Assembly (NCBI GenBank): GCA_020060385.1
Contig: JAGVAH010000117.1
Span: forward strand, 1-64,000
DNA: 64,000 nt
DNA from: Syntrophobacterales bacterium
GTDB taxonomy: Bacteria > Desulfobacterota > Desulfobaccia > Desulfobaccales > 0-14-0-80-60-11
Reading direction: 5' to 3'
In this document: in pieces, positions 1-64,000 of the stretch
Layout of the letters: each line of letters starts with the position of its first letter
How positions within the stretch are numbered: position 1 is the first letter of the stretch
Translations under genes and position numbers: made by a program
The notes under the pieces: generated by a model
Databases searched by the model: none
What the model was told of the DNA's origin: nothing
What the model saw: only the letters and a program-made list of their open reading frames with translations

Positions 1-32
1 CAAGCCCCCACCCCCAATCCCTTACATTTAAG

Positions 33-59
33 AAAGGCGGGGCCGCAGGCCCCGCCTTT
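33..59. terminator. Perfect GC-rich hairpin at the window's left edge
   Basis: A 12-bp perfect inverted repeat (33-44 and 48-59) has a 3-base loop and is bounded by AAA and TTT. The T run is short, so it is a modest intrinsic terminator that could work on either strand. The gene it would terminate lies outside the window. Confidence 0.55.
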
Positions 60-118
60 ACTGCTTACTGCTTACTGCTTACTGCTTACTGCTTACTGCT
101 TACTGCTCGCTGCTCACT
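60..118. repeat. ACTGCTT heptamer tandem array
   Basis: Six exact head-to-tail copies of the 7-mer ACTGCTT run from 60 to 101 and then decay into ACTGCTC-like units to about 118, ending at CTCACTTCCCC. Related arrays occur at 38091-38104 and 50398-50432. It is a simple tandem repeat with no spacers, so it is not a CRISPR. Confidence 0.85.
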
Positions 119-226
119 TCCCCTGGCGCCTCCCCCCGCCTCTTTTAGGTAGGGAAAAATTGACAAACCGGAGGGAAACATACTAAAAGAAATGAAAAAC
201 TTGGAACTGCAGACGGCGGGGGCCTC

Positions 227-928
227 ATGGTTGATCAAGAAAAGGAAAAGCCGGCAAAGCCCCATTACCACGGCCATCGCCAACGCCTCCGCACCCGCTT
301 TCTCAAAGGCGGGGCCCCGGCCCTCCACGACTACGAACTCCTGGAACTCCTCCTCACCTTCGCCATCCCCGTGGCGGATGTCAAACCCCTGGGCAAGGGC
401 CTGATTGCCCATTTCGGCTCTTTCACCCAGGTCCTGGACGCCTCTCCCCAGGATCTCATGGACTTCCCCGGCCTGAAGGAATACTCCGCCACCCTCATCA
501 CCCTGGTGAAGGCCTGCGCCGAATACTATCTGCAAGAAGAGGCCCTGAAACGCAACCCCATCAACTCCCTGGACGCGCTGGTGGCCTATTGCCGCACCGC
601 CCTGGGGGGCCTCAGAGACGAGCAGTTCCGGGTCCTGTTCTTGAACAGCCAGAACGAAATCATCGCCGAAGAGATCGTCCAGGAGGGCACCGTGGACCAG
701 ACCGTGGTCTATCCCCGCAAGGTCCTGGAACTGGCCCTGAAACACAAGGCCACCGCCCTGATTTTGGTCCACAACCATCCCAGCGGCAGCCTCAAACCCT
801 CGGCCGCGGACCGGGAACTGACCCGGGCCCTGGTGAAGGCCGCCAAAACTATACACCTCACGGTCCACGACCATTTGATCGTCAGCAGGCAGGGGTACTT
901 TTCCATGGCGGAGCATAATATGCTGTAA
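227..928 (+). CDS. radC: RadC family JAB/MPN+ domain protein
   Basis: A 233-residue protein of the RadC (UPF0758) family. The N-terminal third is the helix-hairpin-helix-like part (the stretch around YELLELLL, residues 37-46). The C-terminal part is a JAMM-type metal-binding domain with the H-x-H-x10-D signature at His182, His184 and Asp195 inside HNHPSG, and an upstream Glu near residue 144. RadC was named for a DNA-repair phenotype, but its real role is unsettled; JAMM enzymes are zinc hydrolases. Length is normal for the family (about 225). The chosen ATG is the first in frame; the purine-rich stretch before it is only a weak ribosome binding site. It stands alone, and the next gene has very different base composition. 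Confidence 0.9.
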   Translation: MVDQEKEKPAKPHYHGHRQRLRTRFLKGGAPALHDYELLELLLTFAIPVADVKPLGKGLIAHFGSFTQVLDASPQDLMDFPGLKEYSATLITLVKACAEYYLQEEALKRNPINSLDALVAYCRTALGGLRDEQFRVLFLNSQNEIIAEEIVQEGTVDQTVVYPRKVLELALKHKATALILVHNHPSGSLKPSAADRELTRALVKAAKTIHLTVHDHLIVSRQGYFSMAEHNML

Positions 929-956
929 GAACTTTTTTAAGAAAGGAGGAGAACAG

Positions 957-1757
957 ATGCAAATATCCATTGTCAAACTTGGTCACCCTCAAGTGGATAT
1001 CCATCGAGTGATAAATATCATAAACAATAATCAAAACCTTTATAATTTAGTTTATAAAACCCAAGTGCCTAATTTAGGTAAATCCGATCTTGAGGGCTGG
1101 TTATATAGCGATGAATTATTATTTAGTAAACTTGCCCCACATATGAAAAGCGATGTTCTTACAATAGGAATAACATCAGTTCAATTAGAGGACGATTGGT
1201 TCATTCGACCCAACGACGATCGTTCCGGGATGATAGTAACAATTTATCAAGCAGACTCTGTGATAGAAAAATCAAAAAAAGACATAGAGGATTTTGTTAT
1301 TTATAAAATCATTACTTGCATATTGGCAAGTGAATTTTATAAAAATAGCAACAAATCGCCTTTTGAAGATTTAATTCATGATGATTGTCGTGGCTGTCTT
1401 TTTGATTTCTGCCCCGATAAGGAAAGCCGCGCTTTTGGTTTAAGTAAATTATTGATTGATGATCAATGCCGAGGAAATTTATTAAATGCTAATGTTCCTC
1501 AAGAGAATATCTTAGCTATTGAATCAGTCATGCAGTATATGAAAAAGCCAAGTTTAGGTAAGAGTGCATATTCTGTACAACAAAATCCTTATCTTGCAGG
1601 ATTATTTGGGATTGGTATTGGAATTATGGTTAATACCATTGCAAGTTATCTATTTGAGGCACGTAATTTTCTAATAAGTATTATATTAATTCTGCTGTTT
1701 ACATTAGGTACCATTTATGGAAAATTTTTATACGATAAATACCAAGCTCCAATGTGA
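957..1757 (+). CDS. AT-rich orphan with Cys cluster and C-terminal membrane anchor
   Basis: A 266-residue protein I cannot assign to a family. A strong Shine-Dalgarno (AAGGAGGAG at 940-948) precedes the ATG. The first 200 residues look soluble. In the middle are four cysteines, C144-x2-C147-x4-C152-x18-C171, in the pattern CRGCLFDFC ... CRG, which could bind zinc. Two hydrophobic segments at about 212-233 and 239-260 would anchor it in the membrane at the C-terminus, leaving the bulk in the cytoplasm. The gene is much poorer in GC than its neighbours and uses A/T-ending codons throughout, which points to recent transfer. A role in stress or defence is only a guess from the context-free, foreign look. 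Confidence 0.8.
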   Translation: MQISIVKLGHPQVDIHRVINIINNNQNLYNLVYKTQVPNLGKSDLEGWLYSDELLFSKLAPHMKSDVLTIGITSVQLEDDWFIRPNDDRSGMIVTIYQADSVIEKSKKDIEDFVIYKIITCILASEFYKNSNKSPFEDLIHDDCRGCLFDFCPDKESRAFGLSKLLIDDQCRGNLLNANVPQENILAIESVMQYMKKPSLGKSAYSVQQNPYLAGLFGIGIGIMVNTIASYLFEARNFLISIILILLFTLGTIYGKFLYDKYQAPM

Positions 1758-1768
1758 TTTCCTAAGCA

Positions 1769-1856
1769 CGTAGGGCGGGAAAACGCAGCGCCTCCCGCCT
1801 GTAGTTAGCCAACTCAATTGCCGAAGGCGGGAGGCGTTTCACTTTCCCGCCCTACG
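1769..1856. repeat. 88-bp nested palindromic element
   Basis: Outer arms CGTAGGGCGGGAAA (1769-1782) and its exact reverse complement (1843-1856) enclose inner arms CGCCTCCCGCCT (1789-1800) and its complement (1825-1836). The whole can fold into one long hairpin. Other palindromes with GTAGGGYG-type ends occur at 34045-34096 and near 60206, so it looks like a non-coding interspersed repeat that could also stop transcription after the AT-rich orphan. Confidence 0.75.
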
Positions 1857-1965
1857 CCACTAGCCTTTCCCCTGGGGAAGCCATTAATGTTGCTATAAAG
1901 AATGCTCGATATCCATGGGGGGACTGCAGCTGCCCAGAATCAGGGAAGATGGAGGAAAGGTATAG

Positions 1966-3546
1966 ATGCTGTTGTCGGAAATTATCCGGAAGGCCACCAA
2001 GATCGCCCCGGAAAAGCCCGCGGTTATCTGCGGGGATGAAACTCTCACCTATAACCAGTTGGTGGCAAGGATGGATTTCTGGGCCCAGAAGCTGATGGCC
2101 CTCGGTATCACCAGGGGTGAGCGCGCGGGCTTGCTCATGCATAACAGCCTTGATTTTGTGCAGTTTTATTTTGCCTGTTTCCGGATCGGCGCCATTGCCG
2201 TCCCCTTTAACAACAGATATGAGAGGCCGGAATTGATTTATGCCCTGAACCAGAGCGGCAGCCGCATCTTGATCGCCGGCCAGGAATTTTCGGCGTTAGT
2301 TATGGATATCAACAAATCCGCGCCTGATCTTACGGGCGTCTATGTGATGGATAATTCTCTCCAGGAAATCTTCGCCAAAACCGCGGCCCGGGCGGAGGCG
2401 ACTGAGATAGTCGAACTGTCGGAGGCGGACATTAACGATCCCGCGGTCATTATTTATACCTCGGGAAGCACCGGCAAACCCAAGGGGGTCATTCATACCC
2501 ATAGTACCCTGTACCATCATATCTTAAATAAGACCAATAGCCTGGAACTGAGCCAGGATGAGGTGGGCCTGGCAGGCACGCAGATCTGCCATTGTGCCGG
2601 TTTGTTAGGGATCCTGCTGCCGGTCCTGGCCAACGGCGGCACCTGTGTGTTGCTTGGGGAATTTGAGCCAGGCGCCTATATTGAACACCTGAAAAAATTC
2701 AAACCCACGATCCTTGTTTTAATGCCCACCCAATTGCTGGAGGTCCTGGAGCATCCCAACTCGAAAGATGCCGATTTCTCCCGGACCCATTCCATGTTAA
2801 TCGGTGGTGATAAAGTGCCCCACCACGTGTATGAGCTTTTTCGCGCCCAAGCGGGATTTGATCTGTCCGAAGGCTGCGGCATGACCGAGTGCGAGGGCTA
2901 CTGCGTGCAACCCCAACATGAGCCGAAAAAACCCGGTTCCATCGGCAAACCCATTGCCGGGGTGAAGGTGAGACTGGCCGACGCCTCAGGGCAGAAACTG
3001 CCAGATAATCAGACGGGGGAGATCCAATTGCAGGCTCAATCCCTGACCGTAGGTTACTGGAACAAACCGGAGGAAACCAGTAAGGCCTTTATTAACGGCT
3101 GGTTTAGGACCGGCGACCTGGCCTTCAGAGACGAAGATGGCTATTATCATTTTGCCGGCAGAATCAAGGAGATCATCATCCGGGGCGGCTCCAACATCAT
3201 GCCGGGCGCGGTGGAAGATGTGCTGGACGACCATCCCCAGGTCGAGTTAAGTGGGGTGGTGGGTTTTGCCGATGCCCATTACGGCAGTATTGTGGGAGCT
3301 TTTATCATGCCCAAGGACCCGGCCCATCCTCCTACCCCGGAAGAGTTGCGCAAGTTTGCGGCGGCCAGGCTGGCGCAATACGAAATCCCCGAAAAGTGGA
3401 TCTTTGTGGACCATCTCCCGGAAAATGCCACCGGCAAAATCGATCGCCAAAAACTCCATATCTTAGCGGCCCAATACACCGAAGAAGCAAAAAAGAGATT
3501 GCGGGTTAAGGTTCACCCAAAAAGCTTAAAGAGAATAGAAAAATAG
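1966..3546 (+). CDS. AMP-dependent acyl-CoA synthetase/ligase
   Basis: A 526-residue member of the ANL superfamily (acyl/aryl-CoA synthetases), which activates a carboxylic acid with ATP to an acyl-adenylate and then forms the CoA thioester. The P-loop-like A3 motif YTSGSTGKPKG lies at about 164-174, the GWFRTGDL motif at about 380-387, the hinge/A8 region with GRIKEIIIRGG next, and the A10 lysine motif ATGKIDRQKL near 482-491. The order and length match long/medium-chain fatty acid or aromatic acid:CoA ligases; the substrate cannot be read from sequence. The ATG follows GGAGGAAAGG. It is monocistronic. In a sulfate reducer it may feed fatty acid oxidation, but no beta-oxidation gene is nearby. 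Confidence 0.92.
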   Translation: MLLSEIIRKATKIAPEKPAVICGDETLTYNQLVARMDFWAQKLMALGITRGERAGLLMHNSLDFVQFYFACFRIGAIAVPFNNRYERPELIYALNQSGSRILIAGQEFSALVMDINKSAPDLTGVYVMDNSLQEIFAKTAARAEATEIVELSEADINDPAVIIYTSGSTGKPKGVIHTHSTLYHHILNKTNSLELSQDEVGLAGTQICHCAGLLGILLPVLANGGTCVLLGEFEPGAYIEHLKKFKPTILVLMPTQLLEVLEHPNSKDADFSRTHSMLIGGDKVPHHVYELFRAQAGFDLSEGCGMTECEGYCVQPQHEPKKPGSIGKPIAGVKVRLADASGQKLPDNQTGEIQLQAQSLTVGYWNKPEETSKAFINGWFRTGDLAFRDEDGYYHFAGRIKEIIIRGGSNIMPGAVEDVLDDHPQVELSGVVGFADAHYGSIVGAFIMPKDPAHPPTPEELRKFAAARLAQYEIPEKWIFVDHLPENATGKIDRQKLHILAAQYTEEAKKRLRVKVHPKSLKRIEK

Positions 3547-3934
3547 CTTCGGCATTGGCAAGGCTTAATCAGCCGCGGTAAAGGCGATGGAGCCCTTCCG
3601 GGAAAGTCTTGGAGCAAATGCTGGCGGGTGGCGTCTTTCCCCAACCTCAGTGGTCGATGAGCGGTACCGGCACAACTCCCGGCACCAATCAAACCAATTT
3701 TAATATTTTCTCTTGCGGATGCGGCCCGAGGTCTGGTGAGGACCCCCAAGCCCTCTTATCTCACCGTCCCTGCTCAACCAATCATCACCCACCAGCGCCG
3801 CTTTTCCCCCGCGGAGCCTAATATGATATGTTGCGGATATACAAACTTCAGGTGAAGCATGGTTAATGGCCAGATAGTCGCTATCAATCCCATCGGGGTT
3901 CTTGCTGTTCAGCCAGCCTCGGTCCTCTTTGGCC
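3547..3934. other. Intergenic, no supported gene
   Basis: Between the acyl-CoA synthetase and the RCC1 gene I see no open frame with family resemblance, good codon use or a ribosome binding site. The minus-strand frame 3700-4017 overlaps the RCC1 end and a terminator, and is not convincing. Confidence 0.5.
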
Positions 3935-3969
3935 AAAAATGCTCGGAGCAGGGGATTGTCCCCTGCTCC
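3935..3969 (-). terminator. Intrinsic terminator of the RCC1 gene
   Basis: A perfect 10-bp stem, GGAGCAGGGG (3945-3954) and CCCCTGCTCC (3960-3969), has a 5-base loop and is followed on the minus strand by a T run (3939-3935). It lies 45 bases past the RCC1 stop codon. Confidence 0.75.
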
Positions 3970-4013
3970 ACCCGAGACAGTATTATCAAACCGCGCAAAT
4001 AACCCCAGCCGCT

Positions 4014-5177
4014 TCAATTCAAGGGAATCACAACCGCGCGGGGCGCGTTAAAGGTTTTAATCTGCGTTGGCCTAAGGCGGTTGGTAGTATCCCCCAGGCC
4101 CAGCTGGCCATAGACGTTATATCCCCAGGCCCAAAGGGAGCCCTTGGCCTGAATACCCAGGCTGTGACAGCGTCCAGCGGCAACGGCCGCCAACCCGGCA
4201 CCTACCAGGGTGGGGGTGGTGCGATTAGTGGTATTCCCTACGCCCAACTGGCCATATTCGTTATCTCCCCAGGCGTAAATAAAGCTGTTGGCCTTGATCC
4301 CTAAAGTGTGAGGGCCCATAGCGGCGGCCACGGTCACCCAATCAGTGGCGCTGCCCACCCGGGTGGGGGTAAGACGGTCGGTGGCATCGCCCAGGCCCAG
4401 TTGTCCATAGCCGTTATATCCCCAGGCCCAGAGGGAGCCATCGGCCTGGAGCCCCAGGCTGTGAAAGTCTCCAGCGGTCACGGCCACCCAGTTGGTGGCG
4501 CTGCCCACCTGGGTGGGGCTGAGGCGGTCGTTGGCATCTCCCAGGCCCAGTTGGCCATTGCTGTTATATCCCCAGGCCCAGAGGGAGCCGTCGGCCTGGA
4601 GCCCCAGGCTGTGAAAGTTTCCGGCGATTACGGCCACCCATTTAGTGGCGCTGCCCACCCGGGTGGGGCTATCGCGCTCGATTTTATCCCCCAGGCCCAG
4701 CTGACCTAAGCCATTATCTCCCCAGGTCCAAAGGGAGCCGTCGGCCTGGAGCCCCAGGCTGTGCCAGCCTCCACCGGCCACGGCCACCCAGTTAGTGGCG
4801 CTGCCCACCTGGGTGGGGGTATGGCGCCCGATGTTATCCCCCATGCCCAGTTGGCCATAGTTGTTGTATCCCCAGGCCCAGAGGGAGCCAAGGGTCTGGA
4901 TCCCCAGGCCGTGATACTCTCCAGCGGCGACGGCCGTCCAGTCAGTGGAACTGCTCACCCGGGTGGGAGTGAGACGGTCGGTGGCATCCCCCAGACCCAG
5001 CTGGGCATAACCGTTTTCTCCCCAGGCCCAGAGGGTACCGTCTTTCTGAATGGCCAGCGTGTGATAGCCTCCTGCCGCAATTACGGGTTTGTCGGGTGCG
5101 GCGGCGCTGAGCGCAGGAAAGATAAAGAGAGTAATTCCACAAACCAACAGCCATAACCCCAAACACCGCAATCTCAT
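4014..5177 (-). CDS. Secreted RCC1-repeat beta-propeller protein
   Basis: The ATG at 5177 is preferred over the upstream one at 5222 because GGGAGGAA sits seven bases before it and the protein then opens with a classic signal peptide (MRLRCLGLW ... ALSAAA). The 387-residue product carries seven RCC1 repeats of about 51 residues, each with W-x-WG-x-N-x2-GQLGxGD, enough to close one seven-bladed propeller. Bacterial secreted RCC1 proteins are thought to act in binding or adhesion; no enzymatic residues are evident. The repeats are also very similar at DNA level (about 153 bp period), so they probably expand or exchange by recombination. It is a single-gene unit with its own terminator. Confidence 0.9.
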   Translation of the reverse strand: MRLRCLGLWLLVCGITLFIFPALSAAAPDKPVIAAGGYHTLAIQKDGTLWAWGENGYAQLGLGDATDRLTPTRVSSSTDWTAVAAGEYHGLGIQTLGSLWAWGYNNYGQLGMGDNIGRHTPTQVGSATNWVAVAGGGWHSLGLQADGSLWTWGDNGLGQLGLGDKIERDSPTRVGSATKWVAVIAGNFHSLGLQADGSLWAWGYNSNGQLGLGDANDRLSPTQVGSATNWVAVTAGDFHSLGLQADGSLWAWGYNGYGQLGLGDATDRLTPTRVGSATDWVTVAAAMGPHTLGIKANSFIYAWGDNEYGQLGVGNTTNRTTPTLVGAGLAAVAAGRCHSLGIQAKGSLWAWGYNVYGQLGLGDTTNRLRPTQIKTFNAPRAVVIPLN

Positions 5178-5908
5178 GGCACTTCCTCCCAGACGGTGAA
5201 GTAAGGCAGAGTGATGCTGCAAGATGCTTACCTTGGGATCAGACCCATTCGCAACTGATTACAGAGCCCCAGCGGGGGGAATCCCGACTTATGCCATACC
5301 AGGTTATAAGTATTGAAAATATTTAAAGATATTTGGTTATGACGATAGAAAGCTCAGAGTTGAGGGCCCAGCCAGACTATTCCACCACTTCCCCCTCTTA
5401 GGGGGAAGGCAATCTTGTTGGCCTTTAACCAATCTCCCAGTGCGCCCCAAGAAATTCCAGCTCATATTTCTACCCGAAGGAATTAAGACAAATTGTGATC
5501 AGGCAACCAGATATGGTTTTGGGTAATCTGTTGACGATTTTAGCAAAAAGAGCTTTTAAGCCCGATGTATCCTTGAAAATTCGTTGCCGAAAGTCAAGAA
5601 AAAAGGACCGTTATGCGGGCGGGTATTTGCCACCCAAGCACCTCGCCAATACCCCAGATAATATTTGAGAAACGATAACATGCGCCTCTCCTGGTAGATG
5701 GGGAGAAAATACGAAGATATGCTAAACAAAATCAGTCCCACCGTCTTAGTATCTCCATAGCCGCCTCCACAGAATCATCGAAGCGCCAACAAGCCACCTC
5801 CTCGCAGATTACCGCCGCCCTAAAACGCCTTTAGGCATATTGCTGCTATATATTTTCTTTTGAAAACCTTATAATTTTATCTGGTATACCCATCTAATTT
5901 TTTTCTCT
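5178..5908. other. 730-bp intergenic region
   Basis: No convincing gene. The region is less GC-rich than its surroundings and holds a short palindrome at 5388-5408. It probably contains the divergent promoters of the RCC1 and GlcD-type genes, but I could not pick clear -35/-10 boxes. Confidence 0.5.
5388..5408. repeat. Short perfect palindrome
   Basis: CTTCCCCCT and AGGGGGAAG are perfect 9-bp arms around a 3-base loop. The CCCCCT/AGGGGG core recurs in the hairpin after dsrC (7813-7847). No T run follows, so termination is uncertain. Confidence 0.6.
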
Positions 5909-5914
5909 GTGAGT

Positions 5915-7321
5915 ATGGTTCCAGAAAACGTCATTCGGGAAATTGAAGCCAGCGTCGGCCAGGAGCAGGTTCTCACCGCGGCCGAGGACCGCTGGACCTA
6001 TGCCTTTGACGCCACGGAAGAGGCGCATCTGCCGGACCTGGTGGTCTTTCCGGGGTCCGCCGCGGAGGTGGCGGCCATCGTCCGGTTGGCGAATGAGCAC
6101 CGCTTCCCAGTGGTGCCCCGGGGCGCGGGCACGGGCCGGAGCGGCGGCTCCGTGCCCATCCAAGGCGGGGTGGTCCTGGTTTTGACCCGGCTTAATCGCA
6201 TCTTGGAGATCAATACCCAGGACCTGGTGGCGGTGGTGGAGCCGGGGGTGATCCTGGGCAGGTTCAAGGCCGCGGTGGAGGAGCAGGGCCTCTATTATCC
6301 CCCGGACCCGGCCAGCGCCGAATTCTGCACCATGGGCGGCAACGTCGCCGAATGCGCCGGGGGCGCGGTGGCCGTGCAGTACGGAGTCACCCGGGATTAC
6401 GTCCTGGGGCTGGAGGTGGTCCTGCCCACCGGGGAGATCATCGAGGCCGGCACCCGCACCATGAAGGGGGTGGTGGGCTACGACCTCACCCGCCTCTTCT
6501 TGGGGTCGGAGGGCACCCTGGGGGTGATCACCCGCATCACCCTCCGGCTGGTGGCCAAGCCTCCGGCCCGGCAGACCCTGGCCGCGGCCTTCGGGACCTT
6601 AACCGCCGCGGCCGGGGCGGTTAGCCGCATCCTGGCCTCGGGCCTGGCCCCCACGGCCCTGGAGTTCATGGACCAGGTCACCTTGAAGTGCGTCCGGGAG
6701 ATGCTGCCCTTTAAAGTTCCTCCCCAGGCCGCGGCCCTTTTGCTCATCGCCGTGGACGGCCACCCCCGGGACGTGGAGGAGCGGGCCGGGGCCATGGCCC
6801 GGTTCTGTGAAGAGCAGGGGGCCAAACCGGTGCTCCGGGCCAAAACCGCGGCGGAGGCCGAAGAATTGTGGCAGGCCCGGAAGGTCGTCTCCCCGGCCCT
6901 CAAGAAGATAAAGCCCCAGAAAGTGAGCGAGGACGTGGTGGTGCCCCTGGGGGCCATCCCGGACTTGATCGCGGCCCTGGAAGAGCTGTCCCAACGCCGG
7001 GGCCTGGTGATCCCCTGCTACGGCCACGCGGGGGACGGCAACATCCACGTCAACGTCCTTTATGACCGCGGCCGGCCGGGGGAAGTGGAGGCGGTGGAGC
7101 CTACGGTGGAGGAGATTTTTGTCCTGGTGCGGGGGCTTAAGGGCACCCTTTCCGGGGAGCACGGCATCGGCCTCACCAAGGCCCCCTATCTGGGAATGGA
7201 ACTGGCGCCTGCGGCCATCGCCCTGCAGAAACGCCTCAAGCAGGCCTTTGACCCCAACAACATTATGAATCCGGGCAAGATTTTTCCCCCAGGGGAGAAA
7301 GCTAAGGACCCCCGGGTTTGA
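5915..7321 (+). CDS. GlcD-type FAD-linked oxidase (2-hydroxyacid dehydrogenase)
   Basis: A 468-residue PCMH-type FAD protein of the GlcD/D-lactate dehydrogenase family, which oxidises a 2-hydroxyacid such as lactate or glycolate to the 2-oxoacid. The FAD-binding half holds PRGAGTGRSGGSVP (about 69-82) and GGNVAECAGG; the C-terminal FAD-oxidase half ends with the family signatures YGHAGDGNIHVN, GEHGIGLTKAPY and DPNNIMNPGKIF. A GTG two codons upstream (5909) is an alternative start; neither has a clear Shine-Dalgarno. The usual iron-sulfur partner (GlcF/CCG-domain protein) is not adjacent, so its electron acceptor is unknown. The codon use is typical of this genome. Confidence 0.9.
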   Translation: MVPENVIREIEASVGQEQVLTAAEDRWTYAFDATEEAHLPDLVVFPGSAAEVAAIVRLANEHRFPVVPRGAGTGRSGGSVPIQGGVVLVLTRLNRILEINTQDLVAVVEPGVILGRFKAAVEEQGLYYPPDPASAEFCTMGGNVAECAGGAVAVQYGVTRDYVLGLEVVLPTGEIIEAGTRTMKGVVGYDLTRLFLGSEGTLGVITRITLRLVAKPPARQTLAAAFGTLTAAAGAVSRILASGLAPTALEFMDQVTLKCVREMLPFKVPPQAAALLLIAVDGHPRDVEERAGAMARFCEEQGAKPVLRAKTAAEAEELWQARKVVSPALKKIKPQKVSEDVVVPLGAIPDLIAALEELSQRRGLVIPCYGHAGDGNIHVNVLYDRGRPGEVEAVEPTVEEIFVLVRGLKGTLSGEHGIGLTKAPYLGMELAPAAIALQKRLKQAFDPNNIMNPGKIFPPGEKAKDPRV

Positions 7322-7383
7322 CTTCCGCCCCCGCATGGGAGCCGGGGCCTTAAGGGAATTAATATTTTAGAAATTTTTAATGC

Positions 7384-7412
7384 TTGACAAAATTTTCACA
7401 ATGACGTAGTTT
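7384..7412 (+). promoter_or_regulatory. Candidate sigma70 promoter of dsrC
   Basis: A perfect -35 box TTGACA (7384-7389) is followed after 17 bases by TAGTTT (7407-7412), a poor -10 box. It lies in an AT-rich stretch about 50 bases before the dsrC ATG. Confidence 0.4.
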
Positions 7413-7459
7413 GAAAAACCAAAAACCGGCGATAAAATCTTTAAGGAGGATATGTCGGC

Positions 7460-7777
7460 ATGGCCACTATCGAATACAAGGGTAAAACTTTTAGCGTTGA
7501 TGAAGACGGCTTCCTGGAAAACCTGGATCAGTGGTGCCAGGAATGGGTGGATTATGTGAAGGATTCCGAGGGCATCAAGGAACTGACCGACGAGCATTGG
7601 AAGGTCATCAATATGCTCCAGGATTATTATAAAAAGAATGGCATCGCCCCCATGGTACGGATTCTCTCCAAGGTGACCGGCTTCAAGCTGAAACATATCT
7701 ATGAGCTGTTCCCCTCCGGGCCGGGCAAAGGCGCCTGTAAGATGGCAGGGTTGGCCAAACCCACCGGTTGCGTCTAA
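7460..7777 (+). CDS. dsrC: DsrC/TusE family sulfur-carrier protein
   Basis: A 105-residue DsrC. In sulfate reducers DsrC accepts sulfur from the siroheme sulfite reductase DsrAB as a trisulfide between its two C-terminal cysteines, which is then reduced by membrane DsrMKJOP. Both cysteines are present: Cys93 and the penultimate Cys104, 11 residues apart in the flexible C-terminal arm GACKMAGLAKPTGCV. A strong Shine-Dalgarno (AAGGAGGA, 7443-7450) supports the start. It is a stand-alone unit with its own promoter candidate and hairpin; dsrAB are not in the window, as is usual for sulfate reducers. It is the best lineage marker here for dissimilatory sulfur metabolism. Confidence 0.95.
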   Translation: MATIEYKGKTFSVDEDGFLENLDQWCQEWVDYVKDSEGIKELTDEHWKVINMLQDYYKKNGIAPMVRILSKVTGFKLKHIYELFPSGPGKGACKMAGLAKPTGCV

Positions 7778-7812
7778 GCCATCCTCCATTTACATATATC
7801 TTAGCGATTTCT

Positions 7813-7847
7813 AAGCAGATTCCCCCTACCCCAGGGGGAATCTGCTT
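7813..7847. terminator. Perfect 15-bp hairpin after dsrC
   Basis: Arms 7813-7827 and 7833-7847 are exact reverse complements around a 5-base loop (ACCCC). Only a weak T run follows, but the stem is long and it is the only candidate to end the dsrC transcript. Confidence 0.65.
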
Positions 7848-8030
7848 GAATTTTGGCACTAGAGGCGCGCCTTCCAAGGCCGGGAAAGAATCATTTGACA
7901 ATCCTCCCTTTTTTCCTTTAAAATTCAAAAAAATAATATGTCCTGCTAGTCTTTTCCGGTTGCACCCCGGTCCGCCGCCATGGCGGGACCGCCGCCGACT
8001 CTGTCTAGGGTTCCTGAAGGAGGTGCCCTT

Positions 8031-9884
8031 ATGTCCCACCTCATAAAAAAAGTTTTATTCATCGAACCTCGAGCTCCCCGCCCCCATATCTTCAGCCGGG
8101 TGGCCATCCCCCGGATCGGCCCGGTGCTGTTGGGCACCATCCTGCAGCGCCAGGGGCTGGAGGTAAAGGTCATCATTGAGGAGATCTCTTCACCGGATCA
8201 TCAGACCCTTAACTTTAACCCCGACCTGGTCTGCATCTCCAGTATCACTTCCACCGCGCCCCGGGCTTATGAATTGGGAGACTACTACCGGCGGCAAGGG
8301 GTGCCGGTGGTCATGGGCGGGGCCCATTCCAGCTTTGTGGTCCGGGAATCCCTGGACCATGCCGACTACGTCATCTGCGGGGAGGGGGACGAGGCCTTGC
8401 CGGAATTGGTGGCCAACCTCAACTCCGGGGGAGACCTGGCCGGGGTGCAGAACCTGTCCTATTTGGAAGGCGAGACCCTGCGCCAGAACCCCTGGCGGCC
8501 TTTCCTGGAGAACCTGGACGATCTCCCCATCCCCAATTACAACCTGGTCCACGACTGGAACGCCCGCCGGGGCCGCCGCTTCGTGTCCATTGCCACTTCC
8601 CGGGGCTGCCCCTTTAATTGCCGCTTCTGCGGGGTGATCAAGCTCTTCGGCCGCAAGTACCGCTATAATTCCGTGGACCGGGTGATGGAGGAGATCCGGC
8701 AAAACGGGGTCAAGGCCCACCATGTCTTTTTCTGCGACGACAATTTCACCGCGGATCGCAACCGGATCAAGGAATTGTGCCAGCGGATGCTCCAGGAGAA
8801 CCTGAACATCGAGTGGAGCGCCCAGGTGCGGGTGGAGGCGGCCAATGATGAGGAATTGATGGAACTCATGGCCCGGGCCGGCTGCTACTGTGTCTTCGTG
8901 GGCCTGGAATCTATCAATCCCGCCACCTTGAAGCTCTACAACAAATCCCAAACCGTGGAAAACATCAAGGATTGCGTCATTAATTTCCATCGCCACGGCA
9001 TCCGGGTCCACGGCATGTTCGTCTTCGGTTCCGAAGAGGACCACTACCAGGTCATCCGGGACACCGTGAAGTTTTCCCGGCAGTTGGATTTGGATTCTTT
9101 GCAATACCTGATCCTCACCCCCATTCCCGGCACCCCGGTCTATCAGGAATTGGAGGACCAAAACCGCATCTTCTGCCGGGATTGGAGCCACTACGACGGC
9201 CATCACGCGGTCTTCCAGCCCCGGCAGCTCACCCCTTATGAGCTCCAATATGAGACCATCCGGGCCATGAAAAAGTTTTACTCCTGGCCTTCGGTGCTCA
9301 AACGCCTGATCGCCCGGGATTGGTTTTATGTCAAACTCAAGGCTTACGGGCGTTTCCTGATGTGGAAATCCCAGTGGGGTAAGAGCAACCACGTATTGCA
9401 CTTGAAAGAACAGCTCTTTTCCCGGGTGCGGCAACTCCGGGGCTGGCTCCCGGGGGGCAACTACGTGCCCCGGGTCGGCATCCCCGCGGATATCTGGAAG
9501 CTGGGCCCCTGGGAGAACAGCCACCGGGAATTTCTCCTGCGGTTTCTGCGGCGCCTGGGGGTGGAAGTGGTCCAGGAGGGGGCAGCCGATAAGGCGGAAA
9601 CCGGTCCCCTCTCCTTGGTGCAAACGGAAATTGCCCGTCTCCAGGAAAAGGCCGATCTCATCCTTCTGCCCCTCTGGGAAGGATTGGAGGAGGCCCGCCA
9701 AAAGATCAAGGACGCGCACCAGCATATCACCCAGGAAACCGTGTCCCGCCTGCTGACCCTGGAGTTCAGCCGGGAATCTTTTTATAACGCCTGCATGGAA
9801 TTGGGCCTCTGCTTCCAGAAACGGCTGCGGCGCATCCGCCGCATCTACTTCCAGACCCTGGCCGAAGTGGGGGCGCAGATTTAA
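8031..9884 (+). CDS. B12-binding-domain radical SAM protein
   Basis: The ATG at 8031 is chosen for its AAGGAGGTG ribosome binding site; frames extending to 7980 lack one. The 617-residue protein begins with a cobalamin-binding Rossmann-like domain (about 1-150, with VVMGGAHSS and ICGEGDEALPEL), then the radical SAM core with C193-x3-C197-x2-C200 (RGCPFNCRFCG) binding the [4Fe-4S]/SAM cluster. About 220 C-terminal residues are helical, charged and family-specific. Class B radical SAM enzymes of this kind methylate or rearrange carbon skeletons, including lipids and secondary metabolites; the substrate cannot be told. The DxHxxG lower-ligand motif is not seen in the B12 domain. It stands alone and ends at a terminator. 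Confidence 0.9.
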   Translation: MSHLIKKVLFIEPRAPRPHIFSRVAIPRIGPVLLGTILQRQGLEVKVIIEEISSPDHQTLNFNPDLVCISSITSTAPRAYELGDYYRRQGVPVVMGGAHSSFVVRESLDHADYVICGEGDEALPELVANLNSGGDLAGVQNLSYLEGETLRQNPWRPFLENLDDLPIPNYNLVHDWNARRGRRFVSIATSRGCPFNCRFCGVIKLFGRKYRYNSVDRVMEEIRQNGVKAHHVFFCDDNFTADRNRIKELCQRMLQENLNIEWSAQVRVEAANDEELMELMARAGCYCVFVGLESINPATLKLYNKSQTVENIKDCVINFHRHGIRVHGMFVFGSEEDHYQVIRDTVKFSRQLDLDSLQYLILTPIPGTPVYQELEDQNRIFCRDWSHYDGHHAVFQPRQLTPYELQYETIRAMKKFYSWPSVLKRLIARDWFYVKLKAYGRFLMWKSQWGKSNHVLHLKEQLFSRVRQLRGWLPGGNYVPRVGIPADIWKLGPWENSHREFLLRFLRRLGVEVVQEGAADKAETGPLSLVQTEIARLQEKADLILLPLWEGLEEARQKIKDAHQHITQETVSRLLTLEFSRESFYNACMELGLCFQKRLRRIRRIYFQTLAEVGAQI

Positions 9885-9967
9885 GGAATAATGTTGCAGG
9901 GAAGGCGGGGCAGCAGCGGCTCCCACGCCCTCCCCTCAAACTCCCCTCCCTACCCTCTTGACAAAAA

Positions 9968-9999
9968 GGGGCGGACCCGCAGGTCCGCCCCCTCTTTTT
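9968..9999 (+). terminator. Intrinsic terminator after the radical SAM gene
   Basis: A 10-bp GC stem, GGGGCGGACC (9968-9977) and GGTCCGCCCC (9982-9991), has a 4-base loop followed by CTCTTTTT. The left side carries AAAAA, so it may stop transcription from both convergent genes. Confidence 0.8.
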
Positions 10000-10066
10000 C
10001 CCAATCAAGGGCTCTGAAAGCAAATAAACCCAAGATACTAGATAGTTGACCTCACCGCATTACCTG

Positions 10067-10188
10067 ATACCATTTCGCAATCAAAAGACATTGAACTGTA
10101 GGGGCGAATCTTGTATTCGCCCTGTGCGGGTGGGCGAACACCAGGTTCGCCCCGACAAGAAAATTGCCGTTAGATTGCGACTTGGTAT
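10067..10188. mobile_element. 122-bp MITE-like repeat, family A copy 1
   Basis: The ends ATACCATTTCGCAATC (10067-10082) and GATTGCGACTTGGTAT (10173-10188) form 16-bp terminal inverted repeats with two mismatches. The centre folds into two arms rich in GGGGCGAA/TTCGCCCC. A second copy of exactly 122 bp lies inverted at 38901-39022 and a degenerate one at 48671-48785. There is no coding capacity. Confidence 0.75.
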
Positions 10189-10214
10189 GATTTAGGGAAG
10201 GGCGCCAGAACCGG

Positions 10215-11654
10215 TCATTCCTCCAGCTCCCCGGCCAGAGGCGGCGCCAAACCGAAGCGCTTGATTTTGCGGCGCAGGGTGTTCTTGTCAATCCCCAATT
10301 CCCGGGCCGTGGCCAGACGCCGCCATTGGTGGCGTTCCAGGGCCTCCCAGAGCACCCGTTTCTCCTGCTCCTGGAGTGTCAAAGCGTTGGTGGCCGGCCC
10401 CAGGTGGTGCTCCCCTTGCAGGTGGTCCGGCAGATGCTCGGGGAGGATTTCCCCCTGGGGGCAGAGGATGAAGGCGTGTTCGATGGCGTTTTCCAGTTCC
10501 CGGATGTTCCCCGGCCAGTCATGGCCCAGGAAAATGGCCAGGGTCTCCTGGTTCAGCCCCTGGATATTTTTATTCTGCAACCTGTTGAAGCGGTCGATAT
10601 AGTGGGCGGCCAACAGGGGGATGTCTTCCTTGCGTTCCGTCAGCAGGGGCAGTTGGAGCTTCACCACATTGATGCGGTAGAAGAGGTCTTTGCGAAAATC
10701 CCCGGCCGCCACCAGCTGGGCCAGGTCCTTATTGGTGGCGGTGACGATGCGCACGTCGGCCTTGACGCTCTTGGATGATCCCAGGGGCGTGTAGGCCCGC
10801 TCTTCCAGGACCCGGAGCAGCCGGGCCTGCAGGGCCGGGGAGATATCCCCGCATTCATCCAGGAAGAGGGTGCCCCCCTCCGCGGCCGCGAAGCGGCCCT
10901 GGCGATCCCGCCGGGCATCGGTAAACGCGCCCGCGGTGTGGCCGAAGAGTTCGGATTCCAGCAGGGTGTCGGGCAGGGCCCCGCAGTTCACGGCCACGAA
11001 GGGGCCCCGGGAGCGGGGGCTCAGGTTGTGCAAGGCCCGGGCCACCAGCTCCTTGCCGGTGCCGCTTTCCCCCTGGATCAAGACGGTGCTGTCGGTGCGG
11101 GCGATTTGGGGCAGGAGCTCGAAGATCCTCTGCATCAAGGGGGACTTGGAGATGATGTCTCCCAGGCGATGCTGGCGGGTTTCCCGGTGCAGCTCCTCCG
11201 CCGGGCTCAAATCCCGGAAGGTTTCCACCCCGCCGATGACCTGCCCCTGGTCATCCCGCAGCAAGGCGGTGCTGACGCTGATGGGCAGTTCTTTGCCGTC
11301 GGCCCGGTGGATTCTCACTAACCGGTTGATCACCGACTCCCCCGTCTCCATTGTATGCCCCAAAAGGCAGGCGGATTCACAAAGGCTGGTCCGCAAGACA
11401 TCGCAGCAGGGACGGCCCAAGGCCGCGGCCGCGGGAATCCCGGTAATCTCCTGGGCCGCCCGGTTGAAAAAGGTGATGCGCCAGTCGGGGTCCACCGTGA
11501 ACACGCCATCCGCGATGCTATCCAGGATAATGGTGTTTTGGGGCAGGAGTTCAACTTGGTCGGCGGCAAACTTAGGCGCCTGTTTACTCCGGTTGATACA
11601 AAGTTTTGATCCGGATTTGGGGGAGGGATTGCCGGGCACTCTTATATTTCCCAA
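10215..11654 (-). CDS. PAS-domain sigma54-dependent regulator, variant GAFTDA
   Basis: A 479-residue enhancer-binding protein: N-terminal PAS domain (about 40-160), AAA+ domain with Walker A GESGTGKE (about 191-198) and Walker B LFLDECGD (about 262-269), and a C-terminal Fis-type HTH (about 445-470). The PAS domain holds cysteines in the pattern C-x8-C-x3-C (preceded by an extra Cys), which might sense redox state or bind metal. The sigma54-contact loop reads GAFTDA instead of GAFTGA. There is no receiver domain, so the signal is probably a ligand or redox cue. It is divergent from the RND efflux operon and is a close paralogue of the regulator at 18286-19719; the shared target is inferred to be the efflux operon. 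Confidence 0.9.
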   Translation of the reverse strand: MGNIRVPGNPSPKSGSKLCINRSKQAPKFAADQVELLPQNTIILDSIADGVFTVDPDWRITFFNRAAQEITGIPAAAALGRPCCDVLRTSLCESACLLGHTMETGESVINRLVRIHRADGKELPISVSTALLRDDQGQVIGGVETFRDLSPAEELHRETRQHRLGDIISKSPLMQRIFELLPQIARTDSTVLIQGESGTGKELVARALHNLSPRSRGPFVAVNCGALPDTLLESELFGHTAGAFTDARRDRQGRFAAAEGGTLFLDECGDISPALQARLLRVLEERAYTPLGSSKSVKADVRIVTATNKDLAQLVAAGDFRKDLFYRINVVKLQLPLLTERKEDIPLLAAHYIDRFNRLQNKNIQGLNQETLAIFLGHDWPGNIRELENAIEHAFILCPQGEILPEHLPDHLQGEHHLGPATNALTLQEQEKRVLWEALERHQWRRLATARELGIDKNTLRRKIKRFGLAPPLAGELEE

Positions 11655-11866
11655 GGTCTGGCCGAAATCTAATCTTTTAATTATATCAAATCTTCGTTCA
11701 CATGAATACTATTCTGTACCCACAACCTTTTACGCCAGGGTCGGCAGAATTAAATCCTTTAGGACTTTCTGTGGCGCCCCCAGGACTATAATCCAGGTTG
11801 AATTATGGCCGGAAGCGAAGTAAGGTGGCACGGAAAAGCGACAGTAACTTTCACAGAGAAGAACAC

Positions 11867-11888
11867 CTCCGGAAACCCCTTTCCGGAG
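11867..11888 (+). promoter_or_regulatory. Hairpin/palindrome in the efflux operon leader
   Basis: CTCCGGAAA (11867-11875) and TTTCCGGAG (11880-11888) are perfect 9-bp arms around CCCC, 22 bases before the ATG of the outer membrane factor. It could be a regulator site or an RNA hairpin that affects translation. No T run follows. Confidence 0.45.
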
Positions 11889-11910
11889 CTGCCAGGACTA
11901 GGGAGACCCC

Positions 11911-13506
11911 ATGAGGCGCGAGCATGTCTGTTGTGTCTTACTGGTTTCAGTCCTCTTCATTGCCGGGTGCTTCAAAGTGGGTCCGGACTTTACCCCCCCC
12001 CAGGCCAAGGTGGCACCAGCCTGGCAGGATGCCGGAGAGCGGCAGGTACAAACCGCGTCCAGGGAACACCGGGACTGGTGGCGGGCCTTCAAAGATCCCG
12101 CCCTGGACCGTCTCATCGACACCGCTTACCGGGAAAATCTGAATCTGCGCCGCGCCGGGGTGCGGGTCCTGGAAGCCCGGGCCGAATTGGGCGTGGCCGT
12201 GGGCGAATTATTTCCCCAAACCCAACAGGCCTTTGGCTCCGTGGAGAAGTACCATTATAGCAAACATGCCCCCCTGGCCGCGTTCAACCAGAATTTAAGA
12301 TATTTTCAGTCCGAAGTGGGTCTCCAGGCCAGTTGGGAACTGGACTTTTGGGGGAAATTCCGCCGGGCCGTGGAATCCGCGGACGCCAGTCTGGTGGCCG
12401 CGGTGGCCGATTACGACGCCACCCTGGTGAGCCTCACCGGCGACGTGGCCGCTTCCTATATCCTCATCCGCACCCTGGAAAAGCGCCTGGACATTGCCCG
12501 GTAAAACGTGGCCACCCAAAAGGAGAGCCTGAAGATCGCCGAGGCCAAGTTCCAGGGCGGCACGGCCACCCAGCGGGACGTGGAGCAGGCCAAGACCCAA
12601 TTGTTCAACACCCAGGCCACCATTCCGGCCCTGGAAATCCAACTCCGCCAAGCCAAGAATGCCCTCAGCGTCCTTCTGGGGATGCCCCCCAACCAGTTGG
12701 CCGACCTCCTGGCCGGAGAAGGGTCCATTCCCGCGCCCCCGCCCCAGGTGGCGGTGGGCATCCCCGCGGACCTGCTGCGCCGGCGGCCGGATATCCGCGC
12801 CGCTCAAGCCCAGGCCGCGGCCCAATGCGCCCAGATCGGTGTAGCCAAGGCCGAACTTTTCCCGGCCTTCAGCCTCATCGGCACCTTTAGCTTCCAGTCC
12901 AGCGACGTGGGCAAATTCGCCCTGGGGCAGATGTTCAACTGGAGCAGCCGCAATGCCCAGGCCGGCCCTTCCTTTCAATGGAATCTGTTGAACTACGGGC
13001 GGCTCACCAACCAGGTGCGGGTCCAGGACGCCCGCTTCCAGCAGCTGCTCATCGGTTATCAGAATGCGGTCCTCAAGGCCCAGCAGGAGGTGGAGGACTC
13101 TTTGACGGCCTTCCTGCGCTCCCAGGTGCGGGCCCGGATGCTGGGGGAGAGCACGGCCGCGGCCCGGCGCTCCTTAGACCTCTCGGTCCTCCAATACCAG
13201 GGAGGCACCACCGATTTCACCACCGTGCTCACCGCCCAACAAGCCCTCTTAAACGAGCAGGACAACCTGGCCATCACCCTGGGGGACATCTCCCGTAATC
13301 TGGTGGGCGTCTACCGGGCCCTGGGGGGCGGCTGGCAACTCCGGGAGGGCCAGGATTTTATCCCGGAGCCGGTGCGGGCGGAGATGGCCCAACGCACGAA
13401 TTGGGGGGGATTGCTGGCTCCGGCCAACTATGCCCTCTCCGCACCGGGGACCGGCCAGGGGGTGAAAGGACCAGAGGCCCCGCCCCCCGCGGGAAAAAAA
13501 GATTGA
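11911..13506 (+). pseudogene. RND efflux outer membrane factor (NodT/OprM type), interrupted by an in-frame TAA
   Basis: One continuous frame of 531 codons codes for a TolC-like outer membrane lipoprotein that forms the exit duct of a tripartite pump. The signal peptide ends in the lipobox IAGC, and the mature protein begins CFKVGPDFTPP, typical of the family. A single TAA at 12502-12504, between LDIAR and NVATQKESL, breaks the frame; homology continues on both sides without gap or shift, so one base change from CAA or GAA would explain it. A GTG directly after (12508) could restart the second part, but this would lack export signals. It is therefore inactive, read through, or a sequencing error. 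The downstream adaptor and pump are intact. Confidence 0.85.
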
Positions 13507-13603
13507 GTCTGAGGCAGGAGGCGTGAGGGAGAGCCAAGGCTCAAGATTCCTCCCCTCTCCATCCTCACCATCTCCAAAGGTAACATCACTGGAGCTTGCC
13601 ATC

Positions 13604-14818
13604 ATGAGTCCCAAGAAGTTGCAGCCTTTTTGCGGTTTCCGGCTCCTGAGGTGGGGTTCGATCCCCTTGTTTCTCGTGATCCTGGGTGGGTGCGGCGACA
13701 AAGGCGGCTACACACCCCCGCCTCCCCCCAAGGTGACGGTGAGCCAACCCTTAAAAGGGCCGGTCACCGAATACCTGGAACTCACCGGCAACACCCAGGC
13801 CATCAACACCGTGCAGCTCCGGGCCCGGGTGGAGGGCTACCTGGAAAAGGTCTTTTTTCACGATGGCGATCGGGTGAAAAAAGGGCAGTTGTTGTTCCTC
13901 ATCCAGCAAAACACCTACCAGGCCAAGCTGCAGCAGGCCAAGGCGGATATCGCCACCCAAAAGGCCCGCCTGCTCCACGCCCAAACGGAATTAACCCGGT
14001 ACTCCAAGCTCCTCAAGCAAAAGGCCGCGTCCCAGGTGGACGTGGATAAGTGGCAATATGAACGGGATGCGGCCCAGGCTGCGCTCTTGGCCGCAGAAGC
14101 GCAGCGGGACCTGGCCCAGCTCAACCTGGACTATACCCGGGTCACCTCCCCCTTTGACGGCCGCATCGACCGGCGCCTCCGGGACCCCGGCAACCTGGTG
14201 GGCTCGGGGGAGAGCACGGTGCTGGCCAATGTCAACCAGATTGCCCCCATCTATATCTATTTCACCATCAATGAACGGGACCTCCTCCGCCTCATGGGCG
14301 GGACCCGCCTTTCCCCGGAAGAGGCCAGCAAAAAGAAATGGCCCATGTCCTTCGGCCTGGCCAATGAAAAGGGCTATCCCCACGAGGCGCGCCTGGATTT
14401 TGCGGCCATCAGCGTCACTTCCACCACCGGCACCCTGCTGCTCAGGGGAATTTCCCCCAATAAGGAGGGCAAGGTCCTGCCGGGATTGTTTGCCCGGGTG
14501 CGGGTGCCGGTGGGAGAGAAAAAGGCGGCCCTGGTGGTGCCGGTGCCGGCCCTAGGTTTTGACCAGCAAGGCCCCTATGTCCTGGTGGTGAACGAGAAAA
14601 ATCTGGTGGAACGCCGCAGCGTCACCCTGGGCACGGAAGTGAATGGCTTCCGGGTCATCGATGCCGGGCTTAAGGGAAACGAATGGGTGGTGGTGGAAGG
14701 GGTCATCAAGGCCATTCCCGGGCGGCGGGTCACCCCGGAGAAAGGCGCCTTGACGTTCCCCGCCCCCAAGGAAAAAACCGCCTGCCGGCAGGCCGGGAAA
14801 GGGAAGACCGGCTCATGA
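13604..14818 (+). CDS. RND efflux periplasmic adaptor (membrane fusion protein)
   Basis: A 404-residue AcrA/MexA-type adaptor that links the inner membrane pump to the outer membrane factor. The ATG at 13604 is chosen because GGAG lies nine bases upstream and the product then has a lipoprotein signal ending LGGC (Cys about 27). It has the split biotinyl-lipoyl domain (RARVEGYLEKVFFHDGDRVKKG and the later TRVTSPFDGRIDRR), a helical hairpin in between, and beta-barrel and membrane-proximal domains. It ends in an ATGA overlap with the pump gene, so the two are translationally coupled. The upstream outer membrane factor ends 97 bases before, so the three form one operon. Confidence 0.92.
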   Translation: MSPKKLQPFCGFRLLRWGSIPLFLVILGGCGDKGGYTPPPPPKVTVSQPLKGPVTEYLELTGNTQAINTVQLRARVEGYLEKVFFHDGDRVKKGQLLFLIQQNTYQAKLQQAKADIATQKARLLHAQTELTRYSKLLKQKAASQVDVDKWQYERDAAQAALLAAEAQRDLAQLNLDYTRVTSPFDGRIDRRLRDPGNLVGSGESTVLANVNQIAPIYIYFTINERDLLRLMGGTRLSPEEASKKKWPMSFGLANEKGYPHEARLDFAAISVTSTTGTLLLRGISPNKEGKVLPGLFARVRVPVGEKKAALVVPVPALGFDQQGPYVLVVNEKNLVERRSVTLGTEVNGFRVIDAGLKGNEWVVVEGVIKAIPGRRVTPEKGALTFPAPKEKTACRQAGKGKTGS

Positions 14819-17800
14819 TTTCCCGGTTTTTCATCGAACGGCCCATCTTTGCCAACGTCATCGCCATTGTCACCATCATTATCGGCCTGGTCTGCTTTTA
14901 TTATTTGCCGGTAGCCCAATATCCCCCGGTGGTGCCGCCCACCATCCAGGTAACCACCCGCTACCCCGGGGCCAGCGCCGAGGTGGTGGCCGCGACCGTG
15001 GGGATGCCCATCGAACAGGCGGTCAACGGGGTGGAGAACTGCCTCTACATGTCTTCCACCAGCGGCAGTGACGGCAGTTACACCTTGACCGTCACCTTTG
15101 CCGTGGGCACCGATCTCAACAACTCCCTGGCCCTGGTGCAGAACTATGTGAACAGTTCCTTGGCCCAGCTTCCCGACAGTGTCCAGAGGCAAGGGGTCAC
15201 CGTTAAGAAGATCTCCACCGATATCCTGCTGGTGGTCAGCCTCTACTCCCCGGAGGACCGTTTCGACGAGACCTTTCTTTCCAATTACGCGGTCATCAAC
15301 CTGCAAAACCCCCTGGCCCGGCTGCCCGGTGTCGGCCAGATCCGGGTCTCCGGGGCGGGATCCTACAGCATGCGGGTCTGGCTGGACCCCAACCGCCTCC
15401 ACTACTATGACCTGTCCACCACCGAGGTCATGGAGGCCCTCCGGGGACAAAACGTGCAGGTGGCCGCCGGTCAGTTGGGTGGCGCGCCCGCCCCACCCGA
15501 CCAGGCCTTCCAGTTCACCATGAACACGTTGGGCCGGCTGGCCGAGGTGGAACAGTTCGAAAACATCATCGTCAAGAGTCAGCGGAGCGAAGAAACCGCC
15601 CAGGTCGTCCGGGTCCGGGACCTGGCCCGGGTGGAGTTGAGCCAGCAGAGTTACGCCAATTTTTCCAGCGTCAGCGGCCGCCACAGCACCCAGATACTGG
15701 TCTTCACCCTGCCCGGCGCCAATGCCCTGGAGGTGGGGGAGGCAGTGAAGCAGGCCATGGCGGAGATGAAACAGAGTTTCCCCCAGGGCCTGACTTACGT
15801 CATCCAATACGACACCACCATCTTTGTCCGGGAGGCCATCAACGAAGTCTATAAGACCCTGTTCATCGCCGGCATCCTGGTGCTTATCGTCATCCTGGTC
15901 TTTCTCCAAAACTGGCGGGGCACCCTGGTGCCGGCCACCACCATCCCGGTGACCATCATCGGCGCGTTTGCCGCCATGCAGATGCTGGGCTTCGGCATCA
16001 ATCTGATGACCCTTTTCGCCCTGATCCTGGCCATCGGCATTGTGGTGGACGACGCCATCATCATCGTCGAAAACGCCTCCCATTATATCGAGAAAGGCCT
16101 CAGCCCCAAGGACGCCGCCATCAAGGCCATGGCCGAACTCACCGGCCCGGTCTTCGGCATCACCCTGGCCCTGGTCTCCGTCTTTTTGCCCGCAGCCTTT
16201 CTGCCAGGGATCACCGGCCAGATCTTCCGGCAATTCGCCCTGGTCATTGCCGCTACCGCGGTCATCAGCGCCATCAACGCCCTGACCCTCAAACCCGCGC
16301 AATGCGCCCTCTGGCTCCGGGCCCCAAAAGAGCGGCAACCCAACATGTTTTATCGAGGTTTCAACAGGGCTTACGGGATGATGGAGGATGCCTATATCCG
16401 CCTGGTGGAATGGATGGTGCAACGGACCGGGTTGATGGCGGTCATCTTTTTGGTCATCATCCTCCTGGCAGGTTGGCGCTTTGCCGCGCATCCCCTGGGT
16501 TTTCTGCCCACGGAAGACCAGGGTTACTGCATGGTGGTGACCCGTCTGCCCCCGGGGGCCTCCCAACCCCGGTCCAGAAAGGTGGCGGAGCAGGTTGGGG
16601 AGGTCCTGAAAAAGGCTCCGGGGGTCCGGGGCTGGGTGACCATCGGCGGATTCTCCATTCTGGACGCCGCCAATCTTCCCAATGTCTTCACCACTTTCGT
16701 GGTCTATCAGGATTGGGACAAGCGGGACGCAGCCTTAAGCCAGGAGCGGATTGTCGGCAATCTCTGGCGCCAATTTGGCGGCAACCGGGAGGCGGATATT
16801 GCCGTCCTGGTGCCCCCATCCATCAGGGGCCTGGGCCAGGCCGGGGGGTTCCAGATAATGATCGAAGACCGGGGGGCCTTGGGTCTGGGGGAGTTGCAGA
16901 AGGCGGTCCTGGAAATTATCCAGACGGGCAACTCCCAGCCGGGTTTGCAGCGCCTGGGCACTACCTTCAGCGCCCTTAGCCCCCAACTCTACCTGGACAT
17001 CGACCGGGTTAAGGCGGAATCCCTGGGCGTGCCCATAGATGCCGTATTCAGCACCCTGCAAGCCTTTCCCGGCACTTCTTTTATCAACCTTTTCAACAAG
17101 TTCAACCAGGTCTTCCAGGTCAACGTACAAGCCGAAGCCCGCCATCGCCTGCAGCCCGAAGACCTCAAAAACCTCTACGTCCGCAACAATAAAGGAGAAA
17201 TGGTGCCTCTGGGGACCCTGCTGGAGGTGAAACAGATCCTGGGCTCGGAACTGGTGACCCGCTACCAGCTCTTTCCGGCTGCACCCATCTACGGGGTAAC
17301 GGCCCCGGGGGTCAGCTCCGGCCAGGGGCTAAAAATCATGGAGGACGTCGCCCGGCACACCCTGCCCCAAGGCATGAGCTATGAGTGGACCGCCACCGCT
17401 TATCAGGAAAAGCAGGTGGGCCTCCAGGCCTACTTCATCTATGCCCTCTCCATCACCCTGGTGTTCATGGTCCTGGCCGCGCTCTATGAGTCCTGGACCA
17501 GCCCCCTGGCCGTGATTATCACCGTGCCCATGGCCATGGTGGGGGTGCTCCTGGCCCTCATCCTCCGGGGTTTTGACAACAACCTCTACACCCAAATCGG
17601 CCTGGTGCTGATGATCGCCCTGGCCAGCAAGAACGCCATCCTCATCGTGGAGTTTGCCCGGGACCTGCGCCGGGAAGGCCTGTCCATCGTGGAGGCGGCG
17701 GTGGAAGCCACCCGGCGGCGTTTCCGCCCCATCGTCATGACCTCCTTTGCCTTTATCCTGGGGGTGGCGCCCCTGGTGGCGGCCTCCGGCGCCGGGGCCG

Positions 17801-17940
17801 CCAGCCGGCAGGCCATCGGCGCGGTGGTCTTTGGGGGCATGCTGGCTTCCACGCTTTTGGCCATCCCCTTTGTGCCGGTCTTTTTTGTGCTTTTGGAGCG
17901 CCTCAGCGAAAGGATAATGGAGGGAAAGGAACAACCCTGA
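14815..17940 (+). CDS. RND family efflux pump, HAE1 type
   Basis: A 1041-residue inner membrane proton/drug antiporter. The start at 14815 overlaps the adaptor stop by four bases and gives the canonical opening MISRFFIERPIFANV. The twelve-helix, two-repeat layout is visible, with the two proton-relay aspartates in GIVVDDAIIIVENA (helix 4; equivalents of AcrB Asp407/408) and the helix-10 lysine in LMIALASKNAILIVEFA (AcrB Lys940). Two large periplasmic loops form the porter and docking domains. Homologues export hydrophobic drugs, bile salts and solvents; the substrate here is unknown. Flanking sigma54 regulators suggest that the operon is induced. Confidence 0.95.
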   Translation: MISRFFIERPIFANVIAIVTIIIGLVCFYYLPVAQYPPVVPPTIQVTTRYPGASAEVVAATVGMPIEQAVNGVENCLYMSSTSGSDGSYTLTVTFAVGTDLNNSLALVQNYVNSSLAQLPDSVQRQGVTVKKISTDILLVVSLYSPEDRFDETFLSNYAVINLQNPLARLPGVGQIRVSGAGSYSMRVWLDPNRLHYYDLSTTEVMEALRGQNVQVAAGQLGGAPAPPDQAFQFTMNTLGRLAEVEQFENIIVKSQRSEETAQVVRVRDLARVELSQQSYANFSSVSGRHSTQILVFTLPGANALEVGEAVKQAMAEMKQSFPQGLTYVIQYDTTIFVREAINEVYKTLFIAGILVLIVILVFLQNWRGTLVPATTIPVTIIGAFAAMQMLGFGINLMTLFALILAIGIVVDDAIIIVENASHYIEKGLSPKDAAIKAMAELTGPVFGITLALVSVFLPAAFLPGITGQIFRQFALVIAATAVISAINALTLKPAQCALWLRAPKERQPNMFYRGFNRAYGMMEDAYIRLVEWMVQRTGLMAVIFLVIILLAGWRFAAHPLGFLPTEDQGYCMVVTRLPPGASQPRSRKVAEQVGEVLKKAPGVRGWVTIGGFSILDAANLPNVFTTFVVYQDWDKRDAALSQERIVGNLWRQFGGNREADIAVLVPPSIRGLGQAGGFQIMIEDRGALGLGELQKAVLEIIQTGNSQPGLQRLGTTFSALSPQLYLDIDRVKAESLGVPIDAVFSTLQAFPGTSFINLFNKFNQVFQVNVQAEARHRLQPEDLKNLYVRNNKGEMVPLGTLLEVKQILGSELVTRYQLFPAAPIYGVTAPGVSSGQGLKIMEDVARHTLPQGMSYEWTATAYQEKQVGLQAYFIYALSITLVFMVLAALYESWTSPLAVIITVPMAMVGVLLALILRGFDNNLYTQIGLVLMIALASKNAILIVEFARDLRREGLSIVEAAVEATRRRFRPIVMTSFAFILGVAPLVAASGAGAASRQAIGAVVFGGMLASTLLAIPFVPVFFVLLERLSERIMEGKEQP

Positions 17941-18285
17941 GGGGAGAAGGCAGACCCCCTGGCCATCGGCAAGGAAATTGCAATTAAAAAAGATATGGCC
18001 CAATCCCCCAGGTCTTCGGAGAGTCACCCCCTCCATAATAATGGGGCAGGCCTTTCCCCAGGACCGGGCCAAAGACTATCCCTGTATCCACAGCCGGGTA
18101 GTTGCAGTCTGGGGGGAGCCACCCGTTAAGAGGGTCTCCCCAGTCGGCCATACCCGAGATGCCGGGTGCAAAATGCACCTGGCAGCAATGGTTCAAGATT
18201 AGCTGCCAGAGCCACTCTGCCCTCAGGTCAGTTGCCGGGAAGAATCTTTTTAATTATGCAGCGCGGTGGGGTCTTGAGAAGAGTT
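17941..18285. other. Region between pump gene and second regulator
   Basis: No gene is supported. It contains the inverted repeat at 18179-18209. No obvious terminator for the efflux operon was found. Confidence 0.45.
18179..18209. promoter_or_regulatory. Candidate operator: CTGGCAGC-N15-GCTGCCAG
   Basis: Perfect 8-bp inverted half-sites (18179-18186 and 18202-18209) separated by 15 bases lie about 80-105 bases before the ATG of the regulator at 18286. The size and spacing suit a dimeric Fis-type regulator; autoregulation is a guess. Confidence 0.35.
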
Positions 18286-19719
18286 ATGCCGGAAGAGTCA
18301 AAAAGAGTTTCCCCAGCAAAGCCGAAATCTGGACGCCGCCCGCGGCCCGAGCCCGGTCTTCCTGTGGCCCCGGCCAACACCCCGCCCCCCAACGCCATCA
18401 TTCTGGATAGCATGGCCGACGGGGTTTTCACCGTGGACCTGGAGCAGCGCATTACTTTCTTCAACCGGGCGGCCCAGGAAATCACCGGGGTGCCTCGGGA
18501 GGCAGCCCTGGGCCGTCCCTGCTCCGAGGTGTTTCGGACCAGCTTTTGTGGCCCGGCCTGCGCCTTGCGGCACACCTTGGAGACAGGCCAGCCGGTGGCC
18601 AACCGGCCCACGGAAATTAGCAGGGCCGATGGCCAACGGATCCTCATCGGCGTCAGCACCGCCCCCCTGAAGGACGGGGAGGGCCGCATCATCGGCGGGG
18701 TGGAGACCTTCCGGGACCTGCGCCCGGCCCCTGAACTGCGGGGCCCCGCCTTCAATCAGAACCGGCTGGGGGGCCTCATTTCCAAATCGCCCCTGATGCA
18801 GAAGATATTCGAACGCCTGCCGGCCATCGCCCGGGCCGGCAGCACCGTCTTGATCCAGGGGGAAAGCGGCACCGGCAAAGAGGTGGTGGCCCGGGCCTTG
18901 CATATCTTGAGCCCCCGCTCCCCAGGCCCTTTTGTGGTGGCCAATTGCGGGGCGTTGCCTGACGCCTTGCTGGAATCCGAGCTCTTCGGCCACGTTGCCG
19001 GCGCGTTTGCGGATGCCCCCCGGGAACGCCGGGGACGCTTCGCCCTGGCCGCGGGCGGCACCTTATTTCTCAACGAAATCGGCGAGATTTCCCCGGCCCT
19101 GCAGGTGCGGCTGCTCCGGGTCCTGGAAGAGCACGCCTACACCCCCTTGGGGGCGCCCCGGGGCCTCAAAGCCGACGTGCGCCTGGTGACTTCCGCCTCT
19201 CAGGACTTAGGGCGGCTGGTGGAGGCCGGGGCCTTCCGCAGGGACCTCTATTACCGCCTCAGCGTCATCAAATTAAGGATGCCGAACCTGGCCGAACGCC
19301 GGGAAGACATCACTTTTCTGGCCCAACACTTCATCGCCAGCTTCAATAAACGGCAGAACAAGAGGATTGAAGGGCTGAGCGGCGACACCCTGGCCATTTT
19401 CCTGGGCCACGACTGGCCCGGCAATGTCCGGGAACTGGAAAGCGCCATCGAGCGGGCCTTCATCGTCTGCTCCCAAGGCCTGATCCTGCCCCGGCATCTG
19501 CCGGACCACTTCCACCCCCAAAATTCCACGGTCTCCAGCCGCGCCCCGGGGTTGAGTTTGAAGGAGCAGGAAAAGCGCCTCCTCCGGGAGGCTCTGGAGC
19601 GCCACCAGTGGCGCCGCCTGGCCACGGCCCGGGAGCTGGGGATTGACAAGAACACCCTGCGCCGCAAGATGGAACGTTTCGGCCTGAAGCCGCCGGGTCA
19701 AGGGGAGCCGGCAAGTTAA
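18286..19719 (+). CDS. PAS-domain sigma54-type regulator with altered GAFTGA loop and Walker B
   Basis: A 477-residue paralogue of the regulator at 10215-11654, with the same PAS-AAA+-Fis HTH plan and the same PAS cysteines (C-x8-C-x3-C). The start at 18286 is chosen because it matches the paralogue's N-terminal length; upstream ATGs (18166, 18256) extend it without homology. Walker A GESGTGKE is intact (about 193-200). The sigma54 loop reads GAFADA rather than GAFTGA, and Walker B reads LFLNEIGE, with Asn for the Mg-coordinating Asp. These two changes may impair ATP hydrolysis or sigma54 activation, so it may act as a DNA-binding modulator of its paralogue. The HTH is nearly identical in both. 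Confidence 0.88.
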   Translation: MPEESKRVSPAKPKSGRRPRPEPGLPVAPANTPPPNAIILDSMADGVFTVDLEQRITFFNRAAQEITGVPREAALGRPCSEVFRTSFCGPACALRHTLETGQPVANRPTEISRADGQRILIGVSTAPLKDGEGRIIGGVETFRDLRPAPELRGPAFNQNRLGGLISKSPLMQKIFERLPAIARAGSTVLIQGESGTGKEVVARALHILSPRSPGPFVVANCGALPDALLESELFGHVAGAFADAPRERRGRFALAAGGTLFLNEIGEISPALQVRLLRVLEEHAYTPLGAPRGLKADVRLVTSASQDLGRLVEAGAFRRDLYYRLSVIKLRMPNLAERREDITFLAQHFIASFNKRQNKRIEGLSGDTLAIFLGHDWPGNVRELESAIERAFIVCSQGLILPRHLPDHFHPQNSTVSSRAPGLSLKEQEKRLLREALERHQWRRLATARELGIDKNTLRRKMERFGLKPPGQGEPAS

Positions 19720-20331
19720 TCCTCCCTCTCTCCACCGGAAGGACATCTGGGAACAATTTGATGCCATTGAGAAATAATTTGGGTGCAATCAGTTCCCTAT
19801 ATTTCCTGCCCCCAGGGTCCTGCCTGGGTCCAGCCCTTGCCAATCCCCGCTTTCACCGGGGCCCGGCCCTGGCACAATAATTGATTAAGAAGAAAGGTCA
19901 AGCCCTGGAATTCTCGCCCCCGCCCTTCCCTCCTGGAAACGGCAGGCAGAGGCGCTTATTCAGGGGCAAAAAGAGGCTTAGGGCAGCCGGCATGCAAAGT
20001 GAACGCACGAGTTGCGGCCATTGGCTGGCGTAGTTATATTTAATCAATAACCCTCTGCCGCATTTATCATGTCTTTGCCGACAATGCGGGGCCGTGGGAG
20101 TGGAAAAGGGGAAGCATCCATTTACTGACTGAGAAAGAGTTTGGCAGCCCTGACGGTTGATCGCGGCTTTGGTGGCAGGCCGCAGGTTCTTGACTTCCGG
20201 GACCTTGCCGCTGCCGGCCGGGAGATGATGACTGCTCCCGGCGTGACATCTTCAGCCCGGGATATTTGGCCTTGCCCAAGAAGATTTCACCTGCATCCCA
20301 CAATCTGCCTTAAAGATAAAGAAATTCATCC
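19720..20331. other. Long leader region before the Hdr-MetF cluster
   Basis: No gene is supported in these 612 bases. TGGCAC-N5-TTGAT at 19870-19885 resembles a sigma54 -24/-12 element but has GA instead of the essential GC. A long untranslated leader or a small RNA cannot be excluded. Confidence 0.4.
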
Positions 20332-23300
20332 ATGGAAAGCCAACAGCCAAAGATCGGCGCGGTAATGGTAGTGGGCGGCGGCATCGCCGGGATGCAGGCC
20401 AGCCTGGACGCAGCCGCGGCCGGCTACAAAGTCTATCTGGTGGAACGGGACATCTCCATCGGCGGGGTCATGGCCCAACTGGACAAGACCTTCCCCACCA
20501 ACGATTGTTCCACCTGTCTCATCTCCCCCAAACTCATCGAGGTGGCCCGGCATCCGGATATCGAGATCCTGACCCAGGCCGAAATCGAGAAACTGGAAGG
20601 GGAAGCAGGCCGCTTCTCCGTCACTCTCAAACGGGAGCCCCGCTATATCGACGCTTCCCGGTGCAATGCCTGCGGCGCCTGCGCCGAGGCCTGCCCGGTC
20701 TCCCTGGCCTCCAGCTTCGATGAAGGGCTGGGGCAGCGGCCCGCGGCCTACCGCCATTTTCCCCAGGCCGTGCCCTCCACCTTTGCCATCAAGAAATTCG
20801 ACCGGGCCCCCTGCGTCCGGGCCTGTCCGGCCAACTTGAGCGCCCAGGGCTACGTGCAGCTCATCAAGGCCGGCAAGTATGAAGAATCCTTAAAAATCAT
20901 CATGGAGCGACTGCCTCTGCCCGGCACCATCGGCCGCATCTGCCCCCATCCCTGCGAGACCGACTGCCGCCGCCGGGAGGTGGACGAGCCGGTGGCTATC
21001 TGCAGTCTGAAACGCTTCGCCGCGGACCAGGCGGATTGGGGCAGTCTGCCGGTGCCGGAGATTCCTCAGAAAAACCAGAGCGTGGCCATCATCGGCGCCG
21101 GGCCCGCGGGTTTGAGCTGCGCCTACCACCTGGCCCTGCAAGGCTATCCGGTGGTCATCTTCGAGGCCGCGCCCGCGGCCGGGGGCTGGCTGCGCTACGG
21201 CATCCCGGCATACCGCCTGCCCCGGGAGATTCTGCAACGGGAAGTGGATTATCTTAAGCGCCTGGGGGTGGAGATCCGTTATCAGACGCCCATCGGCCCG
21301 GGCCGCACCATCAACGACCTCCTCACCCGGGACGGGTTCGCCGCGGTCTTCCTCGGCGTAGGCGCCCAGGACTCGGTGCGCCTGCCGGTCCCGGGCACAG
21401 ATGCCCGGGGCGTCCTCTGGGGGGTGGAATACCTCCGGGAGGTCAATTCCGGGGGCGCGGCCGACCTCCAAGGCCGGAGGGTGGTGGTGGTGGGCGGCGG
21501 CAATGTGGCCATGGACGTGGCCCGGGTGGCCCGGCGCCAGGGGGCCGCAGAGGTGACCATGGTCGCCCTGGAATCCCCCGAGGAATTGCCCGCCTCCCCC
21601 TGGGAAGTGGAGGAGGCCAAGGTGGAAGGGATCCGTATCCTCCACCGTTGGGGCGTCAAACAGATTCTGGCCCCGGCAGGAAAGGTCACCGGCATCGAAC
21701 TCCAGGCCGTGGAGAGGGTCTTTGACGCGACGGGCCGCTTTTCCCCCACATACTTTGAAAATCAAACCACCAGCCGGGAGGCCGACGTGGTCATCCTGGC
21801 GGTGGGCCAGAAGACCAATCTTAAGTTCATCGAGCCCGGGGACGGCATCCAGCTCAGCCCCCGGGGCCTCATTGAGGCGGACCCGGAGACCCTGGCCACC
21901 TCCCGGGAGGGCGTCTTTGCCGGGGGCGACGTGGTCACCGGACCCTGGATCGCCATCGGCGCGGTGGCCGCGGGGCGGGAGGCTGCCCTCTCCATCGACC
22001 GCTATCTCCAGGGGTTGGACCTCAAGGCGGACCGGGAGCCCCCCCTGCGACCCATCAAAGACGGGGAATGGTCGCCCATTCCGGACCAGCTACCCAAGGC
22101 GGGCCGGGCGAAGATGCCGGAGCTCCCCCGGGAGGAATGGGGGCAGAATTTTCAGGAACTCAACCTGGGCTTCACCGCGGATCAAGCCCGGGCCGAGGCG
22201 GAGCGCTGCCTCAATTGCGGGGGCTGCTCCGAATGCCTCCAGTGTGTGGAGGCCTGCCAGGCCGGGGCCATCGACCACCACCAGGCGCCGCGGACTGAAA
22301 CCCTGGAGGTGGGGGCCCTGATCCTGGCCCCGGGCTTCAGGACCTTTGACGCCCGCACCAAGGGGGAATACGGCTACGGCCGCTACCCCAACGTCATTAC
22401 CTCCCTGGAGTTTGAGCGGCTCCTTTCGGCCACCGGCCCCTGCGCCGGCCATGTGCAGCGCCCCAGCGACGGCCGGGACCCCAAAAAGATCGCCTGGATC
22501 CAGTGCGTCGGCTCCCGGGACGCGTCCGTGGGCCGGGAATATTGCTCTTACGTCTGCTGCATGTACGCGGCCAAGCAGGCCATCATCGCCAAGGAACACG
22601 ACCCCGGGGTGGAGCCCGCCATCTTTTTCATCGACTTTAGGGCCCAGGGCAAGGGTTTCGACCGTTATTACGAGCGGGCCCGGGACGTCCACGGGGTGCG
22701 CCTCGTCCGGGCCATGATTTCCCGGGTGACCCAAAATCCCAGTACCCAGAACCTGGAGTTGACTTTCGTCGACGCCGACAACCGGGTGCAGACGGAAGAG
22801 TTCGATATGGTGGTGCTCTCCGTGGGTCTGAATCCCCATCCCGCCACCAAAAAACTGGCGGAGGTCTGTGACATCGCCACCGACAAGTGGGGGTTTGTGG
22901 CCAGCCCCCCCTTGAAAATGGTGGAGACCAGCCGGGAAGGCATCCTCACCTGCGGCGTCTTCCAGGCACCCAAGGACATTCCGGAAACCGTGGGCCAGGC
23001 CTCCGCGACCGCGGGCGCGGCCGCCATGCTCCTGGCCGAGGCCCGGGGCACTTTGCTCTCCAAGGCCGAATATCCCCCGGAACGGGACATAACTCAGGAA
23101 GAGCCCCGCATCGGCGTCTTCGTCTGCCATTGCGGCATCAACATCGCCGGGGTGGTGGACGTGGCCCGGGTAAGCGACTATGCCCGGACGCTGCCGGGCG
23201 TGGTCTATGCCGACCACTTGACCTTCACCTGCGCCACCGACTCCCTGGAGAAGATGCGCCAGGTGATCGAGGAGCAGGGCCTCAACCGGGTGGTGGTGGC

Positions 23301-24798
23301 CTCCTGCAGCCCCCGGACCCACGAGCCCCTCTTCCAGGACAATCTGCGCAAGGCCGGCCTCAACAAGTACCTCTTTGAAATGGCCAACATCCGGGACCAG
23401 GACTCCTGGGTGCACCAGGGCAAACACGAGTTGTCCACAGCCAAGGCTCAGGAGTTGGTGAAGATGGCGGTGGCCCGGGCGGCCGTCCTGGAGCCCTTGT
23501 CCGAGTTGCCCTTCAAGGTAAACCAACGGGCTCTGGTGCTGGGTGGCGACCTGGCGGGCTTAGCGGCGGCCCTGACCCTTGCCAACGCTGGCTACGGGGT
23601 CTATCTCCCGGATATTCAGGAACGCTTCGGCGGCAGCCTGGCCCATAAGAAGTATTACACCCTGGAGGGCCATGCTATCCAGCCTTTTATGCAGGAATTA
23701 GTGACCCAGGCAGAGATGCATCCTAAAATCCGCTGGTGGCCTGAAGCCCGGATTACCAGTTTCTCCGGGCACGTGGGGAAATTCCGGTGCGACCTGGAGT
23801 CTCCCCGGGGCAAATGGTCGGTGCAATTCGGGGCCGTGGTCATCGCCACCGGCGCCAGGGAATACCGGCCCTGGGAATATCTCTATGGAGAACACCCCAG
23901 GGTTCTCACCCAGTTGGAGTTGGAAAACCGACTGGTGGACCAACCCGAGAGCCTGGGCGAGGCTCCTACCGTGGTAATGATCCAATGCGTGGGCTCCAGG
24001 GAGCCGGAGCATCCCTACTGCAGCCGGGTCTGTTGCGGCGAAGCCATCAAGAACGCCATCAAAATCAAGGAACTCCGCCCCCAGGCCCAGGTATTCATAC
24101 TTTACCGGGACATCCGCACTTACGGCCTGAAAGAGATTTATTATAAAAAGGCCCGGGACCTGGGGGTGCGCTTTATCCGTTTTGAGCCGGAGGCCCAGCC
24201 GGAAGTGGCGGCCCCGGGCGAGGGCCTGGAAATTACCGTCTTGGACCAGAACCTCAAGAGCCCCATCAAGATAGCCGCCGACTACCTGGCCCTGTCCGCG
24301 GCCATCCGGCCCCATCCGGCCTCCCAGGAGATTGCCAGATTGTTCAAGCTCCCCCCGGACGCGGACGGCTTTTTCATGGAGGCCCACTTAAAATTAAGAC
24401 CCCTGGATTTCGCCTCTGCCGGGCTTTTCCTCTGCGGCTTGGCCCACGGCCCCAAGTTTCTGGATGAAAGCATCGCCCAGGCCCAGGGGGCCGCGGCCCG
24501 GGCCATGGGCATCCTGGCCCAGAAGGAGATGTTCGTGGGGGGCGCGGTGGCCCGGGTCGATCCCCGCAAGTGCGCCATCTGCCTCACCTGCATGCGCACC
24601 TGCCCCTATGGGGTGCCCCACGTGGACCAGGGGGAAGGGGTCGTCAATATCGACCCCGCAGCCTGCCAGGGCTGCGGCAACTGCGCCAGCGCCTGTCCCC
24701 GGAAGGCCATCGAAGTGATGCACCACCGGGATAAGCAGTTTGTGGCCAAGATCAGCGCCCTGGAAGTGGAGGAGGTCGAGGATCAGGCGGCCAGTTAA
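20332..24798 (+). CDS. Giant HdrA with inserted GltD/NfnB-like module and second HdrA unit
   Basis: A 1488-residue flavo-iron-sulfur protein. Order: HdrA FAD domain (GGGIAG about 14-19; C59-x2-C62 in NDCSTC), a [4Fe-4S] motif (about 110-121), then a GltD/NfnB-like NAD(P)H oxidoreductase (about 160-600; CPHPCETDC, first Rossmann GAGPAG near 256, second GGGNVAMD near 389), then the rest of HdrA (Cys cluster about 625-648; QCVGSRD ... YCSYVCC about 725-745). A second HdrA-like unit follows (VCHCGINIAG about 931; FAD motif LGGDLAGLAA about 1070; second QCVGSRE/VCC) and two [4Fe-4S] motifs near 1414-1460. HdrA is the flavin-based electron-bifurcating subunit of heterodisulfide reductase. The inserted module suggests NAD(P)H as a partner. 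It heads the MetFV cluster. Confidence 0.9.
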   Translation: MESQQPKIGAVMVVGGGIAGMQASLDAAAAGYKVYLVERDISIGGVMAQLDKTFPTNDCSTCLISPKLIEVARHPDIEILTQAEIEKLEGEAGRFSVTLKREPRYIDASRCNACGACAEACPVSLASSFDEGLGQRPAAYRHFPQAVPSTFAIKKFDRAPCVRACPANLSAQGYVQLIKAGKYEESLKIIMERLPLPGTIGRICPHPCETDCRRREVDEPVAICSLKRFAADQADWGSLPVPEIPQKNQSVAIIGAGPAGLSCAYHLALQGYPVVIFEAAPAAGGWLRYGIPAYRLPREILQREVDYLKRLGVEIRYQTPIGPGRTINDLLTRDGFAAVFLGVGAQDSVRLPVPGTDARGVLWGVEYLREVNSGGAADLQGRRVVVVGGGNVAMDVARVARRQGAAEVTMVALESPEELPASPWEVEEAKVEGIRILHRWGVKQILAPAGKVTGIELQAVERVFDATGRFSPTYFENQTTSREADVVILAVGQKTNLKFIEPGDGIQLSPRGLIEADPETLATSREGVFAGGDVVTGPWIAIGAVAAGREAALSIDRYLQGLDLKADREPPLRPIKDGEWSPIPDQLPKAGRAKMPELPREEWGQNFQELNLGFTADQARAEAERCLNCGGCSECLQCVEACQAGAIDHHQAPRTETLEVGALILAPGFRTFDARTKGEYGYGRYPNVITSLEFERLLSATGPCAGHVQRPSDGRDPKKIAWIQCVGSRDASVGREYCSYVCCMYAAKQAIIAKEHDPGVEPAIFFIDFRAQGKGFDRYYERARDVHGVRLVRAMISRVTQNPSTQNLELTFVDADNRVQTEEFDMVVLSVGLNPHPATKKLAEVCDIATDKWGFVASPPLKMVETSREGILTCGVFQAPKDIPETVGQASATAGAAAMLLAEARGTLLSKAEYPPERDITQEEPRIGVFVCHCGINIAGVVDVARVSDYARTLPGVVYADHLTFTCATDSLEKMRQVIEEQGLNRVVVASCSPRTHEPLFQDNLRKAGLNKYLFEMANIRDQDSWVHQGKHELSTAKAQELVKMAVARAAVLEPLSELPFKVNQRALVLGGDLAGLAAALTLANAGYGVYLPDIQERFGGSLAHKKYYTLEGHAIQPFMQELVTQAEMHPKIRWWPEARITSFSGHVGKFRCDLESPRGKWSVQFGAVVIATGAREYRPWEYLYGEHPRVLTQLELENRLVDQPESLGEAPTVVMIQCVGSREPEHPYCSRVCCGEAIKNAIKIKELRPQAQVFILYRDIRTYGLKEIYYKKARDLGVRFIRFEPEAQPEVAAPGEGLEITVLDQNLKSPIKIAADYLALSAAIRPHPASQEIARLFKLPPDADGFFMEAHLKLRPLDFASAGLFLCGLAHGPKFLDESIAQAQGAAARAMGILAQKEMFVGGAVARVDPRKCAICLTCMRTCPYGVPHVDQGEGVVNIDPAACQGCGNCASACPRKAIEVMHHRDKQFVAKISALEVEEVEDQAAS

Positions 24799-24860
24799 TT
24801 ATCTGTCAGCTATCAGCGGTCATTGATCAGTGAACGGCTTATAACTTGTTCTTGTAACTA

Positions 24861-24998
24861 GATACCTTTGCGGAAGTCTTTTAGTTTGTCATTCTGAACG
24901 GAGCGTAGCGGAGTGAAGAATCTAGGCATGCCCAGCGCTAGATTCTTCGGTCGCTCCGCTCCCTCAGAATGACAAGAAAAGGGATTTTCGCAAACTTC
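24861..24998. mobile_element. GTCATTCTGA palindromic repeat, family B copy 1
   Basis: The core runs from GTCATTCTGAACGGAGCG (24888) to the complementary TCAGAATGAC (ends 24973), with internal GAAGAATCT/AGATTCTTC arms. Outer ends GATACCTTTGCGGAAGTC and its partial complement near 24998 extend the palindrome. Copies at 30469, 48784 and 51274 make it an interspersed non-coding repeat. Confidence 0.75.
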
Positions 24999-25033
24999 AA
25001 CTTGGAACCTGGAACTCATAGGAAAAATTTACC

Positions 25034-25492
25034 ATGGAGTTTCAACCTAAAATCCTGGCCCTGGTGTGCACCTATTGCACTTACACCGCCGCGGATATGG
25101 CCGGTTCGGCCCGGATGCAGTATCCCGCCACCGTGCGCATCGTCAAATATCTGTGCACCGGCCGGATTGACCTCATCCACATCCTCAAAGCCTTTGAAGC
25201 CGGGGCCGACGCGGTCATGGTCAGCGGCTGCGAAGCGGGCAGCTGCCATTTCCTGGAAGGTAACCTCCGGGCCCGGGAGCGGGTGGAATACGCCCAGAAA
25301 TTACTGGCAGAGGTGGGCCTGGGGGGCCGTCTGGAGATGTTTGAGGTGGCAGCCTCCGACGCCCCCAAATGGGTGGCTGCAGTCAAGGAAATGACCCAGC
25401 GGGTGGAGGCCCTGGGACCCAGCCCCCTGCGCCGGGGCAGGCATCTCCATCCCGAAGTGGTGGAACAATTGGAGAATATGGTGCAATCATGA
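25034..25492 (+). CDS. mvhD: MvhD/HdrD-type iron-sulfur electron-transfer subunit
   Basis: A 152-residue MvhD family protein, the small [2Fe-2S] subunit that passes electrons between HdrA and partner dehydrogenases. The cysteines expected for the cluster are present: C12-x2-C15 (VCTYCTYTAAD), C42 in KYLCTGRID, and the C-x4-C pair in VSGCEAGSCHF. It opens about 235 bases after the giant HdrA gene, across a palindromic repeat, and overlaps metV by ATGA. In Moorella the metVF locus also carries mvhD and hdrA, which supports the same coupling here. Confidence 0.9.
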   Translation: MEFQPKILALVCTYCTYTAADMAGSARMQYPATVRIVKYLCTGRIDLIHILKAFEAGADAVMVSGCEAGSCHFLEGNLRARERVEYAQKLLAEVGLGGRLEMFEVAASDAPKWVAAVKEMTQRVEALGPSPLRRGRHLHPEVVEQLENMVQS

Positions 25493-26169
25493 TCATTGCC
25501 GAACGGAAGCCCTTTGCCGAAATCAAGGCCATGGTGGCTCCTTACAAGAAGATCCTCATCATCGGCTGCGGCACTTGCGTGGCCGTGTGCCTGGCCGGGG
25601 GTGAAAAAGAGGTGGGGCTCCTGGCCTCCCAGTTGAAACTGGCCCTGGGGCTGGAAGACAAGCGCCTGGAAATCGGGGAAATCACGGTGGAGCGCCAGTG
25701 CGACCTGGAATTCCTGCGGCCCTTGTGTGATTTCACCGCGGACTACGAGGCCATCATCTCCATGGCCTGCGGCGCCGGGGTGCAGTATCTCAAGCAACTA
25801 TGCTACCTGCAGCCCATTTTCCCCGGCGTCAACACCAGCTTCATCGGCGTCAACAACGAACCGGGCTACTACACCGAGCGCTGCCGGGCCTGCAATCACT
25901 GCTATCTGGGGCTCACCGGCGGCATCTGCCCGGTGACCATGTGCCCCAAGGGCCTGCTCAACGGCCCCTGCGGCGGCACCATCCAGGGCCGCTGCGAGGC
26001 TGACCCGGAGAAGGAGTGCGCCTGGAGCAAAATCTACCACCGCCTGGAACTGGAGGGGAGTCTGGACAAAATGCGGCGGATCATGCCTTTGCACCCCCAC
26101 GACCGGAGCACCACCCCGGGAACGGTAATCCACCCTGCCTTTAAGAGGAGATACGGCGCCCATGAGTAA
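25489..26169 (+). CDS. metV: MetV-type methylenetetrahydrofolate reductase C-terminal domain protein
   Basis: A 226-residue protein with the zinc/iron-sulfur domain known from MetV of acetogens. It has an N-terminal GCGTCVAVC motif (about 22-30), a Rossmann-like centre with a CGAG motif, and a C-terminal cluster of many cysteines (CRACNHCY ... GICPVTMCPKG ... GPCGG ... GRCEAD ... EC). MetV binds MetF and passes electrons to it from the HdrA-MvhD module. The start at 25489 overlaps the mvhD stop, and its own stop overlaps metF by eight bases, so mvhD-metV-metF are translationally coupled in a 1:1:1 manner. Confidence 0.9.
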   Translation: MIIAERKPFAEIKAMVAPYKKILIIGCGTCVAVCLAGGEKEVGLLASQLKLALGLEDKRLEIGEITVERQCDLEFLRPLCDFTADYEAIISMACGAGVQYLKQLCYLQPIFPGVNTSFIGVNNEPGYYTERCRACNHCYLGLTGGICPVTMCPKGLLNGPCGGTIQGRCEADPEKECAWSKIYHRLELEGSLDKMRRIMPLHPHDRSTTPGTVIHPAFKRRYGAHE

Positions 26170-27058
26170 GCTCCAGAAGACGTTGGCAGGCGGCGCCTTC
26201 ACGGTGGTGGTGGAACTTAAGCCCCCCAAGGGCACCCAAGTGGCGGAGATGCTGGCGCCAGTGGGCGCGCTGCAAGACCGGGTGGCCGCGTTCGCGCTGC
26301 CGGACAACGAACACGCCCGCATGCGCCTGGCCCCCTGGGCCGCGGCCCGTCTGGTCAAAGACGCGGGCGCCGAACCCCTGGTCAACCTCACCTGCCGGGA
26401 CCGCAACCGCCTGGCCCTGGAAAGCGATCTATTGGGGGCCGCGGCCCTGGGTCTGGAAAACCTCCTGCTGGTGAGCGGCGACTATGTCACCCTGGGGGAC
26501 CACCCCCAGGCCAAACCGGTGTATGACGCCGACTCGGTGCAGCTCCTGCAAATCGTCCAGGGGTTAATGGCGGGGCAGGACAGCGCCGGTAACCCCTTAA
26601 AGGGCAACCCCGTGTTTTTCCCGGGCGCGGTGGTCATCCCGGAGGCCGACCCCCTGGCGCCCCAGCTCCTCAAATTCGACAAGAAGGTGGCGGCCGGGGC
26701 CCAGTTTTTTGTCACCCCTCCCGTCTTTGACCTGGAGAGATTCCGCCAGTTTAAGGAGCATATGCCCTCCCACCCGGTCAAACTTTTGGCCGGCATCAAG
26801 GTCCTGGGCGCGGATGAGGTGGCCCAGGCGGCTGCGGGCCAGTGGCGCAAGGTCTATTCCCTGCCCCCGGACCTGCTGGCCGAGTTATCGGGGAAGGAAG
26901 CCGAGGAAGTCCTGGCCCTGGGCGCGGCCCAAGCCGGCCGTTTATTGAAACAGATCAAGGATGAAAAGCTGGCGGACGGCGTCTATCTCAAGGCCAAAGG
27001 CCGGACGGACTTGATGATGCGAGTCCTGGAAGCAGCAGGTTTGCAACACAAGGGGTGA
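26162..27058 (+). CDS. metF: Methylenetetrahydrofolate reductase
   Basis: A 298-residue MetF TIM barrel with FAD. It interconverts methylene- and methyl-tetrahydrofolate in the methyl branch of the Wood-Ljungdahl pathway. Family landmarks are the opening VVVELKPPKG (catalytic Glu), LTCRDRNR near 79-86, the LLLVSGDYV segment before the flavin-binding region, and the FFVTPPVFDLERF stretch. It lacks an NADH-binding partner domain, as expected of MetF that depends on MetV. In a sulfate reducer it may work in the oxidative direction during acetate or methyl-group oxidation. A purine/pyrimidine-rich gap of 112 bases separates it from the next gene. Confidence 0.92.
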   Translation: MSKLQKTLAGGAFTVVVELKPPKGTQVAEMLAPVGALQDRVAAFALPDNEHARMRLAPWAAARLVKDAGAEPLVNLTCRDRNRLALESDLLGAAALGLENLLLVSGDYVTLGDHPQAKPVYDADSVQLLQIVQGLMAGQDSAGNPLKGNPVFFPGAVVIPEADPLAPQLLKFDKKVAAGAQFFVTPPVFDLERFRQFKEHMPSHPVKLLAGIKVLGADEVAQAAAGQWRKVYSLPPDLLAELSGKEAEEVLALGAAQAGRLLKQIKDEKLADGVYLKAKGRTDLMMRVLEAAGLQHKG

Positions 27059-27133
27059 AAAGGGGAAAAGGTTAAGAGGGGAAAAGGGGAAACGCATCCA
27101 GAGTCTTTTTTTTTTCTTTCCCTTTCCCCCCCC
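27050..27133. other. Purine tract followed by pyrimidine tract
   Basis: About 43 bases almost entirely A/G (27050-27092) are followed by about 30 bases almost entirely C/T (27104-27133), which are partly complementary and can form an imperfect hairpin. It sits inside the Hdr-MetF cluster and could attenuate transcription or stabilise the upstream message. Confidence 0.5.
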
Positions 27134-27170
27134 TGATCGAATTAGCCAAGAGGTCGATTTAAGAACAAGG

Positions 27171-28430
27171 ATGAATAACCAAACCAGATACCCCGTAGTC
27201 GTCCTCGGCGGCGGCATCGCCGGGATTGCGGCTGCTTTGGAGCTGACCCGCCTGGGTCATGAGGTGGCCCTGGTGGAAAAGACCCCCTTTTTCGGGGGCC
27301 GGGCGGCCCACCTGTGCTGCAAGGCCACCGATGTCTGCCAGAAATGCGGCGCCTGCCTGGTGCAGGAGCGCCTCAAGGCCCTGTTCCAGGAGCCCCGCAT
27401 CAGCCTTTACCCCCAGACCGAATTGCTGGAGAGTTCCCGGCAGAACGGCCTTTTCCACCTGCGCCTGCAGCAGCAGCCCCTGGTGATCAACCCGGAGCGC
27501 TGCGTGGACTGCGGCCTCTGCCAGGAGGAATGTCCCGCGGCCACCCAGGGGGCCATCATAACCACCAGCGTCACCCAGAATCACCCCCGGTACGCGGTGG
27601 ACCCCGCAGCCTGCCTCTATTTTCAGGACGGCTCCTGCCGGGTCTGCCAGCAGATCTGTCCCCCCACGGCCCGGGCCATCGATCTGGAGCAGCCGGAGAA
27701 AACCATGGATCTGGCGGCAGAGGCGGTTATCGTGGCTACGGGCTACCGCCCCGGGGACCCGGCCTGCCGGTCCCATTACGGCTACGGCCGGCACCCCCAG
27801 ATTCTCAGCGGGGTGGAACTGGAAGAGCGCCTCAAAAACGGCACCGGGCTGGTGGGGCCTGACAGGGAGCCGCCCCGGCGGGTGGCCTTCATCCAGTGCG
27901 TGGGCAGCCGGGACCTGCAACATCCTTATTGCTCCCAGGTCTGCTGCGGCTATACCCTGCGGCTGGCCCGTCTTCTGAAGCACCGGCAGCCGGAGGCGGA
28001 GATCACCACCTTCTATATGGACCTGCAAAACACCGGCCGGGACGCCCCCCGGCTGCAAGCCGAGGCCCACCGGGAAATCAAGGTGGTCCGGGCCTTGCCG
28101 GGGGACCTGCGGGCCGCGGCCGACGGCAGTTTGCGCCTCCGTTATCTCCACGAGGAAAACGCGGCCGCGGTGGAGGCCGCCTTCGACCTGGTGGTCTTAT
28201 CCGTGGGCATCGGCCCGGGCGCGGATAACGCCGCCTTGGCGGCCCTGCTCCAGGTGGAGCTGACTCCCGACGGCTTTTTTCAGACCTCCGGCCGGCAACA
28301 GTACACCGAAACCTCTCAACCGGGCCTCTTCCTGGCCGGCACCGCCTCAGGCCCCCGGGACATCGCCGGGTGCATCACCCAGGCCCTGGCCGCGGCCCGC
28401 CAGGCGAGCCAATACGTGCAAAAATCATGA
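27171..28430 (+). CDS. QmoA/HdrA-like FAD-iron-sulfur protein
   Basis: A 419-residue HdrA-type flavoprotein of QmoA size. It begins with a FAD Rossmann motif (GGGIAGIAAALEL, about 13-25), has C-x2-C-x2-C cysteines in DVCQKCGACLV (about 57-64), a [4Fe-4S] motif CVDCGLCQEECPA (about 110-122), a third cysteine group CRVCQQICP, and the HdrA signature QCVGSRD ... YCSQVCC (about 243-261). QmoA forms a soluble heterodimer with QmoB that feeds APS reductase. Here no aprAB or qmoC is adjacent, and the protein overlaps the QmoB-like gene by ATGA, so the pair more likely serves the MetFV complex. Confidence 0.88.
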   Translation: MNNQTRYPVVVLGGGIAGIAAALELTRLGHEVALVEKTPFFGGRAAHLCCKATDVCQKCGACLVQERLKALFQEPRISLYPQTELLESSRQNGLFHLRLQQQPLVINPERCVDCGLCQEECPAATQGAIITTSVTQNHPRYAVDPAACLYFQDGSCRVCQQICPPTARAIDLEQPEKTMDLAAEAVIVATGYRPGDPACRSHYGYGRHPQILSGVELEERLKNGTGLVGPDREPPRRVAFIQCVGSRDLQHPYCSQVCCGYTLRLARLLKHRQPEAEITTFYMDLQNTGRDAPRLQAEAHREIKVVRALPGDLRAAADGSLRLRYLHEENAAAVEAAFDLVVLSVGIGPGADNAALAALLQVELTPDGFFQTSGRQQYTETSQPGLFLAGTASGPRDIAGCITQALAAARQASQYVQKS

Positions 28431-30460
28431 GCATCGCCCGCGATCTGGATATCATTCTGGCCCACGGTCCGGAACTCTCCGCCGGCGGCCTGGACTATTA
28501 TAAACTGGGCCTCTGGGCCGCAGGCCTGCCCAAAAGCCGCATCCTGGCCTTGAACCCCGGCCTTCCCGCCGAGGAATTGGCCCAGCGGTTGCAGGCTTTC
28601 CTCTACCGTGGCTCGGAACACCGGGTGCTTCTGGCTGCCCTGGACCCCCGGCTACGGGCCCGGCAGATTATCCGCCTGCTCCTGGAGGAGATCCGCATCA
28701 ATCCCGAGTTCCTGGGAGTGCTGGACCTGCAGGAGGCCCTGGGCTATCCCGACCCCCAGGCCTGCAGCCTCAAGGCCCATAACCTCATCAGGCTGGCCGC
28801 GTCCATGCTTACCCGGGCCGAACCCATCGTCACCCGGGAACTGCCGGTGAATTCCCGGGTGCTGGTGTGGGGGGATTCCTTTGCCGCCTTGAAAGCCGCG
28901 GTGGACCTGGTTAATCAGGGATATCCGGTTTTGCAGGCCTTTCCCGGGCCTGCCTTTAAGCCCCTGATTCCCGGCGCCCCCCTCACCCAGCCGCCGGGAG
29001 AGGAACTGCTCCAGCTCACCTCCCAGGCCCAGTCCCACCCCGCCGTCCAGTTGGCCCCCCAGGCCCGGATTATAGAGGTCCAGGGGAGTGCCGGGAACTT
29101 TCAGGTGAAGCTGGAGACGGACCAGGAGGTCCGGGTAGAGACGGTGGGAGCCATGATCCTGGCGCCGGAAATGCATCTGCAGCCGGGGGAGGCCGCGGCC
29201 AGCCTCTCCCCCCACCCCCGGGTCCTGACCCAGACCAGGCTGGAGGAAATCCTGGCTGCCCCGGAGGAGGCCAAGGACCTCTTGGGCCCAGGGGCCCCCT
29301 CCCTGCAGGTGGCCTTCCTGGGGGCCGACTCCCACCCCCTGGCCCTGCGCCGGGCCCTGGACGCGGCCAAGAAATTCTTGGCCCGGGACGATTGCCGGGT
29401 GCTCCTCTTGACCCGGGACGCCAAAGTGGGAGTCCCGGAGTTGGAGGGGGAACTGGAGGAGGCCGCGTCCTCCGGCCTCATCGTCGTCAAACTGCCGGGG
29501 CTCCCGGCCCTCTCCCTGGAGGGCGACCGGCCCCGCTTTACCTTTTTTGATCCGGTGATGCACCAGGAAGAGAGCCTGGCTTGCGATCTGGTAATCCTGG
29601 ATGAGGTTTACGCCCCCGCAGCCGGCAACGCCGCCCAGGCCGAACTTCTGGGCCTCTTTCCCGGCCCCCGGGGATTCTTCCAGGTGGACAACGTCCGCCA
29701 CCTGCCGGTGATCACCAACCGCCGGGGCATCTGCGTGGCGGGCCCGGCCCGGGGCGTCATGGGGCTGGATCAGGCCCTGGCCGAAGCTGACGCCGCAGTC
29801 TCGGCAGTGCACCAGCTCCTTGGCCGGGGCCGGGCCGAGGCCCCCCAGGGCCGGGCGGTCATCGACCGGGGGCGCTGCGTTCTGTGCCTCACCTGCCACC
29901 GCCTCTGCCCCCACGGCGCGGTGAGCTGGGACAACCGGGCCATCATCAACGAATTGGCCTGCCAGGGGTGCGGCGTCTGCGCCTCCCAGTGCCCCAACGA
30001 GGCCATCCAGATCCGCAACTTCACCGACGATCAGGTGGTGGCGGCCATGGAGACCCTGGACCCCCGCCTCACCCCCAAAATCGTGGCTTTTTTATGCCAG
30101 AACTCCGCCTGGGAAGCCTATCACGGGGCTTTAAAGATGCAACAAATCGTCCTGCCCCTGGGCTTTACTCCCTTAAGGATGCCCTGCGCCGGCAAGATCG
30201 ACATCGATTACCTGCTCAAGGCCTTTACCTACGGGGCCGATGGCGTCTTGGTGCTGGGCTGCCACTCCGACAACTGCAAGTCCCAGATGGGCAATGAGCA
30301 CGCCCTGTGGCGGGTGGAGAGGGCCCGGACGATGCTGGAGGAGGCCGGGGTCGATCCCCGGCGGTTGGTCTTCAGGACTCTGGCCGCCAACGCCCCCCGG
30401 GACTTCCTGGCCGCGGTGCATCATCTGGCCGGCCTGCTGCAAGAGGTGAAGGCGGCTTAA
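28427..30460 (+). CDS. QmoB-like HdrA C-terminal/MvhD fusion, flavin motif degenerate
   Basis: A 677-residue protein built as an HdrA-like body (about 1-470), two [4Fe-4S] motifs (CVLCLTCHRLCPHG about 485-498 and CQGCGVCASQCPNE about 512-525), and a C-terminal MvhD-like domain (about 545-677). This is the QmoB plan. The Rossmann glycine motif is lost (VWGDSFAALKA where GxGxxG is expected) and the N-terminal VCHCG motif is absent, so FAD binding in the body is doubtful. In the MvhD part the first Cys pair is reduced to one (LCQNSAW), although GCHSDNC is kept. It ends the cluster and probably acts as an electron wire or scaffold with the QmoA-like partner. Confidence 0.85.
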   Translation: MSIARDLDIILAHGPELSAGGLDYYKLGLWAAGLPKSRILALNPGLPAEELAQRLQAFLYRGSEHRVLLAALDPRLRARQIIRLLLEEIRINPEFLGVLDLQEALGYPDPQACSLKAHNLIRLAASMLTRAEPIVTRELPVNSRVLVWGDSFAALKAAVDLVNQGYPVLQAFPGPAFKPLIPGAPLTQPPGEELLQLTSQAQSHPAVQLAPQARIIEVQGSAGNFQVKLETDQEVRVETVGAMILAPEMHLQPGEAAASLSPHPRVLTQTRLEEILAAPEEAKDLLGPGAPSLQVAFLGADSHPLALRRALDAAKKFLARDDCRVLLLTRDAKVGVPELEGELEEAASSGLIVVKLPGLPALSLEGDRPRFTFFDPVMHQEESLACDLVILDEVYAPAAGNAAQAELLGLFPGPRGFFQVDNVRHLPVITNRRGICVAGPARGVMGLDQALAEADAAVSAVHQLLGRGRAEAPQGRAVIDRGRCVLCLTCHRLCPHGAVSWDNRAIINELACQGCGVCASQCPNEAIQIRNFTDDQVVAAMETLDPRLTPKIVAFLCQNSAWEAYHGALKMQQIVLPLGFTPLRMPCAGKIDIDYLLKAFTYGADGVLVLGCHSDNCKSQMGNEHALWRVERARTMLEEAGVDPRRLVFRTLAANAPRDFLAAVHHLAGLLQEVKAA

Positions 30461-30468
30461 CAGGGGCT

Positions 30469-30525
30469 GTCATTCTGAACGGAGCGCAGCGGAGTGAAGA
30501 ATCTCGTTTTTTGTGATTCTTCTGG
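30469..30525. mobile_element. Family B palindromic repeat, truncated copy
   Basis: The left half (GTCATTCTGAACGGAGCG, then GAGTGAAGAATCT) matches the other copies, but only a short remnant of the right arm (GATTCTTCTGG) follows. It starts eight bases after the last gene of the Hdr cluster. Confidence 0.65.
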
Positions 30526-30575
30526 CCGCAACTGGGTATCAGGGGAGGGTGGGGATGCCTTGCAGGGAGCGCCTT

Positions 30576-31223
30576 TTATCCCCCCGCCAGAATAATCTGC
30601 CGTAATTGCGCGGCCGCGGCCCTGGGGTCCGGGGCCCCGGTCACCGCGCTCATCACCGCGGGGTGTCTGGCCCCCCGGGCCACCACCTGGCCGATGTTGG
30701 CCGGGGTGATGCCCCCCATGGTGGTCCAGGGAATACGCAGGTGGGGGGCGATGCGCTCCAGGGCCCCGGGGCCCAAAGGAGTGGCGGCGGGTTTCGTCTG
30801 GGTGGCGAAGATGGGGCCGATATTGACGTAGCTGGCGCCCGCGGCCTCCGCGGCCAGGGCCTCTTCCAGGGAATGGGTGGACGCGCCGATAAAGAGCTCC
30901 GGCGCGATGAGGCGGGCGGCGCTGACCGGCAGGTCCTCCTGCCCCAGATGCACCCCGTCCGCACCGCTGGCCAGGGCGATGTCCAGCCGGTCGTCAATGA
31001 TTAAGAGCGCGCCTACGGCCCCGGTCCGTTGCCGGAACTCCCGGGCCAGTTCATAGAGGGCCAGGCCGCCCAATTCCTTTTCCCGCATCTGCACGATCTT
31101 CACCCCCGCGGCCAGGGTCTCTTCCAGGACCGCCAGCGCGGTTCGACCGCCGCAAAACGCGGTGGTAATCACCACATAAAGATCCGCGGCCTCGAAAACG
31201 GCCCGGCTCTGGGCGTGGTTCAT
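30576..31223 (-). CDS. thiE: Thiamine phosphate synthase
   Basis: A 215-residue ThiE, which couples HMP-pyrophosphate to thiazole phosphate to give thiamine phosphate. TIM-barrel landmarks are VQMREKE (about 43-49), LIIDDRLDIALASGADGVHLGQEDL (about 72-97), GASTHS, GPIFATQTK and MGGIT. It is preceded by thiS with a TGATG overlap, so the two are coupled. No ThiD is fused, as sometimes seen. Length is normal. Confidence 0.95.
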   Translation of the reverse strand: MNHAQSRAVFEAADLYVVITTAFCGGRTALAVLEETLAAGVKIVQMREKELGGLALYELAREFRQRTGAVGALLIIDDRLDIALASGADGVHLGQEDLPVSAARLIAPELFIGASTHSLEEALAAEAAGASYVNIGPIFATQTKPAATPLGPGALERIAPHLRIPWTTMGGITPANIGQVVARGARHPAVMSAVTGAPDPRAAAAQLRQIILAGG

Positions 31224-31426
31224 CAGCCGCCCCCCACCAGGCGCACCAGTTCCAGGACGTCCCCCTCATCCAGGGGCGTCTCCCGGTAAGCGGTGCGGCC
31301 CACGATTTCCCCGTTTTTCTCCACCACCGTGGCCTCAGGCTTGAGGCCCAGCTCCTCCAGCAAAGCGAACACTGAAGCTGCGGCGGTATTCCTGGGTTCG
31401 CCGTTGATGGTCAATTTCAATGACAT
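31223..31426 (-). CDS. thiS: Sulfur carrier protein ThiS
   Basis: A 67-residue ubiquitin-fold protein that carries the thiazole sulfur as a C-terminal thiocarboxylate. It ends with the required Gly-Gly (VRLVGGG). It overlaps thiE by one base. The C-terminal glycines are the site of adenylation by ThiF, whose candidate lies at 38103-38855. Confidence 0.93.
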   Translation of the reverse strand: MSLKLTINGEPRNTAAASVFALLEELGLKPEATVVEKNGEIVGRTAYRETPLDEGDVLELVRLVGGG

Positions 31427-31452
31427 ATCTCCTGATTAAAAATCTTACCATC

Positions 31453-31556
31453 GAGACACAGAGGACACAGAATTACACAGAGAAGAAACTTATGGTGGGC
31501 AAAGCCCACCATAAGTTTTTCCCTCTGTGATTCTCTGTGATCTTTGTGTCTCTGTG
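31453..31556. repeat. 104-bp palindromic element between thiS and thiH
   Basis: The core is a perfect 15-bp inverted repeat, AAACTTATGGTGGGC (31486-31500) and its complement (31504-31518), around AAA. Outside it, CACAGAGGACACAGA-like and TCTCTGTG-like arms continue the palindrome to about 31453 and 31556. It separates thiH from thiS and could end or weaken the transcript. The core GGTGGGC/GCCCACC recurs at about 34354-34373. Confidence 0.75.
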
Positions 31557-31566
31557 GTTAATTTTT

Positions 31567-32709
31567 TCATTCCACAAAGGCCCGGTCGAAGTCCTTCCAG
31601 ACCGGATCGTAGCCCGCCCGGCGGATGGCCGCCACCACTTCCTCCGGGGTGCGCCGGTCTACGGGTTCGAACTGTTCCAGGGCGCTGTCCCCCAAATGGG
31701 AGTAGCCCCCCGGCCTGGTGGAGGAGCCCGCGCTCATCATGGTCACCCCCAGGTGGATCAACCGGTCCCGGAGCCCGGGCCGCTCCCGGGTGGAGAGGTT
31801 GAAGCCCGCCTCCGGCAAAAAGAGGCGCAGGGCCAGCATCAGTTGCACCAGCTCCTTATCGCTCAAGGGGTGGGCAATGGTGTGCCGGGGGGGGACCTTG
31901 AAGAGGCGGGGGAAGGAGACCGCCACCGCGCTCTGCCAGCATTCCTTTTGGAGGTAGCGGGCGTGGAGCGCGGTCCAGAAGCCGTCCAGGCGCCAGTCGC
32001 AGAGGCCCAGGAGGGCGCCGATGGACAGCCGCCGCACCCCGGCATGGCCCGCGGCCTCGATGGCTCCCAGACGGGCGGCATAGTCCTTTTTCCGGCCCTT
32101 GAGATGCACCTGGGCGTAAGTCTCCCGGTGATAGGTCTCCATGTACAGGGTCACCCCTTCCAGGCCCGCGTCCACCAGGCGGCGGTACTCCTCTTCTTTG
32201 AGGGCATAGATTTCCACGGACACCCCGGGGAAGTATTCCCGGGCGATGGCCACGGCCTGGACGATATAGTCCAGCGGCGCGGCCTGGGGATGGTCCCCGG
32301 TGAGGAGCAAAAGATTTTGGAAGCCGTGGGCGGCCAGGGTTTCGCATTCGGTGCGGATCTCCCCGGGGGTGAGGGTCCGCCGCTCCCCCTCCTGGCCGGA
32401 GTGGCAGGCATAGGCGCAGTAGGTGCAATCCGCGGCGCAGATGTTGGAGAGGTAGATGGGCACGTAGAGGCCGATGATGCGCCCGAACTGCCGCCGGGTC
32501 TGGCGGTGGGCCAGGCGGGCCATCTCCTCCAGCCGCAACGCGGCCGCGGGCGACAGGAGCGCAGCCAGGTCCTCGGCCTGCAAAATATCCCGGCGCAGGG
32601 CCCGGGTGACGTCCGCGTCCGTGGCTTTGGTAATGAGGCCGCGGATGCGGGCCTCGGGCCAGGAGTCCAAGGTTTTAGTGAAGGGGGAAGGTTTTGATGC
32701 TGTTTTCAT
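31567..32709 (-). CDS. thiH: 2-iminoacetate synthase ThiH (radical SAM)
   Basis: A 380-residue radical SAM enzyme that cleaves tyrosine to dehydroglycine for thiazole formation in anaerobes. The cluster-binding cysteines are in SNICAADCTYCAYAC (about 88-102; C-x3-C-x2-C). Other ThiH landmarks are LLLTGDHP, YMETYHRETYAQVHLKG and the C-terminal MMSAGSSTRPGGYS. The protein matches the ThiH length. It is followed by thiS and thiE, but thiG and thiF are 4.5 kb upstream behind unrelated genes. Confidence 0.95.
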   Translation of the reverse strand: MKTASKPSPFTKTLDSWPEARIRGLITKATDADVTRALRRDILQAEDLAALLSPAAALRLEEMARLAHRQTRRQFGRIIGLYVPIYLSNICAADCTYCAYACHSGQEGERRTLTPGEIRTECETLAAHGFQNLLLLTGDHPQAAPLDYIVQAVAIAREYFPGVSVEIYALKEEEYRRLVDAGLEGVTLYMETYHRETYAQVHLKGRKKDYAARLGAIEAAGHAGVRRLSIGALLGLCDWRLDGFWTALHARYLQKECWQSAVAVSFPRLFKVPPRHTIAHPLSDKELVQLMLALRLFLPEAGFNLSTRERPGLRDRLIHLGVTMMSAGSSTRPGGYSHLGDSALEQFEPVDRRTPEEVVAAIRRAGYDPVWKDFDRAFVE

Positions 32710-32782
32710 AGAATTATATTTGTTATGAGATCAAGCTGATACTGTATTGAATCAACACCACCCCATTCGTTCGATATGATTG

Positions 32783-33043
32783 TTAAGAGGTGCTTTCATC
32801 TTTTAATTCTTTTTCTACCATTTGCTTAAGTATGGAGGACGCATAAATCCGTATCTGCTCGTCATCAATGCGTTTAAAATAACTTTTGTCGCAATGATAT
32901 TGAGAGCTATACCAAACATCGAAGGCGAATATGGAGCGATCTACCTGCCTGATTCTGAGTCTCCCATAGTACTCCTTTCCACCAACCCTCACTTTGAGTT
33001 CTTCGATCACACTACCATCGTCAAGTCTCTCCTGCCTTGACAT
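32783..33043 (-). CDS. Small AT-rich orphan protein
   Basis: An 86-residue protein of unknown family, charged and probably soluble, with a beta-rich centre (GKEYYGRLRIRQVDRSIFAFDVWY) and a helical C-terminus. A good Shine-Dalgarno (GGAGG) precedes the ATG. Base composition is much poorer in GC than the thi genes. It is next to the HNH protein gene, 120 bases away and on the same strand, so the two may have arrived together. Confidence 0.65.
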   Translation of the reverse strand: MSRQERLDDGSVIEELKVRVGGKEYYGRLRIRQVDRSIFAFDVWYSSQYHCDKSYFKRIDDEQIRIYASSILKQMVEKELKDESTS

Positions 33044-33163
33044 GTTTTAGCCTCCTAACAGAGTATCTCAATTGAAGACAAAAACGGAGCTTGTGAACCG
33101 AAATAAAAAAATACAGGTTTAAACTGCATTTGGTCTATTCTTTACTTAGCGTATTTAATATGT

Positions 33164-34027
33164 TTACTTTTTAATTTTCTGAACAATCTCCCGTAGTTCT
33201 ATTAAAGACAGGATAGGGTTTTCCCGATGGATCATTCTGTGGCAATTTGAGCAGAGAACGGCAAAATCATCTTTCGGCGAGACTTTTATGGCTTGATTTG
33301 GCGGCAATTCGTACATGGGCTTAAGATGGTGAGCCTCAATATACTTATGCCCGAGCTTTCCATAGACCTTTTCATAATTAAACGCACAAACCTGACAAGT
33401 ATAACCATGAAATTGTTTCGCAGCTTGCGCTGCCTGAGGATTGCGCTCGACTTTACGATGATTTTGAATTCGACATCGTTCTTCATATGTTGACTCGGGT
33501 AAGTCAAGTTGAAAAAGATCATCCTCAGAGGGTACTTGTCCTGGAATAATTATCTCAATGATTTGATTATCCTTAAACGGAATCGGGGACTTGAAACTCT
33601 CCCAAATCTCTTTAAGCTTATCCTTATTATCCTCTGATTCGTTTATGGGATACCAACACCGAGTATTGGCAATGTTTTTGTGAGGTATGCCGTGCCGGTC
33701 AAGGGCATCCTCTAAATCTCTCAGATGACCTTTGCCCTCACGAATCGATTCAATATCTATTAAAAAATATTTCGGATATCGCTCGCTTTCTTCTCCTTCA
33801 TTGCGGAATAGGAAACTATTTGATTCAGCAAGATAAACTATGTTTCCTTTAATGTAAGAAAAGATTAGCAACTCCCCTGGCCACATTCCCTTTTCCGCAA
33901 TCCTCCCTTTTGTCACCAGGAACTGTCCCTGGGGATTGCGTTCGCGCAATTTGTTATTGAAATAATCTTTGACCATTTCCGGTGTTCTCATGTCTGGATC
34001 ATCGGGGCTAAGTTTAATGATACGCAT
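33164..34027 (-). CDS. HNH endonuclease-domain protein
   Basis: A 287-residue protein. The start at 34027 is chosen for GGGAG six bases upstream. The N-terminal 190 residues have no recognised fold, though the pattern LLIFSYIKGNIVYLAES resembles EVE/PUA-like or DUF-type modified-base readers. The C-terminus is a zinc-supported HNH (McrA-like) nuclease: C211-x2-C214 (TCQVC), EAHHLKPM (His233/His234), C259-x2-C262-H263 (CSNCHRMIH). This plan is typical of restriction of modified DNA. The gene is AT-rich, flanked by repeats and lies in the insertion between thiH and thiG, so it is probably acquired. A methylase partner is absent. Confidence 0.82.
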   Translation of the reverse strand: MRIIKLSPDDPDMRTPEMVKDYFNNKLRERNPQGQFLVTKGRIAEKGMWPGELLIFSYIKGNIVYLAESNSFLFRNEGEESERYPKYFLIDIESIREGKGHLRDLEDALDRHGIPHKNIANTRCWYPINESEDNKDKLKEIWESFKSPIPFKDNQIIEIIIPGQVPSEDDLFQLDLPESTYEERCRIQNHRKVERNPQAAQAAKQFHGYTCQVCAFNYEKVYGKLGHKYIEAHHLKPMYELPPNQAIKVSPKDDFAVLCSNCHRMIHRENPILSLIELREIVQKIKK

Positions 34028-34044
34028 ATCCATCTCCCAAGAGT

Positions 34045-34096
34045 CCGTAGGGTGCGTCTCACGCACCAATTTCGGCGCGTAAGACGCGCCCTACGG
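34045..34096. repeat. 52-bp palindrome with GTAGGG ends
   Basis: CCGTAGGGTGCGTCTCACGC (34045-34064) and GCGTAAGACGCGCCCTACGG (34077-34096) are complementary at 18 of 20 positions. It fills the space between the HNH gene and the small gene upstream. It may be related to the element at 1769-1856. Confidence 0.7.
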
Positions 34097-34097
34097 C

Positions 34098-34346
34098 TCA
34101 TTCTCCCGATTTGGCGCGCCTGCTGGCAGGCTTAGCCGGTCGCGTCGTTCTCCGGGCAATTTCCATCAGGGAACGCAAGGCCTCATTCAGCGCTTCTTCC
34201 GTGGGAAAGGCCTGGGCCACCTCCGGACTGCGCATGACCACGTTAGTGGGGCCCCGGGAAGCTTCCAGATACTTGCCGCGCATCCCGGGACCGAGGTCCT
34301 CCCGGCGATATTCCGGGCGCAAATCATCAGACTTAGCCTTCTGCAT
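34098..34346 (-). CDS. Small protein, antitoxin-like
   Basis: An 82-residue basic protein. Its middle holds RGKYLEASRGPTNVV and PTEEALNEALRSLMEIARR. Proteins of this type occur widely next to toxin-like or nuclease genes, and the R-G-K-Y segment resembles small antitoxins that repress transcription; this is suggestive only. The stop lies against the 52-bp palindrome and no toxin-like partner is obvious besides the HNH protein. No strong ribosome binding site is seen. Confidence 0.5.
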   Translation of the reverse strand: MQKAKSDDLRPEYRREDLGPGMRGKYLEASRGPTNVVMRSPEVAQAFPTEEALNEALRSLMEIARRTTRPAKPASRRAKSGE

Positions 34347-34353
34347 AGATGTT

Positions 34354-34454
34354 TTGGTGGGCCATGCCCACCCTACATGATGATCTTGGGAACGCCTTTA
34401 CCCGCCAAGCTCAGCTTGGCAACGATTTTCGTTCCCAAGTGCAACTTGGGAACG
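34354..34454. repeat. Cluster of small palindromes
   Basis: Three hairpins: GGTGGGC/GCCCACC (about 34354-34373), GCCAAGCT/AGCTTGGC around one base (34404-34420), and CGTTCCCAAGT/ACTTGGGAACG around GCA (34430-34454). The GTTCCCAAG type is a common interspersed palindrome in bacterial genomes. A further C/G-rich hairpin follows at about 34483-34530. Confidence 0.65.
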
Positions 34455-34625
34455 AGGGGAATGAGGATGTCGCTTTTAGCTGCTCCCCTCACCCCGGCCC
34501 TCTCCCCCCGCAGGGGGGGAGGGTTGGGGGGAGGGGGAGGATAAGAGCAGTATTCTTGACCTTTAAGCGACTTTCGTCGATATCTCGACTTGCTATCCTA
34601 TCCCCCCAGGTATCTGGGGTAGAGG

Positions 34626-35216
34626 TTATTTTTTAGTTTTCTTCAACTCTTTGAGAATTTCCTGGGCCTCGGCCAGCCCCTGGTCGGCCGCCTTTTCCAG
34701 CAAGGCCTGGGCTTGGGCCACATCTCTCGGCACCCCGTCACCCCTGGCATACATGAGCCCCAGACAGAGCTGGGCCTTGGCGTCGCCCTGGGCCACCGCC
34801 TTTTCCAGCCAGGCCTTGGCCTGGGCGTAGTCCCGCTTCACCCCCTCACCCTGGGCGTACATATAACCCAGGCTGAACTGGGCCGCGGCGTTGCCCTGGG
34901 CCGCAGCCTTTTCAAACCAGGCCTGGGCCTGGGCATAATCCTTCTGCACCCCCAAACCCTTGAGATACATCACCCCCAGATTCTTCTGGGCCTGGTGGTA
35001 GCCCTGGGCCGCGGCCTTCTCGAACCAGGCCTGGGCCTGGGCCCAATCCTTGGCTACCCCCTCCCCTTTGGCGTACATGGCCCCCAGGCTGCACTGGGCC
35101 GCGGCGTCCCCCTTTTCCGCCTTGGCCTTAACTTCCTCCAGGGATTGGGCGTAAGCCAGGTGGGCCAACCCCACCCACACCACCAAAAGAGATAAGGTAA
35201 AAATGCCTTTTTTCAT
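34626..35216 (-). CDS. Secreted Sel1-repeat (TPR-like) protein
   Basis: A 196-residue protein with a signal peptide ending AYAQS (cleavage about residue 24) and four Sel1-like repeats of 36 residues, each with GDAAAQ-type openings, G-x-MYAKGEGV and DYAQAQAWFEKAAAQG. Sel1 repeats mediate protein contacts, here probably in the periplasm. The ATG at 35216 follows GGGAG; a GTG two codons upstream is possible. The repeat DNA is nearly identical between units, so copy number may vary. Partner unknown. Confidence 0.88.
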   Translation of the reverse strand: MKKGIFTLSLLVVWVGLAHLAYAQSLEEVKAKAEKGDAAAQCSLGAMYAKGEGVAKDWAQAQAWFEKAAAQGYHQAQKNLGVMYLKGLGVQKDYAQAQAWFEKAAAQGNAAAQFSLGYMYAQGEGVKRDYAQAKAWLEKAVAQGDAKAQLCLGLMYARGDGVPRDVAQAQALLEKAADQGLAEAQEILKELKKTKK

Positions 35217-35330
35217 GGCCACTCCCGTTTTCCAGAGATTTGCCTACAGGTTCGATGCTCTTGCAGGGGCTGACCCTGGTGTCCGCCCTGGTCCGGGCGT
35301 ACACGGGGAGCGTCCCGGCCCGGCTGCATT

Positions 35331-35990
35331 TTAACCCATGGGGATGATTTTGTAATCCTGGAGGGCTTCGAAGACCCCATGGAAGACCAGCCCCATGCCG
35401 ATGGCGGCCACGAAAAAGCCGACGATGCGGGTGGCCGCGTCAATCCCCCCCGGCCCGATGCGCCCCAGAAGCTCCTTGGCATAGGCCAGGATCACGTAGG
35501 TGACCAGCATCGCCGCCAGGATGGCCAGACAGATGCCCAGCAGGTCCACGAAGTCCGAGATGGGATGTTTCACCAGGGAACTCATGCCCATGATGGTGGC
35601 CAGGACCCCGGGGCCGAACATCAGGGGCATGGCCAGGGGCACGAAGGCGATATTTCCGGCTGGCTGGCCCGACCCGCCGCCGCCGTGGATCACCCCTTCG
35701 GAGGGGGAAGGCAGAAAAAGAGAAAAGCCGATGCGCATGAGGATAATGCCGCCCACAATGCGGATCATGCTCAGGGAGACCGAAAAGACCTTGAGCACCA
35801 AAGTGCCGAAGATCAGGAAGAAAAAGATCAGGCCAGCAGTGTAGAAACAGGCCCGGCGGGCCACCTGGCGGTGGGCCTGGCTGTCCTGGCCGGCCAGAAG
35901 CTTGAGGAAGATGGGCAGGGACTCCAGGGGATTAATTACCGCCAATAAGGTCGTAAAAGTCCCCACAAACAAAGCCACCGATCTGCCCAT
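35331..35990 (-). CDS. MarC family integral membrane protein
   Basis: A 219-residue inner membrane protein with about six transmembrane helices, of the MarC/NAAT family (UPF0056), thought to move small neutral amino acids or alcohols but mostly uncharacterised. It opens FVGTFTTLLAVINPLESLPIFL, with the family's N-P motif, and has a second such element around PLAMPLMFGPGVLAT. The ATG at 35990 follows GGGGAG; an in-frame ATG seven codons upstream is less likely. It is a single gene. Confidence 0.88.
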   Translation of the reverse strand: MGRSVALFVGTFTTLLAVINPLESLPIFLKLLAGQDSQAHRQVARRACFYTAGLIFFFLIFGTLVLKVFSVSLSMIRIVGGIILMRIGFSLFLPSPSEGVIHGGGGSGQPAGNIAFVPLAMPLMFGPGVLATIMGMSSLVKHPISDFVDLLGICLAILAAMLVTYVILAYAKELLGRIGPGGIDAATRIVGFFVAAIGMGLVFHGVFEALQDYKIIPMG

Positions 35991-36180
35991 GGTCCATTCT
36001 CCCCAGCCCATTAGAATAAAATCAACCGCGGTGCCGCTCTCTCTATAATAATTATAACCGCCTCAATCTTCCAGCACAGTTTGAGGCCACAACCTTAAAC
36101 AGTAGAGGACGCTGCTTCTCTCCATAGTCTTGCGCCTCCCCCGCCTTTGCTGACGCCGCTATTTGTCTTCCCGGATTTCT

Positions 36181-37173
36181 TCATTCCGCCAGGAGCAGGA
36201 ATCTCACGGGATCGATGAAAGCCCTGGCAATCTCGGTGAGGACCGCGCAGTGGTCGGAGACAAAATCAGCGTTGACGCCGTTAAAAACGACCTGGCTCTG
36301 CTTGACCCGGATGCCCTGGCCCCTGATAAAGAGAAAATCAATGCGGGAAGGGGAATCAACGCTGGTAAAGGGATTTCCGGGAACCCCGAAGGTGCAGCCC
36401 CCGGTACTTGCCGGGGTGCAGCAGTTTTTGGGGTCGGCAAAGCCGTTGGCCCTGGCATAGGAATCGATAAAGCCCTGGTCAAGGAACTTCTGATAGGCAG
36501 CCGGGGAATCGTTAATGGAAAAATTCATATCTCCGGCCACCAGGCTGGCAACTGCTGGATTTTGGGCATCTGTCAGGTTGACGAATTCCATCAAGGCATC
36601 AATCTGGGGATCGATGCCTTCCTCAGAAGGATTATAGATATGGACGCTATATAGATTTATCTTGCCGAATCCGGGGATATCCACGGCAGCCATGACGATA
36701 TTTTTTCTCCCCGGGAAATCCGGTCCCGGGAGATCCGTGGGCGTCCCGGTGCTGGCCGCGGCAGTGGCTAGCATGATGTATCTGGGCAGGATGCCCACTT
36801 TAAAAACCAGGTAGGGAGGGTAACCCCAGTTGGCTTCGGTGCAATACCCATACTGCAGGCCGGCCGCGCCTAACATCGAGGCCAGGTCCGCGCCGCTATC
36901 CTGGGTGGGGGGGGTATCATAAGAGCCCCCGGAAAGCTCTTGCAAGGCCAGGAGGTGGACCGGGGTGGTCACCAGAAAATCGACTATCCTCTGGAATCTT
37001 GATTCCCTGGCTTCCGAGGCGCGTTGCATCACGTTCAGGGTTAATATTTTTACGCTCGCCTGGGGCTCCGGGGGTTGTTGGGTGAGATTCTGGAAATCAG
37101 CCGAGACCTGATTAGGAATCAAACCAAAAACCAGGAGGAAAAGAATGGCTACCCAAAAACTATTCTTTTGCAT
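36181..37173 (-). CDS. Secreted endonuclease/exonuclease/phosphatase-fold hydrolase
   Basis: A 330-residue EEP superfamily protein with a signal peptide (MQKNSFWVAILFLLVFGLIPNQVSA). Active-site landmarks are in order: LTLNVM (Asn), LLALQELSGG (Glu), SVHIYNPS (His), AGDMNF (Asp, Asn), SRIDFLF and SDHCAVL (Asp-His). Members are metal-dependent nucleases, sphingomyelinases or inositol phosphatases. A secreted one may degrade extracellular DNA or phospholipids. An extra Cys-rich loop (NCCTPASTGGC) suggests disulfides. It begins 15 bases downstream of the thiG stop on the same strand. Confidence 0.85.
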   Translation of the reverse strand: MQKNSFWVAILFLLVFGLIPNQVSADFQNLTQQPPEPQASVKILTLNVMQRASEARESRFQRIVDFLVTTPVHLLALQELSGGSYDTPPTQDSGADLASMLGAAGLQYGYCTEANWGYPPYLVFKVGILPRYIMLATAAASTGTPTDLPGPDFPGRKNIVMAAVDIPGFGKINLYSVHIYNPSEEGIDPQIDALMEFVNLTDAQNPAVASLVAGDMNFSINDSPAAYQKFLDQGFIDSYARANGFADPKNCCTPASTGGCTFGVPGNPFTSVDSPSRIDFLFIRGQGIRVKQSQVVFNGVNADFVSDHCAVLTEIARAFIDPVRFLLLAE

Positions 37174-37188
37174 ATGCTTCAGGCTTGG

Positions 37189-37968
37189 CTATTCCAAGAA
37201 CCCCGTGAGGGGGGAGGAGGCGGCCGCGGCTTCCCGCTCCGGGCCCAGGCCGGAAAGGTACGCCAGGCGGCCCGCGGCCACGGCCATGGCGAAGGCGCCC
37301 GCCATCTTGCCGTGGTCTTCTGCTTCGGCCAGGGCCGTATTCACCAGCACCGCGTCCGCGCCCATCTCCATGGCCTCCGCGGCATGGGAGGGCGCGCCCA
37401 GCCCCGCATCCACCACCACCGGCACCTTGGCCTGTTCGATGATGATGCGGATCATGTCTTTGGTCCTTAAGCCCCGGTTGCTGCCGATGGGCGCGCCCAG
37501 AGGCATGACCGTGGCCGTGCCCAGTTCTTCCAGGCGTTTGGCCAGGATGGGGTCCGCCTGGATGTAAGGAAGCACCACAAATCCGTCCTTGATGAGCATC
37601 TCCGCGGCCTTGAGCGTGTCCACCGGGTCGGGCAGCAGGTAGCGGGGTTCCGGGGTGAGTTCCAGTTTCACCCAGGGGGGCAGGCCCATGGCCCGGGCCA
37701 TCTTCGCCAGGCGCACGGCTTCTTCAGCGGTCCGGGCCCCGGAGGTGTTGGGCAGGATCAGGTGTTTTTGGGGGTCCAGGACCGAAAGGATGCTGTCTCC
37801 CTGGGGTTGGGAGAGGTCCACCCGGCGCAGGGCCACGGTGACGATCTCGGCGTGGGAGCCGCTGAGCGCGGCCTTCAGGGCCGCGGCGGAGGGGAATTTC
37901 CCCGTGCCCACCAGCAGGCGGGAGCGGAAAGAACGGCCGGCGATGATCAAAGGATCGTGGGGCATCAT
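37189..37968 (-). CDS. thiG: Thiazole synthase
   Basis: A 259-residue ThiG TIM barrel that makes the thiazole ring from DXP, dehydroglycine and ThiS-thiocarboxylate. It has [15 protein letters not shown] at the start, [18 protein letters not shown], the catalytic lysine in [14 protein letters not shown], and the phosphate-binding [13 protein letters not shown] and AVLVNTA. It is separated from thiF by 134 bases and from thiH by 4.5 kb of unrelated genes. Confidence 0.95.
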
Positions 37969-38090
37969 TAACTCATGGAGAATAAAAGTTCCAAGTTCCA
38001 GGTTCCAAGGTTAGACCGCGACTCCCAGACTTTCTCATAACTTACGGAGGAGTCGCAGGCTTTGGCCTTTATTTTTACAGCCCACAGCTC

Positions 38091-38104
38091 ACTGCTTACT
38101 GTTC
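38091..38104. repeat. ACTGCTT/ACTGTTC heptamers at the thiF stop
   Basis: Two heptamer units, ACTGCTT and ACTGTTC, overlap the thiF stop codon (TCA read on the plus strand, 38103-38105). This matches the left-edge array and the one at 50398-50432. Confidence 0.55.
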
Positions 38105-38855
38105 ACTTCCCCGGGCCGCACAGGGGACAGTCAGGTTGCTTCACCCTCTGGACCTGGCGAAAACGGCCCTGGAGCCCGTCATAGGACAACAATTGGCGCG
38201 TCAGCGGGGATTTCCGGCCCAGCAAAAGCTTCAAGGCTTCCAGGGCCTGCAGGCAACCCAGCACCCCGGCCACCGCGCCCAGGATGCCTTCCTCCGGGGC
38301 TGGCAGGGGCGGCTGCGGCAGCAGGCAGCGGTAGCAGGGGTTACCCGGACCCGGCTCCAGGACCAGGAGCAGGCCCTGGAAACCGCCCACGGCCGCGGAC
38401 ACCAGGGTTTTTTGGTCCCGCCAGCAGTAGTCCGCCACCAACAGGCGGGTCTCAAAATTGTCGCTGGCGTCCAGCACCAGGTCATTTTCTATTAGTATAT
38501 CCCGGATATTAGCCGCATCCAAGCGCGTATCGTGCAATTGCAGGCGGCAATGGGGATTCAGGGCCGTCAGGGTCTCCCAGGCCGACTCCACCTTCCGCCG
38601 CCCCAGGTCATGAATGTTGTGGAGAATCTGCCGCTGCAGATTCGAAGCCTCCACCCCATCGCTGTCGATGATGCTGATCTGTCCCACACCCGCGGCGGCC
38701 AGGTAATACAAGGCCGCGGAGCCGATGCCCCCTGCGCCCACCACTGCCACCCGGGCGGCCCGCCAGCGCTGTTGGCCTGCCTCCCCCACCTCCGGGAGCA
38801 TGAGGTTCCGGGAATAGCGGAAGAGTTCTTCTGGGGAAAAATCCAGGCTCATCAA
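38103..38855 (-). CDS. thiF: ThiF/MoeB-type adenylyltransferase
   Basis: A 250-residue E1-like enzyme that adenylates the C-terminal glycine of ThiS (or MoaD). It has the ATP-binding VVGAGGIGSAALYYLAAAGVG (about 37-57), the DSDGVEASNLQRQ motif, D-A-S-D-N-F-E-T-R (about 129), and zinc Cys pairs CYRC (about 173-176) and CPLC (about 243-246). The Cys that often precedes the AGVLGP-type motif is not present (APEEGILG), so it may work without an acyl-disulfide step as in MoeB. Its place beside thiG favours ThiF. The 3' end is inside an ACTG-type heptamer repeat. Confidence 0.88.
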   Translation of the reverse strand: MMSLDFSPEELFRYSRNLMLPEVGEAGQQRWRAARVAVVGAGGIGSAALYYLAAAGVGQISIIDSDGVEASNLQRQILHNIHDLGRRKVESAWETLTALNPHCRLQLHDTRLDAANIRDILIENDLVLDASDNFETRLLVADYCWRDQKTLVSAAVGGFQGLLLVLEPGPGNPCYRCLLPQPPLPAPEEGILGAVAGVLGCLQALEALKLLLGRKSPLTRQLLSYDGLQGRFRQVQRVKQPDCPLCGPGK

Positions 38856-38900
38856 GGCTCCATATTGGCAATACCTTGGGAGGAGAAACGACCCTTTTTT

Positions 38901-39022
38901 ATACCAAGTCGTGATCTAACAGCAATTCTTCTGTAGGGATGAACCTGGTGTTCGCCCGCCTGCACCGGGCGAATACAAGATTCGCCCCTACAATTCAATG
39001 CCTTTTGATTGGGAACTGGTAT
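38901..39022. mobile_element. 122-bp MITE-like repeat, family A copy 2
   Basis: It starts ATACCAAGTCGTGATC and ends GATTGGGAACTGGTAT, and has the same length (122 bp) and the same internal GGGCGAA/TTCGCCC arms as the copy at 10067, but in the opposite orientation. It lies just upstream of thiF. Confidence 0.75.
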
Positions 39023-39177
39023 TAATCCCAGCTTGCCTTGCAGGGCTATATTTGCTGGCCGCAGGCTTTGGTCGCGCTGGCACAGGCTGGAAAGCCTGCG
39101 CCACCTGTTGCCCGGACCCCGGTCTCCAAGCGGGGCCGGAGGCCCGCCCCATCTGGCCCTTAGCCCCCTCCCCCCAT

Positions 39178-40563
39178 TCATTTCTCTCCTCCCCCTTCCC
39201 CTTCCTTCCCCGGCTCCAGGCTGCAGGCCTTGAGCTTCCGGTAGAGGTGGGAGCGCTCCAGGCCGATACGCTCCGCCAGCAGGCTGACGCTGCCCCGGCA
39301 TTCCTCCAGTTGGCGGCGCAGGTAGGCCCTCTCGAAGCCGGCCCGGGCCTCCCGGAAGTCCCGCATTGCCAGGAGGCGGTCCAGGTCCCCGGCAGGGGTG
39401 GCGGGCGCGCCCGTGAGTTGCAGGTCCGCCACATCGATCTGGGGGCCCGGGGTGAGGATGGCTAGGCGCCAGATGAAATTTTTCAGTTCCCGGACGTTCC
39501 CGGGCCAGTTGAGATTGGTGAGGGCTTCCAGGGCCCGGGGGGTGATGGTCTTGGCCGGAGTTTCGTTCTCCCGGGCCAGTTCCTGGAGAAAATGCTTGGC
39601 CAACAAAGGGATGTCCTGCCGCCGCTCCCTTAAGGGGGAAACGTACAGGGGAATGACGTTGATGCGGTGATACAGGTCTTCCCGGAAGGTCCCCCGCTGG
39701 ATTTCCTCCACCAGGTTCTTGTTGGTGGCGGCCACCACCCGCACGTCCACCTGCAGGGGGCGGCTGCCTCCCACCCGCTCAAAACGCTGTTCCTCCAGGA
39801 TGCGGAGGATCTTGGCCTGGGTCTTCAGGCTCATATCCCCGATTTCATCCAGGAAGAGGGTACCTTCGTGGGCCAGGTCGAACTTGCCCTGGCGGCGGCT
39901 GGTGGCCCCGGTGAAGGCCCCCTTTTCGTGGCCGAAGAGCTCGCTTTCGATCAAGTCCTCGGGGATGGCGGCGCAGTTCACCTCCACGAAGGGCTTGTGG
40001 GCCCGGAGGCTGAAGGAGTGGAGGGCCCGGGCCACCAGTTCCTTGCCGGTGCCGTTCTCCCCGGTGATCAACACCGAGGCGTTGGTGGGGGCCACCATCT
40101 GCAGTTGTTCCCGGAGGCGACGGACGACTGCGCTGGTGCCGATGATTTCCCGGACCGGCGCGGCCTTCTGCCGCAGCCGCCGGTTCTCCTCGGCCAGCCG
40201 GGCCATTTCCAGGGCGTTGCGGACGGTGAGGAGGATATTGTCGGCATTGGGGGGCTTTTCAATGAAGTCGTAGGCCCCCAGGCGGGTGGCCTTCACCGCG
40301 TTCTCCACCGAGCCGAAGGCGGAAATCATCACCACCGGCAGGAGGGGCTGCCGGGCCTTGAGCTCCTGGAGAATCTCCAGGCCGTCTTTTCCCGGCAGGG
40401 CGATATCCAGGAGGACCAGGTCCGGGGGGCCGTCGGCCACCACCTTTAAGGCAGTCTCCCCATCCGGCGCGGTGAGCACCTCGAACCCTTCATCCTGAAG
40501 GATTCCAGCAACTGCCTGGAGGATTTGGGGCTCGTCATCCACCACTAGCAGAGTGCCCGGCAT
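39178..40563 (-). CDS. NtrC/NtrX-type sigma54 response regulator
   Basis: A 461-residue regulator with receiver (Asp9/Asp10 and phosphorylatable Asp53 in VLLDIALPG), AAA+ domain with GENGTGKE, intact GAFTGA and LFLDEIGD, and a C-terminal Fis HTH (about 425-450). It activates sigma54 promoters when phosphorylated. The ATG at 40563 has a GGGGAG site and overlaps the 3' end of the kinase gene by 29 bases, so the two are coupled. The most likely partner is the kinase at 40535-42778; the kinase farther up may also feed it. Confidence 0.93.
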   Translation of the reverse strand: MPGTLLVVDDEPQILQAVAGILQDEGFEVLTAPDGETALKVVADGPPDLVLLDIALPGKDGLEILQELKARQPLLPVVMISAFGSVENAVKATRLGAYDFIEKPPNADNILLTVRNALEMARLAEENRRLRQKAAPVREIIGTSAVVRRLREQLQMVAPTNASVLITGENGTGKELVARALHSFSLRAHKPFVEVNCAAIPEDLIESELFGHEKGAFTGATSRRQGKFDLAHEGTLFLDEIGDMSLKTQAKILRILEEQRFERVGGSRPLQVDVRVVAATNKNLVEEIQRGTFREDLYHRINVIPLYVSPLRERRQDIPLLAKHFLQELARENETPAKTITPRALEALTNLNWPGNVRELKNFIWRLAILTPGPQIDVADLQLTGAPATPAGDLDRLLAMRDFREARAGFERAYLRRQLEECRGSVSLLAERIGLERSHLYRKLKACSLEPGKEGEGGGEK

Positions 40564-42778
40564 ATTCTCCCCTGTGCATCGGCATGTCGATGATAATTCT
40601 AGTGCCCTGGGGCACGTTGTTTTCCACCCGGATCTCGCCGTGGTGATCGGCGATGATGGAATTGACAATGGCCAGCCCTAACCCGGTCCCCCCCCTCTTG
40701 GTGGAGAAGTAGGGCTCGAAGATGCGCACCTTGTCCCGGTCCGGGATGCCGGCGCCGGAATCGGCCACGGTGAGTTCCACCAGGTCCCGGTCCGCGTCGC
40801 CCTTTAAAGAGACGGTGATCTTGCCGCTCCCCGGCATGGCGGCCAGGGCGTTGTCCATAAGATTGAGAAGGACCCGCTTCATCTGCTCCCGGTCCAGGAG
40901 GACGGGGGGCAGGTCCTGATCGGGTTGAAACTCCAGGGTGATGCGGGGCTGCACCTCCCGGTAGAGGAGCAGGGTCTCCTGAATCAGGGCGTTTAGATCC
41001 TGGGGGGCCAAGGTGAGCTGCGGCAGGCGGGCGAACCGGGAGAATTCGTTGACCAGCTTCTTCAGTTCATCCACCTGGCTGATGATGATCTGGGTGCATT
41101 CCTGGAAGACCTGGCCGTCTTCCCCCAGACGCTCCGCATAGCGCCGCTGCAGCCGCTGGGCCGCCAGTTTGATGGGGGTGAGGGGGTTTTTCACTTCGTG
41201 GGCGATGGACCGGGCCACCTCCCGCCAGGCCGCCAGGCGCTGGGCCCGTTCCAGCTCGGTCAAGTCCTCGAAGACGATGACCACCCCAAGGTCCTGGCCG
41301 GCCTCATCCTTGAGCACTGTGGGCTTGAGCAAAAGATAGAGGGTCTGGTCCGGGAGGGCCACGTGCAGGGGTTTCTCCACCGTGCCCTTGGGAGAGCGCC
41401 GGGCCGCGGCAATGACCTCGGCCAGGCGGTGATACTCACCCGGGGGGAGCAGGTCCCGGCAGTCCTGCCCCAACACCTCTTCCCGCCGCCAGTGGAGCAT
41501 CTGGGCCGCGGAGTCGTTGATGGTGGTGAGGCGGCCCCCGGCGTCGATGCTGATCACCCCCGCGGCCACGTTCTTCAACAGGATCTCCATGTCCCGCTTC
41601 TGGGTGGAGATGAGATCCACGGACTCGCTCAACTGCCGGTAGGCCGCGGCCAGTTGCGCCCGGCTCTGCTGCAGGTCCTGGGTCATCTGGTTGAAAGACT
41701 TCACCAGGAAGCCGATTTCATCCCGGCCTTCCTGGTCGATGTGAATATCGTAATCGCCCCCTGCCACCTTCATGGTCCCCTCGGCCAGTTGCCGGATGGG
41801 GGTGGTGATCTCCCGGGCCATATAGAAGCCCAGCCAGATGGCGGCCAGCATGGCCACCAGGGTGACGATCAGCAGGGTGAGATAATGGGTCACCTTGACC
41901 GGGCTGAGTTCCAGCTGGCGCTGCCGTAATTCCTGCAGGCTGCGGGTCGCTTCCGCGACCCTAAGCAGGTGGGTCTTGGGGATGCGCTTGCGCAGCAGGA
42001 GGTAGCCCTTAAGGTGACCCGCGGCGTCGGTCACCGGCACCTTGAGATTCAAAAGTTCGTCCGCGCCCACCTTCTGCCGGATGACCGCATCCTCCGGTGC
42101 CGCCGGGTCCCCGGATGGCGGAGCCGGCAGCCCCGGCAATGGTCCCAACCGGGGGTCGTAACTGGCAGCCAGCCGCTTCCCGTGGATATTTAGAACCTCC
42201 AGGCCCGTGAGATGATAAGCCGACCGGTTCCGGTCCGCGCAGGCTTGGAGAAAATCCCGGTCCTGGGGGCTCCACCGGTCTTTTTCCTGTAACTCCTGGC
42301 TGAAGATGCGGCCGAAGGCCCGGAGATTGTCTTCCAGGTCCAGGGAGAAGATGCGGGTCAGGTCAATGGCCCTATCCAGGGACTCCTCCACCTGCCGGTC
42401 CCAGGAACGGTCCATCTGCCTGGAGATGAGCTGCCAGGACATGAAAAAGAGGAAGAGGGTGGGCAGCAGGGTGAGGCTGATAAAGGTGAGAACCAGGCGG
42501 GTGCGCAGCCGGGAGCCGAAGACCTTGCGCCGCCGCTCCAGGAAGAGCTTGGAGATCTGGCGGAAGATGAGGAAAGTGAAAAGCAGCAGCAGAAAGGTGT
42601 TGAGATTGAGGAGGCTGAAGGCCAACAGACTGCCGGTGACCGGCTGCCCCCCCCGGCGCACCAGGAACACCTCCAGGCCCGTGATGGCCACCACCAGGAC
42701 CAGAATAAGGACAATAAGGATCCTTTCCCGGCGGCGCTTTTGAGACTCAAGGGCTTCCGGCGAGGATAGGGGTTCCAT
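40535..42778 (-). CDS. NtrY-type sensor histidine kinase
   Basis: A 747-residue membrane kinase: three N-terminal hydrophobic segments (about 20-40, 50-72, 88-118), a periplasmic region, another transmembrane helix near 310-330, HAMP, PAS (about 395-500), HisKA with SIAHEVKNPLTPIKL (about 525-540), and HATPase with N, G1 and G2 boxes (DSGAGIPDRDKVRIFEPYFSTKRGGTGLGLAI). The layout equals NtrY, which in proteobacteria responds to nitrogen or redox state. It lies three bases after the second kinase's stop and overlaps the regulator gene. Confidence 0.92.
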   Translation of the reverse strand: MEPLSSPEALESQKRRRERILIVLILVLVVAITGLEVFLVRRGGQPVTGSLLAFSLLNLNTFLLLLFTFLIFRQISKLFLERRRKVFGSRLRTRLVLTFISLTLLPTLFLFFMSWQLISRQMDRSWDRQVEESLDRAIDLTRIFSLDLEDNLRAFGRIFSQELQEKDRWSPQDRDFLQACADRNRSAYHLTGLEVLNIHGKRLAASYDPRLGPLPGLPAPPSGDPAAPEDAVIRQKVGADELLNLKVPVTDAAGHLKGYLLLRKRIPKTHLLRVAEATRSLQELRQRQLELSPVKVTHYLTLLIVTLVAMLAAIWLGFYMAREITTPIRQLAEGTMKVAGGDYDIHIDQEGRDEIGFLVKSFNQMTQDLQQSRAQLAAAYRQLSESVDLISTQKRDMEILLKNVAAGVISIDAGGRLTTINDSAAQMLHWRREEVLGQDCRDLLPPGEYHRLAEVIAAARRSPKGTVEKPLHVALPDQTLYLLLKPTVLKDEAGQDLGVVIVFEDLTELERAQRLAAWREVARSIAHEVKNPLTPIKLAAQRLQRRYAERLGEDGQVFQECTQIIISQVDELKKLVNEFSRFARLPQLTLAPQDLNALIQETLLLYREVQPRITLEFQPDQDLPPVLLDREQMKRVLLNLMDNALAAMPGSGKITVSLKGDADRDLVELTVADSGAGIPDRDKVRIFEPYFSTKRGGTGLGLAIVNSIIADHHGEIRVENNVPQGTRIIIDMPMHRGEYAGHSASGG

Positions 42779-42781
42779 GGA

Positions 42782-44596
42782 CTAACCCAGGGGCAATCTG
42801 ATCAGGAAGGTGGTGCCGTGGTCGGGAGTGCTGTCCACCTGGATGCTGCCCCGGTGGTCGGTAATTATCTTGTGGATCACCGCCAGCCCCAGACCGGTGC
42901 CCTTGTCTTTGGTGGTGAAGAAGGGGTGGAAGATATTTTCCAAGACCTCCGGGGCCATGCCCTTGCCGGTGTCCCGCACTGCAAACCAGGCCTGCCCATC
43001 CTGAAAGCCGGTGGAGAGGAAAATCTGGCCATGCGCTTCCGTGGCCTCCAGGGCATTCTTGATCAGGTTGAGCAGCACCTGCTTGAGCTGGTTGGGGTCG
43101 GCCTCCAGGAAGGGCACGGGGTCAAGCTTTTCTCCCAGGCTAATGCCCTTTTCCCGGGCCGCCTCCAGCATTAGCGCCTCCACTTCCCGGACCACCTGGT
43201 TCAAGTCGATCTTTTGCTTTACCGGCAACGCGGGCCGGGTGAAATCCCGGAGGTCCCCCAAAAAAGTCTCCAGGCGTTTGACTTCTTTTTGAATGACTTG
43301 CAGTTTTTCCCGGGTCTCCGGTTCTCCTTCCAGGCGGCGCTCCACCTGGCGGGCCAGTCCGCCGATGACCATCAGGGGATTCTTGATTTCATGGCTGACG
43401 TAGGCCGCAGCCTCTCCCACCGCCGCGAACCTCTCGGAATGCATCAGGCGTTCCTGGGATTCCACCAACTCCCTGGTTTTCAGGTCTATTTCCCGGGTCA
43501 GGGTCTTATTCCAGGTGAGCGCGGCCCCGATCATCGCCCCGGAGGCCAAGAGGACCAGAATAAAAAAGGTCCCCACCAGGAACAATTCCTGGTGCATCAC
43601 TTCCGAGACCGGGCCGGACACTTCCTCCACCGGGGCCACCACGCAGACTCCCCAGAGATTGCGGGCCGGGGTTTCTATCTGGGTTACGCCCGTGATCAAG
43701 CCTTTATCAAACCTGATGGGGACATATGCCGCCAGCTTCGGTATCTGCCCCAATCTTTGGCGGTGCCAGCCGGAGTCGTATTCCGTCACCCCTTCCTTGC
43801 CCCCCAGCAGGGCGGCGTCCAGCTCCTTGAGCCCCCGAAAGAGGATTTGAGGATTGCGGGCCAGGCGGATCTGGATGGCATTATGGGCCACAAAATTCTT
43901 TTCATAATGCGCCAGAAAGATTTCATCCTGGTCGATAATCCAGGCATAGCCGGTCCGGCCGGAGCGGACATCGGCCGTCACTTTCTCACAAATAAAAAAG
44001 GGGTCAATGATCAGTTCCAGCACCCCCGAGAAACGGCCTTTGGCGTTCGCCCAGTACAAAGGGGTCAGAAACCGCATGACCCTGCGGCCTTTCCAGGGGG
44101 GTTCCCCATAGACAAAAGTCTTGCTCAAAAAGAGCTTGCCCCGGTGGGCGGGGTCCCGGGCCCATTCCAGGTAAGAGGCCGGCAGGCCGACCTTGCTGGG
44201 GGGCACCGGCTGGGGGGAGACGCTGAAGATCTGTAAGGCCACTCCCTGGGCGTTATAGTGGCGGATCTCCAAGATGCCGAAGACCTTGTGGCGGGAGAAA
44301 CGCTCCGCCAGGGAGGCCTCTATGGAGTTTTGCTGGGGAGCGATAGTCTGATATAAGCCCGCATATCCCAAGAGGATATTTTCCAGGAAGTCGAAATAGG
44401 ACTCCACGTTGTCGGCGATCTTCCGGGCCAGCATCAATTGCTGCTGGTTAAACTGCTCCCGCATGATGATTTCCACTTTGTGATTCAGCTTTTGCCAGAA
44501 AAAGAAAAAGGCCCCGGAAAGAAGAATCGCTCCGGCCAGGATGGCGAGAATGACGGGAGTAGGGGAAAATAATTTGTGGACCCGGTCCGATTCCAT
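42782..44596 (-). CDS. Cache-domain sensor histidine kinase
   Basis: A 604-residue kinase with a double transmembrane anchor (about 13-35 and 335-357) around a 300-residue periplasmic sensor region resembling a Cache domain (GRTGYAWIIDQDE, typical of dCache small-molecule sensors). HisKA has YVSHEIKNPLMVIGG (about 402-416), and HATPase has NLIKNALEA, DTGKGMAPEVLENIFHPFF and GTGLGLAV. No receiver follows, so it probably shares the response regulator at 39178-40563 with the NtrY-type kinase. The gene is first of the three. Confidence 0.9.
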   Translation of the reverse strand: MESDRVHKLFSPTPVILAILAGAILLSGAFFFFWQKLNHKVEIIMREQFNQQQLMLARKIADNVESYFDFLENILLGYAGLYQTIAPQQNSIEASLAERFSRHKVFGILEIRHYNAQGVALQIFSVSPQPVPPSKVGLPASYLEWARDPAHRGKLFLSKTFVYGEPPWKGRRVMRFLTPLYWANAKGRFSGVLELIIDPFFICEKVTADVRSGRTGYAWIIDQDEIFLAHYEKNFVAHNAIQIRLARNPQILFRGLKELDAALLGGKEGVTEYDSGWHRQRLGQIPKLAAYVPIRFDKGLITGVTQIETPARNLWGVCVVAPVEEVSGPVSEVMHQELFLVGTFFILVLLASGAMIGAALTWNKTLTREIDLKTRELVESQERLMHSERFAAVGEAAAYVSHEIKNPLMVIGGLARQVERRLEGEPETREKLQVIQKEVKRLETFLGDLRDFTRPALPVKQKIDLNQVVREVEALMLEAAREKGISLGEKLDPVPFLEADPNQLKQVLLNLIKNALEATEAHGQIFLSTGFQDGQAWFAVRDTGKGMAPEVLENIFHPFFTTKDKGTGLGLAVIHKIITDHRGSIQVDSTPDHGTTFLIRLPLG

Positions 44597-44777
44597 ACCT
44601 ATTTTGCCCTCTTAAGGAATTTAAATATTATCATCCACGGGGCCGGGTGACAAGTTTAGGGTTAAGGGGCCGGGGGCTAGGGACCAGTCGTTTTGCCTCC
44701 TGGGTTAACTGACCCCTGCCCCCTGGTCCCTGATCTCTCAAAGGGAGAACCTGGGGTCTCCGGTTCGGCCCCGGGGC

Positions 44778-45572
44778 TCATTCCTTTTTCTTGGCGGCCT
44801 GCCAAATCTCCTCCATCTCCTCCAGGGTGGCGGTCTCCGGGGTCTTGCCCTGCTTGACCAGGGTCCGCTCCACCACATGGAAGCGCTTGATGAATTTATA
44901 GATGGTGCGCCGCAGGGCCCCCTCGGAATCGATGTTCAGAAAGCGGGCCACATTGACCAGGGCAAACAAGAGATCGCCCAGTTCCTCCTCCCGGGCCTCC
45001 AGGGGCGGCGCGGCCAGGGCCCGGCGAAATTCCTGCCATTCCTCCTCCACCTTGTCCAGGGCCCCTTTAACTGAGGGCCAGTCGAACCCCAGGCGGGCGG
45101 CCGCCTCCCCCAGGCGCTGGGCCTGCACCAGGGCCGGCAGGGCCGGGGAGACCTTATGCAACGCGGCCTGGTTCTTCCCCTTGCCCTCCTGGGCCTTGGC
45201 CCGCTCCCAGATGCGGCGCAAATCTTCCCGGGTCTTGGCCTCCTCCCCCCCAAAGACATGGGGATGGCGGTGGATCATCTTGGCGGTGATGCCCGCGGCC
45301 ACTTCCTCAAAGGAAAACTCCCCCTGCTCCTGGTACAGGTCGCTGATGAACACCAGGTGCAACAGGAGATCCCCCAATTCTTCCTTAATCTTCTCCGGGT
45401 CTTTGCTTTCCAGGGCTTCCACCAGTTCATAGGCTTCTTCCAGCACATAGGTCTTCAGGGTTTCCGGGGTCTGGCGCGCGTCCCAGGGGCACCCCCCGGG
45501 GCCCCGCAAACGGCGGACTATGGCGACAAATTCCGTCACGGCCGCGCCCGGGTCCCCTTTCTTGTGGTTCAT
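44778..45572 (-). CDS. mazG: Nucleoside triphosphate pyrophosphohydrolase MazG
   Basis: A 264-residue all-alpha NTP-pyrophosphohydrolase that hydrolyses NTPs to NMPs and diphosphate, limiting misincorporation and (p)ppGpp stress. Both MazG repeats are seen: the first with CPWDARQTPETLKTYVLEEAYE (kept short here) and E-x2-E-L-G-D-L-L-L-H-V, and the second with DKVEEEWQEFRRAL and EELGDLLFALVN. The length is typical. It lies 180 bases upstream of the kinase genes on the same strand. Confidence 0.93.
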   Translation of the reverse strand: MNHKKGDPGAAVTEFVAIVRRLRGPGGCPWDARQTPETLKTYVLEEAYELVEALESKDPEKIKEELGDLLLHLVFISDLYQEQGEFSFEEVAAGITAKMIHRHPHVFGGEEAKTREDLRRIWERAKAQEGKGKNQAALHKVSPALPALVQAQRLGEAAARLGFDWPSVKGALDKVEEEWQEFRRALAAPPLEAREEELGDLLFALVNVARFLNIDSEGALRRTIYKFIKRFHVVERTLVKQGKTPETATLEEMEEIWQAAKKKE

Positions 45573-45683
45573 CTGCAGTCAACTCCCCAAAGGTGTATTT
45601 AACATCCGGTTCCTTGATGACCACGAGCGGCGCTGCGGGAAAATCATGCCGGAGGGCAAGCGTTGGACCTTTTGCACCCAAGA

Positions 45684-46223
45684 CTAGGCAGCTACATTTT
45701 TTTTCTTCGGTTTCTGCAGTTGCTGCAGATAATCGGTCAAACGCTTTTTGAATTCCGGGGGCAGCAGTCCCAGGGCCTGCCGGGAAAAATGGATCAGGTA
45801 AGGAGCAGTGCGGGATTCTTTCAAGAGATGGGAGTCCCGGGGCATGACCACCCCAATGAGCATCAGAGAAAATCCCAGGAGCAGCGCCCCTTTGATCAGG
45901 GCAAAAAAACCTCCCAAGAGACGGTCGAATACGTCCAGATAGAGATGATAGAGGAGGCGCTGCAGCAAGTGAGCCACCAGACGGATGCCCCAGTAAACCG
46001 CCACCAGCACCAGGGCGAAGGCCACCCAGCGGGCATAATCGGGATTGGTGATCCAGGGGCTGAGTCTGGCGGCCAACGCCTGGTGGACATGGGCCGCGGC
46101 CAACACCCCCCCCACAACGCCGGCCAGTACTGCCAATTCTTGGAACAGGCCCCGGTAGTAACCCCGCAGGGAGATGAGAATCAGGAGAACCAGTATCCCC
46201 AGGTCCAATAGATTCAAGCCCAT
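45684..46223 (-). CDS. CvpA family membrane protein
   Basis: A 179-residue protein with four hydrophobic segments (about 6-22, 27-46, 64-86, 105-128) and the CvpA opening LDLGILVLLILISLRGYYRGLFQEL. CvpA homologues affect colicin V production and envelope stress; the exact role is unknown. The C-terminal lysine-rich tail is cytoplasmic. The usual partner mutS2 is not adjacent. Confidence 0.85.
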   Translation of the reverse strand: MGLNLLDLGILVLLILISLRGYYRGLFQELAVLAGVVGGVLAAAHVHQALAARLSPWITNPDYARWVAFALVLVAVYWGIRLVAHLLQRLLYHLYLDVFDRLLGGFFALIKGALLLGFSLMLIGVVMPRDSHLLKESRTAPYLIHFSRQALGLLPPEFKKRLTDYLQQLQKPKKKNVAA

Positions 46224-46341
46224 GGTCGCCTCATCCGGCTCGCCCCAGCGAAAAAATATCCCCGGTCAACCCTCCGGCAGGTTTAGGGGACGGACGCTTG
46301 CTCACCCCAGGGGTCGTTTGCCGCCTGCCGTGGGGTTACCT

Positions 46342-46866
46342 TTAGTCCTCTTCGATCTTGTCGATACGGTGCACCCGGAGATAGAGGCCGGGCCCCAGGG
46401 AGGCCAACTCTCCGTAGATCATGATGTGGTCCAAGCGGTGCAGCTCATAGGTCCTTTTCTGAGAAGGATCCAGGGCCGCCAGATCAAAGTAACCCCGCAT
46501 TTCCGGCGTGCCGTAGGTGGCGAACCATTGCAGTTTATACCAGCTAAAGGGGTACCTGATCATGTCCAGGTAGTTGCGCACCAGGGCCGGGTCATAAGTG
46601 AGATATTGCCAATAGTAAGCTGGCACCTTGATCTTCTGGCCGGCCTGCAGCTTGGCGGTCTCGGGGGCCAGCAGCTCCTCGTAGGTGATGGGGGCATAGG
46701 TCTCCAACTCCACCTGGGCCGGCAAGGGCGGAAGCTGGCCGCAAGCTGCCAGCAACCAGAGGAGGCCAGCCAGCAGCGCCACTAGGCCACCTCTCCCTCT
46801 AATCCGGCCACCTTCAGTCTGATTGCCCGTGCCTTTACTGCCAGCCCTGATTTTCATGGTTGTCAT
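46342..46866 (-). CDS. Putative lipoprotein, unknown function
   Basis: A 174-residue protein with a positively charged N-terminus, a hydrophobic stretch and a lipobox LAAC (Cys about 42). The mature part is rich in aromatic residues (YYWQYLTYDP, YPFSWYKLQWF) and forms no family I recognise. An in-frame ATG at 46857 is a possible start, as GGGA lies nearer to it. It is between cvpA and a divergent small gene. Confidence 0.7.
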   Translation of the reverse strand: MTTMKIRAGSKGTGNQTEGGRIRGRGGLVALLAGLLWLLAACGQLPPLPAQVELETYAPITYEELLAPETAKLQAGQKIKVPAYYWQYLTYDPALVRNYLDMIRYPFSWYKLQWFATYGTPEMRGYFDLAALDPSQKRTYELHRLDHIMIYGELASLGPGLYLRVHRIDKIEED

Positions 46867-46918
46867 CCCGTGCTATTTACCTTAAAAAGAAAAAAGACTG
46901 CCGTCAAGGAGATGCGTT

Positions 46919-47182
46919 ATGGCCTGTCCCATTATTATCCGCCATCATGATGGTTTCCAATCCTACCTGGTGTTGGATCCGGAAAACCCCCGGGAACTTT
47001 TGCGCCACTGGGGGTTTAAGGAGGAGTTTTCCATCCGCCCCTGGCTGGGTTCCCTGGACCCGGTTGACGCCAGGGAGGAATGGTGCGAAATGCTGGCGGA
47101 AGAGCTGGATAACTATAACATCAGCGATGAAGAAAGCCGGGAATATTGCTCGGACCGCTCCTACTGGGACGAACTGAAATGA
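46919..47182 (+). CDS. Small acidic hypothetical protein
   Basis: An 87-residue acidic, soluble protein with a good ribosome binding site (AAGGAG). It contains many Trp and Glu/Asp residues (RELLRHWGF, REEWCEMLAEELDNYNI). No family is recognised. It runs divergently from the lipoprotein gene and is followed by a palindromic element. Confidence 0.65.
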   Translation: MACPIIIRHHDGFQSYLVLDPENPRELLRHWGFKEEFSIRPWLGSLDPVDAREEWCEMLAEELDNYNISDEESREYCSDRSYWDELK

Positions 47183-47240
47183 CCAGGGGGGACCCCGAGA
47201 CCGGCGCTTCCGCCTGTCCTCTAGTCCCTGCCCTCCCCAA

Positions 47241-47412
47241 ACTAGTGTCACGTTCCACAAATAGTGTGATATAAATTTGGCCCCTCTTGATTGCGAGGTT
47301 TTTTAAGGGGATTATCAGGCGGTTATATAATCCCCCCTTACCCCCCTTTAGAAAAGGGGGGTAAAAAATCGCAATTTTAATTGTCACAGTAATTAAGGGA
47401 CGGCACACTAGT
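47241..47412. mobile_element. 172-bp element with ACTAGTGT terminal inverted repeats
   Basis: The ends ACTAGTGTCACGTTCC (47241-47256) and GGGACGGCACACTAGT (47397-47412) are inverted repeats with 13 of 16 matches. The inside is AT-rich and holds a T-flanked hairpin, TTACCCCCCTTT-type with AAAGGGGGGTAA, near 47337-47364. It provides the stop codon (TAG) of the M20 peptidase gene. No coding capacity. Confidence 0.6.
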
Positions 47413-48646
47413 CCTTCTCCAAAAAGACGTGGGCCAGGACCCGGGCGTCCCCCAGGAGATTGCTCAGCAAAGTGAATTCGTTGGGTTGGTGCGCGGTCTG
47501 GCTCACCGTCATCCACACGGCCGCGTGCAGGCCCTGCTGGCGAAAAAAGGCCGCCACTGTCCCTCCCCCGATCCCCCGGGGCTGCGGGTCCCGGCCGTAG
47601 ACCTCCTGGATGGCCCTTTCCAAGGCCTTGACCACCGGCGCGTCCAGGGGGGTGGCCGGGGCGCTGGGTAGTTCCTGCACCGGCTCCACTGTCAGCTTCA
47701 CCTCGAAGCGCCGGGCCGCCTCCTGCCCCAGGGCCAAGACTCTTTCTTTCACCCGGCTCAGATCGTACTCCGGCAACACCCGGCAATCCAGATAAAAGAC
47801 ATCCCGGCCGGGAATGGTGTTGATATTGGGGACATTGGCCTCCTTCTTGGTGGGTTCGAAGGTGCTCACCGGGGGCCGGAACAGGGGGTCTTCCAGGGAA
47901 AACTCCCGGGCCAACTCTTCCAGGGCTAGGATCACGTGGGCGCTGGCCCGCAGGGTGTTCCGCCCCAGGTCCGGACGGCTGGCGTGGCACTGCTTCCCCT
48001 CCAGGGTCAGTCGCAGCCAGAGGATGCTCTTCTCCGCCACCTCGATGAGGGTGCCGTCCAGGCTGCCGGCATCCGGGACAATAATCAGGTCTGCCGGCGA
48101 GAAGAGCTGGGGCTGCTCCCGCAGCAGGTGGATCAGCCCCTTTTCGTTGCCGGTCTCCTCGTCGGAGACCAGGGCCAGGGCCAGGGTGCGGGGGGGAGTG
48201 ATTCCCAGGTCCAGGATGGCCTTGACCGCCATCAGGGAAGTGACGATGCCGTGGTGGTCGTCTTCCGTGCCCCGGCCATAGAGGCGGTCCCCCTCCACCC
48301 GCAGGGTGAACGGGTCAGAGTCCCACAGGGTCTCATCCCCCGGGGGCACCACGTCCAGGTGGCTCAAAACCCAGACCTTTTCCGGACGCCGGCCCGGGAC
48401 CAGGGCCACCAGGTTGGGACGCTGGCCGCCCGCCACCCGGGCATCCGGCGCGGGATAGTTCTCCACCTTCAGACCCCAGCTCCGGAGCATCTCCGCCAGG
48501 AAGGCCGCCTTCTCCCCTTCCCCGGGGCCCCCGTGGTCCGGCCCCACTGCGTTCCTGGAGACCAGTTCCCGCTGCCAATCGATCACCTGCTGTTGATAAT
48601 CCCCAAGGCGCACCGCCACCCGCTGATAAAGATCTTTTCCAGTCAT
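47408..48646 (-). CDS. M20 family metallopeptidase (ArgE/DapE type)
   Basis: A 412-residue zinc hydrolase. Motifs: SHLDVVP (about 94-100; His, Asp), GRGTEDDHHGI (about 124-134, bridging Asp), DEETGNEKG (about 162-170; catalytic and zinc Glu), the dimerisation domain, and the C-terminal HQPNEF (His). It removes acyl groups or dipeptides from amino acids; the exact substrate cannot be read (closest to dipeptidases). The stop codon lies within the terminal repeat of a 172-bp palindromic element. Confidence 0.9.
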   Translation of the reverse strand: MTGKDLYQRVAVRLGDYQQQVIDWQRELVSRNAVGPDHGGPGEGEKAAFLAEMLRSWGLKVENYPAPDARVAGGQRPNLVALVPGRRPEKVWVLSHLDVVPPGDETLWDSDPFTLRVEGDRLYGRGTEDDHHGIVTSLMAVKAILDLGITPPRTLALALVSDEETGNEKGLIHLLREQPQLFSPADLIIVPDAGSLDGTLIEVAEKSILWLRLTLEGKQCHASRPDLGRNTLRASAHVILALEELAREFSLEDPLFRPPVSTFEPTKKEANVPNINTIPGRDVFYLDCRVLPEYDLSRVKERVLALGQEAARRFEVKLTVEPVQELPSAPATPLDAPVVKALERAIQEVYGRDPQPRGIGGGTVAAFFRQQGLHAAVWMTVSQTAHQPNEFTLLSNLLGDARVLAHVFLEKD

Positions 48647-48670
48647 CCCCTAACCTTTCCCCTAGGCTTT

Positions 48671-48785
48671 ATGCCACTTCGCCATCCTAAGGCATTTATT
48701 CACAGGGGCGAACCTGATGTTCGCCCCTAGGACTGGGCGAAGGCAAGATTCGCCCCATAAAATTTGCTGTTAGATTGCGCATTGA
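48671..48785. mobile_element. Family A repeat, degenerate copy 3
   Basis: The inside (GGGGCGAACCTGATGTTCGCCCC and GGGCGAAGGCAAGATTCGCCCC) and the CTGTTAGATTGCG end match copies 1 and 2, but both terminal repeats are worn. It abuts a family B repeat directly, giving a compound element. Confidence 0.6.
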
Positions 48786-48926
48786 GACCTTTGCGAAAGT
48801 CCTTTAACTTGTCATTCTGAGGGAGCGGAGCGACCGAAGAATCTCATGGGCCTCGGAAAATGCGAGATTCTTCACTCCGCTGCGCTCCGTTCAGAATGAC
48901 AGAAAGGGACTTGCGCGGAAGTCTCG
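48784..48926. mobile_element. GTCATTCTGA palindromic repeat, family B copy 3
   Basis: The ends GAGACCTTTGCGAAAGTC and GACTTGCGCGGAAGTCTC form terminal inverted repeats. The core GTCATTCTGAGGGAGCGG and its complement TCAGAATGAC flank GAAGAATCT/GAGATTCTTC. It is almost identical in plan to the copy at 24861. Confidence 0.75.
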
Positions 48927-49122
48927 CCTGGTTATTAGCCCCCAGGTTAGCCCCCAGGAAAATCTATGAAAATACATCCCGGGCTTTTCCTGCCCCCACC
49001 CATCATATATAATGCCTGAGGTTAAGGGCAAGCAGATTAGGCCTAGCTACCCTGCTTCCCCCCCTTTCTTGGCGCCCGGCAACAACCAAAAATTGATCAT
49101 CTGCCTTTAGGAGGAATAACCC

Positions 49123-49530
49123 ATGAAGATTAAACGGATCGCCCATCTGGGCATTGCCATCAAAGACCTGGACGCAGGAAAAAAACTCTATGGCAGCAGT
49201 CTCGGCCTGGCCCTCAAAGGCGACGAAGTGGTGGAATCCCAAAAAGTGAAGGTAAGCTTTATCGGGGTGGGGGAATCCAATCTGGAACTCCTTATCCCCA
49301 CCGCGGACGACAGTCCGGTGGCCAAGTTTCTGGAGACCAAGGGCGAAGGCTTCCATCACCTGGCTTTGGAGGTGGAGGACCTGGCCGGGGCCCTGGAAGA
49401 GCTCAAGGCAGCGGGCGTGCGCCTCATCGACGAGAAACCCCGGGAAGGGGCCCACGGCGCCCTGGTGGCCTTTATCCACCCCAAGGCCACCTACGGTCTG
49501 CTCCTGGAACTGTGCCAATATCCCCATTGA
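49123..49530 (+). CDS. mce: Methylmalonyl-CoA epimerase
   Basis: A 135-residue glyoxalase/VOC-fold protein that epimerises (2R)- and (2S)-methylmalonyl-CoA in propionate metabolism. Metal-ligand landmarks are RIAHLGIAI (His), SNLELLIP (Glu), GFHHLALEVEDL (His), and YGLLLELCQ (Glu). The length is normal. The TIM-barrel gene follows 12 bases later. The mutase genes are not in the window. It has a good ribosome binding site (AGGAGGAA). Confidence 0.9.
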   Translation: MKIKRIAHLGIAIKDLDAGKKLYGSSLGLALKGDEVVESQKVKVSFIGVGESNLELLIPTADDSPVAKFLETKGEGFHHLALEVEDLAGALEELKAAGVRLIDEKPREGAHGALVAFIHPKATYGLLLELCQYPH

Positions 49531-49542
49531 GATGCCCCGCCC

Positions 49543-50343
49543 ATGGCCTTGACGGCTGAGGCCCTGATCTCCCGGGTCCAGGTCAACATCCCCTTCCCTT
49601 TCCTGGGGGAAGGTTACCTGGACCTTTTCCTGGACCGGGGCCTGAACCCGGAAATCGGCTTGGATGCCCGCAGCCTGGGGCGTTACTCCCGGAGGGATTT
49701 TACCTATATGGCCCGGGCCTTCCACCAGGCCCGGCGCCGCCTCACCCTCCATGCCCCCTTTCAGGACCTGCTCCCCGGGGCCCTGGACGAAATTATCCTC
49801 AACGCCAGCCGCCGCCGCCTGCGCCAGGCCTTCCGGTTATTGCCGGTCTTCAAGCCGGTGACCATCGTCTGCCATCTGGGCTACGATGCCAAATTTTATC
49901 ACTGGGAGCGCCAGGATTGGCTGGCAAGGAGCGCGGCCACCTGGAAGGAGTTCGCGGCCCTGGCCGCGGCCCAGGGGGTGACGGTGATGCTGGAAAACGT
50001 CTATGAGGAGGACCCGGACCTCTTCCTGGATCTCTTGACCCTGGTGAACGCCCCCAACCTCCAGGTCTGCCTGGACGTGGGCCACCTCCAGGCCTTCGGC
50101 GACGGCGACTACGACCGCTGGCTCCACACCCTCTGGCCCCACATCGGCCAGCTCCACCTCCACGACAACCGGGGGGACCACGACACCCACCTGGCCCTGG
50201 GCCAGGGCACCGTGCCCCTCAACATGGTCCTCCAGTTCCTGGCGTCCCGGGACCGGCAACCCCTGGTCACCCTGGAACCCCACCAGGAAGGCAGCCTCTG
50301 GCCGTCCTTGGAATACCTGGCCACCATCTGGCCTTGGGAGTGA
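49543..50343 (+). CDS. Xylose isomerase-like TIM-barrel protein
   Basis: A 266-residue AP-endonuclease-2/sugar isomerase-like barrel. Landmarks: LTLHAPFQDLLPG, VTVMLENVYEEDP (metal Glu), QVCLDVGHLQAFGDGDYD (Asp, His), LHLHDNRGDHDTHLALGQGT and LVTLEPH. Metal-binding residues are intact, so it is an active isomerase, epimerase or endonuclease; the substrate is unknown. It is transcribed with mce. The start ATG lies 12 bases after the mce stop. Confidence 0.85.
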   Translation: MALTAEALISRVQVNIPFPFLGEGYLDLFLDRGLNPEIGLDARSLGRYSRRDFTYMARAFHQARRRLTLHAPFQDLLPGALDEIILNASRRRLRQAFRLLPVFKPVTIVCHLGYDAKFYHWERQDWLARSAATWKEFAALAAAQGVTVMLENVYEEDPDLFLDLLTLVNAPNLQVCLDVGHLQAFGDGDYDRWLHTLWPHIGQLHLHDNRGDHDTHLALGQGTVPLNMVLQFLASRDRQPLVTLEPHQEGSLWPSLEYLATIWPWE

Positions 50344-50397
50344 GAAGATAGCGGCCAGTGATCAGTAATCAGTAAAAACCGTAAGCTCAGGTCTCCA

Positions 50398-50432
50398 ACT
50401 GCTCACTGCTCACTGCTTACTGCTCACTGCTC
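50398..50432. repeat. ACTGCTY heptamer array
   Basis: Five units of ACTGCTC or ACTGCTT lie in tandem. On the minus strand they read as GAGCAGT units, and the stop codon TGA of the HAD gene (50424-50426) comes from the array. Confidence 0.75.
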
Positions 50433-51038
50433 ACTATCCTCAAAGAGCAATCCGGCCAGTTCCGGCCAGTCTCTCACCTCCAGGAAAGGGTGTGGCTGCC
50501 GGTTCCAGGGTTGGGCAAAGAGGATGGGGGTGATGCCGTGCGCGGCCAGGTGGTGGCAGGTCTCCAGACGGTCCTCCACGAAATAGTGGATGCCGTGGTC
50601 CTGGAGATAGTGGATTTTACTGTCGGGGTCGCCGGTGGCGAAGACCCGGATGGCCTCCGGGTCCACCTGGTCCAGGGTGCGGTGCAGCCAGGCGCGGATG
50701 GGCCGGGCCCGGTCCCGGGCGGTGATGAACAGCAACGGCGTCTCCTGGGCCAAGCGGGTTAAGACCGGCACCGCGTGGGGAAAGGGTTCCACCGGCAGTT
50801 CATGGGGCCGGTCGATGAGTTCCCGGATCAGGGTGTCGATGATCCAGGGCTCCAGGTCCAGGCAGTCTTCCAGGAAGAAGGTGGTGATGTGCTCGTAGCG
50901 CAGATGCCCCCGGCCGTAGCGGTCCCGGGCCAGATCCAGGAAGGTGGTCATGATGTCCGCCACCACCCCGTCGATGTCAAAGGCCAGGCGGTCCTTGGGA
51001 ATGGGACCCCGCACCTGATCCGGCAACGTCACTTTCAT
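50424..51038 (-). CDS. HAD-like 5'-nucleotidase/phosphatase
   Basis: A 204-residue HAD family protein of the NT5C/deoxyribonucleotidase-like type. Motif I reads FDIDGVVAD (about 20-28), motif II FITARDRARP (about 105-114), and motif III VEDRLETC near 162. Such enzymes dephosphorylate nucleotides. The C-terminal residues are encoded within the heptamer array, so the protein's end has been set by the repeat. It is a single gene, convergent with the TIM-barrel gene. Confidence 0.85.
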   Translation of the reverse strand: MKVTLPDQVRGPIPKDRLAFDIDGVVADIMTTFLDLARDRYGRGHLRYEHITTFFLEDCLDLEPWIIDTLIRELIDRPHELPVEPFPHAVPVLTRLAQETPLLFITARDRARPIRAWLHRTLDQVDPEAIRVFATGDPDSKIHYLQDHGIHYFVEDRLETCHHLAAHGITPILFAQPWNRQPHPFLEVRDWPELAGLLFEDSEQ

Positions 51039-51104
51039 CCTGAGAACACCACTTCTTTGCTCCTAGTATCATGTCCCGGAAATACTATGCAAAAGTAGCG
51101 CAGT

Positions 51105-51235
51105 CTTTTCTCCCTCCCCCTTGAGGGGGGAGGGTCGGAGTGGGGGTGGCGTCTTTTTGGCTGATTACAGCTACTTGCCTAAAGTCGCCCCCCTCCCCCC
51201 AACCCCCTCCCCCCGTGGGGAGGGGGGGGTTTTAG
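51105..51235. repeat. C/G-rich 130-bp palindromic repeat
   Basis: Arms of the type CTCCCCCTT/AGGGGGGAG and GGGGTGGCGTC/GTCGCCCCCC can pair, with a further hairpin CCCTCCCC/GGGGAGGGG at about 51206-51230. A similar C/G-rich hairpin is at 34483-34530, so it belongs to a dispersed family. Confidence 0.55.
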
Positions 51236-51273
51236 GAGCCGATATGTTGTTAGTTATTCCTGGGACACAACAC

Positions 51274-51417
51274 TAGAAGCCATTTCAAAACCCCAAGTTC
51301 CATAAAATTGTCATTCTGAACGAAGCGAAGCGGAGTGAAGAATCTAGTATTTTCAATGCGTTGGGTCCACAACCTGCATTCAGGATGACAGGAAAATAGG
51401 TTTTGCAATAGGTTCTA
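51274..51417. mobile_element. Palindromic repeat, family B variant with its own terminal repeats
   Basis: The core GTCATTCTGAACGAAGCG (51310) matches family B, but the ends are TAGAAGCCATTTCAAAACC (51274-51292) and the near-complement GGTTTTGCAATAGGTTCTA (51399-51417), not the GAGACC type. It looks like a relative that shares the core and has different ends. Confidence 0.6.
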
Positions 51418-51429
51418 GGCCAATATCAG

Positions 51430-52587
51430 CTAATGCTTGGTTATCAGCTGTTTTATCAAGGGCGACAACTGCTCCTTGATGATCTCTGCGGTCATGATGG
51501 AGCCCCGGTCATTGTGATGCACAATATCGTATAAGTATTCTTTCTCCTGGGGAGTCACCTTGGCTAAATCAATGACCAGCACCCCATTTTCCCGGCCCTT
51601 GCGGCGGATGGTCTCGTTAAAGGAGTCGAAGAGCGCCTTATACGTGGCATAGTCTATGGAGGATTTCTGCACCGTCCCGGCGATAATCCCGTCAGGTTTA
51701 TCCTTTAAGCGGCTGGCCATGGTCATCAGCACCGGGGTGACCTGCCTGGCCCGGCAAAGATCGATAAACGCCTGCAAATTCATGGCAAATTCTTTATTTA
51801 AGGCATCTTCATCTATTTTCAGAGTCTGGCCTCGCACCTGGGCAAATTCGTCCTGGTTACTGGCGGCCGCCTTTTCCTTTCTCAATGATCGCAGCCACTT
51901 ATCAAAATTATGGAGGGCCGCGGCCAAATTAGGAATCCAGCGATCCCGGATAATCTTGAAAAAATTCGCCACTATCTCCTGATTGATATCAAAAATCACC
52001 GAACGGGATAAATTGCGATTCCAATAGGATTTTTCATACAACAAGATATTTAAGTCATTGATATTGTGCATCATAATGGCAATATTCGGTTTTAAGGGGA
52101 ACCCCTTATTCAGCAAAATATCCATGGAATGCAGTGAATGGTTGCCTGACCTGGCTCCATTATAAGAATTTACTTTGATATTGAAGGCCTTCTCCAGCAA
52201 GACCCCGGTTAAATAAGGGAATCTATTCTCCTCCTCCACAAAACGGCATTCCGTGGTGGACCCCCCTAAAAACAGCAAGGCGATATCCGGATGCTCATAT
52301 TTTTTGGAGGGCATAATAAAGCCATCATCATCAATCCTTAAGAGATATTCCTGGCGTTTGAGAGTATCGTAATTGGTCTCCGTTATGCCCGCCTGCCAGC
52401 GCAGACGCATATTAGGGCGATATTCCCTCAACATAATGGCCCGATTGGGCAGGTTGTAATTAAATCCGAACCCGTGATTTTTGTACTTTAATAATTTTTC
52501 TGCCCCCAAGATGATGCCGATGAACGCGAGGATCACCATCACCCCAATGGTCTTCTTGGGATGTTTTTCAAACCAGTTGCCGGCCAT
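51430..52587 (-). CDS. Membrane-anchored SGNH/GDSL-like protein
   Basis: A 385-residue protein with an N-terminal membrane helix (about 14-32) and a periplasmic SGNH-like domain. The nucleophile block is FLGGSTTECRFV, the second block has YNGARSGNHSLHS, and there is a late catalytic-type His in VHHNDRGSIMTAEII. Members act on O-acetyl groups or polysaccharides, often with capsule or alginate genes. The ATG at 52587 follows GAGGA. It is less GC-rich than the neighbours and resembles the SGNH protein at 60416-61462 in plan only. Confidence 0.8.
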   Translation of the reverse strand: MAGNWFEKHPKKTIGVMVILAFIGIILGAEKLLKYKNHGFGFNYNLPNRAIMLREYRPNMRLRWQAGITETNYDTLKRQEYLLRIDDDGFIMPSKKYEHPDIALLFLGGSTTECRFVEEENRFPYLTGVLLEKAFNIKVNSYNGARSGNHSLHSMDILLNKGFPLKPNIAIMMHNINDLNILLYEKSYWNRNLSRSVIFDINQEIVANFFKIIRDRWIPNLAAALHNFDKWLRSLRKEKAAASNQDEFAQVRGQTLKIDEDALNKEFAMNLQAFIDLCRARQVTPVLMTMASRLKDKPDGIIAGTVQKSSIDYATYKALFDSFNETIRRKGRENGVLVIDLAKVTPQEKEYLYDIVHHNDRGSIMTAEIIKEQLSPLIKQLITKH

Positions 52588-52713
52588 AATCACAGTCCTC
52601 GGGGGGGTTAGAAGGCCACTTAACCAGGGAACAGGCGGTGGAGGCGCTGACGCCCTGGCGCCGCCGCCTCAGGTCGGGAAGTCTTAAAAATCACCCTGCT
52701 GTGGACGCTTGGT

Positions 52714-53388
52714 TCAAAGTTGCTGGAGGATCCCCAGCACTTCCCCTTCATCTAAATCATACCATTCCTCATAGGCGTCGGCCACTGCGAAAGACCAGCC
52801 CCCCCGGACGTTGAGGCAGAAGAGTTCGTCCACCAGGGGAAGGAGGCTCTCCGCCGTGTGGGCCGCGGCGGTGGGCACGGCCACGATGATCGCCCCCGCG
52901 CCCTTGCCTTTAAGAAATTGGATGGCCGCCCGCATGGTGTAACCCGAAGCCAGGCCATCGTCCACGATGATGGTGGCGGCTCCGGCCAGGTCCGGATAGG
53001 GGCGGTCTTGACGGAGCAGCTTTTCCCGCTGCTTCAGGGTGGCCAGGGTCTTTTGCACCTGCAGGTCGATCTCCGCCGGGGTCATTTGCAGGCGCCTCAG
53101 AAACTCTTGATGGAAGATGGCCTCCCCCCTGGGGTCAAGGGCGCCGAAGCCCGCCTCCGTGGTCCAGGGGAGTTGGATCTTGCGGACAATGACCAGGTCC
53201 AAAGGCACTTCCAAGGCCCGGGCGATCTCCGCGGCCACCGGCACACCCCCCGCGGGAATGGCAAAGAGGCGCGCCCCCCGGCCCTGATAGCCCAGGAGCC
53301 TGGCGGCCAGCAGGCGTCCGGCTGCTGCCCGGTCTTTAAAGACGTGGACCCGGTCCCGCAAAGTGGTATCTTCTAGAAGCTTTCCCAT
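52714..53388 (-). CDS. Phosphoribosyltransferase-domain protein
   Basis: A 224-residue type I PRTase. The PRPP loop reads TIIVDDGLASGYTM (about 138-151), and the N-terminal half holds FAIPAGGVPVAAEIA and IVRKIQLPWTTEAGFGA, typical of the ComF/erythromycin-esterase-linked group. It transfers or releases phosphoribose; the acceptor is unknown. The gene overlaps the 3' end of the glycosyltransferase/ATP-grasp gene by 16 bases, so both are probably translated together. Confidence 0.85.
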   Translation of the reverse strand: MGKLLEDTTLRDRVHVFKDRAAAGRLLAARLLGYQGRGARLFAIPAGGVPVAAEIARALEVPLDLVIVRKIQLPWTTEAGFGALDPRGEAIFHQEFLRRLQMTPAEIDLQVQKTLATLKQREKLLRQDRPYPDLAGAATIIVDDGLASGYTMRAAIQFLKGKGAGAIIVAVPTAAAHTAESLLPLVDELFCLNVRGGWSFAVADAYEEWYDLDEGEVLGILQQL

Positions 53389-55763
53389 TGCCTTACATAA
53401 AAATCCTCCAGGCCCTTAACCCGTTCCCGGAATTCGGCCTGGCCCAGGCGGGCGCCGGTGAGGCCCCCCTTCAGACTGATCTCCGCAAGATATACTTCCC
53501 CGGCCTCAGAGACCAAGAGGTCCAGAATGGCATAAGGGAATTGGCCCCGGGCCATAACCTGTCGGCAGAAAGCGAGGATCTCCGGGGTGACTTCCAGGGG
53601 CCGGGAGGAGCCCCCCTGGAAGAGATTCTTGCGGAAGCTCCCGGGGTTGAGGCGCTCATAGGCCTCGGCGTAATCCCCCAGGACCACGGCCCTAAAGTCC
53701 CGGGCCCCGGCCAGAAAGGGCTGCACCACCAGGGGGAAGGGCAGACCCTGGAGCCCCCCCAGGCTGTACAAAACCTCCAGGGAAGACCAGAGGCTCACCC
53801 CCAGCCCCAGGTGGGCCTGGTCCCTCTTGGTGACCACCTGGCCGTCCCCCGGGAACTGGGGCTGACCCAGGCGCCGGGCTAGGTCCGGGAGACTGTAGGC
53901 CGCGAAGGTGCCGGGGACCATGAATTCCCCCAGGACTTCGGCCTGGGCCACTTTGGAGCGGACGAGCATCTGGGCCAGGGCGGCGGGGAAAAAAGCCACG
54001 CCCCGGCTAACCAGGTCCAGGAGCTTCGCTTCTTCCCCTGGCCTCCAGGGGAAGAGGCCGAGGATGGCGTCTCCGGCTCCCAGTTGCCGGTAGTGGCGGC
54101 GAATTTCAGTGATAGTACGTAGTATCAGGGGGGGGGCATGGAAGCCACTATACTTCTGCTTCTTCGCCAGGTCAAGCCGCACCGGGACCACTGGGGCAGC
54201 CCGCATTTTTCGCATTTTGGCCCGCCCCTGCCGGGAGACGTAAATATCATAGTCCCCCACCTGGGCCAGGCGGCGCCACTTCCCAGCGATGCGCTCCGGC
54301 GGGTAGATCTGCCGGAAGACACTTTTGCCGAACGCGCCCACCACCAGCACATCCGCGCCCACCCGGTTGAAATCATAGGGTTTTTTCCGGGGATTGAGGA
54401 GCACTATGCGCTCCGGGGTGGATTCGTGAAAATAAAAGGCGGGCATTAAATGGATGGGATAGTCGTCAGTGAGAAAGACCAGCTCGTACTCCGGGGTTTC
54501 GATGAGGCAGGAGCGGGGCACATGGGTTTTAAGGTAGTTCACCAGGCGGTAAGGAGTGTCCAGGGTGTGGGTATATATCTCTTTCAGGTAACCCGCGCCG
54601 GAAAAGGGATAGAACATAATCAGGACCGCGGCCACCAAGCCTGGGGCCAGCCAGCGGGGGGGGCGCGGCAGCCAGGCGCTCAGCCGCACTGCGGCCCGGC
54701 CGAGAAAGAGGGCCGCCAGGGGACTGGCCAGAAATAAGGCCGGCAGGGCAAAACGGTGCCACCAGACCGCGGTGAGGTAAACCAGGCTCCACAGCCCAAA
54801 ATTTATCAGCCAGAGCTTCTCGCCCCAGGAGGCTCCCTTTTTCCAGACCCCGTATGCTCCTAGGGCCCCCAGCCAGAAGAGGGGGTGGCGTAGGAGAATG
54901 AGCAGGCTTTCCGGATAAATGCGGCCGATGGTCAGGGGCGTGAAGAACTCGTGGCACAGAAGTTTTTTCTGTTGCAGGAAATGGAGGACCGCGGCTTCCA
55001 GATTGCCCAGGATGACCCATTTCAGGAGGAGATAGGCCAGTAAAGGCAGGCACACCCCCAGGCTAAAGGCCAGGAGCGATTTGAAGAGATGGACTTTGTC
55101 CCGCCACCACTGCCGCATCAGGAGAAAGAGCGGGGGCAGGAAGGCCAGGCCGTAGAATTCCTTGGCGTCAAAGGCCAAGCCTAAAAAGATGCCCCCCGCA
55201 AAAAGGGCGCCCCGGGCCGGGGTATCCAGGCCTCGCCCCAGAAACCAGAGTCCCAGAAGAAAGAGTCCCAGGGCCGGCACGTCCCCCAGCACGGAACGGC
55301 CCCAGGAGAGCACGTCGGTGCCCAGCAAGGCCAGGGCCACCGCTCCCAAGGCCGCCGCGGGCCCCCAGAGGCGCCGCGTTCCCAGGTAAAGGGCCAGGAA
55401 AAGAAGGACCAGATAAGCCCCGGCCACCAGGCGGCCGGGGACCACCCCCACCCCCAGGAGCTTATAGGCCAGGGCCACCGGCAGGATGATTGCCGGGCCG
55501 ACGCTGATGCGGAAGTCCAGATCGTTAAGCTGGTTGGGGCTCTGCACGGTGAAGGCGTAGCGCCCGTGCTGCACCAGGTTGGCCGCGGTCTCGGAAAAGA
55601 TGGCCTCATCCCACCAGATACTGGGGAAATTAGCCAGGTTATAAAAACTTCCCCAGACTACCAGGGCCCAGAGCAATATCCCGGCCCAAAACCGGGGACT
55701 ATTGGGTTTGAACAAGCCTTTGCACCTTGAACAGATAGATGGCTGCCGCCCTGACCGGGCCAT
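53373..55763 (-). CDS. Fusion of GT39-like membrane glycosyltransferase with ATP-grasp domain
   Basis: A 796-residue protein. Residues 1-about 400 are a GT-C type membrane transferase (ArnT/GT39 family) with many hydrophobic helices, including the loop signature NFPSIWWDEAIFSETA with its catalytic-type acidic residue (Asp52). Residues about 400-540 form a soluble periplasmic/cytoplasmic region. Residues about 560-796 are an ATP-grasp domain of RimK kind: VVTKRDQAHLGLG (ATP lysine), VVQPFLAGARDFRAVVLGD, and the metal-binding ILDLLVSEAGEVYLAEIS. Such a fusion is unusual: one half uses a polyprenyl-phosphate sugar, the other joins acid and amine using ATP. It is the first gene after the terminator of the U32 gene and has no strong ribosome binding site. 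Confidence 0.85.
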   Translation of the reverse strand: MARSGRQPSICSRCKGLFKPNSPRFWAGILLWALVVWGSFYNLANFPSIWWDEAIFSETAANLVQHGRYAFTVQSPNQLNDLDFRISVGPAIILPVALAYKLLGVGVVPGRLVAGAYLVLLFLALYLGTRRLWGPAAALGAVALALLGTDVLSWGRSVLGDVPALGLFLLGLWFLGRGLDTPARGALFAGGIFLGLAFDAKEFYGLAFLPPLFLLMRQWWRDKVHLFKSLLAFSLGVCLPLLAYLLLKWVILGNLEAAVLHFLQQKKLLCHEFFTPLTIGRIYPESLLILLRHPLFWLGALGAYGVWKKGASWGEKLWLINFGLWSLVYLTAVWWHRFALPALFLASPLAALFLGRAAVRLSAWLPRPPRWLAPGLVAAVLIMFYPFSGAGYLKEIYTHTLDTPYRLVNYLKTHVPRSCLIETPEYELVFLTDDYPIHLMPAFYFHESTPERIVLLNPRKKPYDFNRVGADVLVVGAFGKSVFRQIYPPERIAGKWRRLAQVGDYDIYVSRQGRAKMRKMRAAPVVPVRLDLAKKQKYSGFHAPPLILRTITEIRRHYRQLGAGDAILGLFPWRPGEEAKLLDLVSRGVAFFPAALAQMLVRSKVAQAEVLGEFMVPGTFAAYSLPDLARRLGQPQFPGDGQVVTKRDQAHLGLGVSLWSSLEVLYSLGGLQGLPFPLVVQPFLAGARDFRAVVLGDYAEAYERLNPGSFRKNLFQGGSSRPLEVTPEILAFCRQVMARGQFPYAILDLLVSEAGEVYLAEISLKGGLTGARLGQAEFRERVKGLEDFYVRQWESF

Positions 55764-55779
55764 GGGTTATACGATAAAA

Positions 55780-55806
55780 AAGCCTGCCCTCTTCTAGGGC
55801 AGGCTT
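55780..55806 (-). terminator. Intrinsic terminator after the U32 gene
   Basis: A perfect 11-bp stem, AAGCCTGCCCT and AGGGCAGGCTT, has a 5-base loop and is followed on the minus strand by TTTTTT. It ends the kor/U32 operon 59 bases after the U32 stop. Confidence 0.85.
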
Positions 55807-55864
55807 CAATATACAATAAAGTAAAAAAAGTTGGGCGGAAAAATTTCACCAAAAAGTAAATTTT

Positions 55865-56893
55865 TCAGAGGCCGACAATCTGCCGGTGCAGCTCCTTGGT
55901 CTTCTCCGTCCGGGCCTGGTCCCGCTCCTGCACCAGGACGGTCAAGCGGTCCTGGATGCGCTGATAGAAATAGCTGTTGATGTCCTCGCCCCGCTGGTGG
56001 GCGTCGATGAGCTGCCGGTAGCAGCAGATCATCTTGGCGATCATGGACACCGCGTATTCCCGCCCCTGGACCTTAATGGTGGCCAGCCCCAGATCCAGGT
56101 AAGCCTTCAATTCATCCCCCAGGATGGCGAAGGCCACATTGGGATTGGTGTGCACCCGGGCGTTGATGGCGTCGATGACATGCTGGGGCTGCCCCCGCTG
56201 GCGCAGCACCTTGCGGCGCTGTTCATCGGTGAGGAGACAGAGCCGGAAGCAGCTGCCGCTGCGGTCCGGCCAACCTTCGTATTCCACGATCTCGTTGCCC
56301 TCCTCATCGTGATAGACCTTGCGCACGTAGGAATCAGCGATGAGTTCGTGGAAGAGACAGTTACCGACGCCGCCGATACAGCGGTTCCCGTGGACCAGGA
56401 CCTCGGTCTTGAGCCCCAGGGAGTCCGCTTCCTGCTTGAACCGGGCCAGCTTCTCCACGGTATCGATTTCCGTGGAGGCCACCAGCTGGGTGGCGCCATA
56501 AGATTGATACCGGGCCATCTCCTCCCGGGTCTGGATGTTGCAGCCCACACTGGCGTGGATGACCAACTCCGGGAACAGCCGGTGGACTTCCTGCATCACC
56601 GCCGGGGTTTTGACGATCACCCCTTCGATGCCAAAGCCCGCGTACTTCTCCACTTTCTGGAGCACCAGGGGCAGCTTTTCCGGGGGGATTTCGGCATTCA
56701 GGGCCACCCGCACCTTACTCTGGTGCGTGGCGGCAATGCGGACGGCTTCGCCGATCTGGCTGTCTTCCAACTCCCAGGCGCATTTGCGGCGGCTAAAGCC
56801 TTTTGCTCCCACATAGACGGCATTAGCGCCGTTCTTGCAAACCGCCTGCACCATTTCCAGGCTGCCGCCTGGGGCTAATAATTCGTTAATCAT
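55865..56893 (-). CDS. Peptidase U32 family protein
   Basis: A 342-residue U32 TIM-barrel protein. The ATG at 56893 ([14 protein letters not shown]) follows a purine-rich ribosome binding site (GGGAAG) and removes a non-homologous upstream extension. It contains four conserved cysteines, C-x6-C in [14 protein letters not shown] and C-x3-C in GSCFRLC, which match the [4Fe-4S]-binding pattern of U32 family members such as UbiU/UbiV or RlhA. Members are O2-independent hydroxylases or proteases. It is downstream of the kor genes on the same strand and ends at the terminator. Confidence 0.85.
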
Positions 56894-57231
56894 AAGCTTC
56901 CCACACCTCCCTGAGCCTGCCAAAAAACGGTTCCTCTAGGCTCGGCCAACTTCCTTCTGCCAGTGCCTGTGGTAACCCCCAGGTATGGTGGGTTCCTGCC
57001 CCGCGTCGATATTCTCGGAAACCGGCTTTTTCCCCGGATTCCGGCGGTGTTAAGGTTTTGTGAAAATTTTATTAAATTTTACGCCAGGCCCATTTTTTTT
57101 TCAAGAAAGACTTAATACTTTTTCCCGTTTTTAAGCCTCCTTTTTCGGGTTTTTTCTCTGCCTGGCCTAGGAGAAAACCCCGGAATTTTGGTCAGCCGCG
57201 GCTCCGGTGAGCCTCTTGGCCCAGTCCTTTC
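56894..57231. other. Gap between small membrane gene and U32 gene
   Basis: No gene is supported. It contains T-rich runs (about 57090-57120) that on the minus strand are A-rich, and an imperfect hairpin near 57143-57180. It may hold a promoter for the U32 gene. Confidence 0.4.
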
Positions 57232-57399
57232 CTAACCCCTGAGGTAGGTAACGGCCAGGACAAAGCACAAACCGATTTCCACCCCCCAGGTGAGGGCATA
57301 AATCAACAGCTGCATCCGGGAGCCGTAATCTTCTTCAAGCAGGATGCGGTTGGGCTCCCGCACGATATCCCAGGAACTCAGTTCTTTCTCTGCCACCAT
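57232..57399 (-). CDS. 55-residue membrane protein in the kor operon
   Basis: A 55-residue protein, too short for a standard ORF list. An ATG at 57399 follows GAGGAG nine bases upstream. The first 28 residues are charged (MVAEKELSSWDIVREPNR), and residues about 31-53 form one transmembrane helix with a Cys and a Trp (WGVEIGLCFVLAVTY). It starts 13 bases after the korB stop on the same strand. The good ribosome binding site and operon position argue that it is real. It may anchor the oxidoreductase to the membrane; this is inference. Confidence 0.6.
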   Translation of the reverse strand: MVAEKELSSWDIVREPNRILLEEDYGSRMQLLIYALTWGVEIGLCFVLAVTYLRG

Positions 57400-57412
57400 A
57401 GTTCTCTCCTCT

Positions 57413-58267
57413 TCAATAGAAATCAGCCAGAAGCTGGGGTAAGTCCCGTTGCGGCTGCTGCCGCACCAGGGGGCCGGCCTGGAGGGCCGGATGGGCTTCT
57501 TCCAGCAGGGGCCTAAGGCGGCGGTAGATCACCCCCATGGGGATGCGCTCCCCCCATTCCTTGGCCTTCTGGTAGGCCCAGAGTTCATTTTCCGGGTCGT
57601 AATCCGGGGTCTCTTCCAGCCGGTAGACCCGCTCCCGGTACCATTGATAGGTATTGACCCGGTTAAACGTCACACAGGGCTGCAGCACTTCCAAAAACGC
57701 CAGGCCCCGGTGGGTCATCGCCTGCTGATAAAGTCCCTTAAGGTGCTCCGGGTCCGTGGCCGAACCCCGGGCCACCCAGGAGCACCCCTGGCTCACGGCC
57801 AGGGCCAGGGCCGCCAGGGGTGGGTACGGCACCCCCTGGGGCTGGAGAGTGGTCTTGAGCCCCTGGTCCGTGGTGGGGGAGGCTTGGCCCTTGGTCAGGG
57901 CGTAAACCTGATTGTTGTGCACCACCAGGGTCAGATCCACGTTGCGGCGGATCGCCCCCAGGAGGTGGTTGCCTCCCTCCCCGTAACAGTCCCCGTCCCC
58001 GGCCACACAGACCACTTTCAGGTCCGGGTTGGCCAGACGGATGCCGGTGCCCACCGGCAGGGTGCGGCCGTGAATACCGTTAAAAGTGTTGCAACTCAGA
58101 TAGTGGGGGAACTTGCTGGACTGGCCGATCCCCGACACCACCACCAGATCCTGGGGCCGGATATCCAACTCCCCTAAGGCCCGCTTAAAGGCCTGGAGCA
58201 GGACAAAATTCCCGCAACCCGGGCACCAGGCCGACTCTATGCCCGCATATAACTCTATCGGCAGCAT
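57413..58267 (-). CDS. korB: 2-oxoacid:ferredoxin oxidoreductase, beta subunit
   Basis: A 284-residue TPP-binding subunit that decarboxylates a 2-oxoacid and passes electrons to ferredoxin. The TPP motif is GDGDCYGEGGNHLLGAIRRN (about 91-110), with WCPGCGNF at the N-terminus and FNGIHGRTLPVGTGI for pyrophosphate and substrate contact. The substrate is not certain: 2-oxoglutarate or pyruvate. It follows korA by 69 bases and the small membrane protein follows it. Confidence 0.9.
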   Translation of the reverse strand: MLPIELYAGIESAWCPGCGNFVLLQAFKRALGELDIRPQDLVVVSGIGQSSKFPHYLSCNTFNGIHGRTLPVGTGIRLANPDLKVVCVAGDGDCYGEGGNHLLGAIRRNVDLTLVVHNNQVYALTKGQASPTTDQGLKTTLQPQGVPYPPLAALALAVSQGCSWVARGSATDPEHLKGLYQQAMTHRGLAFLEVLQPCVTFNRVNTYQWYRERVYRLEETPDYDPENELWAYQKAKEWGERIPMGVIYRRLRPLLEEAHPALQAGPLVRQQPQRDLPQLLADFY

Positions 58268-58336
58268 GGCTTCCCTTATAAAAACTCATACCCCAGGGGC
58301 TAATAATATAGCACACCTGTTTTGTCAAGAAAAGGT

Positions 58337-60046
58337 TTATATCACCCCTGACAGGCCCCGGAGAATATATTCCGGGGTAAAGGGCGCGCCGTCATCCTTG
58401 AGCAGCAGATGATCCGCCTTGATCCCGGTCTCCTGGCGCAGCAGCCGGTGAAGCTGGCCGGTGGCGTTCATCTCCGCCATCACCAATTTTTTGCTCCCCT
58501 TCAGGGCCGCGGCCACCGCGGCCACCGGCAAGGGCCAGAGCTCACTGAGATGCACCATGCGGGTCGGGGTGCCGTTGGCCGTGAGGAGAGCCACCGCTTC
58601 CTTCACCGGCCCCAGGCTGGAGCCCCAGCAGATGAGAGTCAGCGGCGCGTCCGGGTCCCCCGCGGTGGTGATGCCCCCCATTTCCTGGACCAGGCCCTCA
58701 AGTTTGCGCAGGCGCTTTTCGTGCATCTGCACCCTGACCCCCAGATCCTCGGTAAGATGCCCATCCGGGGTGTGTTCATCGGAATCCGCCACCACCAACT
58801 CCGGGCCGAAGCCCGGCAGACGCCGGGGGGAGACGCCGTCCGGGGTATAGGCGTAACGCTCATAGGGCGGGGCGGCCGGTCCGGTGGCCAGGGCCCGGTC
58901 CACCTGCACCTCCGGGAATTCCGCTGCCAGGTGGGTAAACTGGGTGTCCCCGAAATATTGGTCGGTGAGGATAATCACCGGTAATTGATAACGGTCGGCC
59001 CAATTCAGGGCCTTGGCGGTGAGCGCGCAACCCTGGGCCGGGGTGCCGGGGGCCAGGACCGCCCGGGGGGCATCCCCCTGGCTGGCGAAAAGCACAAAAC
59101 TCAGGTCCCCCTGCCCCGTGCGGGTGGGCAACCCGGTGCTGGGCCCGGGGCGCATGGAGACCACGATCACCAGGGGGGTTTCGGTCATACACGCCAACCC
59201 CAGGGCCTCGGTCATCAGACAGAAGCCACCCCCGGAGGTGCCGGTCAAAGACCGGGCCCCGGCATAGGAGGCGCCGATGGCCATATTGATGGCTGCGATC
59301 TCGTCTTCGGCCTGCTCCACCACCACCTGATGGCGGGAGGCCCGTTGGGCAATGGCGTTCAGCAGGCTGGTCCAGGGGGTCATGGGATAGCCGCTGACAA
59401 ACTGCAGCCCCCCGGCCAGGGCTCCCAGGGCCATGGCTTCATGGCCGCTGATCAACAGCCGGGGCTCAGGAGGCGGGTTGATCCCGGCCAGGGAGAACCC
59501 ATAGGTCTGGGCCGCGGCCTGTTCATAGCCCCGGGTGGCGGCCTGCACGTTCCACTCCACCACCTCGGCCCCCTTGTCCCCGAAGGTTTCCTGCAAAAGG
59601 GTGAGCAAGGGGGTCAGGGAGAGCTTCAGAAGTCCCAGGACCGCGCCGCAGGCCCCGGCGTTGAGCGCGATTTCGGCCTTGTCCGCAGCCCCGGGCAGCA
59701 GACTTTCCGGGCTCAGGGCCAGCCTAGGGATACCGTTGGGGATTTTCTTCACCTCCGCGGCATCGTAAATGATGAGGCCGTGGGAGAGGATTTCCGGGGT
59801 GTGCAGGTCAACGGTCTCCTGATTCAAAGCGATGAGGAGGTCCACCCCTTCCCGGGAGGAAGAGAGGCGCCGGTCCGCCAGGCGCACCTGGTTGAACAGG
59901 TGGCCTCCCCGAATCCGGGATTCGTAGCTCTGGACCGTCAGGACCCAGCAGCCCTGACGCATCAGGGCCTTGGCCAGGGGCAGGGTGATGGAGTGCACTC
60001 CCTGGCCCGCGGCGCCGCCGATGAGGATGTTCAAGTCAACAGGCAT
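58337..60046 (-). CDS. korA: 2-oxoacid:ferredoxin oxidoreductase, fused gamma-alpha subunit
   Basis: A 569-residue subunit in which the gamma domain (about 1-190; GGAAGQGVHSI) is fused to the alpha domain (about 195-560; GYPMTPWTSLLNAIAQ, TSGGGFCLMTEAL). The two-gene alpha-beta type of KorAB is typical in anaerobes. ATG 60046 is preferred to the in-frame TTG seven codons upstream. It makes acyl-CoA from 2-oxoacid and supplies or uses reduced ferredoxin, which could link to the Hdr-MetF cluster. The genes are separate by 37 kb from it. Confidence 0.9.
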   Translation of the reverse strand: MPVDLNILIGGAAGQGVHSITLPLAKALMRQGCWVLTVQSYESRIRGGHLFNQVRLADRRLSSSREGVDLLIALNQETVDLHTPEILSHGLIIYDAAEVKKIPNGIPRLALSPESLLPGAADKAEIALNAGACGAVLGLLKLSLTPLLTLLQETFGDKGAEVVEWNVQAATRGYEQAAAQTYGFSLAGINPPPEPRLLISGHEAMALGALAGGLQFVSGYPMTPWTSLLNAIAQRASRHQVVVEQAEDEIAAINMAIGASYAGARSLTGTSGGGFCLMTEALGLACMTETPLVIVVSMRPGPSTGLPTRTGQGDLSFVLFASQGDAPRAVLAPGTPAQGCALTAKALNWADRYQLPVIILTDQYFGDTQFTHLAAEFPEVQVDRALATGPAAPPYERYAYTPDGVSPRRLPGFGPELVVADSDEHTPDGHLTEDLGVRVQMHEKRLRKLEGLVQEMGGITTAGDPDAPLTLICWGSSLGPVKEAVALLTANGTPTRMVHLSELWPLPVAAVAAALKGSKKLVMAEMNATGQLHRLLRQETGIKADHLLLKDDGAPFTPEYILRGLSGVI

Positions 60047-60415
60047 AGAACGGCCATGTCCTCTCAATCTTTTATTTAGATTTTAATCATCACCAGGAGA
60101 AAATAAAGGTGTCCCCAGAATTAGTTCCTGGAGCACCTGTCAATAAAGATTCTCAGAGGGCAATTCCTCATGGGCCTGCGGCCCCCTAAAGATTATGAAA
60201 AGTCGTAGGGCGGGCGTCTCCCCCGCCTCAGTAATCCGCCCAGGCTGGAAGGCCTGGGCTACCAACTTTTCGGAACAGTCGCTCATGAGCCAGAGGCTCA
60301 CCCATAAAGTAGGGAAAATTTGGTGGGGCGGGCCTCCGTGCCCGCCAAGCGACAGGCGGCCAGGGACGGCCGCCCCACCGATTTATTGCTGTCCAGGACC
60401 TTTTCAAAGCAGATT
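60047..60415. other. Intergenic region with palindromic repeats
   Basis: No gene is supported. It holds palindromic pieces at about 60206-60260 (CGTAGGGCGGG... like the 1769 element) and GGTGGGGCGGG ... CCGCCCCACC (60321-60381). Confidence 0.5.
60321..60381. repeat. 61-bp palindromic element
   Basis: GGTGGGGCGG and CCGCCCCACC form perfect outer arms; inner arms around GGCCTCC and CGCCAAGCGACAGGCGG pair partly. It is similar in look to the 1769-1856 element. Confidence 0.55.
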
Positions 60416-61462
60416 TCAGATCCCAGGACCATGCCTGGGCCCGGCCCCACCCTCTGAAGGGGCGAGGCCGTCGGCTCGGAGCCGTTCCAGGATGAACTCC
60501 CCCAGCAAAGATTGCCCCACCGGCTTCAGGTGGGAGTCGTTCTGGTAATACAACCTTTGCCCTTGCCGTTCCTGTCTCTGGAACAGGGGCAGAGGGTTCA
60601 GGACCTGGACGCCCGCGGCCGCCAGCCCTTCTTTCAGCCGGATCGCCAAAGGATATTCGTCCCGCTGCAGCCCCCGGGGATCGCTTACCCTCCCTCCCAG
60701 TTGCTCAAAATGCTGCAAATATAAATCGCTCACCTGGCTGGCGTCGGGGATCACCACCACATATTTGTGGCAGGCCGGACTGGCATAACTAACCAGCTTC
60801 TTGATGCCGTCAATGAGAGTCGCCACATCCCGGCCCCGCTCCCCCCGGGCCAAGATGGTGTCCTCCAAATTGCCGGGTTCGGCCTGGGTATAAATGGTCA
60901 CGCTCAAGGGGTAGGTGGAGGGCGAAAAGGGGGGATCCGCGTTCTGATCCCTTTCGGCACCGGGGCTTCTCAGCAACTGCCCCAGCCGGTAATTGGCGAA
61001 GGTCAGGGACCGCAGACCTAGATGACTGCACATAAACCCGTAGATATACCGGGGCAGGGTCATGGTCCGCCAGTTCAGGGGCCGGCGGATATCCTGGATA
61101 TCATTGCCCACGTAGACCTGGTAGATGAACACCTGGGGCTGAAACTCCCGGAAGCGGCGGGGGGCCATAAATAAGGATTCGCAGACTCCGGTGGCCGAAA
61201 CGGCCGCACAGATGACCCGGTAGGAGGGGAGCTTCCGCCTTAAGAAAGCCACCCAGGTGTGCGGGCCCACAGAAAAAGAATCCCCCATGGCCAAAAGAGT
61301 TTTCCGGGTGGCTTCCCCCAGGTCTCCGGGGCGGTTGTTGGCCCTGAGTTCCGGTTGGTAGAAATCGACGAGCTGATGGCGGTAAATGCCTTCGAAGACC
61401 AGAAGAAAGCAGGCGAGGCAGATGATGAGATACGCCCCGAAAAACAGGACTCGCTTGGTCAT
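60416..61462 (-). CDS. SGNH/GDSL-like membrane-anchored protein
   Basis: A 348-residue protein with one N-terminal membrane helix (about 5-25). The SGNH blocks are LLAMGDSFSVG (nucleophile Ser), VYVGNDIQD (Asn), and the C-terminal NDSHLKPVGQSLL (Asp, His). It probably modifies an extracellular polysaccharide or lipid, e.g. by removing O-acetyl groups. The ATG at 61462 is used, with a GTG three codons upstream possible. It is the first gene after the dnaJ terminator. Confidence 0.85.
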   Translation of the reverse strand: MTKRVLFFGAYLIICLACFLLVFEGIYRHQLVDFYQPELRANNRPGDLGEATRKTLLAMGDSFSVGPHTWVAFLRRKLPSYRVICAAVSATGVCESLFMAPRRFREFQPQVFIYQVYVGNDIQDIRRPLNWRTMTLPRYIYGFMCSHLGLRSLTFANYRLGQLLRSPGAERDQNADPPFSPSTYPLSVTIYTQAEPGNLEDTILARGERGRDVATLIDGIKKLVSYASPACHKYVVVIPDASQVSDLYLQHFEQLGGRVSDPRGLQRDEYPLAIRLKEGLAAAGVQVLNPLPLFQRQERQGQRLYYQNDSHLKPVGQSLLGEFILERLRADGLAPSEGGAGPRHGPGI

Positions 61463-61513
61463 GGCGGCCACGGGTTGCCGGCAGGGGCACGCTCTGCCGC
61501 TAGCTCTCCCCCC

Positions 61514-61540
61514 AAAAAACCACCTGGATAGCCAGGTGGC
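61514..61540 (-). terminator. Intrinsic terminator after dnaJ
   Basis: Stem CCACCTGG/CCAGGTGG (61520-61527 and 61532-61539) with a 4-base loop is followed on the minus strand by TTTTTT. It lies 70 bases past the dnaJ stop. Confidence 0.85.
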
Positions 61541-61610
61541 TTCTAGGATTATTCCATGGAGAAAGGGATGTTGGTGAAAACCGGACTAGGGCGGCGTTGC
61601 CCCTGAACCG

Positions 61611-62765
61611 CTATTTTCGATGACGGTTTTTCCAGGTATGCCAAATCTTTTTTAATATGCCTTCGTCTTCCGGGTCCCCCTGAGCCTGGGCCTGGACCCC
61701 CACGGGGGCCGCGTCCGGTTCCTCCTTGACCCACTCCTGCAGCAGCTCTTGCTGCTTGGGGGTCAGGTGCCGGGGCACGGTCACCTGCACCTCCACCAGC
61801 AGGTCCCCCCGGCGGGGGCCCTTGGGAAAGGGGACTCCGTCCCCTTTGAGGCGAATGGTCTCCCCGGGCTGCGTACCGGGGGGAATGACCAGCTCCCGGG
61901 TGCCGGAGAGCAGGGGGATGGTCACCCGGGTGCCCAAGGCCGCCTGGGCAAAGGAGACGGGCACCGTCAGATGCAAGTCGTGGCCCTCCCGGCGGAACAG
62001 GTCATGGGGCCGCACCTGGAGGATAATGTAAAGATCCCCGGGAGGCCCCCCGAAAAGGCCATCGTTGCCTTCCCTGGACATGACCAGGTGGGTGCCGCTG
62101 TCCATGCCCGGGGGAATTTTGACCTTGAGTTTCTTTTTCTCCCGGGCCCGGCCTTCTCCCCGGCAGGCGGGGCAGGGTTCGGAGATAAACTCCTTCAGCC
62201 CCTGGCAGCGGGGACAGGTGGTGGTGATCTGAAAGATGCCGTGGGTGCGGGAGACCACCCCCCGGCCGCCGCATTGCGGGCAGGGAGTTCTCTGGGTTCC
62301 GGGCTTGGCCCCGGTGCCCCCGCAGGTGCGGCAGTTGACCACCCGGGGCACCTCCAGGGTCACTTCCGTACCCATGGCCGCGTCCATGAAATCCAACACC
62401 AGATCGTAGCGCAGATCGTTGCCGGCCTGGGGCTGCACCCCGGCTGCCCCCTGGAAACCAAAGACGTCTCCAAAGATGTCGCTGAAGGTCTGGAAGATAT
62501 CGGAAAAGTCCCGGAACCCGGTGAACCCGGTGGAAGACAGGCCCTCGTGGCCGTAGCGGTCGTAAAGGCGCCGCTTTTCCGGGTCCCGGAGGACCTCATA
62601 GGCCTCCGCGGCCTCCTTGAACCGCTCCTCCGCCTCTTTATTGGCGGGATTGCGGTCCGGGTGGTACTTCATGGCCACTTGGCGGTAGGATTTTTTAATT
62701 TCTTCAGAGGTGGCATCCCGGGACACCCCCAGGATGCGGTAGTAATCGTGATTATTCGGGGACAT
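61611..62765 (-). CDS. dnaJ: Chaperone DnaJ
   Basis: A 384-residue type I DnaJ. The J domain with HPD (KYHPDRN, about 34-40) stimulates DnaK; a Gly/Phe-rich linker follows (GFTGFRDF...FGDVFGF); the zinc domain has four Cys pairs ([32 protein letters not shown]), with the third pair less canonical; and the C-terminal substrate-binding domains are complete. No dnaK or grpE is adjacent. The MTH1187 gene lies six bases upstream on the same strand. Confidence 0.95.
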
Positions 62766-62771
62766 ACTCTT

Positions 62772-63071
62772 TTAGGCGAGGCGGGCCTGCACCGCAGTAG
62801 TTTTTTCGCCTAACTTTACCTCCTTATCCCGGCGATCGTCAATAGTAATATGGGTAACCACCCGTTGCACCCCCCGGTTAAAGGGCAGCTCGTGCAATGC
62901 CCGGGCCACCTCCAGGAGATGGGAGACCTCTCCGTGCACCAGGGTGCCCATATCGGTGAGCAGGTGGGGGATATTTTCCTTCTGGAGATACCTTTCCAAT
63001 TCCGCGACATAATCCCCGACGCTGGGACGGCCTAATCCCAGGGGGATAACGCTGATCTCCATGATGGCCAT
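62772..63071 (-). CDS. MTH1187 family thiamine-binding protein
   Basis: A 99-residue YkoF/MTH1187-type (UPF0045) protein, which binds thiamine in homologues and forms a tetramer. Landmarks: EISVIPLGLGRPSVGDYVAE, LLTDMGTLVHGEV and VQRVVTHITIDDRRDK. The ATG at 63071 follows GGGAG; an ATG at 63062 is also possible. It sits between dnaJ and a receiver gene. Confidence 0.85.
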   Translation of the reverse strand: MAIMEISVIPLGLGRPSVGDYVAELERYLQKENIPHLLTDMGTLVHGEVSHLLEVARALHELPFNRGVQRVVTHITIDDRRDKEVKLGEKTTAVQARLA

Positions 63072-63099
63072 TGAGGTGCTCCCTGGGGGAATGCCTGGA

Positions 63100-63450
63100 T
63101 CAGACAGGCAAGACTCGACGCACCGCCTCCTTAAGACGGGCCAGGTCGTGGGACTTGACCACAAAGGCATCGGCGCCCAAGACCTTGAAATCCTTGGGTG
63201 GGATGCAATGGGAATAGAAAATCACCCGGGTATCCTTCCTGGTGCCCTTGACGATACGCCCGGTCTCCACCCCGGACATATCCGGCAGCAAGACCTCCAG
63301 GATGACCACGTCCGGCTTGAACGCCTCCACCAGGCGCATTACGCCGGCGCCGTTCCCGGCCACCGCCACCTCATAGCCTTCGTCCTGGAGTTCTTCCAGG
63401 CATAGCCGCTGGATATGAGGCTCGCTGTCGGCAAAAAGGATTTTTGACAT
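63100..63450 (-). CDS. Stand-alone receiver with Glu at the phosphorylation site
   Basis: A 116-residue single receiver domain. ATG 63450 follows GGAGGAGG eight bases upstream. The acidic pocket is altered: D8-S-E10 replaces D-D and the phosphoacceptor position is Glu52 (VVILEVLLPD instead of VLLDxxLP). The Lys (FVVKSH) is kept. Glu at this position can mimic phosphorylation, so the domain may be constitutively in the active state or be a phosphate-independent scaffold. It is 28 bases upstream of the MTH1187 gene. No kinase is nearby. Confidence 0.8.
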   Translation of the reverse strand: MSKILFADSEPHIQRLCLEELQDEGYEVAVAGNGAGVMRLVEAFKPDVVILEVLLPDMSGVETGRIVKGTRKDTRVIFYSHCIPPKDFKVLGADAFVVKSHDLARLKEAVRRVLPV

Positions 63451-63670
63451 GGCCAGCACCTCCTCCATGAAGCGGTGCTCCCCCCAAGTTTTGTCCAAAT
63501 TTTAATATAACTACTCCTTGTCTATTTGTCCAGTAGGGTCACGGTCGTCCTTTTTTGTCCCCGGAGCCCGTAACTGGCTGCCAACAACACGAAACCCTCT
63601 AAAAAAAAAATTTACCTTAAGTAAAGATATATGGGGCCTAAAGGCATTAGCAGGTGGAGACGCCCCCTAT

Positions 63671-64000
63671 CTAAGCCCCTTCCCCCTCCTCTCCCGATCC
63701 TGGCTCCTGGCCCTTCTGCCGGAATTCCCGCCAACGCCGCACCAGTTCCGGCTCCGCCCCTTCCGTCCCCGGCTCATAAAACCGGGACCCGGCCACCTCC
63801 CCGGGCAGGTAGTCCTGGGGCACAAAGTGTCCGGGAAAGTCGTGGGGATAAAGGTATCCCTGGCCGTGCCCCAGGCCCTGGCGGTCCCGGTGGGCGTCTT
63901 TAAGGGGGGCGGGCACCTGGGTGGCCCCCTTTTCCTCCAGGGCCGCCTGGGCCCGGAAATAGGCAGCCGTGGAGTTGCTCTTGGGGGCCAACGCCAAATA
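63671..64000 (-). CDS. rarA: RarA/MgsA-type AAA ATPase, C-terminal fragment
   Basis: The last 110 residues of a replication-associated recombination protein A (RarA/MgsA). It has the APKSNS motif and the typical YLYPHDFPGHFVPQDYLP tail, which is in the tetramerisation and clamp-loader-like C-terminal domain. The gene runs off the right end of the window, so the AAA+ domain cannot be seen. RarA acts at stalled replication forks. The window ends inside it. Confidence 0.85.
   Translation of the reverse strand, partial: YLALAPKSNSTAAYFRAQAALEEKGATQVPAPLKDAHRDRQGLGHGQGYLYPHDFPGHFVPQDYLPGEVAGSRFYEPGTEGAEPELVRRWREFRQKGQEPGSGEEGEGA

Follow-up and report, generated by a model that had tools for sequence, protein, structure and literature searches.

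The window (the whole stretch of DNA analysed, 64,000 nucleotides) contains a long open frame, hdrL, in which the first-pass annotation had seen a GltD/NfnB module splitting one HdrA, with another HdrA behind it, raising the question of whether such a chain is genuine and which electron carriers it might connect. The frame runs without interruption from the ATG at 20332 to the stop at 24798 and encodes 1,488 residues. Searches of Pfam, NCBIfam and the PDB by sequence gave the domain order, with HdrA and GltD profiles matching in the predicted order, and together with a structural model they confirmed the interrupted arrangement. Their matches placed 10-155 and 631-905 in a single HdrA TrxR/inserted-ferredoxin region and 157 to ~628 in GltD/NfnB. 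The features of the protein are the following:

20332..24798, + strand: HdrL, 1488 aa, two HdrA units and a GltD/NfnB insert (open reading frame, profile and PDB searches, model)
20353..20796, + strand: N part of HdrA unit 1, residues 8-155 (phmmer match to 5odc_A 147-290)
20797..22215, + strand: inserted GltD/NfnB module, residues 156-628 (profile searches; model of residues 155-643 on 9bov_A)
21553..21588, + strand: nucleotide-specificity stretch VTMVALESPEEL, residues 408-419 ('ALE' against 'YRR' in solved NADP enzymes)
22216..23061, + strand: C part of HdrA unit 1, residues 629-910 (5odc_A from 292; model superposition)
23095..23526, + strand: N-terminal CHCG domain of HdrA unit 2 with one [4Fe-4S], residues 922-1065 (sequence and PDB searches)
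23527..24531, + strand: TrxR/FAD domain of HdrA unit 2, residues 1066-1400 (sequence and PDB searches; alignment)
24544..24726, + strand: C-terminal 2x[4Fe-4S] ferredoxin, residues 1405-1465 (Pfam and motif search)

The N part of unit 1 holds the FAD Rossmann fold, the NDCSTC motif (at 57) and the first half of the inserted ferredoxin (CxxCxxCxxxC at 111), and its C part provides the second half of this ferredoxin, the TrxR [4Fe-4S] ligands (725/738/742/743, in QCVGSRD/CSYVCC at 724-743), E695 and K748. The GltD/NfnB insert (PRK12771, 526 bits with a cut-off of 516) sits precisely where the inserted ferredoxin passes from its first to its second CxxCxxCxxxC motif and is predicted to bind two [4Fe-4S] clusters, FAD and NAD(H), as indicated by the GltD cysteines at 161/165 and 204/208/212 and the dinucleotide motifs GAGPAGL (255) and GGGNVAMD (388). 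Its last element is the CLxC ligand pair (626/629), within the motif CLNCGGCSECLQCVEAC at residues 626-642; the same pair opens NfnB, so that the module, like that of StnC, is circularly permuted with respect to NfnB. NDCSTC and QCVGSRD, originally given as separated by about 450 residues, are about 660 residues apart, and the insertion itself measures about 470 aa. The second HdrA is present as announced, spanning residues 922-1475 as a whole with CHCG at 932, QCVGSRE/CSRVCC at 1218-1235 and two CxxCxxCxxxC motifs at 1414-1455, but is incomplete, having the CHCG N-domain and neither NDCSTC nor the inserted ferredoxin.

An AlphaFold2 model of residues 1-908 (52-row alignment) returned a mean pLDDT of 90.5 and a pTM of 0.86. 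It superposed on Methanothermobacter HdrA with 424 residues across 4-905 (Z 50.8, rmsd 1.5 Å, 42% identity), and residues 155-643 fitted the GltD portion of NfnABC/StnC (9bov_A; Z 48.7, rmsd 2.0 Å), in agreement with both halves of the reading. The same domain order occurs in 83 full-length relatives (83-row alignment) and the junctions are unchanged in relatives 80-90% identical. Two relatives encoded by the same genome, on contigs C127 and C93, represent the empty state, their equivalent of residues 7-158 running straight into that of 622 onward without the GltD insert. It is therefore extremely improbable that a frame or assembly artefact fused separate genes, given the high-confidence model, the shared architecture of the alignment and the many junction matches within the phylum reported below; a frame artefact, which had been a concern from the start, was ruled out by the single frame and the conservation in all aligned relatives.

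Relation to described proteins and cofactor content

The window protein is an HdrL, or 'type III' HdrA, namely a single-chain HdrA/HdrA' pair with GltD within the ferredoxin of unit 1, and has the GltD insertion site, the adjacent mvhD and the Cys197/N-domain complementarity of this group. The suggestion that the architecture was novel was overturned, as it is a simple known fusion, already published (PMC2702500, PMC9430772, PMC9012536, PMC12054007) and common in anaerobes. When the junction (residues 105-240) was used as query, 153 of the 297 genomes sampled from the window's phylum matched at E <= 1e-25, and 82 of 398 in the phylum of a Eubacteriales relative also matched; the weakest of these hits may be to a lone HdrA or GltD. 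Among the matches listed, nearly all of those from the window's phylum span the junction, in open frames reaching ~1,500 aa, as do somewhat over half of those from the other phylum. HdrL is confirmed as widespread and as a link, in sulfate reducers, between C1 metabolism and the NAD pool.

A hexaheteromeric MTHFR of Moorella thermoacetica (HdrCBA-MvhD-MetVF) was reportedly described by Mock et al. in 2014. According to Kremp et al. 2022 (PMC9430772), the HdrA of M. thermoacetica comprises 1,487 aa and two TrxR domains, both with E/K and the first interrupted by GltD, and has 3 FAD, 8 [4Fe-4S], a single NAD(P)H site and an hdrCBA-mvhD-metVF operon. An NADH:benzyl viologen activity of 190 U/mg is on record for this protein. 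The window protein resembles it in length (1487/1488 aa), domain order, GltD insertion, three recognisable FAD sites, the E/K pair of each TrxR domain, the downstream mvhD-metV-metF genes and the Leu-Glu signature of a locus fitting the Moorella numbering, and differs from it in sequence (~48-50% identity), in an operon that lacks hdrCB and carries a qmoAB-like pair, and in its sulfate-reducing host. Desulfobacterium autotrophicum HRM2, likewise a sulfate reducer, has an HdrL that was reported in 2009 (PMC2702500) to fuse heterodisulfide reductase with glutamate synthase and to have mvhD behind it; there, however, HdrL1 adjoins dsrABC and HdrL1/L3 are selenoproteins, whereas the window protein has Cys62 and not Sec.

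NfnB/GltD insertions have also been described in archaeal HdrA (PMC9012536, PMC12054007), and type III HdrA and HdrA9-11 of methane-metabolising archaea carry the module at the same ferredoxin site. Without GltD, the archaeal type III proteins correspond to single HdrA classes, whereas the window protein adds a second HdrA, and its Cys197/N-domain order is opposite to that of archaeal HdrA3/4. The best structural match to the insert was the GltD of StnC/NfnABC type (8oh5, 9bov), which shares the permutation and the C-terminal CLxC but is fused to NuoG/FdhF-type domains instead of HdrA and carries YRR.

The cluster-ligand cysteines are invariant across the 83 aligned sequences, Sec at position 62 being counted as Cys. 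Motifs account for nine [4Fe-4S] clusters (two in the inserted ferredoxin, two in GltD with seven Cys, one each in the TrxR domain of unit 1, the N-domain and the TrxR domain of unit 2, and two in the C-terminal ferredoxin), so that ligand counting supports a predicted total of eight to nine; the first estimate was about eight, and eight are published for Moorella. Chadwick et al. reported that in HdrA one of the ligands of the N-domain cluster, Cys197, is contributed by the partner HdrA, and that the N-domain and Cys197 are found on different units in double HdrA proteins, Moorella's included. In the window protein Cys62, equivalent to Cys197 of 5odc in the phmmer alignment, occurs in unit 1 but not in unit 2, and the CHCG N-domain belongs to unit 2 only; the chain thus has the make-up of its own heterodimer, and Cys62 is very likely the remaining ligand of the unit 2 N-domain cluster within an internal HdrA heterodimer.

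Both units also carry the bifurcation signature (Glu356/Lys409 equivalents), as E695/K748 and E1198/K1240. The first pair is kept in all 83 sequences; the second is complete in 45 and lost in 38, including the paralogues on contigs C89 and C18 of the same genome. Of the three flavins originally counted, all three dinucleotide/flavin sites can be recognised, with the third unsure in this copy because Asp1073 breaks the second HdrA FAD motif: GxGxxG is intact in unit 1 (GGGIAG) and reads GGDLAGL in unit 2. The residue, encoded by GAC at 23548-23550, is the middle Gly of GxGxxG in 79 of the 83 sequences; it represents either a real degeneration or a base error, and may weaken FAD binding in unit 2.

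At eleven loci (L025, L104, L105, L108, L112, L120, L122, L123, L124, L126 and L133) the Cys62 position is an in-frame TGA, which probably encodes selenocysteine, and further cases are suggested by frames of about 1,418 aa in other genomes. At the two other intact hdrL copies, on contigs C89 (L034) and C18 (L036), the neighbouring mvhD likewise shows an in-frame TGA in place of a motif Cys; it is probably Sec and is not found in the window MvhD.

The hdrL operon and its predicted role

The genes around hdrL were examined next to the protein itself:

18364..19719, + strand: PAS-AAA+-Fis sigma-54 regulator (upstream, where family relatives carry hdrC-hdrB)
25034..25492, + strand: mvhD (FlpD), [2Fe-2S] electron-transfer subunit (PF02662, 5e-44; conserved behind HdrL)
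25489..26169, + strand: metV (PF12225/DUF5981, 3e-33)
26162..27058, + strand: metF, methylenetetrahydrofolate reductase (PF02219, 8e-20)
27171..28430, + strand: qmoA-like, HdrA TrxR half (NF040770, 4e-83; conserved place in the cluster)
28427..30460, + strand: qmoB-like, HdrA C half with fused MvhD domain (profile searches; conserved place in the cluster)

The expectation that HdrL would work without external Mvh proved wrong for MvhD, whose gene follows directly and is conserved there, while no MvhA or MvhG was seen beside HdrL in the window. As in Hdr-type MTHFR operons, metV and metF are present; hdrC and hdrB are absent from the operon and the window returned no CCG-family match. No qmoC follows the qmoAB-like pair in the window, and this pair is separate from the sat-aprBA-qmoABC set on contig C24. 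The order hdrL-mvhD-metV-metF-qmoA-qmoB is found at L021, L023/L081, L082, L083, L084, L086 and L088 and is conserved in six or more relatives, among them Desulfobacca acetoxidans (G214), which has a soluble HdrC-like gene after its qmoAB-like pair. Several of these relatives have hdrC-hdrB ahead of hdrL, where the window and L022 have the sigma-54 regulator. The literature searched, little of it subscription-only, yielded no paper naming a MetF-QmoAB cluster, and the HdrL-MvhD-MetVF-QmoAB cluster, conserved through the family and order with D. acetoxidans included, is regarded as new.

The composition of the complex is uncertain because hdrB and hdrC do not lie beside hdrL in the window. Total loss of HdrBC was ruled out by an hdrB/hdrC pair on contig C73, which holds the nearest hdrB homologue, 77% identical to hdrB of the intact L081 operon. 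On the same contig (L171, G000:C73 ~9735-12784) a free-standing GltD stands beside hdrC-hdrB, with upstream genes that by eye resemble 2-oxoacid:ferredoxin oxidoreductase, an arrangement that may be a split equivalent of HdrL.

The genome carries dsrA, CdhC and sat-aprBA-qmoABC (the true set, on C24), which identifies the host as a sulfate reducer with the CODH/ACS pathway; its order-mate D. acetoxidans grows by acetate oxidation and did not use H2/CO2 or formate. As an overall explanation, HdrL and MvhD are likely to constitute the NADH-linked electron part of a MetVF (methylene-THF reductase) complex, and the gene and sequence data make the assembly of HdrL with its partners quite likely. 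Electrons would be exchanged between NADH, the GltD FAD and the two GltD clusters, then between these, the two inserted-ferredoxin clusters and the bifurcating FAD of unit 1 (E695/K748), and finally between this FAD and MetV/MetF by way of unit 2, the C-terminal ferredoxin and MvhD. The inserted ferredoxin of ordinary HdrA serves free ferredoxin, and entry through GltD has also been proposed in PMC12054007; the internal NAD(P)H entry to HdrA postulated by the first-pass annotation is supported. The QmoAB-like pair would have joined the operon, with HdrB/HdrC homologues encoded elsewhere in the genome.

On account of the dsr, sat-apr-qmo and CODH/ACS genes and the acetate-oxidising order-mate, the complex probably runs in the direction of methyl-THF oxidation. 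Reductive working, in which assimilatory or acetogenic methylene-THF reduction with NADH would drive a low-potential acceptor as proposed for Moorella, would fit a gene set that is the same as in the acetogen operon, yet it is unlikely in a sulfate reducer with CODH/ACS, and D. acetoxidans, with the same cluster, oxidises acetate and makes no use of H2/CO2 or formate. In the oxidative direction the transfer of electrons from methyl-THF to NAD+ needs help, since it runs from -200 to -320 mV. Methyl-THF electrons (~-200 mV) could reach NAD+ if their transfer were coupled to reduced ferredoxin (confurcation) or, alternatively, to a higher-potential exit via QmoAB/HdrBC-like subunits.

Bifurcation or confurcation by HdrL is somewhat probable, and has to be weighed against a chain that only connects NAD(H) with MetVF (or QmoAB) as an electron relay, with the second HdrA as a structural partner. 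The loss of the second E/K pair in 38 of 83 sequences, Asp1073 in the window copy and the precedent of StnC, in which a GltD flavin of the permuted type can be non-bifurcating, all agree with a simple relay; the invariance of E695/K748 and the uphill potential of direct methyl-THF oxidation by NAD+ speak against it, and we consider it unlikely. With the MetVF-HdrL-QmoAB cluster, the disposal of methyl-THF electrons in acetate-oxidising sulfate reducers becomes directly testable.

Some further observations were made in this region. Between hdrL and mvhD lies a near-perfect hairpin (24886-24976, -55.7 kcal/mol, z -7.6). It belongs to a dispersed intergenic repeat that occurs about 40 times in the genome, the second window copy being at 48800-48901 on the - strand. 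As the gap between the two genes is 73 bp in L021 and 236 bp in the window, the repeat was probably inserted within the operon. Two similar PAS-AAA-Fis sigma-54 regulators, at 10215-11639 (-) and 18364-19719 (+), flank RND efflux genes, and a third lies upstream of hdrL on contig C53. In a Chloroflexi sequence (L032, 5174-9051) a GltD-ferredoxin protein without HdrA directly precedes metV-metF, which suggests that GltD can serve MetVF without HdrA.

Nucleotide specificity of the GltD module

The first-pass annotation had assigned the handling of NADPH to the GltD-type module; the specificity stretch makes NADH more likely. Tyr-Arg-Arg follows the nucleotide-binding strand in five aligned solved NADP-type GltD/NfnB chains, and the window protein has Ala-Leu-Glu (VALESP) instead. 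Among the 83 sequences, YRR and Leu-Glu occur in 41 each and neither in one; two YRR copies are present in the same genome as the window HdrL and serve as a contrast. A Clostridia-type locus of the Leu-Glu type, L166, encodes 1,487 residues with E696/K750/E1204/K1246 in an hdrCBA-mvhD-metVF operon, and we infer from the published numbering and operon that it is the Moorella HdrA locus, several related loci fitting the same numbering. The Leu-Glu form is read as NADH-type because the Moorella enzyme oxidises NADH. On the basis of this motif and one characterised homologue, use of NADH rather than NADPH by the window HdrL is highly probable.

NADPH specificity of the module would accord with its membership in the GltD/NfnB family and with a GxGxxA motif, a form tied to NADP by PMC12054007, in 82 of the 83 sequences. 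This motif was discarded as a criterion for NADP or NAD (GxGxxA or GxGxxG), being uninformative here because it is found in 82/83 whatever the YRR or Leu-Glu state, and the ALE of the window in place of the YRR of the five NADP-type chains, its Leu-Glu shared with the NADH-using Moorella type and the contrasting YRR copies of the genome make NADPH specificity improbable. By eye, no link was seen between nucleotide type and MetVF neighbourhood, both types occurring with and without metVF.

Exchange of the GltD module between HdrL copies

Four HdrL paralogues in the genome mix backbones and modules, and both module types occur on several backbones. The copy on contig C53 is close to the window protein in its HdrA parts (85% in HdrA1-N, 79% in HdrA1-C, 85% in the N-domain and 75% in HdrA2), whereas its GltD FAD/NAD part is only 46% identical to the window and 77% to C18, with which its HdrA parts share 47-62% only. 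A breakpoint scan placed the best breakpoints at 152-164 and 611-614, the module edges; informative sites were C18-like in 134 of 156 cases inside 164-611 and window-like in 313 of 360 outside, with a score of 379 against a shuffle maximum of 185.

The NADH-/NADPH-type signature required one change on the GltD tree and nine on each HdrA tree. Forcing C53 together with the window clade was rejected by the GltD data (AU p 4e-90), and forcing it together with the C18 clade was rejected by the HdrA data (AU p 8e-52 and 1e-124); these were quick trees, with groups picked after the identities were seen. L100 provided a second good case (AU 6e-7, breakpoints 150-162 and ~660). The breakpoints of L097, L102 and L084 fit the module edges poorly, the AU p of L097 being borderline (0.047), and these were left out as clean swap examples.

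A module swap in C53 is thus well supported by the sequence comparisons, and its functional meaning is inferred. Independent insertions were considered less likely than swapping, as C53 is window-like in HdrA and C18-like in the module, with the edges as breakpoints. Swapping of a GltD cassette was not found in the literature searched, and that the module behaves as such a cassette between HdrL copies would be new. A broader proposal, put forward tentatively, is that recombination between HdrL paralogues exchanges the entire GltD cassette at its edges and thereby shifts the enzyme between NADH and NADPH on a retained HdrA backbone, and that the Desulfobaccales NADH form, with MetVF and a membrane-free QmoAB-like exit, would split methyl-THF electrons between NAD+ and a higher-potential acceptor. 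If the cassette proposal holds, whole-module exchange would be a means by which anaerobes redirect bifurcating enzymes to NADH or NADPH, and the window copy and its C53 backbone relative would form a natural pair for the study of cofactor choice with the rest of the protein nearly constant.

The C53 hdrL (L035, G000:C53) is split by a frameshift at eight consecutive G (~11,390) into two overlapping frames, with no mvhD called beside it, and the frameshift may reflect a pseudogene or an assembly error.
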